Positions 1-64,000 of a stretch of DNA of 64,000 nt are shown in pieces (the stretch's first letter is position 1; every line of letters starts with the position of its first letter). The notes beneath the pieces are model-generated. The model did not search any database, was not told the origin of the DNA, and saw nothing but the letters and a program-made list of their open reading frames with translations. The position numbers were made by a program, and so were the translations under genes. The stretch is from contig NC_133221.1 in assembly GCF_040436345.1 (NCBI RefSeq), positions 21,090,665 to 21,154,664 on the forward strand. Direction: 5' to 3'. The stretch is from Pagrus major (Eukaryota; Chordata; Actinopteri; Spariformes; Sparidae).

Positions 1-163
1 TGTCAAGTGTCACTTGCCTTCTATGTTGTGATCTTTATCTGTGCTGGTCTTTATCGCCCACTCTGCATCCCTTTGCTGACTTCTCTGCTCTTGCATCTCT
101 CTGTTCCTTCACCCATCCCTTCATCTCCTCTTCCCTCTCCGCTCTCTCTCTTTCTTCTTCCAG

Positions 164-334
164 TCCCTAGAAGATCTGGAGGAGGCGAAGCGTAAGAAGA
201 AGAAAGAGAAGATGGGCCTGGGCTCTCTGTCGCGTGTCTTTGCCCGGGGAAAGCAGCGCAAATCCCTCGACCCCGGTTTGTTTGATGGTACTTCAACGCC
301 TGATTATTACATAGAGGAAGATGCAGACTGGTAA
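164..334 (+). CDS. kazn: Kazrin, short isoform: read-through terminal exon
   Basis: If the internal donor at 288 (G|GTACTT) is ignored, the frame runs on for 15 more codons and stops at TAA 332-334, giving the ending TPDYYIEEDADW. This matches the C-terminus of the short vertebrate kazrin isoforms that lack SAM domains. The acceptor is the AG at 162-163 after a pyrimidine-rich tract from about 121. Following DNA would be the short-isoform 3'UTR. The nearest canonical AATAAA is at 2530-2535, with ATTAAA variants at 2291 and 2336, so the UTR length is uncertain. Confidence 0.88.
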   Translation, partial: SLEDLEEAKRKKKKEKMGLGSLSRVFARGKQRKSLDPGLFDGTSTPDYYIEEDADW

Positions 335-3300
335 AAGCACACAATGTCCGAGCGAACCACCTGGAGAGCCTTTCGTGGCAATTATCAGAAGACAAGCGTG
401 TGTGTGTGAGAAGATGGGTGTGTGTTTGATGTGAGTGTGTACAGGTATGATAGTGTGCGTACCTGTGCAGTCTCACATGCATGCGTACCTGTACACGTCT
501 GAGAGTGCGTGCATGCATGCGTCAAGGCCATGTCAGAAGCTGGAAGCGCGTCTTTGCTTCGCTGAAGTGTGAAACCTTAACGAGCAAATTGCACCTGTAT
601 CTATGTATAGTCCTGTAAATACAGTGTGACACAGCGACCATGTGGATATGTTCTATTGTATCTGCCCTCCAAAAAAGGCTGTTATTGGTTCTTTTAGTTG
701 TTCTTTACATTTTGACTCTTTGTTTTCACTCAACTGGAAACTTGAAGGACTGCTGTACTTGTAAATAACAACAGTTGATGTGCACTCGTGTAAATGTCTC
801 CTTGTCCTGAATGCCTTTTGTTCTTTTTTGACATGTACCCCCCTCCTCTCACAACCTTTTAACTTAACTCCTCCCTGTTTATTGTCTTGCCTGGTCCATC
901 CCCCTCCTTCCTTCCACACTGCCATGACGAGAACAGTTTCCTGTGGGCGACATGCAGACTCCTCAAATCCACCTCTAATTCGGTTACACAACACATCCCT
1001 CAACCCGCCAAGAAAACCGTGCCCTCCTTGATGTTTGCTCAAATGAGACTTCAAAGACACCGCCAAGCAAGGAATGAACTTTCTATGCAGAACAGTTTGT
1101 TCCACGGCAACATGAAGCCAAACAGGAAATGTAAGAAATGTGTTTTCTATCTGTTAAGATAGAAGGTACATGCCTAAAGTACATGTGTGACATGCATGCA
1201 CGTAGTCCCAGTCCCCAAATGCATGTTGAACAAAACCCTACCAAACAGAAAATGTCTTTCTCTGGGTATGTTGTCGAGGAGGTGATAAAAAAAAAGAGAG
1301 GTCAGTTGCTGATTTCATGATGTTTATTCATGATTTCCTCCATTTGTTATTCAGAGAATGTTCTGATTAATGTTCAAGAGCTCAACATAGTCGCAAACTA
1401 AACATAGAACGTTTTAATCTGCACCTACAAGGCTCTTTATGTAAATTGTGTTTGAAATCTTAAAGGTCAGCAAAGTCAACAGTCACAAAGAAAACCCAGC
1501 ACTACACTTAAAGTGATGATATCATTATTCCACTTATTCATGAGGCTTTGTGCCATTTTTCTTCCTGTAGGATCTTACACTAGCTTGTAGCTATCGTTTT
1601 ATTAGTACTTACAAAGGATGTTGGGAGTAGAATTATTCTGGGAAAAGTCTAAAAAAAGAAAGCTATTATCACAAAATAAGTGATAGCTTAAACATCAATT
1701 ATACTTACATAGTAGAAATAGACTGATGGTTATTTCACCGTGAAATCAGAGCTTTAATTTAGAGGCCCGAGCACGGAGCAGACACTAAATGAGGCGTTGT
1801 AACAATAACGAGTGCCAACTCGGGAGGTCGAAAATCAGATTTAAGCAGGCTAATCAAACTGAAGTAAATGTATACCTTCTTCCATGACCCAGTGAACTCA
1901 CCAAAAATTCAGATGCAAGGTTCAGGCCACTGCTGAAAAAAGCAATTAACTTGGTACCAAAGGTTAATAGCATTTCTTCAAGCAAAAGAATGACTAGAGA
2001 CGTTGGATTATTTTCATCCTTTCATTGGACTGAGCCGGAGTCTGCACCGCCACCCCCAGGAAATCTTTTCCCTCCCTGATTTTAAACTAACACTGGGTAT
2101 TTGTCAGTCTCATCTGAAACACTGTGGAGTCACAGATTACATTGGGAGCTGTATTTAAGCACAGTGCTTGTCAAAAGAGAGCGACTGTGTAAGCAGTGAG
2201 GGGGATTATCATTTAACCCTTGGCTCAACCTACATTTGAGCTTGCAGATATTGGATTTAGAGGTGAATCATTAACGATAAGTCATCATGTATTAAATTGT
2301 ATGTATAAGAACAACAGCTCAAACAGTTTTATTTCATTAAACATTTAATGAAATGTATGAAAATCTAGGCTATTTTTATTTTTTTTTCATTCAACCAACC
2401 GTTATGATCCTCCGCTGATGGGAGGAAAAACATATCAATTGTATGAGTTTTATGTTTTGAGCCACGGTCTCTTATTTTTTTTATTGTCCACAAATATTTT
2501 ACTTTTTGTAAATGAGATAACATTACAGAAATAAAATTAATATTATTATTAAAGAGTTTTATTTAAAGTCAAAGATGTAGGCCTCAGTGGGGGACTTCTG
2601 TTGTGAGGTCCTGAGATGTTTAGAAGAAGTGGATAGTAGCGAACTTTTAAAGGCATGGCAACAAAATTACGCTCAAAAGAAGTTAATGAGAAAAAATAAG
2701 ATTATTTTAAAATAAAATAAATGACGTTGAATTTCCATGTGGCTGTCCTCTCTTTCCCTGTGACAATGTTTGTGTGTGTGTGTGTTCATTTGTTGTGGTA
2801 TGGCTCTAATCCTGATTCGTCCCTTTATGCTGGGGGGGCTGCCATTTTTAACATATGCGTTAGCCTCCCTCAGCCCTGCAAGTCCATCTGTGAGAGGACT
2901 GCATCCCAAAAGCTTCCACATGGCTTGCTTTCCTCTCTTTCCCAATTTAATTCCTTATCCACACCGAAGAGCATTTTCCTCCTCTTCCTCCTGCGATATT
3001 GACTACAACAATCAGAAAAAATGGAGGCGAGGGGAAAGGAAGCCATGTCAGATTGTTTGAACTGAACTCATATGTGTCAGCACATGGTGTCAATAATGTT
3101 CTGCTATGATATGACCCCTCACCTCTAACACTGACCCCCTCCTGTCTGACCTCCACCGGACTCTCAACACAGTGAAGTGACCCAAGAAGTAATCAATCAG
3201 ACTCAGTGAGAACAAAGGTACACCAGTCCAATTGCTTTAACAGTGAGCTCTGCTGCTGGGTTGCAAGCTGTGTTTGCAGATGCCTTCTAACTCTCACACA

Positions 3301-6300
3301 CTATCACAAAAAAACCTTGGAATAGACCATATTCACACGGCAGCCATTTTCCTCTGACATGACACTCAGGGTGTGAAGCTCAAATGTTGTACTGCCGTGT
3401 GCTGGGTTGCAAGTCATATAACCGCAGGTAATCAGACATGGTTATAATTTCACTGTTTTCCGATTGATTAGAAGCTGTAAAGACAACAGATAGTTTGATC
3501 CGGAGGGACATGAGACCATATTTCAAGGTAAAACCACAGGTTTGATTAGCTTCCATGAGACAACAGCATTAGCCAGTCCCTCCAGAAAAATGTGATTATG
3601 CAATCGCATAATTCAACGCATAATCAGTCTGCACATTTATGCGGGGGCCGCATTTTTCAAAGACGCCACACTTTGGCTGCATAAATCGCCGATTTCCAGC
3701 GCAAAATGCACAAAATATGCAGGGCTTGAATGATTTCATAATCCCCGCATTTTCGTTGCAAAAAAGTCACATATATCTTCGCAGAAAGTTTAAAAATGTT
3801 GCGTTTACTTCACACAAGAGCAGAAGAGAACTTAATTATTCCCAGCACTTTCTGTGATGTAGTATGTTTGCTTAGCATAGGAAGTCATTAGAAATGACTC
3901 TTTACATTAAGGTAGTAGCCTAGTGAGCCTAGTAACAGTGTTGGGGAATCACTTTTTTTTTCTTATTCATCAAACCGCAGTTTTTGCAAGTTCCCGCAAT
4001 TTTTGCAAGTTCCTGCAATTTTTGCAAGTTCCCGCAATTTTTGCAAGTTCCCGCAATTTTTGCAAGTTCCCGCAATTTTTGCAAATTCCCGCAATTTCAT
4101 TGCATAAAATTGCATAAATATCCCACATATTCCATCGCATTTTTTAAGAAAACGTGCCGCATAATCAAGGATTTTTGCCCGCAACAATCACAAAAAAACT
4201 CTGGAAGGACTGATTAGCATTCAACCACATTCTAGCTAACATTACTGTGTGATACAATATTGTTTAAATTTGATACAATTTGGAAAGGTGTAATCATTCA
4301 GATATATCAACACACATCTTGGAGACATTTATTTAAACACACAGGATGAAATTAAAACATAATGTTAGCTAGGAAGTTGTTGAATCAGCTAACAAGTTAT
4401 CAAATATGTTGTTTTACCTTGAAATATGGCCGAATGTGCCTCCAGATTTTCACTATCCATCATCTTTTCAGTTCCTGATCAATTGGGACCCTTTAAAATG
4501 ACAACAATTTGTCAGATTACTTTCATTTAACTTGCAACCTCAAACACAGCAGCATTAGATCATCCCAGCATTCATTCCCACCCTGAGTGTGACGTTGGGG
4601 TGAGATGGCTGCAGTGTGAATGAGGTCTGTGATGCACTTCTTCAAGTTCAATCTAATTCTGATGAAAACCATCCAAAAACAATTGAGTGCTACCATGTAT
4701 TTAATTACAGAAATACATATTTGGGGGCAAGTGTTTTTTTCTTGTGTCTTTATATGACTTTAACAACAACCTCCTGAACTGAAGTCTCTTCATGGAACTT
4801 TATATGAATCACTACTATTAGTTCAACCCTTCAGATAGACTTTACCAACAACAGTGATTGTGTGAATTTAGCCGTGATAGGAGTTGTTTTATATTTCGGT
4901 AAACAGTACAGACTTATTTCACACTGGACAAAAAAACCCATTAACTCCCACAAACATCTGGCTTTTGTTTTCAGTGAGAAAGTGCACGGTCAGTATTCAG
5001 TCCCGGGTCAAACAACTCTGCAGTAGTCAGTTATAATTCAGGGTCATAAATGATCTGGCTTGTAGTTCAAGGTGTCCTGTCAACAATTTTAAAGAAATCT
5101 ATAATAATATGATGATGCTCTATGGGGAAAATGCTTTTTAGGACACAGGATTTTTTTTTTGCTGCAATACCGCAAGTGGCCACTGGGCAAAATTGGAAGC
5201 AAATGGCACACTAGTATCCAGGTCTACAGCCAAAGCTTAGCTTAGCTTAGCAATGACTGGAAACAGGCTGGCTGCAGTATATTTACCATACATGCATCTG
5301 AATGGTATCAGTCCTCTCATCCAACTCTTGGTAAGAAAGTGAGTAAGCACAATTCCCAATATTTCAAACTTTTCTTCAAACCTCCTTTACCTATAACTCA
5401 AGCCTCAGCCAGCAGCCAGTTAGCATTGACTTAGCATAGACTTGCTGTAGCGTCATATTAACTGTACAGACATGAGAGTGGTGTCAGTTCACACATCCAA
5501 CTCTTGGCAAGCAAGTGCAGGAGCACATTTCCCAAGATGTCAGACTTTTCTTTTAACTTCCTTGCGCAAAAAATTCAAGCTACAGCCAGCAGTAGATTAG
5601 CTTAGCACAACAGCTAGTTGGCTGTAGCTTCATATTTATTATATAGACATGAGAGCAGTAACTATCTTCTAATCTCCCTGCGATGAGCGTGTATCCCAAC
5701 ATATGGAATGGATCTGTTCTTTTAAGCTACTTTACTCTCTAGCTAAACAGCTAGCAGGTGCAGTGTACTCGATACAGCACTGGCTCTCCACCTTGGGTTT
5801 AATAATGTACCTTAAATTGTGAATTAATGTCCATCTGGACTCTTGATCATTGAATAGAACATTTTTATTGCAAAATCTGGAAAGTGTCCAATTTCTAACG
5901 AATGTGCATCTTGTTACACGACACTACTTCCACCATCAGAAATGCGGCTGTATTGTAGCAATAACATCCATTACACCAGCTATTGAAGGGCACGTCTAAC
6001 GATTGATTGCTTCAACAAAACAGTCTCTTGTGTCTTATGTGAAGTGTACATACTGCTCTTGTCTCCGTACAAAAGGATTAACGATCCATTGCAGTGTTTA
6101 CAAAACACTCATGGCCTCAGATGAAGGACACAAAACTCTCGACAGTAATCACAGCCACATAGCTTCTGGATGTTCCTCTGACTCACTCCTCTTGCAGTGG
6201 GTTTTTAAAAAAGACATAAGAGGGTCAGCCCCACAGGAGGACCTAACTCTCAGGTCACAGAGAGAGCAGACTCCAACAGTTCGGCCTTCAACTGGATGTC

Positions 6301-9300
6301 AGACAGTCAATTCTGCAGTTCTTAATGTAACACGTCTTTGTTAGGGGTCTCTCGGGAATGAACAGACCTTGTGTCTGGACAAGAGTGCATTTCTGTCCAA
6401 AGAGCAGATTTATTCAGCTAAATATGAATTGCTCTCAGAGGAGCACTTACAGCAGAAGTGCACCTTCAGTTTATACATTGCTCATAGAAGGGCACATAAA
6501 AGCATTCAGTGGGAGATGAATCGCTGGAGTTGAGTTTAATAAGAATCTGTTTATTTGGTCCCGACAGTCATTCGTGAATCTCTTTTTGAGTAAACACACA
6601 GCGGTACAGTAAAGCCTGACAGAGTAGGGTTTCCATGTGCTGTCTTTGCTGGGAACACACAAAGAGACAGAAGCATGGAGGAAGCAAAGAACCTGTTGAC
6701 TTATTCGCTGGTCTGTTTCAAAATGAAATTAATCTTTATATTTCCACTAAAAGAATAATAATAAGAAAATGGATGTTTTGGCAAGTAAAGGATGCAACAG
6801 GTCATTTTTGTCATTTGACAAAAACGTGAAGTACTGAGGAGACTTTTACATTCCTGATGTTTGATGTGTACGGTTCAGAATTTAAATGTGTCAAAACAAA
6901 TTTTTATTTTTTTTCCTCCATTTTGTTAATTAGTTTTCAGGATTGAAAAAGAAACATTATTTAGGCAAAAGTTCAGGAAAAAATCTTAATCTTGGAAGCA
7001 GGGGTGGTGTGATATGCTGTAATTGACGATAACTGATGTTAAAAAAAGAAATATCACACATATGATAACATCAGGTGACTAATTCAGCACAGATTTAAGG
7101 CCTTGTGTTTGCCTTTTCAGCATTCAGTCAGTGTAATTCTACTTGTCGACTTGTTTTTTACAGTTATGGTTACAGACTCACTCTCTGCCTCCCCACACTC
7201 ACATTTTGAGTGTAATTGTTTTTGCCAAAAATCAGAGACAAAACACACAGTAAACAGAGTTAAAGATAAATTTGACTGATAGCATTTTTTTTCCTAATTT
7301 TCTATAGTTACCGTGATGATATTGTTAGCCCTACGTGGAAGTATGCTCTTAGTTTGATTCTCCTAAATTCCCTCTGCCGTAACAGCCATGGTAAACAACT
7401 TTTTGATGAAATAAGTGTCTGTGCTTAAGAACGTACAGAACTAATGAAAGAGCTAATTAGCCTACTTACAAAATGATCAAATGGCCGGAGTGAGGTTGTT
7501 AAAGGGCCGCGTTCTGCTCACGGGCCGCAGGTTGAACAGGTCTGACGTACTGTAGGGCGAAGATTCTGTCTGACTGAACTCTCAGGTGGATGCTTTTGGT
7601 CATGGCTCATTAACCTCCCAGGAGTCCTCAGTTTTAGCACTGATATACAGTCAGTGGGTGAGTGGGGAGTACAGCTATACTCTGGGGACTGAATGAGGAG
7701 CTGTCCAGTATTTGTGCTGATGTGGAGGTTTTCAGTGAATATTAGAGGAGACAGGTGACTTTGAGGTCTGTCATTTTTGGTGTCAAATAGAATAAAAAAA
7801 AGTTGCTGCATCGGCTGTCAATGAAAAGATGACACAAACCGCACAACACCAGCGGCTGAACGTATTCCACACATGCTTATATTGTGAGCAAGCAGAACAA
7901 TGATGATATGTTCAATCTTGTAAGCGATTCATGATGCTTTACCAACTGCTGAGCACAAAGCTGGTGCTAGGTTGCCACCCGCTGGTGAAGACACAGTAAT
8001 GGTGAAACAAAGTGAACTGGCCAATATTTTCTAGGCTTCATTCATCCAGACTTTGAAATCTTCAGAAAAATGTAAACAGGAAACATTTTACCCAACTTAG
8101 TAACATCACAGGTAAGCAACATAAGACTATAGGGAATCACTGAAGGAGCATTTATGGGACATATTTCAATCTCAAGGCAGAATTTAGCCGCAGTAAATAA
8201 TGATAATGAGAGGCAGATTTAATGTGATCATGATGCATCAAAATATCAGGGTTTTTTTTTTCTTTTCACTGAGCTGTAGCTGGAGGCTGATTTTGACAGA
8301 TGAGTCATGTTCATTCGATAGCTCTAACAGCTGTCCGTTTAATGGACTCCTGAAGTGTGGAGCCTGTTTATAAAAGCTGCAACTTTGTTTACAGCATCAC
8401 TGGCAAACGCTCGGCTTGTTGTCAGGCAGCCAACGGCTTAGGATGTTGTGAGGAGATGGGTGTTTATTTTGAAGAAATTACTCACCATCTACTTTTGATT
8501 TCCCCCCACTAGACTGAATTAACATTTTGTTTTCTCATCGCTCACTATACCCACGACCACCTCTGCCTTCACTCACACCCTCAACCACATCACCCACATG
8601 TCACCCCTCCCCCCTCTGCCCCCCACCCGCCCACTCAGACTCGGACAGCCTCTCCAGTCCCACCCGCCACAGCCTCAGCCTGTCAGACGGGGAGGACCAA
8701 CTGGACCGCCTCCAGCAGGTGGAGCTGGCCAGGACCACACCCATGTCCCTGTGGAGGGCGGGCACCGTGCAGGCCTGGCTTGAGGTTGTCATGGCGATGC
8801 CCATGTACATCCGCACCTGCTCAGAAAATGTCAAGAGTGGAAAGGTAGGATAAAATCAGTGGCATGATGCCTGTGGACTCACTTTGCATTTTAGTTGCAT
8901 TCATAGTTTGCTTCTTCGACATCTTGCAGGTTTTGCTCGGGCTGACAGATGAAGACCTGGAGCTCGGTTTAGGTGTCAGCAGCTTAATGCATCGCCGAAA
9001 ACTCCGGCTGGCCATTGAGGATTACAGAGATGCTGAGAATGGTAGAGGGTGAGGATGGGAAACAGCGTTCTTGTTTAAACTGCACATAATGCAGTAGTGC
9101 AATAGGGCCATCTGTTGGTGATTTATAGTAGCAACATTTACAAAGTGTAGCGTGGGGTCATCTTCCAGAAGTCATAATATTGACTTTAACTAGAGAGATA
9201 AATGTTTTGGCATAAAGTTTCAATACATGCAACAGTCTCATTGTCTAAACAACGGGTTTGAAAACTTCCTCTTACAGATTAATGACACGCAGGTCAGTTC

Positions 9301-12300
9301 AACTAGAAACTCCACCAGTCCAGAAATAATCTGGTGATCTGTCAACACTATCAAATAGAATAGGTTGAACGGTCAATTCACCCAAATCACAAGTAAAACA
9401 ATCATATTTCCCCACTGACCCTGTGGTATTTAGACATGCAGCTGCTGTAGTTTGGGATTTATGTGCCCACGATTTGAAATATTCAGTTATGCAATGTCGA
9501 AGCGTTGGGAAATTTTATTTGAAAAATATCCACAAACGTTACAGTAAACAGTTGTCTTTGGAACTACTTTATAGCAAAGATATAGTCAGCTAGGGACTAG
9601 CAATAATTATCTTCTTGACTAGCCATAAAATTGTGAGGCATTCTCATCATAATTTTCATAAATAAATAAATTTTCACAAATGTCAACCTCATGGTGGTGT
9701 TCGAGAAAAAGTCAGGGGATCGCCGAAATCTGTGAAATACTCTAGGGACCATCAATATATGTACAAAATCCCATGGCGATCCATCCGATAGATATTGAGA
9801 TTTTTAAGTCGAAACAGACCAACAGACATTGCCCTCCATAAGGCTGGTCTATGCTCATGGGTGGAGCAAGTAAGAAATAGTGATTCTTCTGTGATTTAAG
9901 TGAAGTGACCCTTTAAGAAACGGTTGCTCTGTTTGTCTGCAGGTTGTCCAAAGCTGCAGACATGGACCACCACTGGGTGGCCAAGGCCTGGTTAAGTGAT
10001 GTGGGCTTGCCTCAGTACTCCCAGGCCTTTCACAACCACTTGGTAGACGGGCGCATGCTGAATTCACTGACACGTCGTGACCTTGAACGTCACCTCAACA
10101 TCACCAAGAAGTTCCACCAGGTCAGCTTGCTGCTGGGCATCGAACTGCTGCACTTACTCAGTTTCGACAAGGAGGTGAGTGAGAGTCCGCACAGGACAGC
10201 AGTGAATATACTTGTGTATCCTCTAGTGGGAGGTGAAAATAGAAGCTATCAGTCTAATAATAGGTTTGTTAAAATGGTTTCCAGGCACTGCAGGCTCGCC
10301 GGATACAGTGCGAGCACCAGAACGTGGATCCATTGGTATGGACCTCTCATCGGGTCATCAAATGGATCAAAGATATAGACATGAAGGTGGGAACAGAGAG
10401 AAAACACTCACTATGCTAACAATTTATTATCTTCTTAAAACTCACATCTTCTTGAAACAAAAACCGCAGCTGACAAATTGTCAAGCAGAAGTTGTCAGCA
10501 AACACTTTGATTAAATATTAATAACCAAGGCACACTGATGTATTGAGCATTATAAGAATGCTATCACGTGGCACTGTGGGTAATCGAGGCTCTTGTGTTT
10601 GCTCAGTGCTCCCTATCTCCACAGAGTGATACAAGGCCTTTGTTGTTGTATCTCTAAGCTGCTACTAGTTGATTACAAAGCCTTTCAGATTATGTTGCAA
10701 TATGAATATCCCCAGTCAACATTGTCTACTGTGTTGGCACAGGAGGAACACATGTTTCCATTATGAGGCATGACCCGATCAGGGTGAGGAGAGATAAGGC
10801 CGTCTGGACTGACATCCTGTTAATATCCTCAGGGAGCGTGAATACATGCTGACATTAATAAATCAATATGTTCTTTGTCTCGGAGCTAATTCAACATATT
10901 TTTTGGAGACTGTTGATATCAGAGACTCATTTAGTCAGTAATAGCCACAGTGTCACATCAGAGAATTTCAAAATTTCACTCTTTGACCTTCTTCCCACCC
11001 ACCTGTCCAGGAGTTTGCAGAAAATCTTCTAAACAGTGGAGTTCACGGTGCTGTCATGGTGCTTGACCCCTCGTTTAACACTGACTCCATGGCAACAGCG
11101 ATGGGGATCCCCAACGGCAAGCACATGGTTCGACGACACCTTGTTGAGGAGATGAAAGCCCTGATTGGCTCGGCCAGGTGAGAGGAGACGATCACATACA
11201 GAAACACAGGACAGACCCTACAGTATAAAGAGCAGATTCCATAAAGGGACAGTTCACCCAAAAATCAAAAATACATTTTTCCCTCTTACCTGTGATGCTG
11301 TTTATCCATTCAGATTGTTTTTGTGCGGGCTGCTTGGTTTTGGGGATATCGGCTGTAAAGATGTCTGCCCTTAACTCTTATTTAATGTAGATGGCACAGA
11401 TGTTTGGTGCCATCCAGTGTCAAAATTATACATTTGAAAAACTCAACAGCAAAGTCTCTTTTCAAAAAATCATGATGGTGGCTACTCAAGATTGTTTTGG
11501 AAAAGTTTTCTTTCTACCAACACGCCAACCTCCGCTTATATAGTAAATCTGGTTGGGCAGTGAGATAGCTAGCTTATTTCTCCAAAACCAAACAATCCAT
11601 TTTTTTATATTTTGGGGTGAACTGTCCCTTTAACTTCAGAGGGACAATCTCTAATAATATAGGCTGTATTTTTCTGTAAATGTTGTACGAAGGTATAATC
11701 TAGTGTCTTTGCAGCTGTCGTCAACTCTCTGCCCCTTCACATGTGCCCTGCAGGGCGGATACCAAGCAAGACAACGAGCATCTCGGCCAGGGAACACCAC
11801 CGACCCTCCTCCGCCAGAACTCTGTGGGCAGACCGCCCAGCTCTACGGGACGACACACTGATGACGAAGGCTCGCTGAGAAGGAGGGCTGTCAAGGTGGG
11901 GAAAAAGTTACTGTACTGGAAACTGACATGAGTCATTTCTTTGGACTTCAGAGTCAAAATCAGGCTCCGTCACTTTTACTCTGCAATAGGACTTTAACCA
12001 ATGATGATTTTCAGTATCAATTAATCTGCAGATTATTTTCCAGATTAAGTGATGTAACATTCGATCTAGAAAATTTGAAAAAGTCCAAAGTGATATCTTT
12101 AAATGTCTTGTTTTGTCAGTATAAAACCCAAAGATAGTCAGTTTAATGTGATATAGAACAGCAGAAAGCAGGAAATATCCATATTTGAGTGGCTGAAAAC
12201 AGAATATTCTACCATTTTTTACATTAAAATTTTTTTTAACGATAGATTGGTTATCAAATAGTTCTCAATTTCTGTCCATCGGCTAATCATTGTAGCTCTC

Positions 12301-12692
12301 GTAGCTTTGTGCGAACGTATTTCAAGGCATTAGAATATTTCCACAACACAGATTTGACACAGCAGGTATACAATATAAACGCCGCAGACAATCTTGTTTG
12401 GCAGCAGTCTGAACACAAGAATCACAAAAACTCAAATTATGCTCATAAATAGAAAAAGATGCCTAAATAACACAGCAAAGAAAATATTTCCCCCGTGGAA
12501 ATAAACAGAAACAAGCTGTGTTTTCTGTTCCAGCCTCCAACAGGGTTCAGCCCCAAAGGCCGCAACGGGCGGGACCTGAGCTGCCACAGCAGCTACGGCT
12601 CCCTGCCTCGGGAAGTTCGAGACCAGACTCCTCCCAGAACCGAGGGGAGCCCGATCCGCGGTTACACCAGCATCGAGGTCACCAACGTGTGA
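164..12692 (+). CDS. kazn: Kazrin, long SAM-containing isoform (3' portion of gene)
   Basis: Kazrin is a cytoplasmic scaffold linked to desmosomes, periplakin and endosome traffic. Exons joined with matching phase: 164-287, 8639-8844, 8930-9048, 9943-10174, 10285-10386, 11011-11177, 11754-11895, 12534-12692 (TGA 12690-12692). The first exon carries a basic stretch (EEAKRKKKKEK, likely nuclear-localisation type) and GKQRKSLDPGLFD. Exon two restarts with DSDSLSSP, the junction known in vertebrate kazrin. Three SAM-like segments follow: WLEVVMAMPMY onward (8639-9048), WVAKAWLSDVGLPQYSQAF (9943-10174) and VIKWIKDIDMK plus EFAENLLNSGVHG (10285-11177). The tail is shorter and more diverged than in mammals but ends GYTSIEVTNV, close to human. 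The 5' exons, including the coiled coil, lie before position 1. Family assignment is firm; choice between fish paralogues kazna and kaznb cannot be made here. Confidence 0.95.
335..3323. other. kazn short-isoform 3'UTR and start of large intron
   Basis: No further coding exon is supported here. The first kilobase has GT-rich and UTR-like composition (tgtaaatacagtgtg, TTTTGACTCTTTG). A short (TG)n tract lies near 2770-2786. Open frames are short, without family resemblance or paired splice sites. Confidence 0.5.
3574..4212. mobile_element. Nested non-autonomous DNA transposon (hAT-like MITE)
   Basis: Termini CAGTCCCTCCAGA and TCTGGAAGGACTG are near-perfect inverted repeats. They are flanked by a direct ATTAGC on both sides (3568-3573 and 4213-4218), a likely target-site duplication, possibly a decayed 8-bp one. 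The interior contains GCATAATC-type palindromic words and the minisatellite at 3977-4098. No transposase is coded. Superfamily assignment rests on termini and target-site length and is tentative. Confidence 0.78.
3977..4098. repeat. 19-bp minisatellite
   Basis: About six tandem copies of a 19-bp unit, GCAAGTTCCCGCAATTTTT, with few changes. The unit stays open in several frames and makes spurious repetitive peptides (SRNFCKF-like) on both strands. It is not a gene and not CRISPR, since there are no unique spacers. Confidence 0.9.
5215..5710. repeat. Degenerate tandem repeat, three units of about 170 bp
   Basis: Three successive blocks share the order: a TTAGCTTAGCA-like start, a GGCTGCAGTAT or TTGCTGTAGCGTCAT segment, ACATGAGAG, CATCCAACTCTTGG, then CCCAA with ACTTTTCTT. 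The third block is truncated. The composition resembles common teleost intronic repeats. No coding potential. Confidence 0.6.
5711..8638. other. Remainder of large kazn intron
   Basis: Nothing with coding support was found. Open frames at 6003-6344, 6471-6829 and 7518-7811 have no recognisable domain and no flanking splice signals in phase. The last 130 bases before the acceptor at 8637-8638 are strongly C/T rich, as expected of a polypyrimidine tract. Confidence 0.5.
9371..9915. mobile_element. MITE-like element in kazn intron
   Basis: The ends are inverted copies: GGTCAATTCACCCAAA at the left, and GGTCACTTCACTTAAA as the reverse complement of the right. The right part contains the teleost-wide phrase CCATGGCGATCCATCCGATAG, suggesting an older repeat fragment inside. 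No protein coded. Confidence 0.6.
11243..11632. mobile_element. MITE with AAAGGGACAGTTCACCC termini
   Basis: The left end AAAGGGACAGTTCACCC and right end GGGGTGAACTGTCCCTTT form clear terminal inverted repeats around about 390 bp of non-coding sequence, in the kazn intron after the exon ending at 11177. This terminal motif is very common in teleost introns. Confidence 0.78.
11985..12300. repeat. Dispersed teleost repeat (ATTAATCTGCAGATTATT family)
   Basis: Contains paired ATTAATC / GATTAAT words, a middle block GTCTTGTTTTGTC...AACCCAAAGATA, and a TTTGAG...CTG block near the right end. Related copies lie at about 32905-33215 and 51190-51455. It sits in the last kazn intron. Confidence 0.65.
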
Positions 12693-13510
12693 GGTCATCA
12701 GAGTTGTGACAAACACCAGACATCAGCTTCATCACACCTAAATCGACATGATGGACATTTGTCTTCCATGTGCACCTAAACATGGGATGGTTATTTTTTT
12801 TTCTAAAGATGAGCCTTTACAGGACAGATTGCACTTTTTAAACGTGACAGGATTCTTTTTTACAAGTATCCTGGTTTAAGAAAAACCTTGTTGGACTCAT
12901 TGTGGGCGGGTGCTATTTTGATGTTTCTGAGGGCAGTAATTTGGCCAGAATCAAGAGCTGAAGGATTCAAGCTAAATGATTATTTTTATATTTTTATGTG
13001 TGTAAATGGTTCTTTGTGAACCAGGATGTGACATGTTTTTGTTGACTAGTTGCTATTGACAGACAGTCTGTTTCTCTGAGCGAAGTGAGATTTAAAAAAA
13101 AAAAAGGCTGTAAAATACAGGGTACTTTATGACAAAAGGAAAAAGTTTCATATCAGTGTAAAATGTTCATGTTTCATTCAGTTCTGCTGTTTGTGATGCC
13201 TTGTCAGTGTAGCTGAGGACAATGGACAAAAAAAAAACAACTGAATTTTAAATTCTAGAGTTTATGTTTGATGTCATTTTTCATCTTGCACATCTACACA
13301 GTTGTGTCAAAACAAATGTAGCACCCTCTTCTGATGTTTTATACTGTGCGGTAAACATGAAAAAAAAAAATATTTGAACAAAGCCAGAAAAAGATGACTG
13401 CAGAGCTGTATGTCCATGGAAGCCTGGAGGCTGGAAAGTGTGAGGATGCATATATATATGAAAATGAAAGAGTTCCTTTTAATGAAATAAAGATGATATC
13501 TCATATTTGG
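12693..13510 (+). other. kazn: kazn long-isoform 3'UTR
   Basis: A-rich and T-rich untranslated sequence follows the TGA at 12690-12692. No other gene is seen in it. It ends just after the first canonical AATAAA, at 13486-13491. Confidence 0.75.
13486..13491 (+). terminator. kazn: Poly(A) signal AATAAA of kazn
   Basis: Canonical hexamer about 800 nt after the long-isoform stop codon, followed by a TG-rich stretch (ttggtggtgttgtggtttt) that looks like a GU-rich downstream element. Confidence 0.7.
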
Positions 13511-13511
13511 T

Positions 13512-14867
13512 GGTGTTGTGGTTTTGGGATTAGATTCCATTAAAACAAAAACAGAATGTACCAGGACAACCAGATAAACATGACAACAGCGATGATGAGG
13601 AGGAGTAATAGGATTGAATGGAGAGCTCCACTTCTCAACAACATCAACAGTAACAGTAAATAAAATTATTACCTGTAATGTTGAAGGGATTGCTCACAAT
13701 TACAAACTTGCAGAGAATTGTTGTCCAACTCTACGCAGCCCTTTAGCCTATTTTAACTCATTGTTTTGGTTTTACTGATGCATATTTACTGAACTGTTGT
13801 GTGCCTCAGCTCAGCCCTGTTTTCAACACCAAAACCTATTGTAGGCTATCTGTTCAGCACCAAACAACAAGGTTAGTACACCAGCCTGCAAACCAGCCTG
13901 CGAACTATTGTGAACTGTATGAATAAAGGATGACAACAGGGTGCGGGAATTAGATTGCAGAAATTCACTGAATTAACTGAAGCATTAAATGTTGGAGAAA
14001 CAATCTTTCTCACTGAGCTCATTTGCAAGGGGTAATGTGTCACTGCTCCCACTGTTATGCAAAAGGGAGTCTAAAACACTAAACACAGATTACATCTGTG
14101 TGCTAATACTGACTCTATACACTTGAGTGATTTCTCAACAGTATTTTGGTGAGTCACTCCAGTTCCTCCGATCTTTGCTCGGTGCTGGACATGTTACCTC
14201 AAGCGTCTGTTCAAACCTCTACGCAATACGACATGGTGCAACTTCCTCCTCTTACGCACTGTGACACGATAAGGATGACACAGCGCCAGATGAGACAGCT
14301 GATCTACCCTCTGGCTACTAGCAACGCTACCTGACTCGAATCCCGTCTGTTACAGTAATCCACCCACGGCTGGTTGAAATAAAGCAGGCGATTCATTGTG
14401 TGATGCCCCTTTGTACTCCTGGTTATCAGAGGTATAAGCTGGGAAGGTGTGTCAAGTGAACTGAACTACTCATTAAGGAAGCATTCAATGGAGAAATGTA
14501 ATTATAAGCTCACGTAGCAGCCATAAAACCAAAATCAATAATTACACTTCAGTGGATGTGACTTAGTTTGCAACAACAAAACCAAGACAGTGGTTATTCA
14601 GTTTGAGTTATGTAGGGAAACACACACTGCACAGAATATCCACCAAACAGGTTAATGCCACATATCATATCAAGTTAATATGCTACACTTAGAGGCTATA
14701 AGGCCACATACATCAAGTTTATCTAGTGCTACATTTTTGCTTTGTAGCTGCGGACACGTCACGTAATTTGATTACAGGCTGACAGTGATAGGAGATCAAG
14801 CCAGACTTCCAGATGTAATCAGGGCTTGTTAACTGTGCCTTTTGTCTATCTTTCCAAATGTATGTGT

Positions 14868-14925
<58 letters not shown>

Positions 14926-15080
14926 GGTGTTACAACAGAGGAACCAGACAAAAGCTAAGGAGGAAGAAAACCTCCCCAGCGCCCAGAACAGCAGGGCTGT
15001 CTCACTCAAACAAAACAATGCAGCGAGTGGCCAGGTTGGGACTGGTTTTGTCATTATTGTAAAACAGCCTAGTACTCGTT
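13512..15080. other. kazn–tmem51 intergenic spacer
   Basis: No gene is supported. The notable content is a long (GT)n microsatellite at 14872-14924. The 61-62 codon frames here are isolated and have no resemblance to a protein family. Confidence 0.6.
14872..14924. repeat. (GT)n microsatellite
   Basis: About 25 uninterrupted GT dinucleotides. The overlapping open frames on both strands are poly(CV) or poly(TH) artefacts. Confidence 0.97.
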
Positions 15081-16959
15081 CTAGCAGGCCGATACAGAGG
15101 AGAACAACAACTGGAGCCCATTCTTACTGTCTTGGGTTACTTCCAACACGTATACAACATGCATACAACAAGCACAAACACACAGACGTCTGTTTTCTGT
15201 CGTCTAAATGCATTATGGGAGACTATTTGTGTATTTGAATGCTGATAGGGTGAGTTCTCTGTCCAAAGGGCTTGAAAGGTGGTAAATTTACAAAGAGGAA
15301 GTAAAAATCCGATCACATTAAAGTGACACAAAACTGACTGACTTTTTTATAGTATACTGCATGGGGAAGTACTGAGTCAAGAGTGAGTCATTCATTCTGA
15401 TTAATTGATAACAGTTAACGGTGATCCGTGGGGAAAGACAGAGGGTCACGTCTTTTCTCATCGACATCAAAAACTGAGGCACAAAAAGTGAGATTTATGC
15501 AACTTGCACACAGAGTGAAAGTTACTGTTGACCACCCTGTGAAGCCTGTAAATAAATAGAAGGATCGGTCTGATCGTATATGTGTCACACACAATAAACA
15601 CATCTTACATATTTGAACTGTTCTTTCTATAGCTTAACCCACAATAAAAACACTCCTCTCATATTTACATTCAGTTCATGTCATACCTCTGTTCATAACC
15701 AAAAGGTTGCCCTGTATAGGTAAAGCCTCCCTAAAGATGATTGCTACAATCTTTGATGACTACATCATGTGTCACCATAGGAAAAGTTGGGATTGCAGAT
15801 ATTACAAAAAGTGTATGAAGCCCATGACCAACATGGTCATATGGGGATTTTCCACTGGTACTTTTGGCTGTGCCAGTCAAACTGTGCTGTGCTGGTTTGC
15901 TTTTCCATTAGTAGTTTCAGTAGTGCAGAGCTGTGACTGAGATGTACCATCTCCAGAGTGGTGCCAGAGCAACCCGCCCCACCTCCGGAGGGCTACAATG
16001 ACGTCTTGTGACAGCGGCAAACCCCTTTCTCGCCCTGACAGGCGCGTGTTGCGATACTCCACTCGTGTTTGTGCAGGGAGATGTCTGTGTGTTTTCAGTT
16101 CTCAGTCATTTTGCACCTTTTACAAGAATCTCTTTAGTTTCCCTCCTGTGTCCCCGTCCTTACTCTCAGTTACTGCTGGCAAAAAAAACAGTATTTCCTG
16201 ATTTTGCTGCTTCATAATAAAAGCTTTTAAATAACTCAATAAGGGGGGATTTTATTGTGAAGATTTTATTGGAAATGTCCATCACCAAATTAGCAGACCT
16301 TTCTCTGACCACCTCTAAAGACAAGTGTGTTGTCAGTTCGAAACGCACCTTCAAGCTGAGCCCCGACACATTCTGTCATTGTATTATAGATTATACATAG
16401 ATTTATTGTGCAAATAATGACTTCTGCCTCTTGCTTGGGACCCCAAAGAGCCCCTTCAAGGACCACACTTTGAGAACCACTGCTCTACGGTGCCATTCAG
16501 TGGAGAAAATGTGATAAACTGCACCCTAGGGTGCCCTTTATCTTTTTCGCCCCTGCCCTTTAGACAAACTGAGTCCGCCACTGAGCTTTACCCACAGTCT
16601 TTATGGTCACGAAACATTATAAATCTTGACGCGACTTAAGTGTATTTTCACACAGCAGAACAAGTAAAGGGGCAGCAAGAAGAAAGTTAAACTCATTGCA
16701 AATCATCTAGGGTGTCTGAAGACTGAAGAGAAATGGGTTGCCACTAAATGAGGTGAAATACCAAAAATATTTCCCCACATGCTCTCTCTCTCTCGCTCTC
16801 TCTCTGCAGCCCGAGCGAGAAAGGGTTAATGAAACTGGAAGTGAAGCACTGAGCCCACTCCCTCCTGCCTGCTGCCTCTCCCTCCCTCTCTTCTCCTGGG
16901 CCCATCCGTCTCAGAGGAAAGTCCCTGACCCTTAATCGATATTTGTCACCAAATTATGC

Positions 16960-17088
16960 CACATAAACTCCTGTCAGCGTCGGCGGGGGTTGTAAAATAA
17001 ACAGCACGCCTCGCAGCTTCGAGAGGAGGAAGAAGAAGAAGAAGAAGAAGAAGAGCGGGACTACTTGTTGTAGCAGAGCGATGCAGAG
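16960..17088 (+). promoter_or_regulatory. tmem51: tmem51 promoter-proximal region and 5' non-coding exon
   Basis: G/C-richer than its surroundings, with a (GAA)n stretch at 17028-17054. It ends in a strong donor, GATGCAGAG|GTGAGT, at 17089. The same segment including the donor is preserved in the relic copy (26930-27042), which supports it being a defined unit rather than random sequence. The transcription start cannot be placed. Splicing to the acceptor at 19373 would make a tiny upstream frame (see findings). Confidence 0.6.
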
Positions 17089-18185
17089 GTGAGTGGAGCG
17101 CCGACGTGCTGGCTCGCTCAAGTCTTCGCTTGTATCCTTGAATGTTACTTTAAAGTTACACGGTGGCTGAAGTTCGCGGCGCTTTCGGTCCTGTTTGCAC
17201 GACGTTTTGTAATCCAGCGGTGTGCGACTTTAAAACAAAAACCAAAAACCCGCCTGGTGTGAGAGTGAAGCGGACACTGCAGGGTGTTGGCGAAACAACA
17301 ATGGAAGTGTAGTTTTGCTTTGAGAGCTGAGTAAAAGCCTCTAATATCACTACTAATATTACCTTCCCACAGTGTGTTAGCTGTGACATTTGAGCCGAGC
17401 TGTCTGTATTTCCTGTAGAGAGTCTTTTTGTCAACAGCTGGCTGCAGAGGCACAACTAGTTCCTAACTCCACCTCACACACATGATCACACACACTGCAG
17501 TAATTGCATGCTGTACAGGGCTTTGTGGTATGAAGGTTTTTTTTTATGAGCAGGAATGTTAATGTCTTACTTTAGTTTAGAAACTGACCTGTGGTGAAAT
17601 AACCTATAACCTTTAGGGCTGGACTGCATAACAAAGCCCTCACATGTCCATAATATGTCAGCTCCTCACATAAAAATGTCCCTTTGCACCTCTGGATTGG
17701 CCAACTACAACAGGCTTATGAGTGACTTTATGTGTGCACAGGCTAACAGGCCAGTGTGTGTGTGTGTGTGTGTCCAGCTGTCATCATGATCACAATTCAG
17801 TCTCATGCCACACATTCCTCAGTGAGAGGTGGTATTCCTACATTGGAGCTGGGTCCTATCAACTTTAGCCTGCCTGTTCCTCTCACTCTCAGCAGGCCTG
17901 GGCGTGTTTGCAGACCGCACACTAATGATACTTTGTTGGTGTATGGAAGGAAAAAAAATCTGTGGTATTCATGAAGACGTTCTTGAGCCGTCACAGATGT
18001 TATTTATGGATAGTTTGTTGGACGTTTGATTGAGATTATTTATAGCTCCCAGCAGCACTCCTCTACTGTCTGATTTATCAAAGATAGAAAAGGGCTGGTC
18101 TTGTGATCAATCAGTTCTAAGTATGCAGTAGACATGCAGTTCATGCTCAGTGCATTTCAGAGAATGATTTTACTGTGTACGACAG

Positions 18186-18671
18186 TTAAAGGACACATAT
18201 TATGCTCAGTTTTATTTTAGGTTACTTCCAGAATAGGTTTACATGCTTTAATGCTCGAAAACACATCAGTTTTCTCATTCTGTCCATTGCTGCAGCTCTG
18301 TATTCACCCTCTGCCTGAAACACTCCTGTCTCTTTAAGAGACTCCCCCCTCCTGAATACCCAGTCTGCTCTTATTGGTCAGCTCACACACGCCTGTGCCA
18401 GCACAGCTAACAACAACAGAGCAGCTGTGCTAAATCAATTATTTCATGCCAAACTAGCTGCGAGGCATAAATTATGCAACTGTGTGACGTCACAAAGTCG
18501 CAGAAATAAAGGCGGGACTACTGATGAGGGGTTTCAGGAGCAGTGTTTTCTGTGGGAGAGAGGAGCTTCTGTCTGTTTTGAACTTTTGAAGAACTTTTAC
18601 ATGCACAAGAACCTTTATAGCACACAGAAGGAAAGGACGAAAAACGTAAAAGTATAATATGTCTCCTTTAA
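18186..18671. mobile_element. Non-autonomous DNA transposon with TTAA ends
   Basis: The left end TTAAAGGACACATATTATG and the right end (reverse complement TTAAAGGAGACATATTATA) are inverted repeats beginning in TTAA, as expected for a TTAA target site. The interior has TTATTGGTCAGCTCACACACG and GGCGGGACTACTGATGAGG. It lies in the first tmem51 intron. A shortened relative is in the third intron of the + strand elastase (37805-38185). No transposase. Confidence 0.75.
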
Positions 18672-19422
18672 TTGAATGCTAAACTAACAATGTTTCACTT
18701 AGTGCTATGTTTTTTAACACATCAATACAGAAGATAGGCGAAGAAGTAGGAAAGTAATCTAACAGACCTGTTCATTCTACAGCCAAGGTATTGTATTATT
18801 TCCTAAGGGCCTTGTTTTACAGTGGCCATAGCTGTGCTTATCTTCCCTCGTAATGTGTTGACATTAGGTAACTAGTGACTTTGCAAGGTGAGTCTGCTGT
18901 AACTTTTTACCATGCAACACACCCATTCAGAGAAGCCTCTCCTACCACTAAAAATGGGCATGGACTCTTATAAAAAACAAATCTCTGTGCAGTGGCGGTG
19001 ACATATTCAGCAGTAGCTTTATTTCTTAACAGGAGAACTGACAGGTGAGAGCCAGAGAAAGAAGGGATATTTGGTGTTTTCTTTTTTGCTTTGTTTTTTT
19101 TTTTTTCACCCCTTTCTTTTTAACAGAAAGGCCAGGAGTGACTATTTTGAACATTTTAAGTTCTCTGGATATACATTTTTTATTTTGGTTTGGTTCGGTT
19201 TGTTGGTTCTGAAGGTCTTGTGTGTAGGATTTAGGAGGATAATTGCAGGAATGAAATATGATTTTCGCAGTTATGATTTCAATAATGTTTAATCCCCTGA
19301 AACTGAAAACAGTTATTTTTTTTTTACCTTTCCCAGTTTGTGTCCAGCCTCACATGTCTCTCTCTCTCCACAGACTTTGACCTCACTGGAGCTGGTGGAA
19401 CTGACGTTTTTGGACTAACAAT

Positions 19423-21158
19423 ATGCATTCCAGTGTGGACAGACCAGCAAACAGAGGACCACCCCTTGGCAGCAACAACAATAACAACAACAGCAGTGAA
19501 AACAGCGGAAACTCAGGTTCCCAGTATGCACTATGTGCTCTGGGGGTTGGGCTCGTTGCCCTCGGCATTGTGATGATTGTGTGGAGCGTGGTACCTGCGG
19601 ACGCATCCGTGAATAGCAGCAGCAGTTCAGGAGGACACGGGGATACAACTAGCAGGAAAAATAAAGCGTCGTCCGTGGCGTTTGTGTTGGTGGGATCAGG
19701 TGTCGTCATGCTGCTGCTGTCCGTGTGTCTGGGAATGAGGAACAAACAGCGGGAGCAGATGAGGCTTCAGGAGGCCCAGAACAACGCAGGAGTGGCAGCT
19801 AGTGCGCATGATGAAAGAGAAACGTGAGTTCAATCACAGCTTTCTAGTTAAACAACACCTGGGAATAAATAACCAGAGGAGACCATCAGAATGATTACAT
19901 TTATTTAAGATGACTGCTTTTTGTTGTTGTTATGTGTGTAGGCAGAAAATTGATTTGACCATGCAAATTACCAATCTTGTGGATGTGATAAAAAATTGCT
20001 GATGGATTAGTTTATTTATTTATTTATTTATTTATTTTGATGAAAAATGACTAAAAAGATTTGAGCATTATGAAAATCAATGGTGAGATAGATAGTCCAT
20101 AAACTGTGTCTGACAGTCTTTTTGTCAAAGTTGCATCACTGATGATCAAATCTGAGATTTGTGATTTGACACTTGGTTGACAAACGTTTTAATTCAAGAA
20201 GCTAATAAATTATTCAGATGATTTTAGTAAGATTTTATTCAGACCATTTAGTAACTTCCATGCTGGCGGAAGTTTATTTTGATACACTGACATCATAGCT
20301 ACTCAGGTCCGTGCTGTTTCATGGCAGGCACTCGGGTCTAGATTGGTTCCCAATATAGCCTGCGCATAATTGACAGTAATCACAGAAAGTTATTTGTGGT
20401 AAAACATGAAATACACTCATATACGTTTAACATTCATATACGTTTAACAACATTCTATGTCGTTTTGAGGAAGAAACTTTAATCAGAAGAGAAGGATCTT
20501 AATTGACTGATTTTTATATGGACAACACAATTACTGTTTTACTGCCACCTCTCTAGCTTCAAACAGTGGGGACCTTATTTTCCTCTGAGAACAGCTTGTT
20601 TATTCAGTTTTTACTATTACTTCATTAATATTGTAAATATAAAATTTCTGAAGCAAAGTGCTTAAGTAAAAATACTTTGTTACTTTCCATCACTGAGTGT
20701 GCACATAATGCTTCATCTGTCATTCATATCTGTTATCTGTTTCTGTGAATGTCTGCAGTGCTGAGGAACAAGCCCAGCGTTACGCTGTACCCACGTATGA
20801 GGAGGCAGTAGGCAGTGGCCAGTACCCTGTCCGTCAGAGCAACCTGCGCCCAAGCACCTCCCAGCTACCTTCCTACGATGACCTGGTCCAAGTCGATGGC
20901 GTACAGTATGAATTTGAGGGGTCAGAGGTCACGACTCCTGGATCGCAGCTGGCGCCAGCTTCCACCGCTGCTGCTGCTTCCACATCAAATCGAAGACCTG
21001 GGAAAACCAGCCGCAAGCTCCTCCCCATCAAGATCCGCAGGATTAAATCAGAAAAGCTGCACATGAAAAACTTGGATAACTCTCAGCCAGCAGCTGGAAT
21101 CAGTATAGAACCACTTACCCCACCACCGCAATATGAGGATAAAGTGCCACCGATTTAA
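19423..21158 (+). CDS. tmem51: Transmembrane protein 51
   Basis: Two coding exons, 19423-19823 and 20759-21158 (TAA 21156-21158), with GT-AG ends and phase 2. They code for 266 residues against about 253 in human. The exon starts at the acceptor at 19372-19373 and the first ATG (19423) is used. After a Ser/Asn-rich N-terminus the protein has membrane segments at about residues 35-57 (YALCALGVGLVALGIVMIVW) and 84-105 (SVAFVLVGSGVVMLLLSVCL) joined by a short Ser-rich loop. A long cytoplasmic tail holds VPTYEEA, LPSYDDL and a PPQY motif at 256-259, a classic WW-domain ligand. This architecture and tail match vertebrate TMEM51. Molecular function is not well established. Which fish paralogue it is cannot be decided. 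Confidence 0.93.
20011..20036. repeat. (TTTA)n microsatellite
   Basis: Six to seven TTTA units in the intron between the two tmem51 coding exons. Confidence 0.9.
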
Positions 21159-22330
21159 AATCCAGCTGATCGTGTTTGAGACATTCTACTGAAACTCGTG
21201 AAATAGTCTCTGGCGGGTCACACATCACCTTTTGTGGACCCGGATCTACCTTGTTAAACCAAGACTTGAAGGTGGCTGTTTCTCCAGAACATTCTCAGTG
21301 GCACTTTGTTTGAAAATAACAGTATCTGTTTAAATTCATCATTCATGCAACATCGCTCCAAAGCACTGAACAGAGAAACCTTTATGTTTTTTCTAATTTT
21401 GGATCTCACTGGATCTCTGAAACAGAATGAAAGTGACGGACATAGTTGCTGGATCCTTCCTTACTGTGACAGATTCTGTCGCACTGTGACACTTTGGGTT
21501 AAAAGCACACGCCAAATACAGTTTTCCTTCTTGTCAAAGTATTTTTCTGTTTATGCATTAACTTCATGTAACCCACTACCCAGTGGACTGACTGTACACG
21601 TGAGCTGACAGTGGAAAAGATCACAGGACATCAACGAGGATTTGTGTTGAGGGCGCTTGTGCTGTGAAGTAGAGGCTGTTTAGACAGTTCTTTTTTATCT
21701 GGGAGGCTCTGGATTGTGACTGCCAGTGATTTACCAAATGTAGGCTCCATTTTGAGTGACTGAGCATTGTGTAAACTCAACTGGACTGACCTGATGTGGT
21801 TTTCTACACAGAAACTCTCCTTCATTGTCAACAAAATTGTCTCTCCTGGTCCTCAAGAGCTTTGCAGCAAATTGAAGACAATGTTTATTGGTGTTTGAAA
21901 GAGTCTACTGTTTCTGCACAGAGCCCAGCCCCCTCCCCACTTCTATGTTAGCTTCTATTTAGCTTTTGGTTAAAATTGTTTATCTGTCTCCTTGAAAAGC
22001 TAAAACATAGGTTTACGTTACATATTGTAAGATGAGGTCTTTGGACCAAACAATTTAAGAATCTCTTATTTTTAACCAAGATAAAACACAGCTTTGTTAG
22101 CATTTATCAGCTACAGCTCCCATGACTCTCGGCCATAGGCACTCTGCCAAAAGCTAATAGGGATTGTATTGTTTAATGCTAACAAAATATCACTTGTTTT
22201 GTCTTAGTTATAATATCAAGACACTTGAATGTTATGGTTGAGTACAGCAGTATATTTATTTAACAGAAGAGAGAATCCTGGTTTTATGCTTCACATAACA
22301 ATGAGAAATAAAAGAAACTCGGAAATATTT
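21159..22330 (+). other. tmem51: tmem51 3'UTR
   Basis: Untranslated sequence after the stop codon. The first AATAAA is at 22307-22312 and another is at 22467-22472, so two 3' ends are possible. Part of it (21257-21445) is repeated at 27380-27565 in the relic copy. Confidence 0.65.
22307..22312 (+). terminator. tmem51: Candidate poly(A) signal of tmem51
   Basis: AATAAA about 1.15 kb after the stop codon. A second AATAAA at 22467-22472 is an alternative. Confidence 0.5.
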
Positions 22331-22479
22331 ATCTTCAACTGAGTAAACAAGCTGTTCTCAGAAGATAATATGGTCCTCAGAACAGTTTGTTGCTTAGTCA
22401 GTGTATTATTCAGTCATGAAAATGAAGTAGTTTGTTTATTTCGTTTGTTTAGATCTTTCTCTTCTAAATAAAATGTATT

Positions 22480-24380
22480 CCCCAAAACTACATAGTGCAC
22501 CTTTAAAGCTGGTGGAACACGAGCTGGCTTGAAAATGGAGTGTGACTTCAGCTGTTCATGATGTGAAGGACGGTGGTATTTCTTTACTGAACAGGTCCAA
22601 CATTGGTAAACTGCAGCTTTTAGAAAATCAGCCCTATATGCCATCAGCTTATCATTTTGTCACGGCTAACAAGTTAGCAAACAGCTGCCTAGCTACAACC
22701 AGCAGTTACAGCATAAAATCAGCATGACATTGGTGTCTTGTTTCGTGCTAACCGATAAATGTAGGTCCAAATTTCATTTGTTTTTAGCTCTGCTTTGGAT
22801 TCTGCAACCTTCTGAGAAAATAGCTGGTTCTTTAGCCTGCTAAATGCTTCATTCTCCTCACTATTTAGCTTGCTAAATGCTAAATGGTCCTTACAATGAA
22901 CTTGTTTACTTTGGCTAGGGAGGTAGCATGTAGGCTGAAATGTATATTTAAACCAGTGGTCATCATGAAGGTCATCATTAGGTTACTTTTTATGAGCAAC
23001 TTATTTCATGTTGCCTTTAAGGAGTGCTAATGCTAACTGACTGCAGCTCTGAGTTTGCCCTCCAGCTGCACACACTGAAGTTAAGTGTGTTTGTGTTCAG
23101 AACAACACTGCTGCTCCTCATGAAACATTTCAAAAGACGTACGACTGAACCTGAGCTCTAATGTGTCCCCTCGGTGCAGTGTCGCCATTCCTCTGTGTGA
23201 GAGCGTGGATAGCTGGAAGTGTCTGCCCTGTAGCCATGGTGAGTGCTGTGGAGCTGTGAAGGCAGCAGTGTAGTCTCCGCTTCTCTCTGGGCTTGTTTTT
23301 GTTCTTGCTCACGATGACCAACAGAAAGACTCTTTGACTGTGCAGCTGCGCCATAATAACCCCAACTGTTGCTCACTCGCTTACTCATCACCATTCCTCC
23401 AACCACAGCTCGTCTTGCAACCCAATTCTCACACTGACGTATGCAGACGGCTCTAAGGTCTTTTTAGGGGGATTTCTGATACTTTCTGATACTTTTTGAT
23501 ACTACTACTCTGATACTTTTTTTTATCAATACCTGTCAACAAACTTTTTGCAGAAGACAAGTGGAAGATTTTCTCTCACTTTTCATAACTGACTTCATCA
23601 CCCAGTTCTACACTGTATACTTGAAGTAAAACTCAGTGTAGTTAATGCAACTCAATCATTGTCAGCTGGTTTTGGTGTATATTGAAAGGTTTTCTGTCAG
23701 GCCTGAAGACACAAAGTCATTGAGTGACTTCAGGTTTGTGATTGGTTCACAACAGCTGCAGAATGCCAGCGTGTCTCTGACTCATTTTTGAAGTTGAAAC
23801 TTTCCACAAAATGTATTAAATCTTTATTTTTTGTCATGTTCAGTGCTGCAGACAGAGTCATTGTACCTCACTTACAATGAACCAGTGACTACATGATTGA
23901 TTTCATTATTATGTAGTCAAAACGTTTTACTTTGATGAAACTGAGTATTTTGATGCAGCAGTCACTTTCTGTCTGAATTGGATGAGTGCCAGAAACATGC
24001 TGTTTGTTTTCAGTTTCATTTATCATTGCCTTTTTTATGACTTAAATCTATATTTCTTTTATATGTACTGTGAAAACATGCTTTTCTATGATAACTCTTA
24101 TTTTCTATTTCTATTTTTCTGAAGAGTGAAAAAGTATATCTCATGAATATTTAATGAGAAATAAAAGGAAGTATTTGTTAATTAACCCAGTGTTTAAGAA
24201 GTGCTTTTTTGTGTGATGACAGTACAGCTGTATGTTGACTCAAAAGTCATAATCCATCCAGTTTTCTAACTTTATTACCGTTTATCATTTCTTAGTTAAT
24301 ATGTAGCTACAGTATTAAAAGCTGAAGGTGATTGATACTATCTAGTTGATAAGGGTTTTTGTTTGTAAGTGTGAAGGACA
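22480..24380. other. Spacer between tmem51 and elastase fragment
   Basis: No gene seen. It has TTAGC-rich low-complexity stretches (about 22660-22920) of the kind common in fish introns. The frame at 23130-23406 on the minus strand has no family resemblance and no splice context. Confidence 0.5.
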
Positions 24381-24391
24381 TTGACAGTACT

Positions 24392-24980
24392 TTAACAGCC
24401 TCTCCAGTAGTTGTTCATAACCTGCAAAGGAAACAACAGAGGACACAGTTATAACACACTTCCTGTTTTTGGAAGCCAGGGTTTTGGTTTCTTGAGGTAA
24501 CATTGTTTTTGCTGGCATGTTAACTGCAAAATGAAAATGTTCCTCACTGTGTTCGTCCAGTCGGTGTATGAGCTGACTTGTGTAAAGACAGTGGGCTTCT
24601 GGAGGACGTTGAAGCCGTGACCAGAACCGAAGCTCACCACATCGTGGACGTCCCTGGAGCCATCAGGGTTCTGACAATTCAGGGGGCCACCAGAGTCTCC
24701 CTGTAGGTAAGCACACACACTATTGGCTAGCTGCTTATGTACAGACAGTATGGAGGTATGACTACCAGTGATCACTTAGTCATGCTGAATTTTCCTTTTA
24801 CACCATTTGAAAGTGAATCTATTGCTTGTATCATCCCTGAGTCTTTGATAAACGGAAATGATACAGCCAGACGACCACCAACTGTGGGAAAGAAGTAACT
24901 CGGTTAAGAAACAAGATTTTACTTTGAGGGAGGTTCACTTGGGGAGACAGGCGAGGTGCTGGATGGAGATAATGTTTCAG
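24392..24980 (-). pseudogene. Elastase 3'-end fragment (orphan exons 7 and 8)
   Basis: Exon 7 relic (24548-24700) translates as a serine-protease end with [14 protein letters not shown], keeping both splice sites. Relative to the intact copy at 27707-27859 it has Trp to Arg, Gly to Asp, Met to Thr, and a Cys to Phe change in the GSGHGFNV segment that removes the conserved 191-220 disulfide. The exon 8 relic (24392-24421) begins VMNNY, but the stop is TGG, so the frame reads four residues further to TAA at 24392-24394. Exon 6 is almost gone: near 24858 the sequence jumps to its first bases (CCACCAACTGTGGGAAAG). Exons 1-5 are absent. It is the truncated member of the tandem duplication and cannot code a protease. 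Confidence 0.9.
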
Positions 24981-25582
24981 TTACAGATAGGGTTCAGGTT
25001 AGATGGTTAGAGATTGGCATTTAATACCAAACCTAATGACTACATGGGATGTCTCTTGAGCCATTTAACTGCAAGAGAGCTACATTGTTTAAACCAGATT
25101 ATTTTTTTATTATTATTATTATTTTTTTTTTTTACTGTTTTTCAACCCAAACCCTATTGAAATGTGATATCCTATCATTTATAGCTATGTGTAGCACAAC
25201 TTCACAGACCGCTTTAGTACTGGCACAGTCTCCCTTATGTTGCAACTTCTAAATGAGCTTAAACACAGTTCAATTGTGCAAAAGTGTGTCCCTGAAATTC
25301 CTGTAAAAGACAGGAAGCTCACAGGAAAGTCACATGTCTCATATCAATAAAAGTGTTGCAATACATGCTTTCTATCAGATTCTGCTACATCTGTGCCAAA
25401 GGCAGTAAGCTGAGCAAAAAAAGTTATTCTCAAAGTATTTTTTGTTATATTTGTTGAAATGATCTCTTACCGTCCCGCAGCAATCAGTGAATCAAATGTT
25501 ATGACAAAAACGGGGAAAAAATCCAGAATCTGTGCCTGTAGGCTTGTGATGATCGCATTGAAATGATTGGACAGCCAACTTG

Positions 25583-25617
25583 CATGCCTGCCTACATGCC
25601 TGCCTGCCTGCCTGCCC
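25583..25617. repeat. (CCTG)n short tandem repeat
   Basis: GCATGCCTGCCTACATGCC followed by several CCTG units. Imperfect tetranucleotide repeat just before the duplication junction. Confidence 0.85.
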
Positions 25618-26154
25618 GCGCTCACTCTACCCGAGCACTCATTGCACATGACCATCTTGAGTCTTCCACAAGATTAGGCGGCTACATTGCTAAAGCTATT
25701 AGCCCGCTAGGCGTCGCACGAGAATGGCAGAGAAAGCGCAGCCGAGATACTAACATCCTCCTTCCAGCAGGCCAATACACAGGAGGACACTGTCTCTGGT
25801 TACTTCTAACAAGCAGACGACATGTGAACAAGCACTGTGTTGTCTCAATGCATTATGGAAGATCATCTGTGTAAGTGCGAGTGCCCACAGGGTGAGCGTA
25901 CTGCCGGGAAATACTGAGTACAGAGTGAGTCATCGGGCTTATTCGTTGATAACAGTTGTGATTTGTGGTGTAAGGCAGAGGGTCACGTATATTCTCATGG
26001 ACATCAAGAACTTTGTCAACGTTTTGTAGTGAAATGTAACTCCGAGGAGATTTAAGAAAATCTGTTCAACTGTTGTGAAGACAAATAATAGCAAGCAGAG
26101 TTAAATGTACTGTTTGTTTTCTTCTCAAGCTCTCTTTGAACGCTTTCAGTGACC

Positions 26155-26480
26155 CCGGCTGGTTCCCATGCTGGCCATTTTCCTCTGACGTCATGCTCAG
26201 GCAGGGAAGCTTGAATGCTGGCATAATGTCATGCTGCTGTGTTGCAGCTCGTATACATGTAAGGAATCAAGTTGTTATCATTTCATCACTTATTGGTTGA
26301 GTAGCAACTGAAAACGTATTGGACAATGAAAATCTGGAAGGACGTTGGGGCCATATTTTGAGGAAAGACTCCATTTGAAAACCCATTAGCTGACGTTAGC
26401 ATTCAACCACTCCATAGCTTGCATTACCTTCCAGGCTTAAAGAAATGTGTCCAACATGTGTTGATATTTCAGAACTAACA
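26155..26480. mobile_element. Second copy of the foldback family
   Basis: Shares GGCCATTTTCCTCTGACGTCATGCTCAGG-like, GTTGCAG and GCCATATTTTGAGG order with the arms at 3324-3573. It is absent from the corresponding part of the first duplication unit, so it probably inserted after the duplication or was lost from the other unit. Confidence 0.55.
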
Positions 26481-27497
26481 CACATTAGAAAGAAAAAAAA
26501 TTGTATTGCTGATATATGAGTTGCTTCTACACTGACCTGATGAGCAACCAAACGTGATAAAATACCCTCTAGGGTGCCCTTTAGTGGCAAAAACAAAATA
26601 AGGTGTCCCTTTTGCCCAGACTGAGTCTGCCACTGAGCGTTTGCCACAGGTTTTATGGTCATCAGACATTATAAATCTTTACTGTTAAAGCGCATTTTCC
26701 AGGCATACACAGCAGATTAAATAGCTTGAAGAGACCAGAAAAAGAAAAACTCACTGCAAAACTGGACTATCACCATACAAACAGAGGTTACATACCAAAG
26801 TTATTTCCCCACATACTTTCTCTCCATCTAACAACAAGGCCGAGAGAGAAAGTGCTTCCTCTGGGCTCATCCGTCTCAGAGGACAATTCCCGCCCCTTAC
26901 TGTAAATAATATTTTTCACCAAATTATGCCACATAAACTGCTGTCAGCGTCGCTAGGGCTAGAAAATAAGCTGAACACCTCCCAGCTTTGAGAGGAAGAA
27001 GAAAAAGAAGAAGAGCGAGGCTACTTGTTGTGAACGATGCAGAGGTGAGTGTAGCAGTGATGTGCTGGTTCACTGAAGTGGTCATTTGTATCACTGAATG
27101 TTACTGAAAGTTACACGATGGCTATTTGACGTCACCAAATTCATCTATTCCTAATAAAACATTTATTTTATTAATTATAATTATAGATTCTCTTCTCATC
27201 ATTTCCTTTTTATCTCATACTCTAGACTTTTTATCTCATAAATATGACTTACCATGGGATTTTTTTTTTTTTTATCAAGGCTACGTTTTCATCAATATGC
27301 ATGGGCTTGGCTTCCATATATTGTTTCCATATATATCTTACTTTACTATAAAAACCTGCCCTGTGGCGAACTACAGGACAACCCTAAACCAAGACTTGAA
27401 TGTGGCTCTTTGTTATAAAATACAGTGACTTTTCAAATTCACCATTGATGCCACATCACTCCAAATCACTGAAGAGAGAAACCTTTGTTTTTTTTGT

Positions 27498-27503
27498 TTT
27501 ATT
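27498..27503 (-). terminator. Candidate poly(A) signal of elastase 1
   Basis: AATAAA on the minus strand (TTTATT on plus), 80 nt beyond the stop codon. It falls inside the tmem51 3'UTR relic on the opposite strand. Confidence 0.55.
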
Positions 27504-27582
27504 TTGGATCTCACTGGATCTCTGAAACAGATACAGATGGATAGTGACAGACACAGACATAGAAAGCACTTTAACAGCCTCT

Positions 27583-30500
27583 TCAGTAGTTGGTCATAAC
27601 CTACAGAGAAAACAACAGAAGACACAGATATAACTGGTATGACTGGTTTCTTGAGGTAACAATGTTTTTGCTGGCATGTTAATCACAAAATGAAAATGTT
27701 CCTCACTGTGTTCATCCAGTCGGTGTATGAGCTGACTTGTGTAAAGACAGTGGGCTTCTGGAGGACGTTGCAACCCTGACCAGAACCGAAGCTCACCACA
27801 CCGTGGACGTCCCAGGAGCCATCAGGGTTCTGACAATTCAGGGGGCCACCAGAGTCTCCCTGTAGGTAAGCACACACACTATTGGCTAGCTGCTAATGTA
27901 CAGACAGTAAGGAGGTATGACTACCAGTGATCACTTAGTCATGCTAAATTTTCCTTTTACACCATTTGAAAGTGAATCTCTATTCCTTGTATCGTCCCTG
28001 AGTCTTTTACACTATGATGGATGGAAATGTTACAGATAACATTACTAATCGCTGTAATTGTTTTTAATTACAGCTGCACCATAAGATGACCCTTCCTTGT
28101 ATTAACTCACATTACACCCGGCAGTGACGCCGTCACCTCCGGCACAGACCATCTTGTCCGTTGCCAGGACGCTCCACCAGTCAGGCTGTGAGCAGATATC
28201 GTGGCCGACCACTGGCAGGAGAGCCTGCTGCAGGACGTCAGCCAGAGGACCACCAGCTGTGGGGAAGGTATAACAGTGGTAAGAAACAAGATTTTGCTTT
28301 GAGGGAGGTTCACTTGAGGGACAGGCGAGGTGCTGGATGAAGATAATGTTTGCTTAAGCCCCATTGAGGACACTGAGGTCATGTCCTAAGTATTTTTCCA
28401 AGGTCTTTTTAAAATTTTTAAATATATACTATTTTTTTCCCGAAAACTTTAAATTAAAGTTTGTCGTGTGTTTTGAACAACCACCAGTTACACCACAGGA
28501 ACAGAAGCAGCAACTGCGCTCGAGATTTGAGCAAACACAGACTATCAACTAATATTAATTTAAAATGTGACACATCCAAACGCAGAATCAATTAGGAGTT
28601 TCTGCTCCAGTATCTGTGGCTGTAGGCCTGTAACAACGCTGTCCAGTCATCTCATTATATATCATAATTGAACATAGGGGGCTATATTGCTAAAGCCATT
28701 GGCCAACTAGCATCACAAGAATCGCAGACAGAGTGCAGCCAAAATATTAAAATGCTAGCTGGACACGGTGAGTACTCACCCCTGAGCCAAAGAACGAGTA
28801 GCTGCAGCAGTGACAGACTGTCTTTCAGCATTTAACCCAGAAGCACAAAGCACACAGCCCCTGAACTACAGATCGAGTGAGCCGCTGCATCAGCTACAGA
28901 CTTGTTCAGTGTCTAACCCAGTAATGTTAGTGCAAAGCACACACCCATGGCAGTGAGCATGAACTGCTGGACCGATTAGCCTTTTTGGACTGAGGTTGTG
29001 ACGGCTATTTTGTTATATTGTTTATCTGATTGTGGGATTTAACAGTTGAGAGAGTTGTTTATTCATATATTTATAAGACTAAAACATCTCCGAGAGCTTG
29101 CTGAATGTAGCGACCTAGCCACTGAGACATATCTCCCAGTTTGCCGGCGAGACCTACAGCACAGTCTGTAGTCAGGCAGCACTTGTTCATGTGTTTTGGA
29201 GGAGTGGAGGCCTGAAGGGAGGCGCTGAGATACTTTTGGTTGAATACTTTCAAAATCTAGCTTGCTCTTGCTGGTTTCTCCAATGTTGCCAACTCCAGCT
29301 TTAATGCGCAAATTAAAGGAGCTGGCAGGATTACACTTCACTGTGATTGTACCTTATAGTATGATAACATGACAACTAAACTTGATTGACTCATTAATAA
29401 TTAAAAGCATGGTTTGTGTTTCTTCTGTACTGATAGAACACATTAAGCCTAAGTGCAGTGAGAAACAAAACTCTACTCCAGATATGGCAAGGTCTACTGC
29501 TTATTTAACAGGATGATGGTTACATGCCACATTTTTCTAACCTATATGGTTGTAAAATATTTGCAGCTTTGACCTCAATGTTTGCCCTGAATATGACTGA
29601 CAGGTGCAAGAGAAACTGCCATCACGCACACTAAATCCACGTTGAAAAATGTGTAATGCACATTGACGATGATTCATTCTGCTAAGGTGTATTCACTCAC
29701 TGGAGAGTCGACCCCAGCCGGTGACATAGCAGGGAGCCCTGTGGGGCAGGACGACGCCTCCGTCTGGGAGGCAGGCGGGCATGATTGTGTCCGAGAAGGT
29801 GACGGAGGAAGACAGTTTGATCAGGGCAATGTCGTTACTGCAAAGCAATACAACCACATTTAGGAAGTAGAATAAAAACATGGTTTATGCTGTATTAATG
29901 TTTTGCTACATCAACATGAGGTTATACTGAGCTGTGTGGGGCGGCTGTAGCTGTTACCGGCTGAGCAGGATGTTGTAGTCCTCATGAGAGATGATTGCAG
30001 CTGCCCCCAGGGCGATCGAGCCCTCCTCACTCGTCTTCAGGCTGTGTTTACCCAGCTCCACTCTGTAGTTGTAGCGGTCACTGTGGGGTGGCAGATGACA
30101 TGGTGTTAGGGGGATTGGACAGTAGCACTGACTTTTCTGCCTGTGTGTACAACACTGTTATTAAGGTGATGGTGGCTTGCAGATGCTTAGCAGTCCCGTA
30201 AAGGTAATGCATGGTTGTTTAGGTGAGCAAACACTGCGCTGGCTGGTTTCTCTACATGCCACTCTTCTCTTCTTCTGGTCAGACATGGTGGCCATTGCTG
30301 CTGATTCTAGAAGAACCAGCCTGTTCTTTTGTTCATTCTCAAAATGAACATCTCTTGTGAGGTGCCTCCTCAGGCACAGAAAAAGCTAAATGCATCATCA
30401 TTTCCTGTTGGACGGAGCAGTATTTCTTGCCAGAGACAGTTTGTTTGGATAGTGCATAGTAAATATGAGTGCTCTCGTGAACTTGAATCACTACTGAGTC

Positions 30501-31856
30501 TAAATGAAAAGCAAAAGCAAAAAGCAAGAGCAAGAGCAAAAGCAAAAGCAAAAGCAAAAGCAAAATTAGTAATCAGGGTTCATGCAGTTGCTGGAAATCG
30601 GATTTAAAAGTGCTTAAATTTTGGATAAAGATGCTTGAAATTCCAACTGCATTACAGTACCTTTATAATAGATTGTTTTATATTTCCCCAGCCAGTTTAT
30701 ATAGGACTCCAGATCTATTTACAGTCAGGTGACACATTTTGATTTTTTGAAAAGATAAAGAACCCTGTGTAATTGTGATTATATTGGCAGCCTGAGTTAA
30801 ACATACTTGATGCAGTGTGCAGCAGTGAGGACCCATTCAGAAGAGATGAGGGTGCCTCCACAGACGTGCTGCCAGCGCCCACTGCTGTCTGACTGGAGCG
30901 AGATCTGAGCAGAGCAAAGCAGTAGACAAGAGCGCATTACTACACAATGAAACGCCCTACAAATCCATTTCATCTCTCATCCCTCTATATACCTGCTCCT
31001 GGATCAGAATCAGAAGTTATCACAAGATTCAGAGTGTAAAGATAGTTGACACTTTTTCTCTCTGTAGTGGTAAAATGAAAATGTAGTGTTCATGCAGTTC
31101 TGTGGTTGTCATAGTGAATATATTTTTTGCACATTAAGAGCACACCTCACCTGCCAGGGCCAGCTGTGAGGCCTGACGTCCTCTCCTGCCACCACCCTGC
31201 TCAGCACAGGAGGGAAGGTGGGAAGGCCACATCCACAGGCTGGGACAAAATGATAATGTATGTTGTAAATAGAGATGTTCCAATACCATTTGCTCCCTAC
31301 AGATTCCAATACTTGGATGTGACAGGACTGCTATCATTGTTATATGGCCTGGCTCAGGTGAAACCCTTTGTTAAACATGAACAAATACGTACAGAGAATG
31401 AATGCAATTTCAATTCATATCTAAACCTTTCCATCTGCTTTTTTACAGCCAATAAGGCTATCCTCTGCAGCAGGCGCAGGAGAAGTGACCACTGAGCAGA
31501 ACTGAGCAGAAGTTGGGAGCAATTTGACAATGATTATGCATTAAACATCAACGTTACTAGGTAACTAAAGTAACTATTACTCCACTGAGTAATGTTTGAG
31601 TAGAATACTTTGTACTTTTACTTAAGTATTATTTTAATACCAGTAGTTTTACTATTTTTAATACTCTCTCCACCACTGATTATTGTTGCCTTTCAAATAA
31701 AATGTGATTATTAGCACTCTAATCTCTCTGAGAGACTAATTTGGAACTATTTATCTGGATTGCATTACAGCAAATACATTTTAAGTTACTCGATGAGAAG
31801 AGGGAAACTGTCTTACCGCTAGCTACCAGAAAAGTCAGAACCAGCAGGCTCCTCAT
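27583..31856 (-). CDS. ela2l: Chymotrypsin-like elastase, CELA2 type (copy 1)
   Basis: Secreted pancreatic serine-protease zymogen. Minus-strand exons in order: 31817-31856, 31151-31239, 30807-30904, 29958-30080, 29701-29837, 28111-28256, 27707-27859, 27583-27600; all GT-AG with matching phases; 267 residues. Residues 1 to about 16 are a signal peptide ([13 protein letters not shown]...). The propeptide starts [12 protein letters not shown] and activation would cut R28|VVAG. Catalytic residues are His73 (TAAHC), Asp119 (NDIAL) and Ser214 (GDSGGP). Counting from the serine, pocket positions 189/190 are Ala/Gly, 216 Gly and 226 Thr. Length and exon pattern match CELA2A (269 aa in human). Its 3' end was duplicated to 24392-24980. 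The fish paralogue name is tentative. Confidence 0.95.
28600..29340. repeat. Repeat-rich part of elastase 1 intron 5
   Basis: 28600-28759 matches 25440-25768. Next come diverged internal repeats (AGCACAAAGCACACA and TGCAAAGCACACACC; GAGTAGCTGCAGCAG and GAGCCGCTGCATCAG), then a fish-repeat-like block at 29080-29310 (CAATGTTGCCAACTCCAGC). No coding exon. Confidence 0.5.
30505..30565. repeat. (AAAGCA)n hexanucleotide repeat
   Basis: About ten AAAGCA/AGAGCA units in elastase 1 intron 3. They create spurious poly-Leu and poly-(Lys-Ala) open frames. Confidence 0.93.
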
Positions 31857-31907
31857 GACTGTAGAGTTTGTGGTGGAAGATGAAATTTTGTGTTAAGAAT
31901 AGGCTTG

Positions 31908-31915
31908 TATTTATA
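31908..31915 (-). promoter_or_regulatory. TATA box of elastase 1
   Basis: TATAAATA on the minus strand, 52 nt before the ATG at 31856, giving the short 5'UTR typical of digestive zymogen genes. About 120 nt further out (32032-32055) are an E-box (CAGATG) and TGGGAAAA separated by 10 nt. These resemble the two halves of a PTF1 site, although their relative orientation is not the usual one. Confidence 0.65.
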
Positions 31916-32243
31916 CTGTTTGTTAGTAACTTCCAAACAGTGTATAGACTTTCCTGAGAAACCTGGGTAACGTGCAGAAAAACAAACAAGTCGTTTGAGA
32001 CTGAGGACACAGCATGTGGTTGGTGATAGGGTTTTCCCATCGCTGCTCCCATCTGCGAACATTGGACCCATCTCTGCTATTTAAGAATCACTTATAAAAC
32101 TTAAGGCTCAGGATTCTGTTGTGCTTTATTGCTTTACATATTTTCGAGAGGCTGCTAACCTGATGACTAAGACAAAACATGAACAAAACATTGAATAACA
32201 CAAAATCTTGACATTTTATTTCATTTCATTAACAGCTCCACAT

Positions 32244-32249
32244 TTTATT
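32244..32249 (-). terminator. Candidate poly(A) signal of elastase 2
   Basis: AATAAA on the minus strand (TTTATT on plus), 47 nt beyond the stop at 32297. Confidence 0.6.
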
Positions 32250-32296
32250 TATTTGATATGTGCACATAGTGGTGTTGATCCTGAAAGCCCGTCCTT

Positions 32297-34285
32297 TCAG
32301 TAGGCCACCATTTTCTGTAGAGGAGAAGATAAGACATGTTAGATTAAGTGCATCATGTTTTAAGCAATAAGACATTGATCATTTGTTTTAATCAGTTCAT
32401 ATTCTTTCTATTGCTATCATTGAAATAACGCAAATAAAAATTTGACAGTTGTAGTTTTTCAGACTTCAATCTCTGAAGTGTTTCACTGAGAGGTTCAGGG
32501 GCTTACAGAGTTGATCCAGTCGACGTAGGAGCTGACTTTGGTGAAGACGGTGGGCTTCTGCTTCAAATTGCATTTGAGCCCGGAGCCAAAGCTAACGATG
32601 CCGTGAACCTCCCAGGAACCAGCAGCGTTCTTGCAGTTCAAAGGGCCGCCAGAGTCTCCCTGATTCATGTGACAGAAAACATGTGATCAGTGTGCAAATT
32701 CAACAACTAACAAGTACTTCTTGTCCTTTAAAGACACTCAGTTAGTGTTCTCAGTGTTTACTTCTAACAGTCCTCTAAAATACTAAATGTCACTCACAAA
32801 AAAAGGCATTTTAGGGGAGATAGTTTCTGACTTTTTTGGGAAGTAGCGTGTAGGAACATAAGAAGAATTTCAGGACTAAAATATACAAGAACAGAGCACT
32901 ATCGATGACTCTGTAGATTATTTCTCCATTAGCCGATTAATCGTTTGGTCTATAATATTTTGGGAAAAGTGAAGAAAAATGCCAATAACAATTCCTCAAA
33001 GCTGAAGTTGACAGATTCAAATTGCTTGTTTTGTCTGAACAAGAGTTTAAAACTGAAAGATATTTAATTGAAATTGTAGACGACTATAAATCAGCCAATA
33101 TTCACATTTGAGAAGCTGGAACCAGTGAATATTCAGCAGTTTTTCTTTAAAACTGATTTAGATAATTTGTCAGTTATCAAAATAATATTTTTCTGGTGAT
33201 TAACTTATAATTCTACTTTGTTACATCTATTACATTTTATGGATATGTTGTTTTATAAGTGTGCATGGAAGTGAAAAATGTGCCATTTTGGGTACAGAAA
33301 TAAACATCTTCTGTATAATATATGACAGATGTACCGGTTAAGGTAGCACAAGTGTCACTTGTTGTCAGAAAGCATTGTTGCTACTGTATGATGTCTCAAT
33401 ATGTGTCATTAATTATTTCAGACTCACATTACAACCGGACACGACTCCATCTCCACCTGCGCAGACCATGGTGTCCTTCACCTGGAAACCCCACCAGCCA
33501 GATTTGGTGCAGGTGGCGTGGTCCACCACGGGCAGGAGAGCCTGCTGCAGGATGTCAGCAATGGGACCTCCAGCTGTGAGAAGGCGAGATGAAAACAAGC
33601 TCAAGTTCAGTTCAGGTTAAAGACAAGTGAGAGGTAATTATATATATTTATATAAAAATATTTATACTGTGATGGTTACAATGTTAAAGTATCTGATGTT
33701 AAATTTACTAAAGTATCAAAAGTACAAGTAAAAGTAAAAGTCTACGTTGTCCTTTATTCAATCATTTAGTCTATAATAGAAATTGATCACCGGTTAACCT
33801 TCCTTTTCCAGGGTAACACATGCCTGGCGGCAGAAAAAATTGTGTACTGATAGGGAGTTTTTGTAGGGAGCCAATGTAAACACTGATGGTTTCATTATTC
33901 TATATACATTACATTCTGCAATAAACATTTACTTCATAATAATACATCGAAGCAAAGAACTTGTCTATTGTGGTCAAATACTACAATAAGACTGTGTACC
34001 AACCCAAATACTAAGAAACTGTTAATTCAAATTGCAGTAAAGAGCTCAGCTCAGCTACAATTGTCAAAATTTCTTACTGTTGTAACACACATAGTAAACC
34101 GGTTTTGTCTCAAGCTGAGGGAGGAGACTGTGCACTCACTGTACAGGCGGCCCCATCCAGTGACGTAGCAGGGGAAGTCATGGGTGAGAGTTGCGCCGGC
34201 AGGAGGGACACAGGCGGCCATTATGGTGTCAGAGAAGGTGACGGGGGACTCCAGCTTGATCAGGGCAATGTCATTACTGCAGAGG

Positions 34286-34326
<41 letters not shown>

Positions 34327-35757
34327 GAGAGTCATCATAGACCGAAATGATCGTATCCTGGTATTCTTGCAGTTCATATCCATGTGATTTTTTTACCGGA
34401 TGAACAAGGGGTTCCACTTCTCGTGCACAATAATGTTGGCGGGGCCCATGAACACAGCGCTCTCCTCCGTCTGCACCAGGTTCTGTTTTCCCATGGCCAC
34501 TCTGTACTCCCTGCCACTGCTGCATGTTGACATAGAGGAGAATTTAAAGCAGTGATGTATGACCTCAGAGAGCACTTTCAAACATTGCATTTCTAGATAT
34601 TAAAAAACAACCACTAGTCAATGACCAACCATGTTTTGAGGGGTCTATATCAAAATATGATCCTCCTAGCAAGAACAAATCTACTGTCCATGAATCATAT
34701 AATTAAGTGATTATTCCATACAGCATGATCCCTGATTGTCACTGATTACTATTATAGATATTTGTGTCAGTGTTTCATTATGACACCCTGTCATGAATTG
34801 CTGTTGGGCTCCACTGTTTCTTACCTGATGCAGTGAGCAGCAGTGAGGACCCACTGGTTGGAGATCAGAGTGCCTCCACAGGTGTGTCTCCACTCGCCCT
34901 CTCTGTTGTACTGAAGGGAAATCTACAACATACACGTGAACACAATTCAACTTTTTACCTTATTAGCCTAATTGGTCAAGGCTCAAACACATTATTTCCT
35001 CAGTTTTCCCGTGATAACCAGACAACCAATCATGAGAAAATGACTTCATGAGATTCATAAGAATGGACCATTCCATACACACTGCTCTGTGCGAGTTTGG
35101 TTTATTAAAGGGTACTCCTTGATCTGACATTTTCAGCTTTAATCAGCTGCTATGCTTGTTAACGTTGTAACGTATGCATCTTATAGACATTAAGCTATAA
35201 GGAATAAGAGGGAACAATCTTTGGTTTCTCTCATTATAACTAACTGGTTTACAAAGCTCAAGATCTCGAGAAAATGATCTCGTTATGTCAGGAAAACAAC
35301 ACTTATTATTCCGTGATTTTGAATTGATTATGATCTGACTTGACATTGCTTAATGAGAATTTTAGTCTGCAGTCTACTTCTCGCATACTGCACTGTATAT
35401 TTCAGTTATTTGCCTACAATTTACTGAACTCTCTTGAAGTCTGCAGTCTGAAAACGTGTCTTTCAGACAGCTGATATCTCGTTTTCTGAGTGAAACTCCT
35501 CACTCAGCATGTTTTACCTGCCAGGGCCAGCTGTGAGGGTTGACATCCACTCCTCCAACCACCCTGCTGGTCCCCAGAGGGGCGAAGGCGGGCTGGCCGC
35601 ACCCATAGGCTGAGGGGACAAACAGAGATGGACTCTTTTAATACGGCGAAAGGGTGTGCACAACTGTTAATCTGCATTCAGCTGGTAGAGAAAATACTGT
35701 GTATCAAAGATCCTTACCACCGGCAACAAAGAGAGCGAGAACCACAAACTTCATCAT
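32297..35757 (-). CDS. ela2l: Chymotrypsin-like elastase, CELA2 type (copy 2)
   Basis: Secreted serine-protease zymogen. Exons: 35718-35757, 35518-35609, 34825-34922, 34397-34519, 34140-34276, 33428-33573, 32507-32659, 32297-32314; phases agree; 268 residues. Tandem ATG ATG at the start ([13 protein letters not shown]), either usable. Signal peptide to about residue 16; propeptide [13 protein letters not shown] with one more residue than its neighbours; activation at R29|VVGG. Catalytic His74, Asp120, Ser215. Pocket by counting: Ser189, Gly190, Gly216, Thr226. The C-terminus KMVAY is unlike VMTNY of copy 1 and VMASN of the + strand gene. Intron 4 is only 120 bp and contains a (GT)n tract. It is head to head with the + strand gene at 37040. 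Paralogue name tentative. Confidence 0.95.
32905..33215. repeat. Dispersed teleost repeat in elastase 2 intron 6
   Basis: Same family as 11985-12300: GATTAATCG start, TTGTTTTGTCTGAACAAGAGTTTAAAAC-like middle, CACATTTGAGAAGCTGG block, TTATC end. Non-coding. Confidence 0.7.
34287..34323. repeat. (CA)n microsatellite beside an elastase 2 splice acceptor
   Basis: About 18 CA units on plus, (TG)n on the transcribed strand. It ends 10 nt before the acceptor of exon 5 (exon starts at 34276 on minus). Confidence 0.97.
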
Positions 35758-35794
35758 GTCTGAATCTCCACAGTTTGCAGCAAAACATCTGATA

Positions 35795-35802
35795 TATTTA
35801 TA
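35795..35802 (-). promoter_or_regulatory. TATA box of elastase 2
   Basis: TATAAATA on minus, 38 nt before the first ATG at 35757. Same sequence and similar spacing as for elastase 1. Confidence 0.7.
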
Positions 35803-36990
35803 CCTCCCATGATGTTATGCAACCCACAGAAACTGGATCGAATACTTGGAAATGTACCTTTGATAAATCTAAACGATGAGGTGGAGCTAAGTGGACATCA
35901 AAATGACCACAGATGACCAGGAAAATTAGGTCAAGGCCAGTGTGTCCTGGAGTTATGTATCATTTTGAATGTGTTTGTTGACCAAGTCTGTTCGTTCTTA
36001 ACATCAAGAGCTGGAGTTGACACAGAGAGGCTTGCTCCATATCAAATGTAGCCCTCCCTCCTCTGATTTCCTTTACAGAGAAATCTATCTGAAGTTTCCA
36101 TTTCTCAAGAAAACACTGAATGTTAACCTGTGCAAAGTTATTAGTAGAGTTTGCTGTGCCACCCGTTGCTGTCAAATAACAAATAAATGAACCTTAAAAT
36201 ACTGAATTCTAGTTACCTCGCATATATCTACCAAAAAGCCAGTCTGTTCATAAGGTTTGATTGCATTATTTGCTCTTACAACGATCACACAATGATTCCT
36301 CTGCAGTGATCCACTAACAAAATATTGCAACAGTTGACTAAATATGTGATTTTAGTGTCGGCAGCAGTTCAAAAAATCTATAAATTATATTTATTCCTCA
36401 AAATTACTGCTACAAAACAACCATGTTTTATTGCAGTATTTGCGGTGTTGTGTGTGTCTAAACCATGCATTCAAACACAGATGTGGGATTCATATATATT
36501 CTAATTTGCTCACATATCAATATACAATATACAAAAGCACATACTAACATATTTTGCAGGTCTTTAAGATTGTAATTATTCATATGCAAAATGAACAGTG
36601 CATGTAACACACAATTCCTGTTGACCCGAGCAGAAACTGACTTCTGTTGTAAAAACCTGGCAAGTTTTAAGTGAAATGTGTGTGTGTTCTCAATAGGATT
36701 GCACTTTTATTTTCTTTAACAGAGAAATACAGATGAGCTGACCATTTTCAGACCACAGGAGTGCGAACGTCATCTCTAATGTAAAGTTGAAAGACCTGAC
36801 TGACTCAGGTCCCTGCGAGACACCTGTGAGGTTCACACAGAGGTTGACTCGGGACGATAAGGTGTATTTGGGGATATCTGTGGTTGCTTATCTCCAAGGT
36901 TGATTTATTTTTCCCACCTACTTTTCCTGGCCAGTCTGAGGCAAATGTTGAGCAACACATGTGAAGCCTTTCAACAGGTCGGTAAAAGCA
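35803..36990. promoter_or_regulatory. Shared intergenic region of two divergent elastase genes
   Basis: About 1.2 kb between the TATA boxes of the minus-strand and plus-strand genes. No exon is supported; the frame at 35960-36175 has no family resemblance. On the side of the + gene are CACCTG (36821-36826), TTTCCCA (36910-36916) and CACATGTG (36956-36963), sequence types bound by the pancreatic factor PTF1. Functional binding is inferred only. Confidence 0.5.
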
Positions 36991-36991
36991 G

Positions 36992-36998
36992 TATATAA
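36992..36998 (+). promoter_or_regulatory. TATA box of elastase 3
   Basis: TATATAA followed by GGAGG, 42 nt before the ATG at 37040. Confidence 0.75.
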
Positions 36999-37039
36999 GG
37001 AGGAGCAGGTGCCCTAAACTTCTGCTGAAGACAGACACA

Positions 37040-39667
37040 ATGAAGTTCGTGATCTTGGCTTTGTGTATCGCTGGTGGTGAGTTCGGATACTTTTCTGAAC
37101 AGATAATTAAATGTGTTTCTACATACAACTGTCTGATATCTGACTGAGTATATTGAGTTAGACAGAGTCGCATTTAGTGCTAAAGAACATTACTTTAAAA
37201 CATTTTTGATAGAAAAAGAATACACTTTTAAATTACTGCTGATGTTAAGGCACCATTGTAAATCACCTGTTGTTTCTTAGCCTACGGTTGTGGGCTGCCC
37301 ACCTACCCTCCCGTCCTCACCAGGGTGGTTGGTGGAGATGATGTCCGTGAGAGCAGCTGGCCCTGGCAGGTATGCCCCTTTAATATATTTCTCCTTTAGA
37401 TTCTGTGTCTTCTCTCTTTTTCCTGAATTCATACAACATCTATTCCTCCTCAGGCGTCTCTGCAGTACCAGAGTGGAAGCAACTTCTACCACACTTGCGG
37501 TGGCACCCTGATCGGCGACCGTTGGGTCCTCACTGCTGCTCACTGCATTGGGTAAGACTGAAAAGAAATGTAAAATCAAGAAGGTGTATAAGGCACAGGG
37601 GACAAAGTGACTCAGTCGATGCTAAAACTGATGTTTTTTGTTGTTGATGTTTTTATTCCCCTTTTGTGCAAGGAAACAAAGATATTGTCATTTGAAAACA
37701 TCACTGCACCTTTCAGCCCTTTACTACACTTTCTTTGAATGGGTAAAGAAGACTAGAATTTAAATTCTTTAGTGCTAAAAAAACCCACATTAGTATACTC
37801 ATACAGTGCAGTGCAGTAGTACGGTATTCCCCCTCTGTCTCAAACATGCTGTTTTAGCTCCTGTCTCTTTAAGGCCCCCCCTCGAATATCTGCTCTGATT
37901 GGTCAGCTCACACACGCCTGACCCAGTGCCACTGACAACACCAGAGCAGCTGTGCCAAACTAACTGCTAGGCATTCACTATGCAAATGTGTGACTCCGTG
38001 AAGTAGTGTGATGTCACAATGTCACAGAATTAAAGGCGGGACTACTGATGAGGCGTTTCAGGAGCAGTGTTCTCTGTGGGAGAGAGGAGCTTCTCTTGGT
38101 GGGAACTCTGACCTTTTTAACTTTCAAGATCTTTTACATGCAAGAACCTATAACACACTATAGGAAAGGAAAAAACAAAAAAAGCACAATGCAGCTTCAG
38201 AATTTCAGAGTTAAATGAACACTGTGTGTTAGCAGAAGTAGTCCTCTAGTAATGTAATGGTAACATAAGTAACTGTATTGGTGCTTGTTATAACTAAGTT
38301 CGGTGTTTTTAAAAAGACTCCTCGAATAGATTCCAGATCAAAGCAACTCTGATCCGTGTTTCTGTGTTTTATTGTGGCCAAGCAGCAGTCGCACCTACAG
38401 AGTGTACCTGGGAAAACACAGCCTGAACTCCAACAATGAGCAAGGTTCCATCGCCATCAGCCCCTCCAAGATCATCGTCCACGAGAACTGGGACTCTTAC
38501 AGAATCCGGTGGGCTCAGTCATTTCCCTTCATCCTGTATAGTAGACTGCTGATATAGGTGTACCCCTGCTTATTGCATTCTGTTTCTAACTGTGTTGTTT
38601 GCATTCACGCTCTAGTAACGACATTGCCCTGATCAAGCTGTCGACTCCCGTCACCTTCTCTGATTCCATCAAGGCTGCCTGTCTTCCCGCCTCTGGAGAT
38701 GTCCTGCCCAACAATGCTCCCTGCTACGTGACTGGCTGGGGCCGTCTCTGGAGTAAGTGGTCTACCCACCAAAGTAAAAAGGAAACTGGCTGGTGACATT
38801 ATTATCCTGCTGTATTTTTGATGTTGTATTATCTGTTAATCCTGACAAAACTTTTTGAGCATTAAGAAACTTGAATTCAAAACGTTTTCAGCTGCTCTTC
38901 AATGGAAACTGACCAAGTTTCAGAATGGACTCCTTGAATAAGGTGGTCCTGCCTCCAGCCCTGAATCTGACTGCTCACTTTTCTTCTAAAGCTGGAGGTC
39001 CTCTTGCCGACATCCTGCAGCAGGCCCTCCTCCCCGTGGTCGACCACGCCACCTGCAGCAGATATGACTGGTGGGGCAGCCTGGTCACCACCAACATGGT
39101 CTGTGCTGGAGGAGACGGACAGCTGGCTAGCTGCAACGTGAGTCTGATTCATTTTATTTTACGAACTTTGGTACAGTTTTATCTAAGTTCCTGTAAAACT
39201 AAATCCCAGCCGTACACTCACATCTGTCTCTGATCCACTTTAGGGAGACTCCGGTGGTCCCCTGAACTGCCAGAGCCACGATGGCTCCTGGGAGGTCCAT
39301 GGTGTGGTGAGCTTCGGCTCCAGCATGGGCTGCAACTACCCCAAGAAGCCCTCCGTCTTCACCAGGGTCAGCGCCTACATGAGCTGGATCAACAACGTGA
39401 GTTTTAAAAGGAGGAGTACACATTTTTTCCACATTTTCAATTAAATCTTCCGGAAATTATTAAATGAAATCATACAAATAATTAAACACCACAGTACTCT
39501 TCATCTCCACCTAAATTTCAACTTGAACTACTCAGTATCTCAGAGGAGTAAAGTGAAGATGTTGTGATAAAGAGGTGCTGACACTCTGGTGCCCTCTAGT
39601 GGAACATTTTAAAACATTCTCTTCTCTCTTTTTGTTTCTTTTTCTCCAGGTGATGGCCTCCAACTAA
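37040..39667 (+). CDS. ela2: Chymotrypsin-like elastase, CELA2 type (copy 3)
   Basis: Secreted pancreatic serine-protease zymogen. Exons: 37040-37076, 37281-37369, 37454-37551, 38386-38508, 38616-38752, 38992-39137, 39244-39396, 39650-39667 (TAA); phases agree; 266 residues. Signal peptide [12 protein letters not shown]...; propeptide [12 protein letters not shown]; activation R27|VVGG. Catalytic His72, Asp118, Ser213. Pocket by counting: Ala189, Ser190, Gly216, Ser226, so closer to mammalian CELA2 at 226 than its two neighbours. C-rich codon use at third positions suggests high expression. Acceptors of exons 5 and 6 are somewhat weak (TCTAG, TAAAG). No AATAAA lies soon after the stop; AGTAAA at 39709-39714 is the nearest candidate. 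Paralogue name tentative. Confidence 0.95.
37805..38185. mobile_element. Truncated copy of the TTAA-ended MITE
   Basis: Shares CCTGTCTCTTTAAG, GATTGGTCAGCTCACACACG, GGCGGGACTACTGATGAGG and GTGGGAGAGAGGAGCTTCT with 18186-18671 but lacks the left terminus. Located in intron 3 of elastase 3. Confidence 0.8.
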
Positions 39668-41700
39668 ACTGGATTAGTTTGTGTCATTGTTGTTGCACTT
39701 GAGCATCAAGTAAAGCATGTAGTGGATAATCCAGTGTCTTCTGTGTTTTCTTAATCATACATCAAACCTACATGTTGGTTCGACAGCAATCACAAAATAG
39801 TCTTGACTTAACTCTACAGGCTTTGTTTTAACTATAGTTGTATGTTTAGTGATGGATCATCTCTGTCATTACAAGCCTGCTTGTAAAGGAAAATTATGAG
39901 GTTCCTTCAGTGTTTGTACAGCTTTTAAAGAGTAAAATTAAAACACTTTTCAAGCGCTTCCAAGGTACTAACAACATTTTCTAAACTCTCAAAACCTTTA
40001 TCATCACGTCTAAATTGTTCCTATTAAAAAAATCAATCAAAAAATAGTCCACAAGATTCCTTTATATCCACAGCAATAAATGTATATTGTCACTTGGTTT
40101 ATTTTACCAGCTGTTCATATGATTGATTGTATGATTTCATCAAGACTTTTCAACACCAGGAGACAAACAAATATGACAACAGGATTGTTTCTTTTCAACT
40201 ATCAAAAGATTTCTGGTTTGTATGAGCGATTGCATAGATGAAACACCAGATTATGTTGAAAGTCAAGCATTTTTAAACATTCATGTATATTCCTACCCTT
40301 GAAAAAACAGTTAAAATTGAGCATTTACTAAACTTTCAAGACGTTGAACAACACTGTGCTGGAAATGTTACATGCGTTTCTGGATTCCACAGACAATAGA
40401 AATATGGATATGAGTGAAAGCAAAGCCTGATGCCAGTGGAAAAAAACACAAGCTAGTATGATTTGGTTTTGAGGTACAGCAAAAACACAGTATGTATTGA
40501 ACAAATTACATTAAGCCTGCATTTGAAAAGACAATAAAAAGACAATGCACACAAACATACAGCTCTGCATGCAGAGACTTCTCTTTCTTCTCGAATCTTG
40601 TCACTATATTATATGAATAAACAATGACCATAAACTAAAAAATTTGTCGTCTTCTTGATTTTAAAGATACAGTTTGCTCGCTTTATCCTAAACCTGTTGT
40701 CATTTGAAGCTCCATTCTCCCTGCAGCTACTCTACGAAGGAGTGGGCTTTCCTTTTTTGTATGTATGTGATTTTTTTCCTGTATATTGACATAGTCACCG
40801 CATTGCATGTCATTGATAATGCATTTATGGGATTGCTTTGACCGCAGACAGCCACTAGATGTCCCTGTAGACAGCAAACAATTTAATATCAAAGAGTTTT
40901 GATATAACAAGAGGTTATCCCCTCACTCACTTCCAATGTTAACAAATTCCCATGATGCCAAAATAGCTAGGGCTATATTTGTCTGACATTTTGCCTCTGA
41001 TTTTATACAGATGACCTCAAATGCTCAAATGGTCCAACTTCTGTTTGATTAGAACAACTATTCTTGTATAAATACATGACATGAACAAGGCATTGGCACC
41101 ATGTTGACATAAGTAGATATCAACTGCTTTCTGCTGAAGAACTTGCCTTGTGTTTGACTGTTATTTCCGGAATACTGAGGGCATGAGTCCGATTCACCCA
41201 GTGCAAATCAGCCCCCCAATGACAATGTGAACTAATCACTATTTGTTTTCTTGTATATGTTTTTATTTTATTTCACATTTTGTATATTTGCTTATTTGTC
41301 AATGAGTAAGATTTTCTGTAAATTGATGGTATTTGTTGAGACCCTTCTTTGCAAAGCCATAATATAAATCCGTTTTGGTTGTAGCCAACTCTAGAATTAT
41401 CATTGTTCTCTAAGGTATTGTATAAAGCAACAGGGTAAAAATACTTATTAGCTGTAGTTAAACTCTTTATTTTAGAAGAGTGAAGTCGCCTAAAGCAGAT
41501 AAAAAAAGATTTAACGGCTATTGTGAATGGGAAAGTGCACATTGTAGGTGTGTGAAGAGAAGTACAGTAGAGATTTAATTATACTATGACACCCAGTCCA
41601 TTTTCTGTTGTATCAGTATCAAATAGTGTTAACACAAAGATCGGTTTCTGAATGTGTGGGACGTTTTAAATTGTCTTTTTTTGTTGTTGTTTTCTGTTTC
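39668..41700. other. Spacer after elastase cluster
   Basis: AT-rich sequence with no exon that can be supported. Frames at 40683-40910 and 41273-41542 lack splice context and family resemblance. Confidence 0.55.
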
Positions 41701-41739
41701 TCTTGCACTTTGTGTGTTGATGGAGCTAAACGACTTGCA

Positions 41740-41800
41740 TTTCCAACTATGTCCGCTTCGCGGCGTGTCGCTGTTCCAGGTAGAGCTCTTCTGTCGGACG
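41740..41800 (+). other. Possible 5' non-coding exon of an unidentified gene
   Basis: A locally CpG-containing stretch (GTCCGCTTCGCGGCGTGTCGC) ends at a consensus donor, GGACG|GTGAGT (41801). It could splice to the exon at 44463-44536. No transcript evidence is available, so this is only a candidate. Confidence 0.25.
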
Positions 41801-42452
41801 GTGAGTGAGGAAGAAGTTAGTCGCCATCATGGATCACTGGCAAGTATCATTATTGATTGTACTGAGTTTGTGACATACTTGGCTGCGCTCCAATAGTGTC
41901 ATCGTGCTTTACACGCACCTTTCCTTTAGGTTTCATGTCCAAGACTATCACTGAAAAGTTTATCTGCCCTCTGGTAGGTTCATTTATTTAAATTTCCTTC
42001 CTTTAAGCAACTTTAAATGCTGATAGCTGTTAGTTAGAAAACCATGGCATTTTTTATCAGGTTTTCTGTAACACCTATAATACAACACTCCGTAAAAAAA
42101 ACAAATAAATAAATACATTGTTGGCAATTGCAACACAAGTTAAACTAGCTTGGGAAGTGTGTGACTTCAACTGTCTGTTTAGCTAACGTTAAGATGATAT
42201 TGTCCATGGTTAGGTTTAATACAAGTGCATTTTCTGGATATTATGTTTATTTTCTTTTACTTTTGACTTGCTTAAGCCACTGACACACTGTTAAAACAAC
42301 AATTCGCTGTCAATTAGATGCCTAAAAATGCATAATTTCTGCCAAATTTGGTGCAGTTTAATAGACATATAGAGTGAAGAGTACACTAATTTTAATTTGT
42401 CACAATAGCTCTGACTGATTATAGCGTTATATGGCTTTGGTCCATTTACCTT

Positions 42453-42694
42453 GGACACAGAGAAGCAGTAAAAGCTCACAAGCTGTAAGCATATAACCTG
42501 CTCATCACAACAGGTTTGGCTACAGTACCAAATGTACAGATACCAAGTTTTTTTTTTGTTTTTTTTATTCTGCTTAAGGAATAAAAAAAAATAGTTTGGC
42601 GACCTCATCTTGTCTGAATGCTGTAGTGGGAACACACAGGCAGAACCCGGTTATATGCTTACAGCTTGTGAGCTTTTACTGCTCCTCTGTGTCC
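42453..42694. repeat. Near-perfect inverted repeat, 46-bp arms
   Basis: Arms 42453-42498 and 42649-42694 are reverse complements with one mismatch in 46, around a loop of 150 bp. The word TGCTCATCA follows the left arm and recurs in the same orientation after the right arm (about 42720). Confidence 0.9.
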
Positions 42695-44079
42695 TTTATG
42701 AAATTGAACTTCTGTAACATGCTCATCATCAGGTGAATGATTTCGAACAGTTCCTTTCACTCTGTGACTTCTTTTCACAGAATGAAAACAATATTTGTTG
42801 ATCTAAATATTTCGCTTTGAAGACTCATAACATTTGGTTTTATTTCCCCTTTGCTACTTTTTACCAAGTGTTACAGTCCACTAATTACTCCAGAGCAAAC
42901 ATTTTTCAAACATTTATAAGATCATAAGTTTCATTACTATTTATAGGTATGATACAAAATACCAGAGCTCTATTTAAGCAAGTCTTTTCCTTGAGGGCTT
43001 TTTATAATGGCGCCATCATACTCATCAATTTTAGCTCTAAACATTCTTAAATCCATTTGTCTAGGTAATTAATTTAGTACTTTTACACTACATTGTGCTG
43101 CTGTAACACTCTGAATTTGAGATCAATAAAGTATTGTCTCATCTCTGATTACTTCATTGTTAATCTGCTAAATTGTAAGTGCAAAAAGCTGTTTTCTTTG
43201 TTTCCTGTATACTTTCCAATATCTAACTTGTATATTGATTGTGAATATTACATTATTATTGTACAAGATGAGATAAACTCTGTTGATCCAGAACAGGGGA
43301 ATTCATGTGTCACAGCAGCTTAAAACAGATGCATAAATACAACTTTTAAACACGAGACATGCCCACAACAAAACAACTAGAAGACTATAAATATTATGTC
43401 TATTTCAGTTGTAGCACTTGCAATGTAGCTTCGGTGAAAAGAAAGCCCAAAGTTAAATACACCTCCAAGGTTTAATTATTTTTCCTTCATCATTGGTAAC
43501 AAAGAAGAGCAGACAGTGAATACGAGTGACTAAAAAGTCAAGTAGAACAAGGGATTTTTAAATGCAGAACATGGATGAGTAAAAGACTACAACAACCAAA
43601 CACAACCATAAAATATTTTTTATTAGGATCATATACCCACTATGGACCACCATCCCCTGGCAACACACAACACACACAAAATGAAGAGAAAACCATTTTT
43701 ACACCACCTTTCCAATACTATTTTTCTATGTTGCAGGCTCTTTAGTCACAACCCTAATTACTGTCCTGTCCTGCACCTGGAAACATCTCATTCATAACCA
43801 TGATGTTCCACAGTAATTATTAACAGAGAACCACTGTGCCCCCGTTTTGCTCCCAGGGCTCATTTGCATGTTAATTATCATTAGCAACACAAGAAAACAA
43901 GTCACGTCAGCAGCCTTATCTCTCATTCGTCCTCTGCCATTGCTCTGATATGCTCAGATGACTTCCATTGTTTTTGTACTCCAGACGTTCACCTTGGTTC
44001 TCACAACCTCTATTTTGATTAAATAGATATTGCAATTTATCAAGTGGCTTGATGCTTTTAGGCGAGATCAACAAATCAA

Positions 44080-44200
44080 ATCAAATCAAATCAACTTTAT
44101 TTATATGGCACTTTTCATACAGTTTTTTGTAGCACAAAGTGCCTCACAGAAGGTAAAAACAAACAAACAGAACAAGACAAAACATCATAAAAAACCCCAA
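44080..44200. repeat. Dispersed repeat fragment (AATCAACTTTATTTATATGGCAC)
   Basis: (AAATC)n followed by ACTTTATTTATATGGCACTTTTCATAC and GTAGCACAAAGTGC, a phrase found all over fish genomes. Non-coding. Confidence 0.65.
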
Positions 44201-44462
44201 CAACAGTAAAAGGAACGTGTCAGTCACATTATGAATCCATTTGCTTGCAGAGCTATGATGAACCTACTGAACTGTTGGTAAGACAAGTGACTGTCTGGCA
44301 ATGAGAAAATTGTGTAAATTTAAGATTAGGTTAAGGTTTTATATGTATGTGGTTGTAATATTTGCTTTTGGCAGTGATTAAGGTCTGGATATTAGCATAT
44401 TATTTATCATAAAACTGTGACAGATAATATGCACTTCACTAGTTGGTTTTATGCATTTGCAG

Positions 44463-44536
44463 GTTTCACTGAGTGGAATTTTGTCAAGGAGCACTTCTCT
44501 CTGCTGGAAAGATGCCAGTGAAGTTTCGCAAGACAG
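44463..44536 (+). CDS. Candidate first coding exon, gene not identified
   Basis: It has a good acceptor (TTTATGCATTTGCAG) and donor (ACAG|GTAAAA). It contains an ATG at 44512 in a favourable context (AAGATGC) coding MPVKFRKT, and ends in phase 1. If real, the remaining exons lie beyond 64000, leaving an intron of at least 19 kb, which is common for developmental regulators. I do not recognise the peptide. Eight codons are too few to assign a family, and chance splice-like signals are possible. Confidence 0.3.
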
Positions 44537-45969
44537 GTAAAACTTTGATTTGCTTGTGTTGAAATTTAACAGGATAAGCTGCATATAATTTATTCTACAT
44601 ATTCTTCAGTAAATATTTGTATGTCTCTTTCCAAAAAAATGATGAAAATCAATATTGACACCTTGGCACCTGAAATGATTCCTTTTACTGAAAAACGGCA
44701 GGGTTCCAGTGATATATTTTTACCGTGTCTGAGAGTTGTTTTCTTTTGCCACAAGATGGCAACAGATAGCTGTCACAGTGAAAAGGCTGCTTTACCTTTG
44801 TACTGTTGAAATAAAAGGTACTACTAATAGCTACTATAAATTTGAACTGTGTTTTCGATTAAGCAGAAATTTGACATCAATGACACACAGCACAGCAATT
44901 AATCATTTATACTGTATGTTGTCAACTGTTATGTATTATTTAAAATGATAATACCAATGTTTAGAATGACACCTTTTTAAAATGCATACATTTTTACCAC
45001 GACAATCATTTCATTCAAGAAATCCTGAGGCCGCTCTGTGATTAAGATTACATAATATTTTTAAAAAAATACTATAACTCAAACACAGACAATTTAACCA
45101 CACACATCATTATGCAGCTGCTGGATGGTTGAGCATATTTATTTTACAACCAAAATGGCTCTCTTTAGTTGATTTATTAGAGATTTTTTAGAGTTAGAGT
45201 TCCAGTTCCCTCTTTTTTTTTTAGCTAAAATCTGTCAATCAGCGCTGATGTAATTTGTAAACAGTTTAGTAGGTGCAGATTTACAAACTCCTCATTTAAT
45301 CCTTTGCACTTGTTGGACTGCTAAAATACCTTAACAATTTTTTCAAGGGATTTTTCCCATCACTGTGGTATATTTTAGGTATATCTATATTGTTGCATAA
45401 CCATATAGGGTCACCAAAACAATTACAGAACTGCTATTTATTTTACATTTATTTGTGATTTACACCAATCAGATGCATTGTGTGTGGGCATGTGATGCTC
45501 TCATTTACAGAAACACCAAAATCTGCATTGTTGTTGAACAGATTTTCTTTGCCGTGCAACAGCCTGCGTCACAACAATGGCTTACTGAGCCTCGGACACC
45601 AGCAGGTGTGAGGCTTCCATACCATTCAATGAACCCAAGAAGCAGTAATGTTGAACAAATGTAACCTTTCAATCTCTCGTGTGCTGCGATGAGATGTTTT
45701 TGGCACTCTGTAGAATTCCAGGATGGATCTCTCTGACTCTGCTTCGACCCTCGCCCATCTGTTACCATGTCCAGGGTTAGAAGTCTACCGAAATGCTACA
45801 CATGTTGTTGGCCTCAGGGTGTGGGCCAAATGTTTTGGGTGTGAGATGGATACTGCAATGAACTGCTAGGTAGACATTTGGCCTATGCGTGGACCTTTCA
45901 AGTTCAAGCACAGTTGAAACAACTGTAAATGCGGTGTATCTGATGAAGTCATTTTATTTTGCATATACT

Positions 45970-46480
45970 GTAGGCCTACGTGATACGGAGAAAATACGCG
46001 ATGTACAATAACTATGTTCAATATTGCAAAGACAATAGGAATTGTGATAAATAAACAAATATTAAAGTGTCAATATTAGCTTATCTGTCCTTGATCAGCC
46101 ATTGCACCAGACAACAAGGTTGCCACCAAATTGACACCGATATTGCAATGTCTTAATATCCCGATACACTAGAAATATCGTGCATTCTGAAATCTCCTCA
46201 ATCTCCTCTTCATAAATGCTTGGACTGGATGACAGAACCAAATTCCACAATATTTTTGACCAAATACCTCAATATTGACTATTGGTCAAAAAATATGAAC
46301 ACAATCAGATTATTGTATTATCAGAACAAGTAGAATAGTCTGGTAAGGTCAGAAAATGACATCACTTTACTGTAATGCAGCCTTTAAAGCCAGGAAAAGA
46401 CAACATAACGTATCACGATATCTGAAATTTAAGATGATAGTCTCATATCATGATAACGATATAATATCAATATATTTCCC
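45970..46480. repeat. Dispersed teleost repeat (CAATATTG / TATCACGATAT words)
   Basis: Low-complexity AT sequence rich in GATATTGCAATG, TATCACGATATC and ATATCATGATAACGATAT. Typical of a widespread fish repeat. No coding exon. Confidence 0.55.
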
Positions 46481-49400
46481 AGCCTTAATCTGAGAGTTAT
46501 TGACGTCTAACTGGTGCTTAATCTGATCATTAAAAGATGTAAATGCATGGTCCATGTATTCAGGACTCCATCTAATAACTGAAATGTTTCATATCGTGAT
46601 CATGAAAATATCAATTGTCTCGTTCAGCACTTATAAGCTGCACTCTTTACAACCATATTTTTTCAAAATTGTCTGTATGTTTGAAGTAATCTATCAGTTC
46701 CTGGTTTAATATCATTTTCTAAATAAAGTGACAGCTGACATCTCAGTTCAGCAACGTAAAAATGAAAATAAAGAAAAACAGTTTCATTTATTAAGTGCTA
46801 CTCCATGCCACCCCAGTATAAGTCAGGACTTGTTGGCCAGGGTAGGTTTGCTGCTGGGAAATGGAGTTTAAACATAGCACAGGGTCGAAGCTGTTAAGTG
46901 GCCCCTCTGCACCAACTCTGTCCATGCATATGACCAGTGTTTAGCACCACTTCGCCTCTGAAGAACATGATTTTAAGTGTGCCAAGTGACAGCCGCAGTG
47001 ACTTCATGCCAGACATCCTCCAACTCGCCCGCAGCCTTTCACTTTACACCCCTGGGTGTGCTAATCACCTTCTTCAAATAGAGCCATGAGATCACAATCA
47101 CATTTTCTTGTTGTAAAAGACCACTGTGAATGAAAAGAGCTGCAGGTGTGATGTCACGTTAGTGACATTAAATGCGCTCGCTTGTCGCTCCCTTGACTTT
47201 GTACACTTTTCCAAACAGGATTATTGGCTGATGAGATCCCATCGTTACAATCCAGTAATTTACAGTTCGATATTGAAGTTTTTCATTTGGGTTCATATGT
47301 GTAATTCAACTTCTTCTGAGCTCTTGTTTCATTGTTATTTTTAATTATATGCACTACTCAGTACGTCTGATCTTTTATTAGTTTCAACACTACGCACATG
47401 GCGTGATGGCACGTCTGTTTTAGCTTTTGTTCAATGATGCATCTGTCGTAGGTCTGGGCTTTGATACCATGTGCTATTTTAGCATACACTGGTGCTGCAG
47501 TGAATACAGACGGACGGGCTTTAACACCAGCACAGTGGAAATGGACAGTATTAAGAATATTAGTTTTGACTTTTAGTTGAGCTGTTTAAGGAGGGGTACA
47601 GTGGGGCAAAGCACTATTAAAGTGTTAGGGGGGAAAATAGTACCTTTATCGACATGGGCTCAGTGGCCTTGCTGATGTCATCATCACCTGGGTGCGTGTG
47701 TGTGTACAATGAGGCAGACTCTTCCCGTGTGGGCATCAGGGGACAAAGTAGTCTTTATGCAGTGTGCCGAGCTCCAAGGCAGAAACATTGTTGAGCAGTA
47801 AAACATTCTGTAACTAAAACCACATGTTCCAGAGTGGAGGACAGACAAACACAGGCAGCCTCTGCAGCTCCACATCAGGAGTTGGTGCCCTATCATCAGG
47901 GGCTCAGGGGCTCCTTTTTGACTCCAATGCAACACTCTCGTTCAACATGGTGCATTTTATATTTATCAGAAAACTCAAATCAAGAACAGATTGTCCCTGA
48001 CAAAAATGCTGCTGGATGATGCGGATGGGTGTTACATGTAAAGGGAAGAGAAAAAAGGAACACATTTGGTTTGACACATTTTGATTAAAACTTCAATATT
48101 ATTTGCAGCTAACAGAATACTAACTTTCTTCAACAGATGTTTAAAGAAATGTACAGTATAGTATTGCAAAAGTAAGATAAGATATAACTTTATTTATCAC
48201 GATGGTAATTCTTGTGCCAGACATTGCTCAAAATTTCAGGAAACATGAGAATACAAACAATATAGTAACAAATATAAAGTGTAAAAGCTGTAAATTATAA
48301 CATCAACACCTCATATAATCACAATAAAGCAAGATGAATTCAGCAAAATATTTGAGCTAAAATAAAACTATAATAGAAAAAGTAGTGTTGGCAGTGTTAT
48401 TGAAAAGTAATATTGGCAGTGATATTAAACATAATAAAAAGTAATATTACACATGATAAACGGCCAATAGCCTGTGGCTCACAGTCAACTCGCACAACAT
48501 GCCAAACATAATTGCCAATCAGCCATGGAATAACTGCATCAAGTACACCATTATTGAGCCACCCATGAGACAAAATATTATACAATTTTATCAGTTTGTG
48601 GGCAAAAACACTTCACAGTTTAGGTCAATGCCAGATTGTCCGAGGCCAGAAGTATTGACTCTAAATCAAATTAACATTGTATTATATAGCTCTTTTCATT
48701 TAATATTGCCTTCTTGTATAGCAAATGTAGATTGTGGTAGTAAATCCCAAGTGGCTGGAACAAGATCAAGTGTTCGGATAGAAAGTTAGATAGCATTACA
48801 TGAGTTCTGAACAGTTCTCTGTCAACTGCAATAAAGTTGTTGATGGTAGCAAAATAAAGCAAAGGAGACTTGATCCAAAGAATCCTTCCAAAATTCCCAA
48901 AACATTTTTCCATAGCCTTTTAGCACCTTTAGGTGGACAACTGTTACCAGAGCTACTGTGTCTGCTGATTGGTGGCTGTCTAGATTATTGGAAAACTTCT
49001 TAGTTTTAATGTTTTCCTTCATAAAACTGATGTGCATGCTGGAGTGTTGTGTTTCCATTCTTCTTCCAGTCCAATAAAGTTTTACAATTCCCTCAGAGCT
49101 TTTAGCAAATGTGTACTGTGGTAATAATTTAGTTGGTAGGAATTAATTTTCAATTGTTTCCCTACTCTTCCCAGATCATTAGGTGATCTATCCTGAAATG
49201 TTTTCAAGTGGTGCTGCCTCCCTAGGAGGTCAGTCCTAATTAAAGGGACAGTGTGGCACACTAGCCATGCGTGGAGTTAAGTCTGTAACAGAATTTAGAT
49301 CAGCCAGCCAGCCCCTAAGGTTAAGGCTGAACCCTTGACCCAGACCCAGTGCCCCCATTTACCTCTTTCTTGCTGGTGCTTGCTCATACCTTGCCTGCCC

Positions 49401-49700
49401 ACTAATACCTGAACAGGGACCAAAACACTGTCTCACTTGGTTTCTTTCCATCCCTCTTTCAAACCTCCAATACTTATTGTAGCTCAGGTTTGTGAACTCC
49501 TTGCCTGTTATCAGTATAGTAGAAGTTATTACATGATTTTTCTAAGTGTAGGTTTTTTTTTGTATTGGTTTGGGTTGCTGTTTCAGTTTTTAGAGGCTGT
49601 GTAATAAAACTGTAATTGAAAGACAGATAAGTAACCAATGATTATGAATTCAGTCCCTATCTGTCAGACAAGCTGTTTAATAGACTCTGAATAATTTCTG
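46481..49700. other. Gene-free stretch
   Basis: Contains an ACTTTATTTATCACGATGG repeat fragment near 48180-48230 and otherwise unassigned AT-rich DNA. No supported exon. The 60-96 codon frames have no splice pairing and no recognisable motif. Confidence 0.5.
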
Positions 49701-51000
49701 GAGTCAAACAGCCTTGAACTTTTGCAGTCAGGGGGCCAGTGTAGTTAATTTGTGATTGTTAATATGTGTCTTTAACTGCTTCAGCTAAGACCCATAATGG
49801 TTTCTTTTGAAGTGCTGGAGCTGTGTGTCAGGGGCCATGTTTGTGTTTTTGAAGATCCTCTGAGAGCCCATTGTTTGGAGACCTCACAGGTTCCTCCTAA
49901 TCTAATTGGCCACGGATGTCCTGGCTCAGGACCTTTCTCCATGCTCTGGGGATTGACAGAACTGGTGAGGGCTCGAACAGTCACTTGTCCAAATACAGCC
50001 TTGTTTAATTACAGGAGGGGGATGCATGCGTATCACCGCACACAACCACCCCCCACCCCCCCAAGCCCAATAAATGCCCAGTCTAACTCTTTTCAGACTA
50101 CATATTCAACTCCACCTCAGAAAGAATCTCTATCCAAATAGGAACTGGATTTGCGTCTCCTCTCCTCCTTATCCCAGAGCCCTTAAGCACCCTCCACTTC
50201 TCTTCTGTTCACCTTCACTTTGCCAGTGACATACCTCCCTGTGGTTCTCCATCCAGTGTAAACACAAGGAGATCCTCCTATGCTATTACTTACACCGTGC
50301 TTCCCTGATCCTCCTCACCCCCGCCGCTGCCCCCACACCCTCCCATCCACAGCCAATCCCTGACCACCTCAGCCTCCACCTCTATATTCTGAATTGCCAA
50401 TCCCAATCTAATTTATGGAATATTTTGGAGGTAACTGTATACGGCGGCAGGGGAGATAACATCTCCAGGCCCCTGTGAAGGACAGGAACTCGGCAGTGTG
50501 TGCTTAATAACATAAACTGCTGAAAAAAGGGCCCGGGCCGGTGCATTGGCAGAGGAGCAGGCCGGTGAGACGGATAGAGAGAGAGCACAGAGAGGGGACC
50601 CAGTGTTCTGGGGTGGGGTGGGGGTAATTGAGACCATGTGAGCCTCCCCCAGTGGAGGGATTAGAGAAGAAACGGAACTCTCTCAGCCCCGAGATCGCTT
50701 TCAATTAGATGCGCCCAGAGCAAGGGTACTGGGGAGACAGGGAGGGTGAGAGACCAGCATGGCCCAAAATGTCTGGGCCAAGGAGGGAGGAAAGGTGAAA
50801 GAGAAGTTAGGGCTGCTTTCCCACCTCCTCCTCTTCCTGCATGTCAGTGCCAAAGTCTGGGCTGTCAGGGTCATGTCAGTGTGTCGCAGTACAGCAGATC
50901 CGTGACATGAGATGCCCATACGTAATGACAGCATTGCTACAAGCTTATTTATTTACTTATCCATCCATCCATCAAGGAAAAGTAGATATACTCGCTTTCC
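49700..51000. other. Higher-complexity non-coding stretch, possible regulatory DNA
   Basis: Balanced composition and few repeats compared with flanks (for example CTAATCTAATTGGCCACGGATG near 49900 and TTTCAATTAGATGCGCCC near 50700). No frame here shows exon structure. This is the texture of conserved non-coding elements, but conservation cannot be tested from one sequence. Confidence 0.3.
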
Positions 51001-51189
51001 AGTGGTGCCCTCCAATCCAGATTCTGACCTCACTTCACTGTATGTCTTCCTTTGCTGTGGCCACTGAGCATAGCTCCACTGGATTATTTGTAGCTCAGGT
51101 GCCTCATTAAAGTGCACATAAACAGCCTTTTTGGTCACTTACCCCCTTACTTACTTTTGCCATAGGGATCAAAGAAGTGAAACATGCAT

Positions 51190-51455
51190 TTGTTTCAGTG
51201 CATCATCACAATAGCTGCAACGTCTAGTCAATTAGTCGATTTAGCGATCAAAGAAAACTCATTGCCAACCATATTGATAGTCACTTAATTGTTTCAATAC
51301 CTTCTTCTTATATGTAAGGGTTTCTTCTTTTCTATGACAAAAAAAGCAATTTGAAGATGTCCCTTTTTACATTTTAGAGACAATTAATCAATTCATTGTG
51401 AAACTAATCAGCAGATTAATCAACAATGAAAATAACTGTTAGTTGCAGCTGTAGT
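51190..51455. repeat. Dispersed teleost repeat (third copy of ATTAATC family)
   Basis: Starts CTAGTCAATTAGTCGAT and ends AATCAGCAGATTAATCAACAATG, with GTTAGTTGCAGCTGTAG at the edge. Related to 11985-12300 and 32905-33215. A short fragment (AATCGATTAGTCGACTAGTC) also lies near 62331. Confidence 0.65.
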
Positions 51456-54400
51456 ACACACACAAAAACTATTGGGATTTTTGAGTTTTAATATTTTCAG
51501 TTAATTTTGTTTGCTTCACTTTGTAAAACTTGGCAACTAAAAAATGGCTACTAACAAAATATGCTGCAATTTGAATAAATTAGACGAGACTACTGTAAAG
51601 CATTATGAACTAGCAGGCTATGTTGTAGCAGCTTTTAATGTCCTTCGTATGTCCTTAGAAGGATGTAATGGCTGGTGTCATCAACCATAATTAGAAATGT
51701 CACATTCACACTGGACCAGGTTGTACATGCTAGTGAATACCTGCAACAGCACAGATGTAACTCATCTAGGTGGATGGAACTTTTCAGTCATGACACTCAT
51801 GTACTCATGACAACCACTGGGCATGCTGCCCACTGCACACACACAAGATTTAACCCCAGTGTGTTCTACAGCCATGATGTGTCTGCTTGATGACCTGGAG
51901 CTGGCCCTGTTAACATCATACAGTAGTTGTCACACATCAGTATTGACAGAAGAAATGTTACATGCTTTGTCTGTCTGCGGTTTGCCCAGTTCCCCTACTG
52001 ACTGTCATACGAACAGAACACATGCCATTTTCTTTATTTAGGTAGTTTCACAACGAATTACCTGAGACAGTCAAATTAAAAAGGTCATACATGGAAAATG
52101 TTAAAGAAATGAGTCATGATAAACACCTGAAACATTAAATATTTAAGGCAGTTGGAACAATTCAGCTGCTCGCAGCACAAGATGATCCAGGTAGAGTACA
52201 GGAAAGCTAAAAATGTGACTATGTGCTGTGATGCATTGATGAAAAACCCCTCAGAGTACAAATTAAGTTACGTCTCTGAGTGGTGAGTGACTTGCAGTAA
52301 TACACCAGGTGTTTTTCTGATGAAGTTTTTTTTTTATTTGACATATCTGATTTTATTTAACTAGGTACCACTGCTGAAATTTTCAAGAGACTTGCTTGAT
52401 AATTGACATAGCTAATATTGCAAAATGTTAACAATTATGACACACATACACAGAAATGCATTTGCATTCACATAATATGAGCACTCTACTAAATTTAGCT
52501 GATGAGTCTGAAACCCCCCCACAGATGTTGTAAATGGAGTCTTACAAGGCATCACTTCATTTCCCCGTCCTGCCGATCCAGAGTGCTGGCCTTTTGTATG
52601 AAATGCCACATCAGCCCCTCCTGTGTTTAGGTTTCTGTTGGCACGGCCATGCAAAAGCCCTGATTGTTTAGAATTTGCTGTTTATTTTCACAGTCTCTAA
52701 ATGTTTTAGAGAGAACCCCTCACCGTAAAAGACTGACAGTCTGAAATCTCTATGTTATGCTTTCAGCATCATTTAACTCAAACTGAAGGGTTTATATGCG
52801 TGCAGTTTCATTCCTGCAGTCTGCTCCTGTCTACTTTAAAAGCTGACTCCTATGGGCATTTGTTTATAATTTTCCAAAGGTCATAAACTCTCACTATGCC
52901 TGACCAAGAGTAGTTACACTAAGAGGCTTGGATATTTAACCACCAATATTAAATGGAGTTGCTTTAAAAGACATGACAGCTGGATTTCTGCAGTGCCGAC
53001 TATTTCTCTTCTTTAACAGATACTTAGATGATTTTTAAAACTTGAATCTAAGGCTACTGCCTTAAATGTTATCATACAAATCTGTCTAAGCACCCTAACT
53101 TGAATTGCTAGTTTACTGTTGAATCATGAAAAGGCTGTCATTAAAATTCCTTCTGTATCAGTTTTCACAAAATAATACACGATAAAATATATCTAGCTTG
53201 CGGAACACAGAAGTCCTCAATATGCTACTTAGTTAACTAATTAGTCATCACACAGCTAATCACAAAGCAAAGATGAAAGGAATTTATGAAGTAACTGGAG
53301 ATTCTGCCAGTCAGTACACCAAGATGACCAAGTATGCGACTACCGACATGCAATATGTATTTCAAGTATTGGTGGGCTCTATGCATGTGTGTGAATGTGC
53401 AGATTTCATTCAATAACACAACAACATATGTAGTTGAACATTACATTTCAAGAAGCTCATTGTTTTTCATTACCATGTCATATAACTTTTCCAATGCAAT
53501 GGTTCATTTGGCATTTTATTTTCACCATAAAAAATGCAGATCTCCACACTCAATCCCTTTTATGTTCATAATTTACAAAAAACTCAGCAACTTATCGTAA
53601 GTAATACTGGTAATGTTCATTGTTTTATCTCATGGCTGACTGCTGCAGGCTTCTACTTAACAGGTTTGTCCATAGTTGCGGCCATTCACAGTGTATAGCT
53701 GGCATGGCAGTCACCAGATCTGATTGGTTTACAGTAGCCTATTTTTCCTTCAAAGGATGACAGGATTGGTTCTACTGTTGGGAGTGAAATAGAGTTGTAC
53801 AAGAGTAGCCCAGAGAGGCTCTGGTTTCAAAATACAACTACCGCTCAAAAAAGTCATTTTATTAAAATATCCATTAGAGTTTTACAAATAGGTGTGCCCT
53901 GGCGTCCACTGACCTGTGGGGGAAAAATTCTTCTGGCTGAATCCAAATATTACAGACTCTTTGCGGGCACATTCCCAGAAAGTCTGCAAGTGCTGGCGGC
54001 TGTCGAGAACAAACAATTCATCCAGTCCACTAGGTGACTTAAGTGGACTTTCTGCAGACCCCACAAAAAGAACTTATGAATGTGTAAAACGTAAAAAATT
54101 ATATCCAACTAGATCATGACACAGAAACATGTTGAAGTACATGCTAGAGGTAAAATTATAATAACATGAAATATAATAATAACATTTCTATAAAAAAATG
54201 GTATTATTGTAATGTTTAGGCTTGTCTATCAGTGGCTCATATAGCCTCACAGTCTGGTGTCCTCAAAGACTTGCGTGATGATGAATAACACGTCACAGTA
54301 CGTACCACTGAAGTCTGTAAGGGCTCAGTCCTCAAGTCCAGAGTGTGGACTTTTGGATTTAGCCTCTATGACTAAGTGGGTCCAGACTTGTTGTCAAAGG

Positions 54401-56640
54401 GTCTCTGGCTCCAGCTGGACCCACCCAGGAACCGTCACTAAAAACTAACCAATGTTAATATTAAGATTTATAGTTCAATTAAGATTTTCCGTCAATTTCC
54501 AGTCCTTTCAGGCCAGCATTTCTTTTCAGAAAAATCTAAATGAAACAGACTTGAGACTTGCTTCTGATATTGTAGGTAATTCAGTACACTAAACTGCATG
54601 TTTTCTTTTATTTGGTCAATTTTGTCATTATTGTGTGACAATGTAGGTAAGAAAAGGGTTTCGAATGATTCTCCTTGGGTCCAGCCGCACCTTAATCTCT
54701 TTGTCTTGTTGTTTTGTAAATCTTAAACTTCCAATAGAGATAATTATAAAAACACAAAACCAAATTCATAAAGAACAAAATTTTCACATTTTCCAAACAT
54801 ATGTGGTCTGTTTTTATTGTTTATACATTATGTGCATGAGTACAGATTACACTGAGTTTACATTTCTCTTCCATAGCTAAAAGGACAGACTGGAGAGCTC
54901 TGAGTGTACTGGGTTAAAGGCCAGAGTCATTGTCAGCCCGTATGAGGTAATTATGTGTTTGTGTTTATAGCATGTTGACTTCCTACTCTGTCTCTCCTCT
55001 GCACTCCATCTTTCTGCCTAACTCCCCCACCTCCTCCTCCCTTTCTCCCTCTCTGGTCTTTGCACAAGTCGTCTCCCTCTGGGAAGAGGTGCCTGAGATG
55101 TTGGTTCGGCCATACATCTCTGTCAAAATCTCTATGAATAAATTAACCTTTTAAAGATTAGTCCACCCTAATACCTCAGGGTTTTTTAAACAGAAGAGCG
55201 GAGTCCCTCCAGCCCCCACCCATTCCACGCCAAGCCTCACCAACTTGGTGTTAATAGTGGAACGAGAACTTTTAAAGGGACAGGGGTAATTTTTTCACTG
55301 ACTCTACACAATGATAGGCTTGGATTATCATTATTTTTTATAATTATTTAAAACTATTTTCACATTCATTTAGATTTTTTTATTTCAGTGATTTCAGCTT
55401 GTGGTGCCTATCAACCCAGGGCCCAGTTCATGGCAGATTAATGTTTTTGATAAACATACACATATGTTCACATGTTATGATAACATTTTAATCACCACTT
55501 TAATGACATTGGGGCATAGAGCCAGATGGCTAGTCACACCTTATTGAAGAGTCAGGCTACAAATGCAAATTGTAAACAAATTGTTCGTTTAATATAGTTA
55601 ATATAATGTAAATTACGTTTAAATGAAAACAAAAGTTAACGAACCAAATAAACGCAGCTCAACAACAACTAATAGATGTTCACAGAAGACAGCTTGGCTA
55701 ATCTTTTTAATATTGATTAAGATAGATGCACAGTATGCTCCCTCGTACCTGTGAGCCTGAACTAGAGTCTCCTGCACATTACACTGAATGACATCAAAAT
55801 GTATAGAATTACACAAATGGCATAATAGTTTGCTGTTATTTCCTGTCTTGTTGTCATATATGTATTAATTGTAATTACACCCTGCTTATGTATGGTACAT
55901 TTTAAACAGAAAAAAACATGAAGCACACTGACACACACAGTGGAAGTAAACTTTGACGGTACTATCTTGTACGGTTCTATACTTCTATACTTACATTTCA
56001 TTTACACCACAGGAAGTCAGTAATTAGTATCACAAAGCATTAGGCATACACTGGCAGAAAAAGATACTTGTGTTTGTTATTGAAAACGAGAAGAAACTGA
56101 TTTTATAGACAATTTAAACCCTTCAGACGCACAAGTTTAAATATGTTTCCTACAATCTGTTTCAACACAGCTCTGGGAGGATTTCCAGTAATTCTTGTTG
56201 TTCCTTTACATAAAAACGTCTCGTTGAGACCTGTAGTGAGATTCTGCCAAAAGCAGGGAGCAGTTGGAGAGGCTCTCCCTCGACTTTTTCAATGACTTGG
56301 GTTATTTAGATGGAGAACAGCACCTGGAGTTGCTCCAAACACCCGTAGGCACTCAGACTGAATGTATGTGACTCTGGCTGCCTTTACAACATGCATGTTG
56401 ATGCCCTGATATGCTGTCTTTTTTAGCAGATTTGTTGAATTTTTGACTCTGTAACCACAACTGCAGAGAAGAGATGTACTGCTTCCATTGCAGATGAAGA
56501 CATTTTGTCATTGTTTTGGAAATGTGAAAAATTGTGTCCTGCTGAAAAGCCTATATTTTTTTAACAACCAAACATAACAGTGGTCTCTTGTTGGCAATTG
56601 GGCCAAACCTATCCACCTTGGTTTTTCAAACAAATCAGGA
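51456..56640. other. Gene-free stretch
   Basis: No supported exon. The block 53900-54440 has repeat-like phrases (GTCTGCAAGTGCTGGCGGCTG; AAGTCTGTAAGGGCTCAGTCC) that may be an old element. The rest is AT-rich unique-looking DNA. Confidence 0.5.
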
Positions 56641-59560
56641 TAATTATGAAGAACAGGTTTTAGGTTGAAATTCCTTGAAAAATAAACCATTCTTGACTGA
56701 AAGAATATGACATGTATTGGCTATGTCACTGGTTTTAGGTTTCACTCTCAGGGCAGGCAGAGGCGTCTCCTGGACTTCCTGAGCTCTAACTTGTGCCAAC
56801 TCATGTACTGGGGAACTGGAGGTCCCCTCCTCCTTTATTTTGGGTGAGGAGGGGGGGGCGATCAGCAAGGGAGGGGTGAAGGACAAGAGTTTCTCCATTC
56901 CTCCAGTCCTCCTGGTCCTTAGTCTCCCCTGTTCGACCTCATCACTCAATCTTCGTTTAGCCCCTGACATGTTGTAGCCAAGCACTCCTGGCCTAATTTA
57001 TGTCTGTAAAGACGAGCTTGGCAAAGGGGAGCTTCCAGTAAAAGGCCACTGCCTGAGCCACTGACCCACACTGCGGCAAAGTGGCTAATTTAATTTCTTT
57101 AAGATGGGAGGAGGAAGCAGTAATGTCTCTATTACCACGAAAAAAAATAAAAAATCTGCCATCTTGGAAACTTTGGGGCTCCACAGATGTTCCCCTGGAT
57201 GTGTTTTTTTTCCCTGCCCCATCCAGACAACTTGTGATGAGAGTAAAGAGGGTCATGCTGACCTTTGCTGCGAATCTGCAACGGTTGACAACATGTGGCT
57301 CTCTAATACACCAAACACATCCTCTTATAGCAGAAAGGCCAACACTGCAGAACACCGTCCAATTATCTTCGCTGGCCTCCAGACAAGTCTAGAGTGCCCT
57401 TGAGATTTATGGCCCGAATTCCCATGTCTAATGGTAAAGCAGAAGTTATTAACTTTTCAAAGTAAGTCTGTCTCTCATACCCATGCACCCATGTCCCCCT
57501 TCATTTTTGTGTCTGCACAGGCTTAGTTTAACCGCCTGATTAACAATGGGTACAGCTGCTACAGGGCTGGGGATTTCGGCAAAAAAGTTTTTTATTTTTT
57601 ATATTTTCATATGGCTGATAATTTTTTATCCAATAGTGTTTCAGTATTTGTCATAATAAGTCTTAAGTGTGTAGACTAGAGAACCAGAGATAGATTGTTG
57701 CCTTCTATCTGACAGACACTACTGTCGCCCAGTATTGGATGAGAGACAGAGACAGTTCCTGTTTTCTTTCAGTAGGAGGCTCCAGAGATCACAGAATGCC
57801 TGTGCCTCTCACCAAGCCGAGGAGCACAGCCCATCTTTTGGTCTGTTTCCCTGCCCCCTGTACGCTGCCAGACCCACAACAGCAGCAACAGTCCACATAT
57901 GGAAATGCTTGATTTGATATAGTGTCATTTTACTTTGCAGAAATGAGTATATGCATGTTCTCCTCCTCTCTGCAACCCGCCACCACCACCACTGTAACCC
58001 ATGGAGTGTGAAATGCGATCCTCGGTTACTACCAGTGCTGTTAAAAAAGAACACTGTTCTTATTAAATGATTATCTACCAACACAAGAAGATTATGGGTT
58101 GGAGCTAGAAGATATCTGATAAGAAGACAATGTGCAGTATGTCCTGTAAAACCTGCATAAAGGAGATATGTAAAAGATGTTGCCCACTGGATTTTTCCCT
58201 GGGCCCAGTTCTCCATAAGCGTCGAACAATACTGGAAAATTTCTACATTTACCAAGATTGTCCCAAATCTTTTCACAAGGGAATATCTTGCTCCCCACTA
58301 CAATACTGTGTAAGTTTTTGATATTTCACAGAATTTAAGGCATTTGAGGTTTAAATATTTACTTTTATTTTTCCTTCTGAGCAGAAATCCTCCATGCATA
58401 AATCATGCTGTATTTTTTGTAGTGGTAGACAATGACATCATTAAGACCTTGGACTCGGGTTCAGTTCTTTTGTCTATTTTTTTTTTTTTTTAACTCCAAC
58501 AATTCAAATTATATTTACAATACTATGTATTCACAGCACACAGGCAGTGTAGCTATAGTTCACTATTGCCAAGCCTTTATGTTTCAGCAACTTGAATTTT
58601 TTCAGCCTTTTCCAATGAAACGGAATGTCGAATCCTTGCAAACGTACAAGGCAGTGACAGACTGTGAAAGGACTGATATGCATTAGTGTTCTCAGCCTGT
58701 AAGCAGAAGGCTGTAAGTAAAATGTGTGTTTGGGAGGAATCCAGGACCCATAGAGTACAGTACAGCCTAACTGCCAGCCAACTTTTCGTAGGAACAGAGA
58801 ATGCAAGACGTACAATGTTATGATGTAAGCCATCAAACCTTGAAAATAACAGTGCCAGTTGTGATTTCCTGAGATTTCCCAGAATTTTTTTGTGTCGAGC
58901 TGCTGGTAGTAAACGGCAGTGCATCGTCAGGAAAATTTTGTTTTCCCCCTTTTTGGTGCTGTTAGCTGTTGTGAGTGGAAAAAAGGTCCCTGCTCCAAGT
59001 GGTCAAATAACTGCAGCTCTTTCAGCTTCTGTGTACAGCCCGCCTGCTGAGATGTAAGCAAGGGGCCAGACAAAACCAAACAAAACAACATTAAGCAGGC
59101 TCAACAGACTGCATCGCCATTGCAAAGGGTTGGGAAATCTTGGGTAGAGAGATGGCAGTCTGGATCCTTTTCCCCTTATATTTAAAATATACTAAAATAG
59201 AATGAAATGCATTCTCCCAAAATGTACAGTCTAAAATACTCTGGATATAAAGATGTGATGATTAAGATTTTTTGGTAATATCATAATATCACATGCACTA
59301 TACTTTGATCCAGATTTGTTTTTCAGAGGAGCATTTTCTCCTGAAGAATGTGCCAGGATTAATCCCGTGTGACCACTGCAGAAAGGATTTTCACTCCTGA
59401 GATGTCATGGGGAAAGCGAACAGAACACCTATCTGTTACCTTTTACAAAGGGAACCAGAGTTCCTCCTAACTGAACAAATGGACCTGTCTTGTGCGAGAG
59501 GGGGACAAAGGCATTCTCACTTTCAACACCCACGCCACTGCAGCCCCCAGCCCCGACTGC
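56641..59560. other. Gene-free stretch with mixed complexity
   Basis: 56700-57400 is G/C-richer and repeat-poor. Long frames on both strands here (56644-56985, 56993-57355, 57081-57403) overlap one another with no splice logic or known motif. Remaining DNA is AT-rich with poly(T) runs near 58477. Confidence 0.4.
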
Positions 59561-61200
59561 TGCCTAAAGACCAGTAAAACTGTTCAAATGTTTCCTCCGC
59601 CCCAGAGTCTGGGCTAGTTCCCCTTAATCTCGCACTAGTTGAGACCTCAAGAGTCTGTCACCTTTCCTGTCACGCTCGGCTGCCTGCAGCCCATTGGCTG
59701 GCAGCAGATTTATTTCTCCCTGTCAGGGCCAATAGCGTGGCGATGTGGCTCAGCCCACTGTTTAGTTACAGTGACAAACATGCTGATTAGAGAGGCCCGG
59801 ATGATGGATGGCTCCTCGCTGGAGAGCGGCCCGAGTTTTTAGCGGGTCATAATGGGCCTGACACTGCACAGCCCCTCTCTTTCTCTCTTTCTCCCTTTCT
59901 TTCTGTCCTCTCCTGGCGGATACACCCCTCCCCCACAGGTCACACTCAAAAGGTCAGGAGTTAACGGGCCAGCCTTTGCGTATTGCCGCCAAATCAAAAT
60001 GACCCTGTTTGGAGTCATATTTGTAGACACTCCATCATCATCATGGCCACTGCGACACCTCTATTCCCTTCTTCCCCGTGGCCTTTTCTCCTGTGACCAC
60101 AAGCTCCCACATGGGTAAATAGGAGGGTACACAACCCTGTTGGCTTATTTAAACCACCAAGCCTTCTTACTCACTTTTGTGCCTCTCATGTGCACAATAC
60201 ACACACAGACACACAAACACCAGCTCCTTTCTTTTAATGCAGGCTTTCTTATAGTGTGGTATTGAATTTATTTCTACCAATTGGATTGAGCATGTAGCTT
60301 GCAGAGTGTGTCGGAGAGTGTTTGGTATTGAGTCATGCTTGAGAGACTGTTCTATCTGGAAATATAGGTCTACCACTTAATCCACTCTGAGGTCTGCAGC
60401 ACTCAGACCTCTGCTGGAAGCCTGTGCCACTAAAACCTCTGGGATGATTTCACCACAGACTACTTCAGCCGACCTTGACTTTGAGGCCAAGTTTCTTTCA
60501 CTCTCTGCTACCTGGCTCACACTTGGTACATAGAACGGTTTATATATGTATACGATGGCAAAGTCTGAACCTGTGTCATTTTGCTGTTAAACAGTCAGTG
60601 CATAGCAGACCCTTTGTTCTTGAGCTGCAACTTCAGTAAGAGGTAATGCAAGCCAGCAAGTTGGTTTGTAACAGAGTTGCTGCATAGTTTTGAATCTGAA
60701 GGGCCAGATGTTTAACCTGACTAGTGATTTTAAATATGCGGCCAGTCAAATCCAAAGAGATGGCTCTGGCTTAGCACTGTGGAGTCCAGGTCCTAGGGGC
60801 CACTTTTTCCCTGAACATCAGGATGTTGTGCCCAGAGGCAACGTGTGCGTGTATGTGTGTGTGTCAGGGAAGCTGGGAAAGTGCAGTGCAAGACAGCACC
60901 TCATTTGTATTCTTTTCGAAACAGATGCTCGGCTGCATTAACGACTTCTAACTAAAACATTCATAAAGTGTTATTGGATTTTTAGCAGTGGGGTTAAGAA
61001 GTGTGACCTTGGAGGTCTGAAGGTTGCCAGCTCTTCTCTCTTTCTCCCTCCCTCCCGGCCTCCTCCCCTTTCCTCTTTCTCTCTGTTTGGACGCTCCGGT
61101 GACATCACAGCAGCTCCGCTTCAAATTGGATGCAGAGAGTGAGAAGTTCAGCAGTAGCCCAGGGCAGTGAATATTTTTCCATTTATTTAGGTAGTGGGTG
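59561..61200. other. Repeat-poor non-coding block, best candidate for regulatory DNA
   Basis: Contains paired CCAAT-type words (CAGCCCATTGGCTGGCAGC near 59690; AGGGCCAATAGCG near 59728), AAATGACCCTGTTTGGAGTC near 59997, and a pyrimidine tract followed by GGTGACATCACAGCAGCTCC near 61098. No reading frame has exon features. Balanced composition and lack of repeats suggest selection, but this is inference. Confidence 0.3.
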
Positions 61201-64000
61201 GAGGAGGGGTGGTGGTGGGGGGGAAGCAGGACATGCAGACAAAAAAGGGGCAGAATACATTACAGGTTAAGTAATAAGTAATCAAAATAGCACCTTCTGT
61301 GTGTATGCATACTACACTCAATCTCATGGTTAAGTGAGCCATAGCTGTGCTCGGGTAGAATCCCCTTTGGACACCTGGTGGTTTTGATGAATAAATCAAC
61401 GAAGACGTAGAGAGAATGTGAGAGGGGCAGACAAAACAAAGTGGCATCAGAGGTTGCTACTGTAGCTGTCTAGTTATATCATAGTGCGAGGTGTAGACGT
61501 TACGTTGTTTGCCCTACTGATCTTGTAACCGTTGCACAGCTTGGCACTGATATAACACCATACTAAAATACGTCTAACCTTCTCTCATCTTTCAATTTGA
61601 ATTTTCAAAAATTTTTTGCAATATAAACTTGTGCACACTGCACTCATACGTTGTTGTTGAAACTATAAATATACAGCCTATTTGAAAATAAGTGCAGAAA
61701 AGGGTTGTTGAAGAATGAATACAGATTTTTTTTTTTTTTTTTACCAACAGAGCATTGTGCATAAATTAAAGTAAAGCTTTGATCGTTGTGTCTCACTGTT
61801 TTCTGCACAAAGATAAGAATAGGAGTGAACGTCACTCACTCACTTTTGTCTCTAATTTTGCGTGAAGGAAGATCCAGTTTCTTTTATGCCAGTTTGTGAA
61901 GTGCATGAGCTGAGATACTGTAATTATACACTAATGCAATCTGCTCATCAAATAGGACATTGTACATGATTATATGTCCTGTAGGCACTCTGGGAGTTTA
62001 AATCGATTCTTACAATTGTGGAAAATGTACAAAATGAGCTGGAAATGGTTGTACAAAGCTGAATTGATGGTCAGTGTTGCAGCTGCTGCATCTAGAAAAG
62101 AGACATTTGATCTGAGAAGAACTAATCTGGCTCAAAAACACATTGTGATGACAAAATGACACATCCATTGACTCATTCAGCTGTAGCCAAAATGGCTACA
62201 AGGCTTAATCCTTCTAGCATTTCAAAGACTCACTTGTCAGTATAAAGGAATAATGCTGGGCATAATGTGCAAATTCTCCTCTGTCCTCCTGTAGCATAAT
62301 AACAGCAATAACATATTTTTGTTGCAAATTAATCGATTAGTCGACTAGTCAGTCCTTTTTTTTATATGTACTCATATAAATTACATATTGACATAATTTG
62401 AGTGTAAATGTTGTGTCTTCCTAATTAAATGTTGCTTTATAAAAAAAATGAGCATCTGTTGATAATTTTATAGCTGTTGTGTCTAGGATGTATTTACGTA
62501 TTTGCTCTGTGATGTGTTCATCCAGGGAAAATGCTGTTGGAATAAGGCATGTTTCCTATGTTTTTGCTACGTTGAATATTGTTTTCAATAAATGTTTTTT
62601 ATTAACTTTTATTTAGAGTTAATTTAGAGTTTGGAGTTGTCATGTTTTGTAGTGTGCTATAATAATGCATGGCGTGAAGTGTCACACATTTCGGTTTGAT
62701 TTAAAATACGATTTGGTGATTGAAGAATGTGATTGATGGTGTCAAATGGCACTTACAGTATGTACTATATTTTTTTGGGACATCGTTCAACTTCATACAT
62801 TACTGTTTTCTTACTTTAAGATAAGTTGACACATCGCCGTTTCACTTCGAGGTGGGACAAGGGCCGTCAATTGCTCGTTTCCAGCACTATTTTAACAAGA
62901 CGACTAGTTGAAAATTCCATTTAAGCGTCAGGGAAATTCGTTTTTAGGAACATCCCCACTAAATTTAGTGTTGGTTGACATCTCAGAAGATACCGTGCCC
63001 TCAGGTATGGTGTTTAAAAATGCTAGTGATGTTTGTAAGTCTCATTTTACATCCTCCTGACCTCCACAGTTGGTTTGTGGTCAGTGTGTAGCTGAGCTGA
63101 GGCACCATCATATTTCTCCCACTACAGTTAATAGACCAGTATGAGTCACCTCATTCCTCGGCCTGTCCCTCTGCTGAATCCGTCCATGTGCGCGCATGTG
63201 TGCACATGTGGTTTGTGTGGGCGCTCATGCATGTGTATATGTGGTGGAGAAAGAGGCCCGCAGAGAAATCCAGGAAATCCTAGGCTCTGGTCCCATTTCT
63301 TGAAAAGATATGTGTTCTCTGTGTGTCTGGTGTGTACTATGCACTTTATGTGTTAGTGGCTTTCAGCCTTGGGCCTGGAGGAAAGGCCATGTAGAGAGAA
63401 GCTAATACTCAAACAGTCATTCGCACAATGCATATCACATTACGCAGCTCTTCGCTCTCTGAGTCGAGCTCACACTCATGTAGCAGTTATGGTTCTAATC
63501 AACAGATCATTCTTGACGTTAACGCCACACCTTCAAAATGAATTGCAGTGGCATCAAATAAAAGAAGTTGTGGATTTGGACTTGGACTGCGGCATCTATG
63601 ATCAGCTCTTATTTAATCCCCCGTCACAAGCTCTCCACAATAATATCTTGCAAAATGGATCGGCCATTGGATTGGTAAATCAGTCTGAAGGGCTGGAACC
63701 TCGTAACACAGCAAGTGTAATCTAGTGAGAGAGAAAGTGCTAAGCCACCATGAAATAGAGGTCGGGATTTGATGCCAGGCCCAGTTTGTCTTGTCAGCCT
63801 GCCAAACCATCTGTATAGACGAGAGCGAAAGTCTGAACAGTATTTGCTCTACTTCCATCCATCTTTAACTAAACCGACCAACCAGCGGGAGCAACCTACC
63901 AGTGGGACCCCACAGGCTGAACTCAACTTTGAAATCCTTAACAATGAAACAGCCACTTTCAATGAACATCCATCCACTGCATATATGAATGCTGTTGGGT
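61201..64000. other. Gene-free end of window
   Basis: AT-rich DNA with poly(T) near 61727 and a short (GT)-rich part near 63185-63240. Frames such as 63369-63725 run through without splice sites or family motifs. 63480-63730 is repeat-poor and could be another conserved non-coding block. Confidence 0.4.

Follow-up and report, generated by a model that had tools for sequence, protein, structure and literature searches.

Tandem serine protease arrays evolve by birth-and-death. The stretch of Pagrus major DNA analysed here (64,000 nucleotides, hereafter the window) resembles such arrays in having three related protease genes and a relic side by side, but differs from them in that the relic appears to have arisen together with a piece of an unrelated neighbour, tmem51.

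In one study of Drosophila copy-number variants, breakpoints carried microhomology of at least 2 bp in 41% of cases and were blunt in 35%; these variants are small, with medians of tens of bp, and tandem duplications make up 2 of the 50 insertions (PMC4056370, in the part available). For rearrangements mediated by transposable elements, the non-homologous class has a median microhomology of 1 bp (PMC9675761, likewise in part). Conversion between exons 7 of CELA3A and CELA3B has been reported in an excerpted source, which also refers to earlier cases where PRSS1 underwent conversion with PRSS2 or with a pseudogene (PMC5187948).

The locus in the window is like partial tandem gene duplication by non-homologous repair in its direct repeat, its intronic breakpoint, the few or no base pairs of overlap at its joint, and its products, a 3' gene stub and a spare neighbour gene. 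Unlike the Drosophila variants, as the available part of PMC4056370 describes them, this duplication is old (~18% diverged), and its joint is therefore partly blurred. It shares a breakpoint within a repeat with the non-homologous rearrangements in the excerpt of PMC9675761, but has the repeat on one side only. As in the CELA3A/CELA3B case, so far as the excerpt of PMC5187948 describes it, a putative conversion tract includes the final exon (exon 7) of an elastase-type gene; here, however, the tract is recognised from divergence in one genome, and the partners are a gene and its own truncated duplicate. A literature search, too limited to prove absence, found no published description of this locus.

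The locus is probably best explained by one direct tandem duplication with a non-homologous joint, followed by a deletion and gene conversion. Self-comparison of the window identified six gene-specific blocks of 15075-24977 that each recur a single time in 25758-28351 with order and orientation kept (BLAST E-values of 3e-5 to 3e-149). Two neighbouring segments thus carry collinear homologous blocks in one orientation, as a direct tandem duplication does. The units and the paired blocks (unit 1/unit 2) were as follows:

15075-25759, unit 1: intact tmem51 and elastase 3' stub, delimited by the collinear blocks, with the left edge at the limit of homology
25758-28756, unit 2: tmem51 remnant and 3' part of the intact elastase gene, with the right edge probably inside a dispersed repeat
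15126-15254/25789-25896, paired block, same orientation
15355-15475/25899-26012, paired block, same orientation
16507-17168/26550-27123, paired block, same orientation
21255-21445/27385-27556, paired block, same orientation
24377-24866/27556-28035, paired block, same orientation
24864-24977/28239-28351, paired block, same orientation

The single diagonal at an offset of about 10.7 kb that the earlier note had predicted was not seen; unit 2 being by far the shorter of the two, the offset drops in steps from 10.7 to 10.0, 6.1 and 3.2 kb. A 2.9-kb stretch of unit 1 (21446-24376) is without counterpart in unit 2, and 27124-27332 of unit 2 is without a clear counterpart in tmem51 intron 1. An assembly artefact, with two haplotypes placed in tandem, was ruled out because the divergence between the copies (~18%) is too high.

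A genome search, in which very common words were skipped, found the gene-specific blocks nowhere but in the two units, except that exon 7 also matched two paralogues belonging to this array. Among the best 40 of 59 candidates scored for the query at block 16507, 16890-17168 matched at two places only; block 15126-15254 was covered within the query 14930-15480, which elsewhere matched at unit 2 only. About 54 bp (16530-16583) inside block 16507-16889 proved to be the edge of a dispersed repeat. The earlier note had counted seven collinear blocks; the gene-specific ones stand, but the outermost (25675-25759/28675-28756) is a high-copy dispersed repeat found at at least 39 further places in the genome (best 40 of 212 candidates scored). 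The objection that the blocks could be independent high-copy repeats applies to this outermost block and the ~54-bp edge, leaving the gene-specific blocks unaffected. A comparison of 24377-28760 with a phage collection gave no match, which is uninformative for an animal locus.

At the left edge, homology begins at 15075/25758 (match 15075-15096/25758-25779), with a score of 56.7 where the best of 500 shuffles reached 16.1; leftward of this edge the alignment scores 7.7, and 200 shuffles averaged 9.0. No copy of the outermost-block repeat was seen at this breakpoint in the genome search with 14930-15480 or in a comparison of 13800-15400 with nine long repeat copies, which gave one match (14889-14939, TG-rich) outside the part common to the copies. 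One copy of the repeat, designated J, marks the middle junction, and another, R, lies within intron 5 of the elastase gene:

25421-25759, dispersed repeat, J copy, cut mid-element at the junction, as judged from the genome copies
28606-29298, dispersed repeat, R copy in elastase intron 5, continuing past the probable breakpoint at 28755-28756

The J copy ends where the tmem51-upstream sequence starts. Past that point, eight of the nine copies with long flanks, from which alone the extent of the element was judged, continue without a break, and the ninth does so as a detached piece; R continues too. One breakpoint upstream of tmem51 and another within intron 5 of elastase, as first proposed, remain the best reading of the left homology limit and the repeat truncation. 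In the simplest reading, the right breakpoint would lie inside the repeat and the left one in DNA without it, and the duplication would therefore not have originated by recombination between repeats. A duplication by unequal crossing over, with two repeat copies as partners, would fit the presence of one family at the middle junction and the right boundary. However, the left boundary lacks a copy by both comparisons above, so that the same repeat is not found at both outer ends, and the junction repeat is cut mid-element rather than being a whole hybrid. We rejected such NAHR as very improbable.

A rather unlikely alternative is that the right breakpoint fell outside the repeat, which would have been inserted separately in unit 1, the true edge having lain beyond 28351 in intron 5 or further and since been lost. 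J and R are indeed not nearest relatives: among 29 copies compared, which were chosen by a search with J and so favour J, 8 are closer to J and 9 closer to R than J is to R (29 of the 39 further places were compared, and 28 aligned around the junction, one scoring too low). From 24977/28351 up to the repeat, moreover, the two sides share a 26-bp repeat piece and little besides (the parts outside repeats score 20.2, and shuffles average 13.4 and reach at most 22.0). However, the cut end of an independent insertion would have to coincide with the start of the tmem51-upstream homology, and we prefer a breakpoint inside the repeat. Because the repeat is dispersed in high copy, the similarity of the outermost block proves nothing, and we discarded this block as independent evidence for the duplication; with J and R not nearest copies, shared descent of the right edge rests on the cut site of the repeat and not on similarity.

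The simplest reading of the joint is an overlap of CT (2 bp), which needs no indel. The microhomology CTAGC proposed in the earlier note would require ~6-7 extra bases; the left-edge and junction sequences also match leftward (CTCGTTC/CTCCTTC, 6/7) and the repeat copies fix the other side. Given these copies, CTAGC is the weaker candidate for the joining homology, and its presence at the boundaries is probably a coincidence. The locus illustrates how a repeat family can serve as a yardstick to place an old breakpoint and to cast doubt on an apparent microhomology.

Unit 1 retains an intact tmem51, and unit 2 retains parts of a second copy:

16890-17168, + strand, unit 1: presumed non-coding first exon of tmem51, with donor and start of intron 1 (exon status suggested by a GTGAGT donor)
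19423-19823, + strand: tmem51 coding exon, first half (PF15345, E=5e-92)
20759-21158, + strand: tmem51 coding exon, second half and stop (open frame, PF15345)
21255-21445, + strand: tmem51 3' UTR/downstream block, common with 27385-27556
25758-26012, + strand: second copy, tmem51 upstream sequence, beginning at the junction (score of 56.7, as above)
26550-27123, + strand, unit 2: second copy, region upstream of tmem51 and its first exon, including the splice donor
27333-27373, + strand: probable tmem51 intron-1 remnant at the edge of a ~3.65-kb deletion, pairing with 17562-17601
27385-27556, + strand: second copy, tmem51 3' UTR/downstream block, directly adjoining the 3' flank of elastase

The intact gene encodes 266 amino acids in an open frame and matches the TMEM51 profile PF15345 in full (profile 1-237 of 237, residues 30-260). 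One other tmem51 locus was found in the genome, on another contig and 50-52% identical; the missing coding exons of the spare copy are therefore not seen elsewhere. They were apparently lost later, on moderate evidence, in one deletion of ~3.65 kb. The intron-1 remnant is weak, yet collinear with the other blocks; when it was compared with the first 632 nt of the intron, 1 of 1000 shuffles reached its score, and when it was compared with all of the missing stretch, 35 of 1000 did. The claim that the duplication must yield exactly what is seen thus holds for the elastase stub, an immediate product. A surplus tmem51 beside the intact elastase gene is likewise expected, but as a complete copy, and its coding-less state needs the deletion as a later step.

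The neighbouring protease gene and its relic are on the opposite strand:

27683-31856, - strand: intact elastase/chymotrypsin-C-like gene, 7 exons, 269 amino acids, open
31817-31856, 31151-31239, 30807-30904, 29958-30080, 29701-29837, 28111-28256 and 27683-27859, - strand: exons of this gene
24524-24700, - strand: elastase stub, exon 7 relic, with the stop codon and a conserved Cys gone
24864-24977, - strand: elastase stub, 18 bases from the start of exon 6 and a piece of intron 5, with most of exon 6 absent
24485-24848, - strand: low-divergence tract (15/364 sites), read as a gene-conversion tract

With its trypsin domain (PF00089, E=1e-65) and open seven-exon gene, the elastase product is a serine protease; its best PDB match is chymotrypsinogen C, and CTRC and elastase-2 are candidate names. 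NCBIfam gave one match to it, far under the cut-off of 999 (E=1e-4, 20.7 bits), and no family match to the SAM frame.

Within the tract, 4.1% of sites differ from the intact gene, compared with 17.9% outside, a contrast as extreme as in 0 of 2000 permutations, although windows outside vary from 11.8% to 24.9% and sites are therefore not fully exchangeable, as the permutation assumes. The intron part of the tract alone differs at 3/97 sites, compared with 27/197 in the outer parts of the stub (p=0.004). A bounded stretch of low divergence that includes presumably neutral sites thus lies within older homology, and we infer gene conversion after the duplication. One event would account for the layout of the units, as the earlier note proposed, but not for these divergences: stub exon 7 and the adjoining intron are ~4x less diverged than the rest, which calls for a subsequent conversion or something equivalent.

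Two duplications, of the tmem51 region and then later of the elastase 3' end, would explain why the elastase block as a whole differs by 7.0% and the tmem51 blocks by 13.6-20.8%. However, only the interior of the elastase block shows the low divergence, and its outer parts (24377-24476, 16.1%; 24867-24977, 11.8%) come near the tmem51 blocks, and in unit 2 this block meets the tmem51 3' block at 27556 with zero bases between, in collinear order. We regard a second duplication as improbable. Selection on a stub exon 7 still in use would be consistent with its retained splice acceptor and its frame as far as the stop position. Nevertheless, 5 of 6 codon changes ahead of the stop are non-synonymous, the stop is gone, and so is a Cys common to the three elastase-type genes; the adjoining intron is equally little diverged, whereas paralogue matches to elastase end at the exon 7 edge or ~19 bases into the intron. 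On these grounds selection was rejected as the cause of the tract, for which it is a most unlikely explanation. Conversion resets part of a block, so an event of this kind cannot be dated from how far one block has diverged.

In the history that we propose, the segment copied by a direct tandem duplication would have begun upstream of tmem51, at what is now 15075, and ended within the dispersed repeat that occupies part of intron 5 of the adjacent, opposite-strand elastase, at what is now 28755-28756; in unit 1 this segment spans 10.7 kb today. The ends would have been joined with ~2 bp of overlap by non-homologous repair, either end joining or a replication template switch. This would have left unit 1 with a functional tmem51 and a stub of elastase exons 6-7, and unit 2 with a functional elastase and a complete spare tmem51. 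Subsequently a deletion of ~3.65 kb, probably a single one, would have removed both coding exons of the spare copy and the greater part of its intron 1, while dispersed repeats were inserted into unit 2 and the stub lost most of exon 6. Still later, gene conversion over ~360 bp may have homogenised exon 7 of the stub, and the sequence next to it, with the intact elastase. Two dead gene pieces side by side are ordinary genome evolution, and the locus carries no general question; it offers a worked case in which one non-homologous duplication across two convergent genes would have given a reciprocal pair of relics, with the joint and the later exchange still readable. A rather improbable suggestion is that exchange with the stub continued long after the duplication and may have shaped the last exon of the parent elastase, and that the spare tmem51, with its retained first exon and donor, could serve as an alternative promoter or a non-coding transcript.

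Part of a dispersed-repeat edge and its flank are common to both units at 16556-16630/26607-26682; this insertion is therefore older than the duplication.

Comparison of the window with itself showed that blocks at about 15.1-25.0 kb recur at 25.8-28.35 kb with order and orientation kept, as the earlier note had described. The first set lies in unit 1 (15075-25759), which carries the intact tmem51 and an elastase 3' stub (a relic of exons 6-7), and the second in unit 2 (25758-28756), which carries a spare tmem51 remnant and the 3' part of the intact elastase. The main cause named in that note, a tandem duplication, is probably the correct one.

19423-19823 and 20759-21158: tmem51, 266 aa, whole of PF15345 matched at residues 30-260
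27683-31856, minus strand: elastase, seven exons, standard splice sites, open frame of 269 aa, PF00089 match
15126-15254/25789-25896: collinear block pair, same orientation, self-comparison
15355-15475/25899-26012: collinear block pair, same orientation, self-comparison
16507-17168/26550-27123: collinear block pair, same orientation, self-comparison
21255-21445/27385-27556: collinear block pair, same orientation, self-comparison, then extended
24377-24866/27556-28035: collinear block pair, same orientation, self-comparison
24864-24977/28239-28351: collinear block pair, same orientation, self-comparison

Along the chain, the offset between the units falls from 10.7 to 10.0, 6.1 and 3.2 kb, making it a stepped chain rather than the expected single diagonal of about 10.7 kb. 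The best solved relatives of the elastase are chymotrypsinogen C, chymotrypsin C and elastases.

Each block was compared in turn with the whole P. major genome (786 Mb, 25 contigs), with very common words skipped and only the best candidates scored. Independent repeats as the source of the matching blocks can be set aside for the gene-specific ones: the elastase block matched only unit 2 and, in two further proteases of the array, their exon 7, while the tmem51 first-exon part (16890-17168; best 40 of 59 candidates), the upstream block (14930-15480) and the tmem51 3' block (21200-21446) matched only unit 2. The same explanation holds for the outermost pair, 25675-25759/28675-28756, since 25559-25743 has at least 39 further genomic places among the best 40 of 212 candidates. 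Among 29 copies compared, 8 were nearer the unit-1 copy and 9 nearer the intron-5 copy than those two are to each other. Because this is a high-copy repeat whose two copies are not mutually nearest, its similarity is no evidence for the duplication, contrary to its earlier use. About 54 bp at 16530-16583 belong to the edge of another dispersed element; part of this edge and its right flank are found in both units, so the insertion is older than the duplication. As the one other tmem51 locus found lies on another contig (G000:C6:16438880-16441156) at 50-52% protein identity, the coding part of the spare copy was not seen elsewhere in the genome. That locus, perhaps a whole-genome-duplication partner, has one TGA in its match to the first coding exon, located past the splice donor.

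The duplication had been said to yield necessarily what is seen, but these ends give a full second tmem51. The spare copy keeps its first exon and donor (26855-27123), and 41 bp at 27333-27373 match tmem51 intron 1 at 17562-17601, a score reached by 1 of 1000 shuffles for the first 632 nt of the intron and 35 of 1000 for the whole missing stretch; this is moderate evidence for an intron-1 remnant. Eleven bases beyond it, unit 2 picks up again at the equivalent of 21255. Together these point to a single deletion of about 3.65 kb that would have taken both coding exons. For the 209 bases at 27124-27332 of unit 2 no clear counterpart was found. Sequence 21446-24376 is absent from unit 2, through either loss there or gain in unit 1, and the stub lacks the equivalent of 28036-28238, most of exon 6. 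A repeat at 26163-26486 fills a gap between two blocks in unit 2, with further copies at 3332-3579 and, inverted, at 4285-4609.

One tract, 24485-24848, which covers exon 7 and extends to either side of it, differs at 15 of 364 sites (4.1%), compared with 17.9% in the rest of the aligned chain; no contrast as strong arose in 2000 permutations. These assume that sites are exchangeable, yet windows beyond the tract range from 11.8% to 24.9%. Within the stub, the intron piece 24704-24800 shows differences at 3 of 97 sites, against 14 of 87 and 13 of 110 in the outer parts (p=0.004). Selection does not account for the low divergence: five of the six codon changes ahead of the stop are non-synonymous, one loses a Cys common to both paralogues, and the stop codon is gone. 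Gene conversion between stub and intact elastase, in whichever direction, is the natural reading, and such a step must be added because duplication alone is insufficient. At four of the five sites where an amino acid changes, the intact elastase agrees with both paralogues, which places the change in the stub; at the remaining site the stub base is that of one paralogue. This is consistent with a stub that decayed once the exchange had taken place. The proposed conversion has parallels among the protease genes of the human pancreas, where conversions are known; one of them joined exons 7 of CELA3A and CELA3B (PMC5187948).

At the joint between the units, tmem51-upstream homology starts at 15075/25758 (score 56.7; maximum 16.1 in 500 dinucleotide shuffles), and none remains to the left (7.7; mean 9.0 in 200 shuffles). 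On the other side lies the dispersed repeat, which ends at the joint in unit 1 and continues past the putative right boundary, 28756, in elastase intron 5. In eight of nine long-flank copies the shared part continues directly, and in the ninth it is a separate piece. Short alignments of 28 copies gave the form of the element around the unit-1 stop. Read together by eye, the repeat '...ACTAACAT(G/C)CT' meets upstream 'CTCGTTCTAGCAGG' (now CTCCTTCCAGCAGG), with CT common to both sides. The CTAGC microhomology proposed earlier would need about 6-7 extra bases and would make the match that precedes CTAGC a coincidence. Since no copy of the repeat was seen at the left boundary, the duplication is unlikely to stem from unequal crossing over between repeats; we infer joining by end joining or template switching. 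The right-hand breakpoint would lie inside the repeat, by position rather than similarity, as the stretches between elastase blocks and repeat are no longer alike (score 20.2; shuffle maximum 22.0). The unit-1 stretch was reported elsewhere in the genome as one 44-bp match only, while that in unit 2 holds other dispersed repeats. Two such stretches occupy 28361-28620 of intron 5, with none seen in the facing unit-1 stretch. Given the genome-search caveats and this right edge, the tandem-duplication explanation as a whole is rated as likely.

The raw difference of about 18% equals a Jukes-Cantor distance of about 0.2 (hand calculation). At neutral rates of a few changes per site in a billion years, the duplication may be tens of millions of years old, an age that depends on a general calibration and is not a result. 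This kind of event is common: blunt and microhomology breakpoints are described as the main CNV classes (PMC4056370), and non-homologous breakpoints inside repeats are described too (PMC9675761).

Upstream, a SAM domain (PF00536, E=1e-13) lies at 9968-10150 on the plus strand, within an open frame (9917-10375) that is probably a kazrin exon. This identification follows from human gene order, in which KAZN-TMEM51-CTRC-CELA2 are neighbours; if it holds, this would be an old conserved neighbourhood. Downstream are two further elastase/chymotrypsin-like genes in opposite orientations, at about 32480-35640 (minus) and 37270-39420 (plus). A repeat pair, 71% identical, lies at 18230-18693 in tmem51 intron 1 and at 37750-38225 in the third protease gene.
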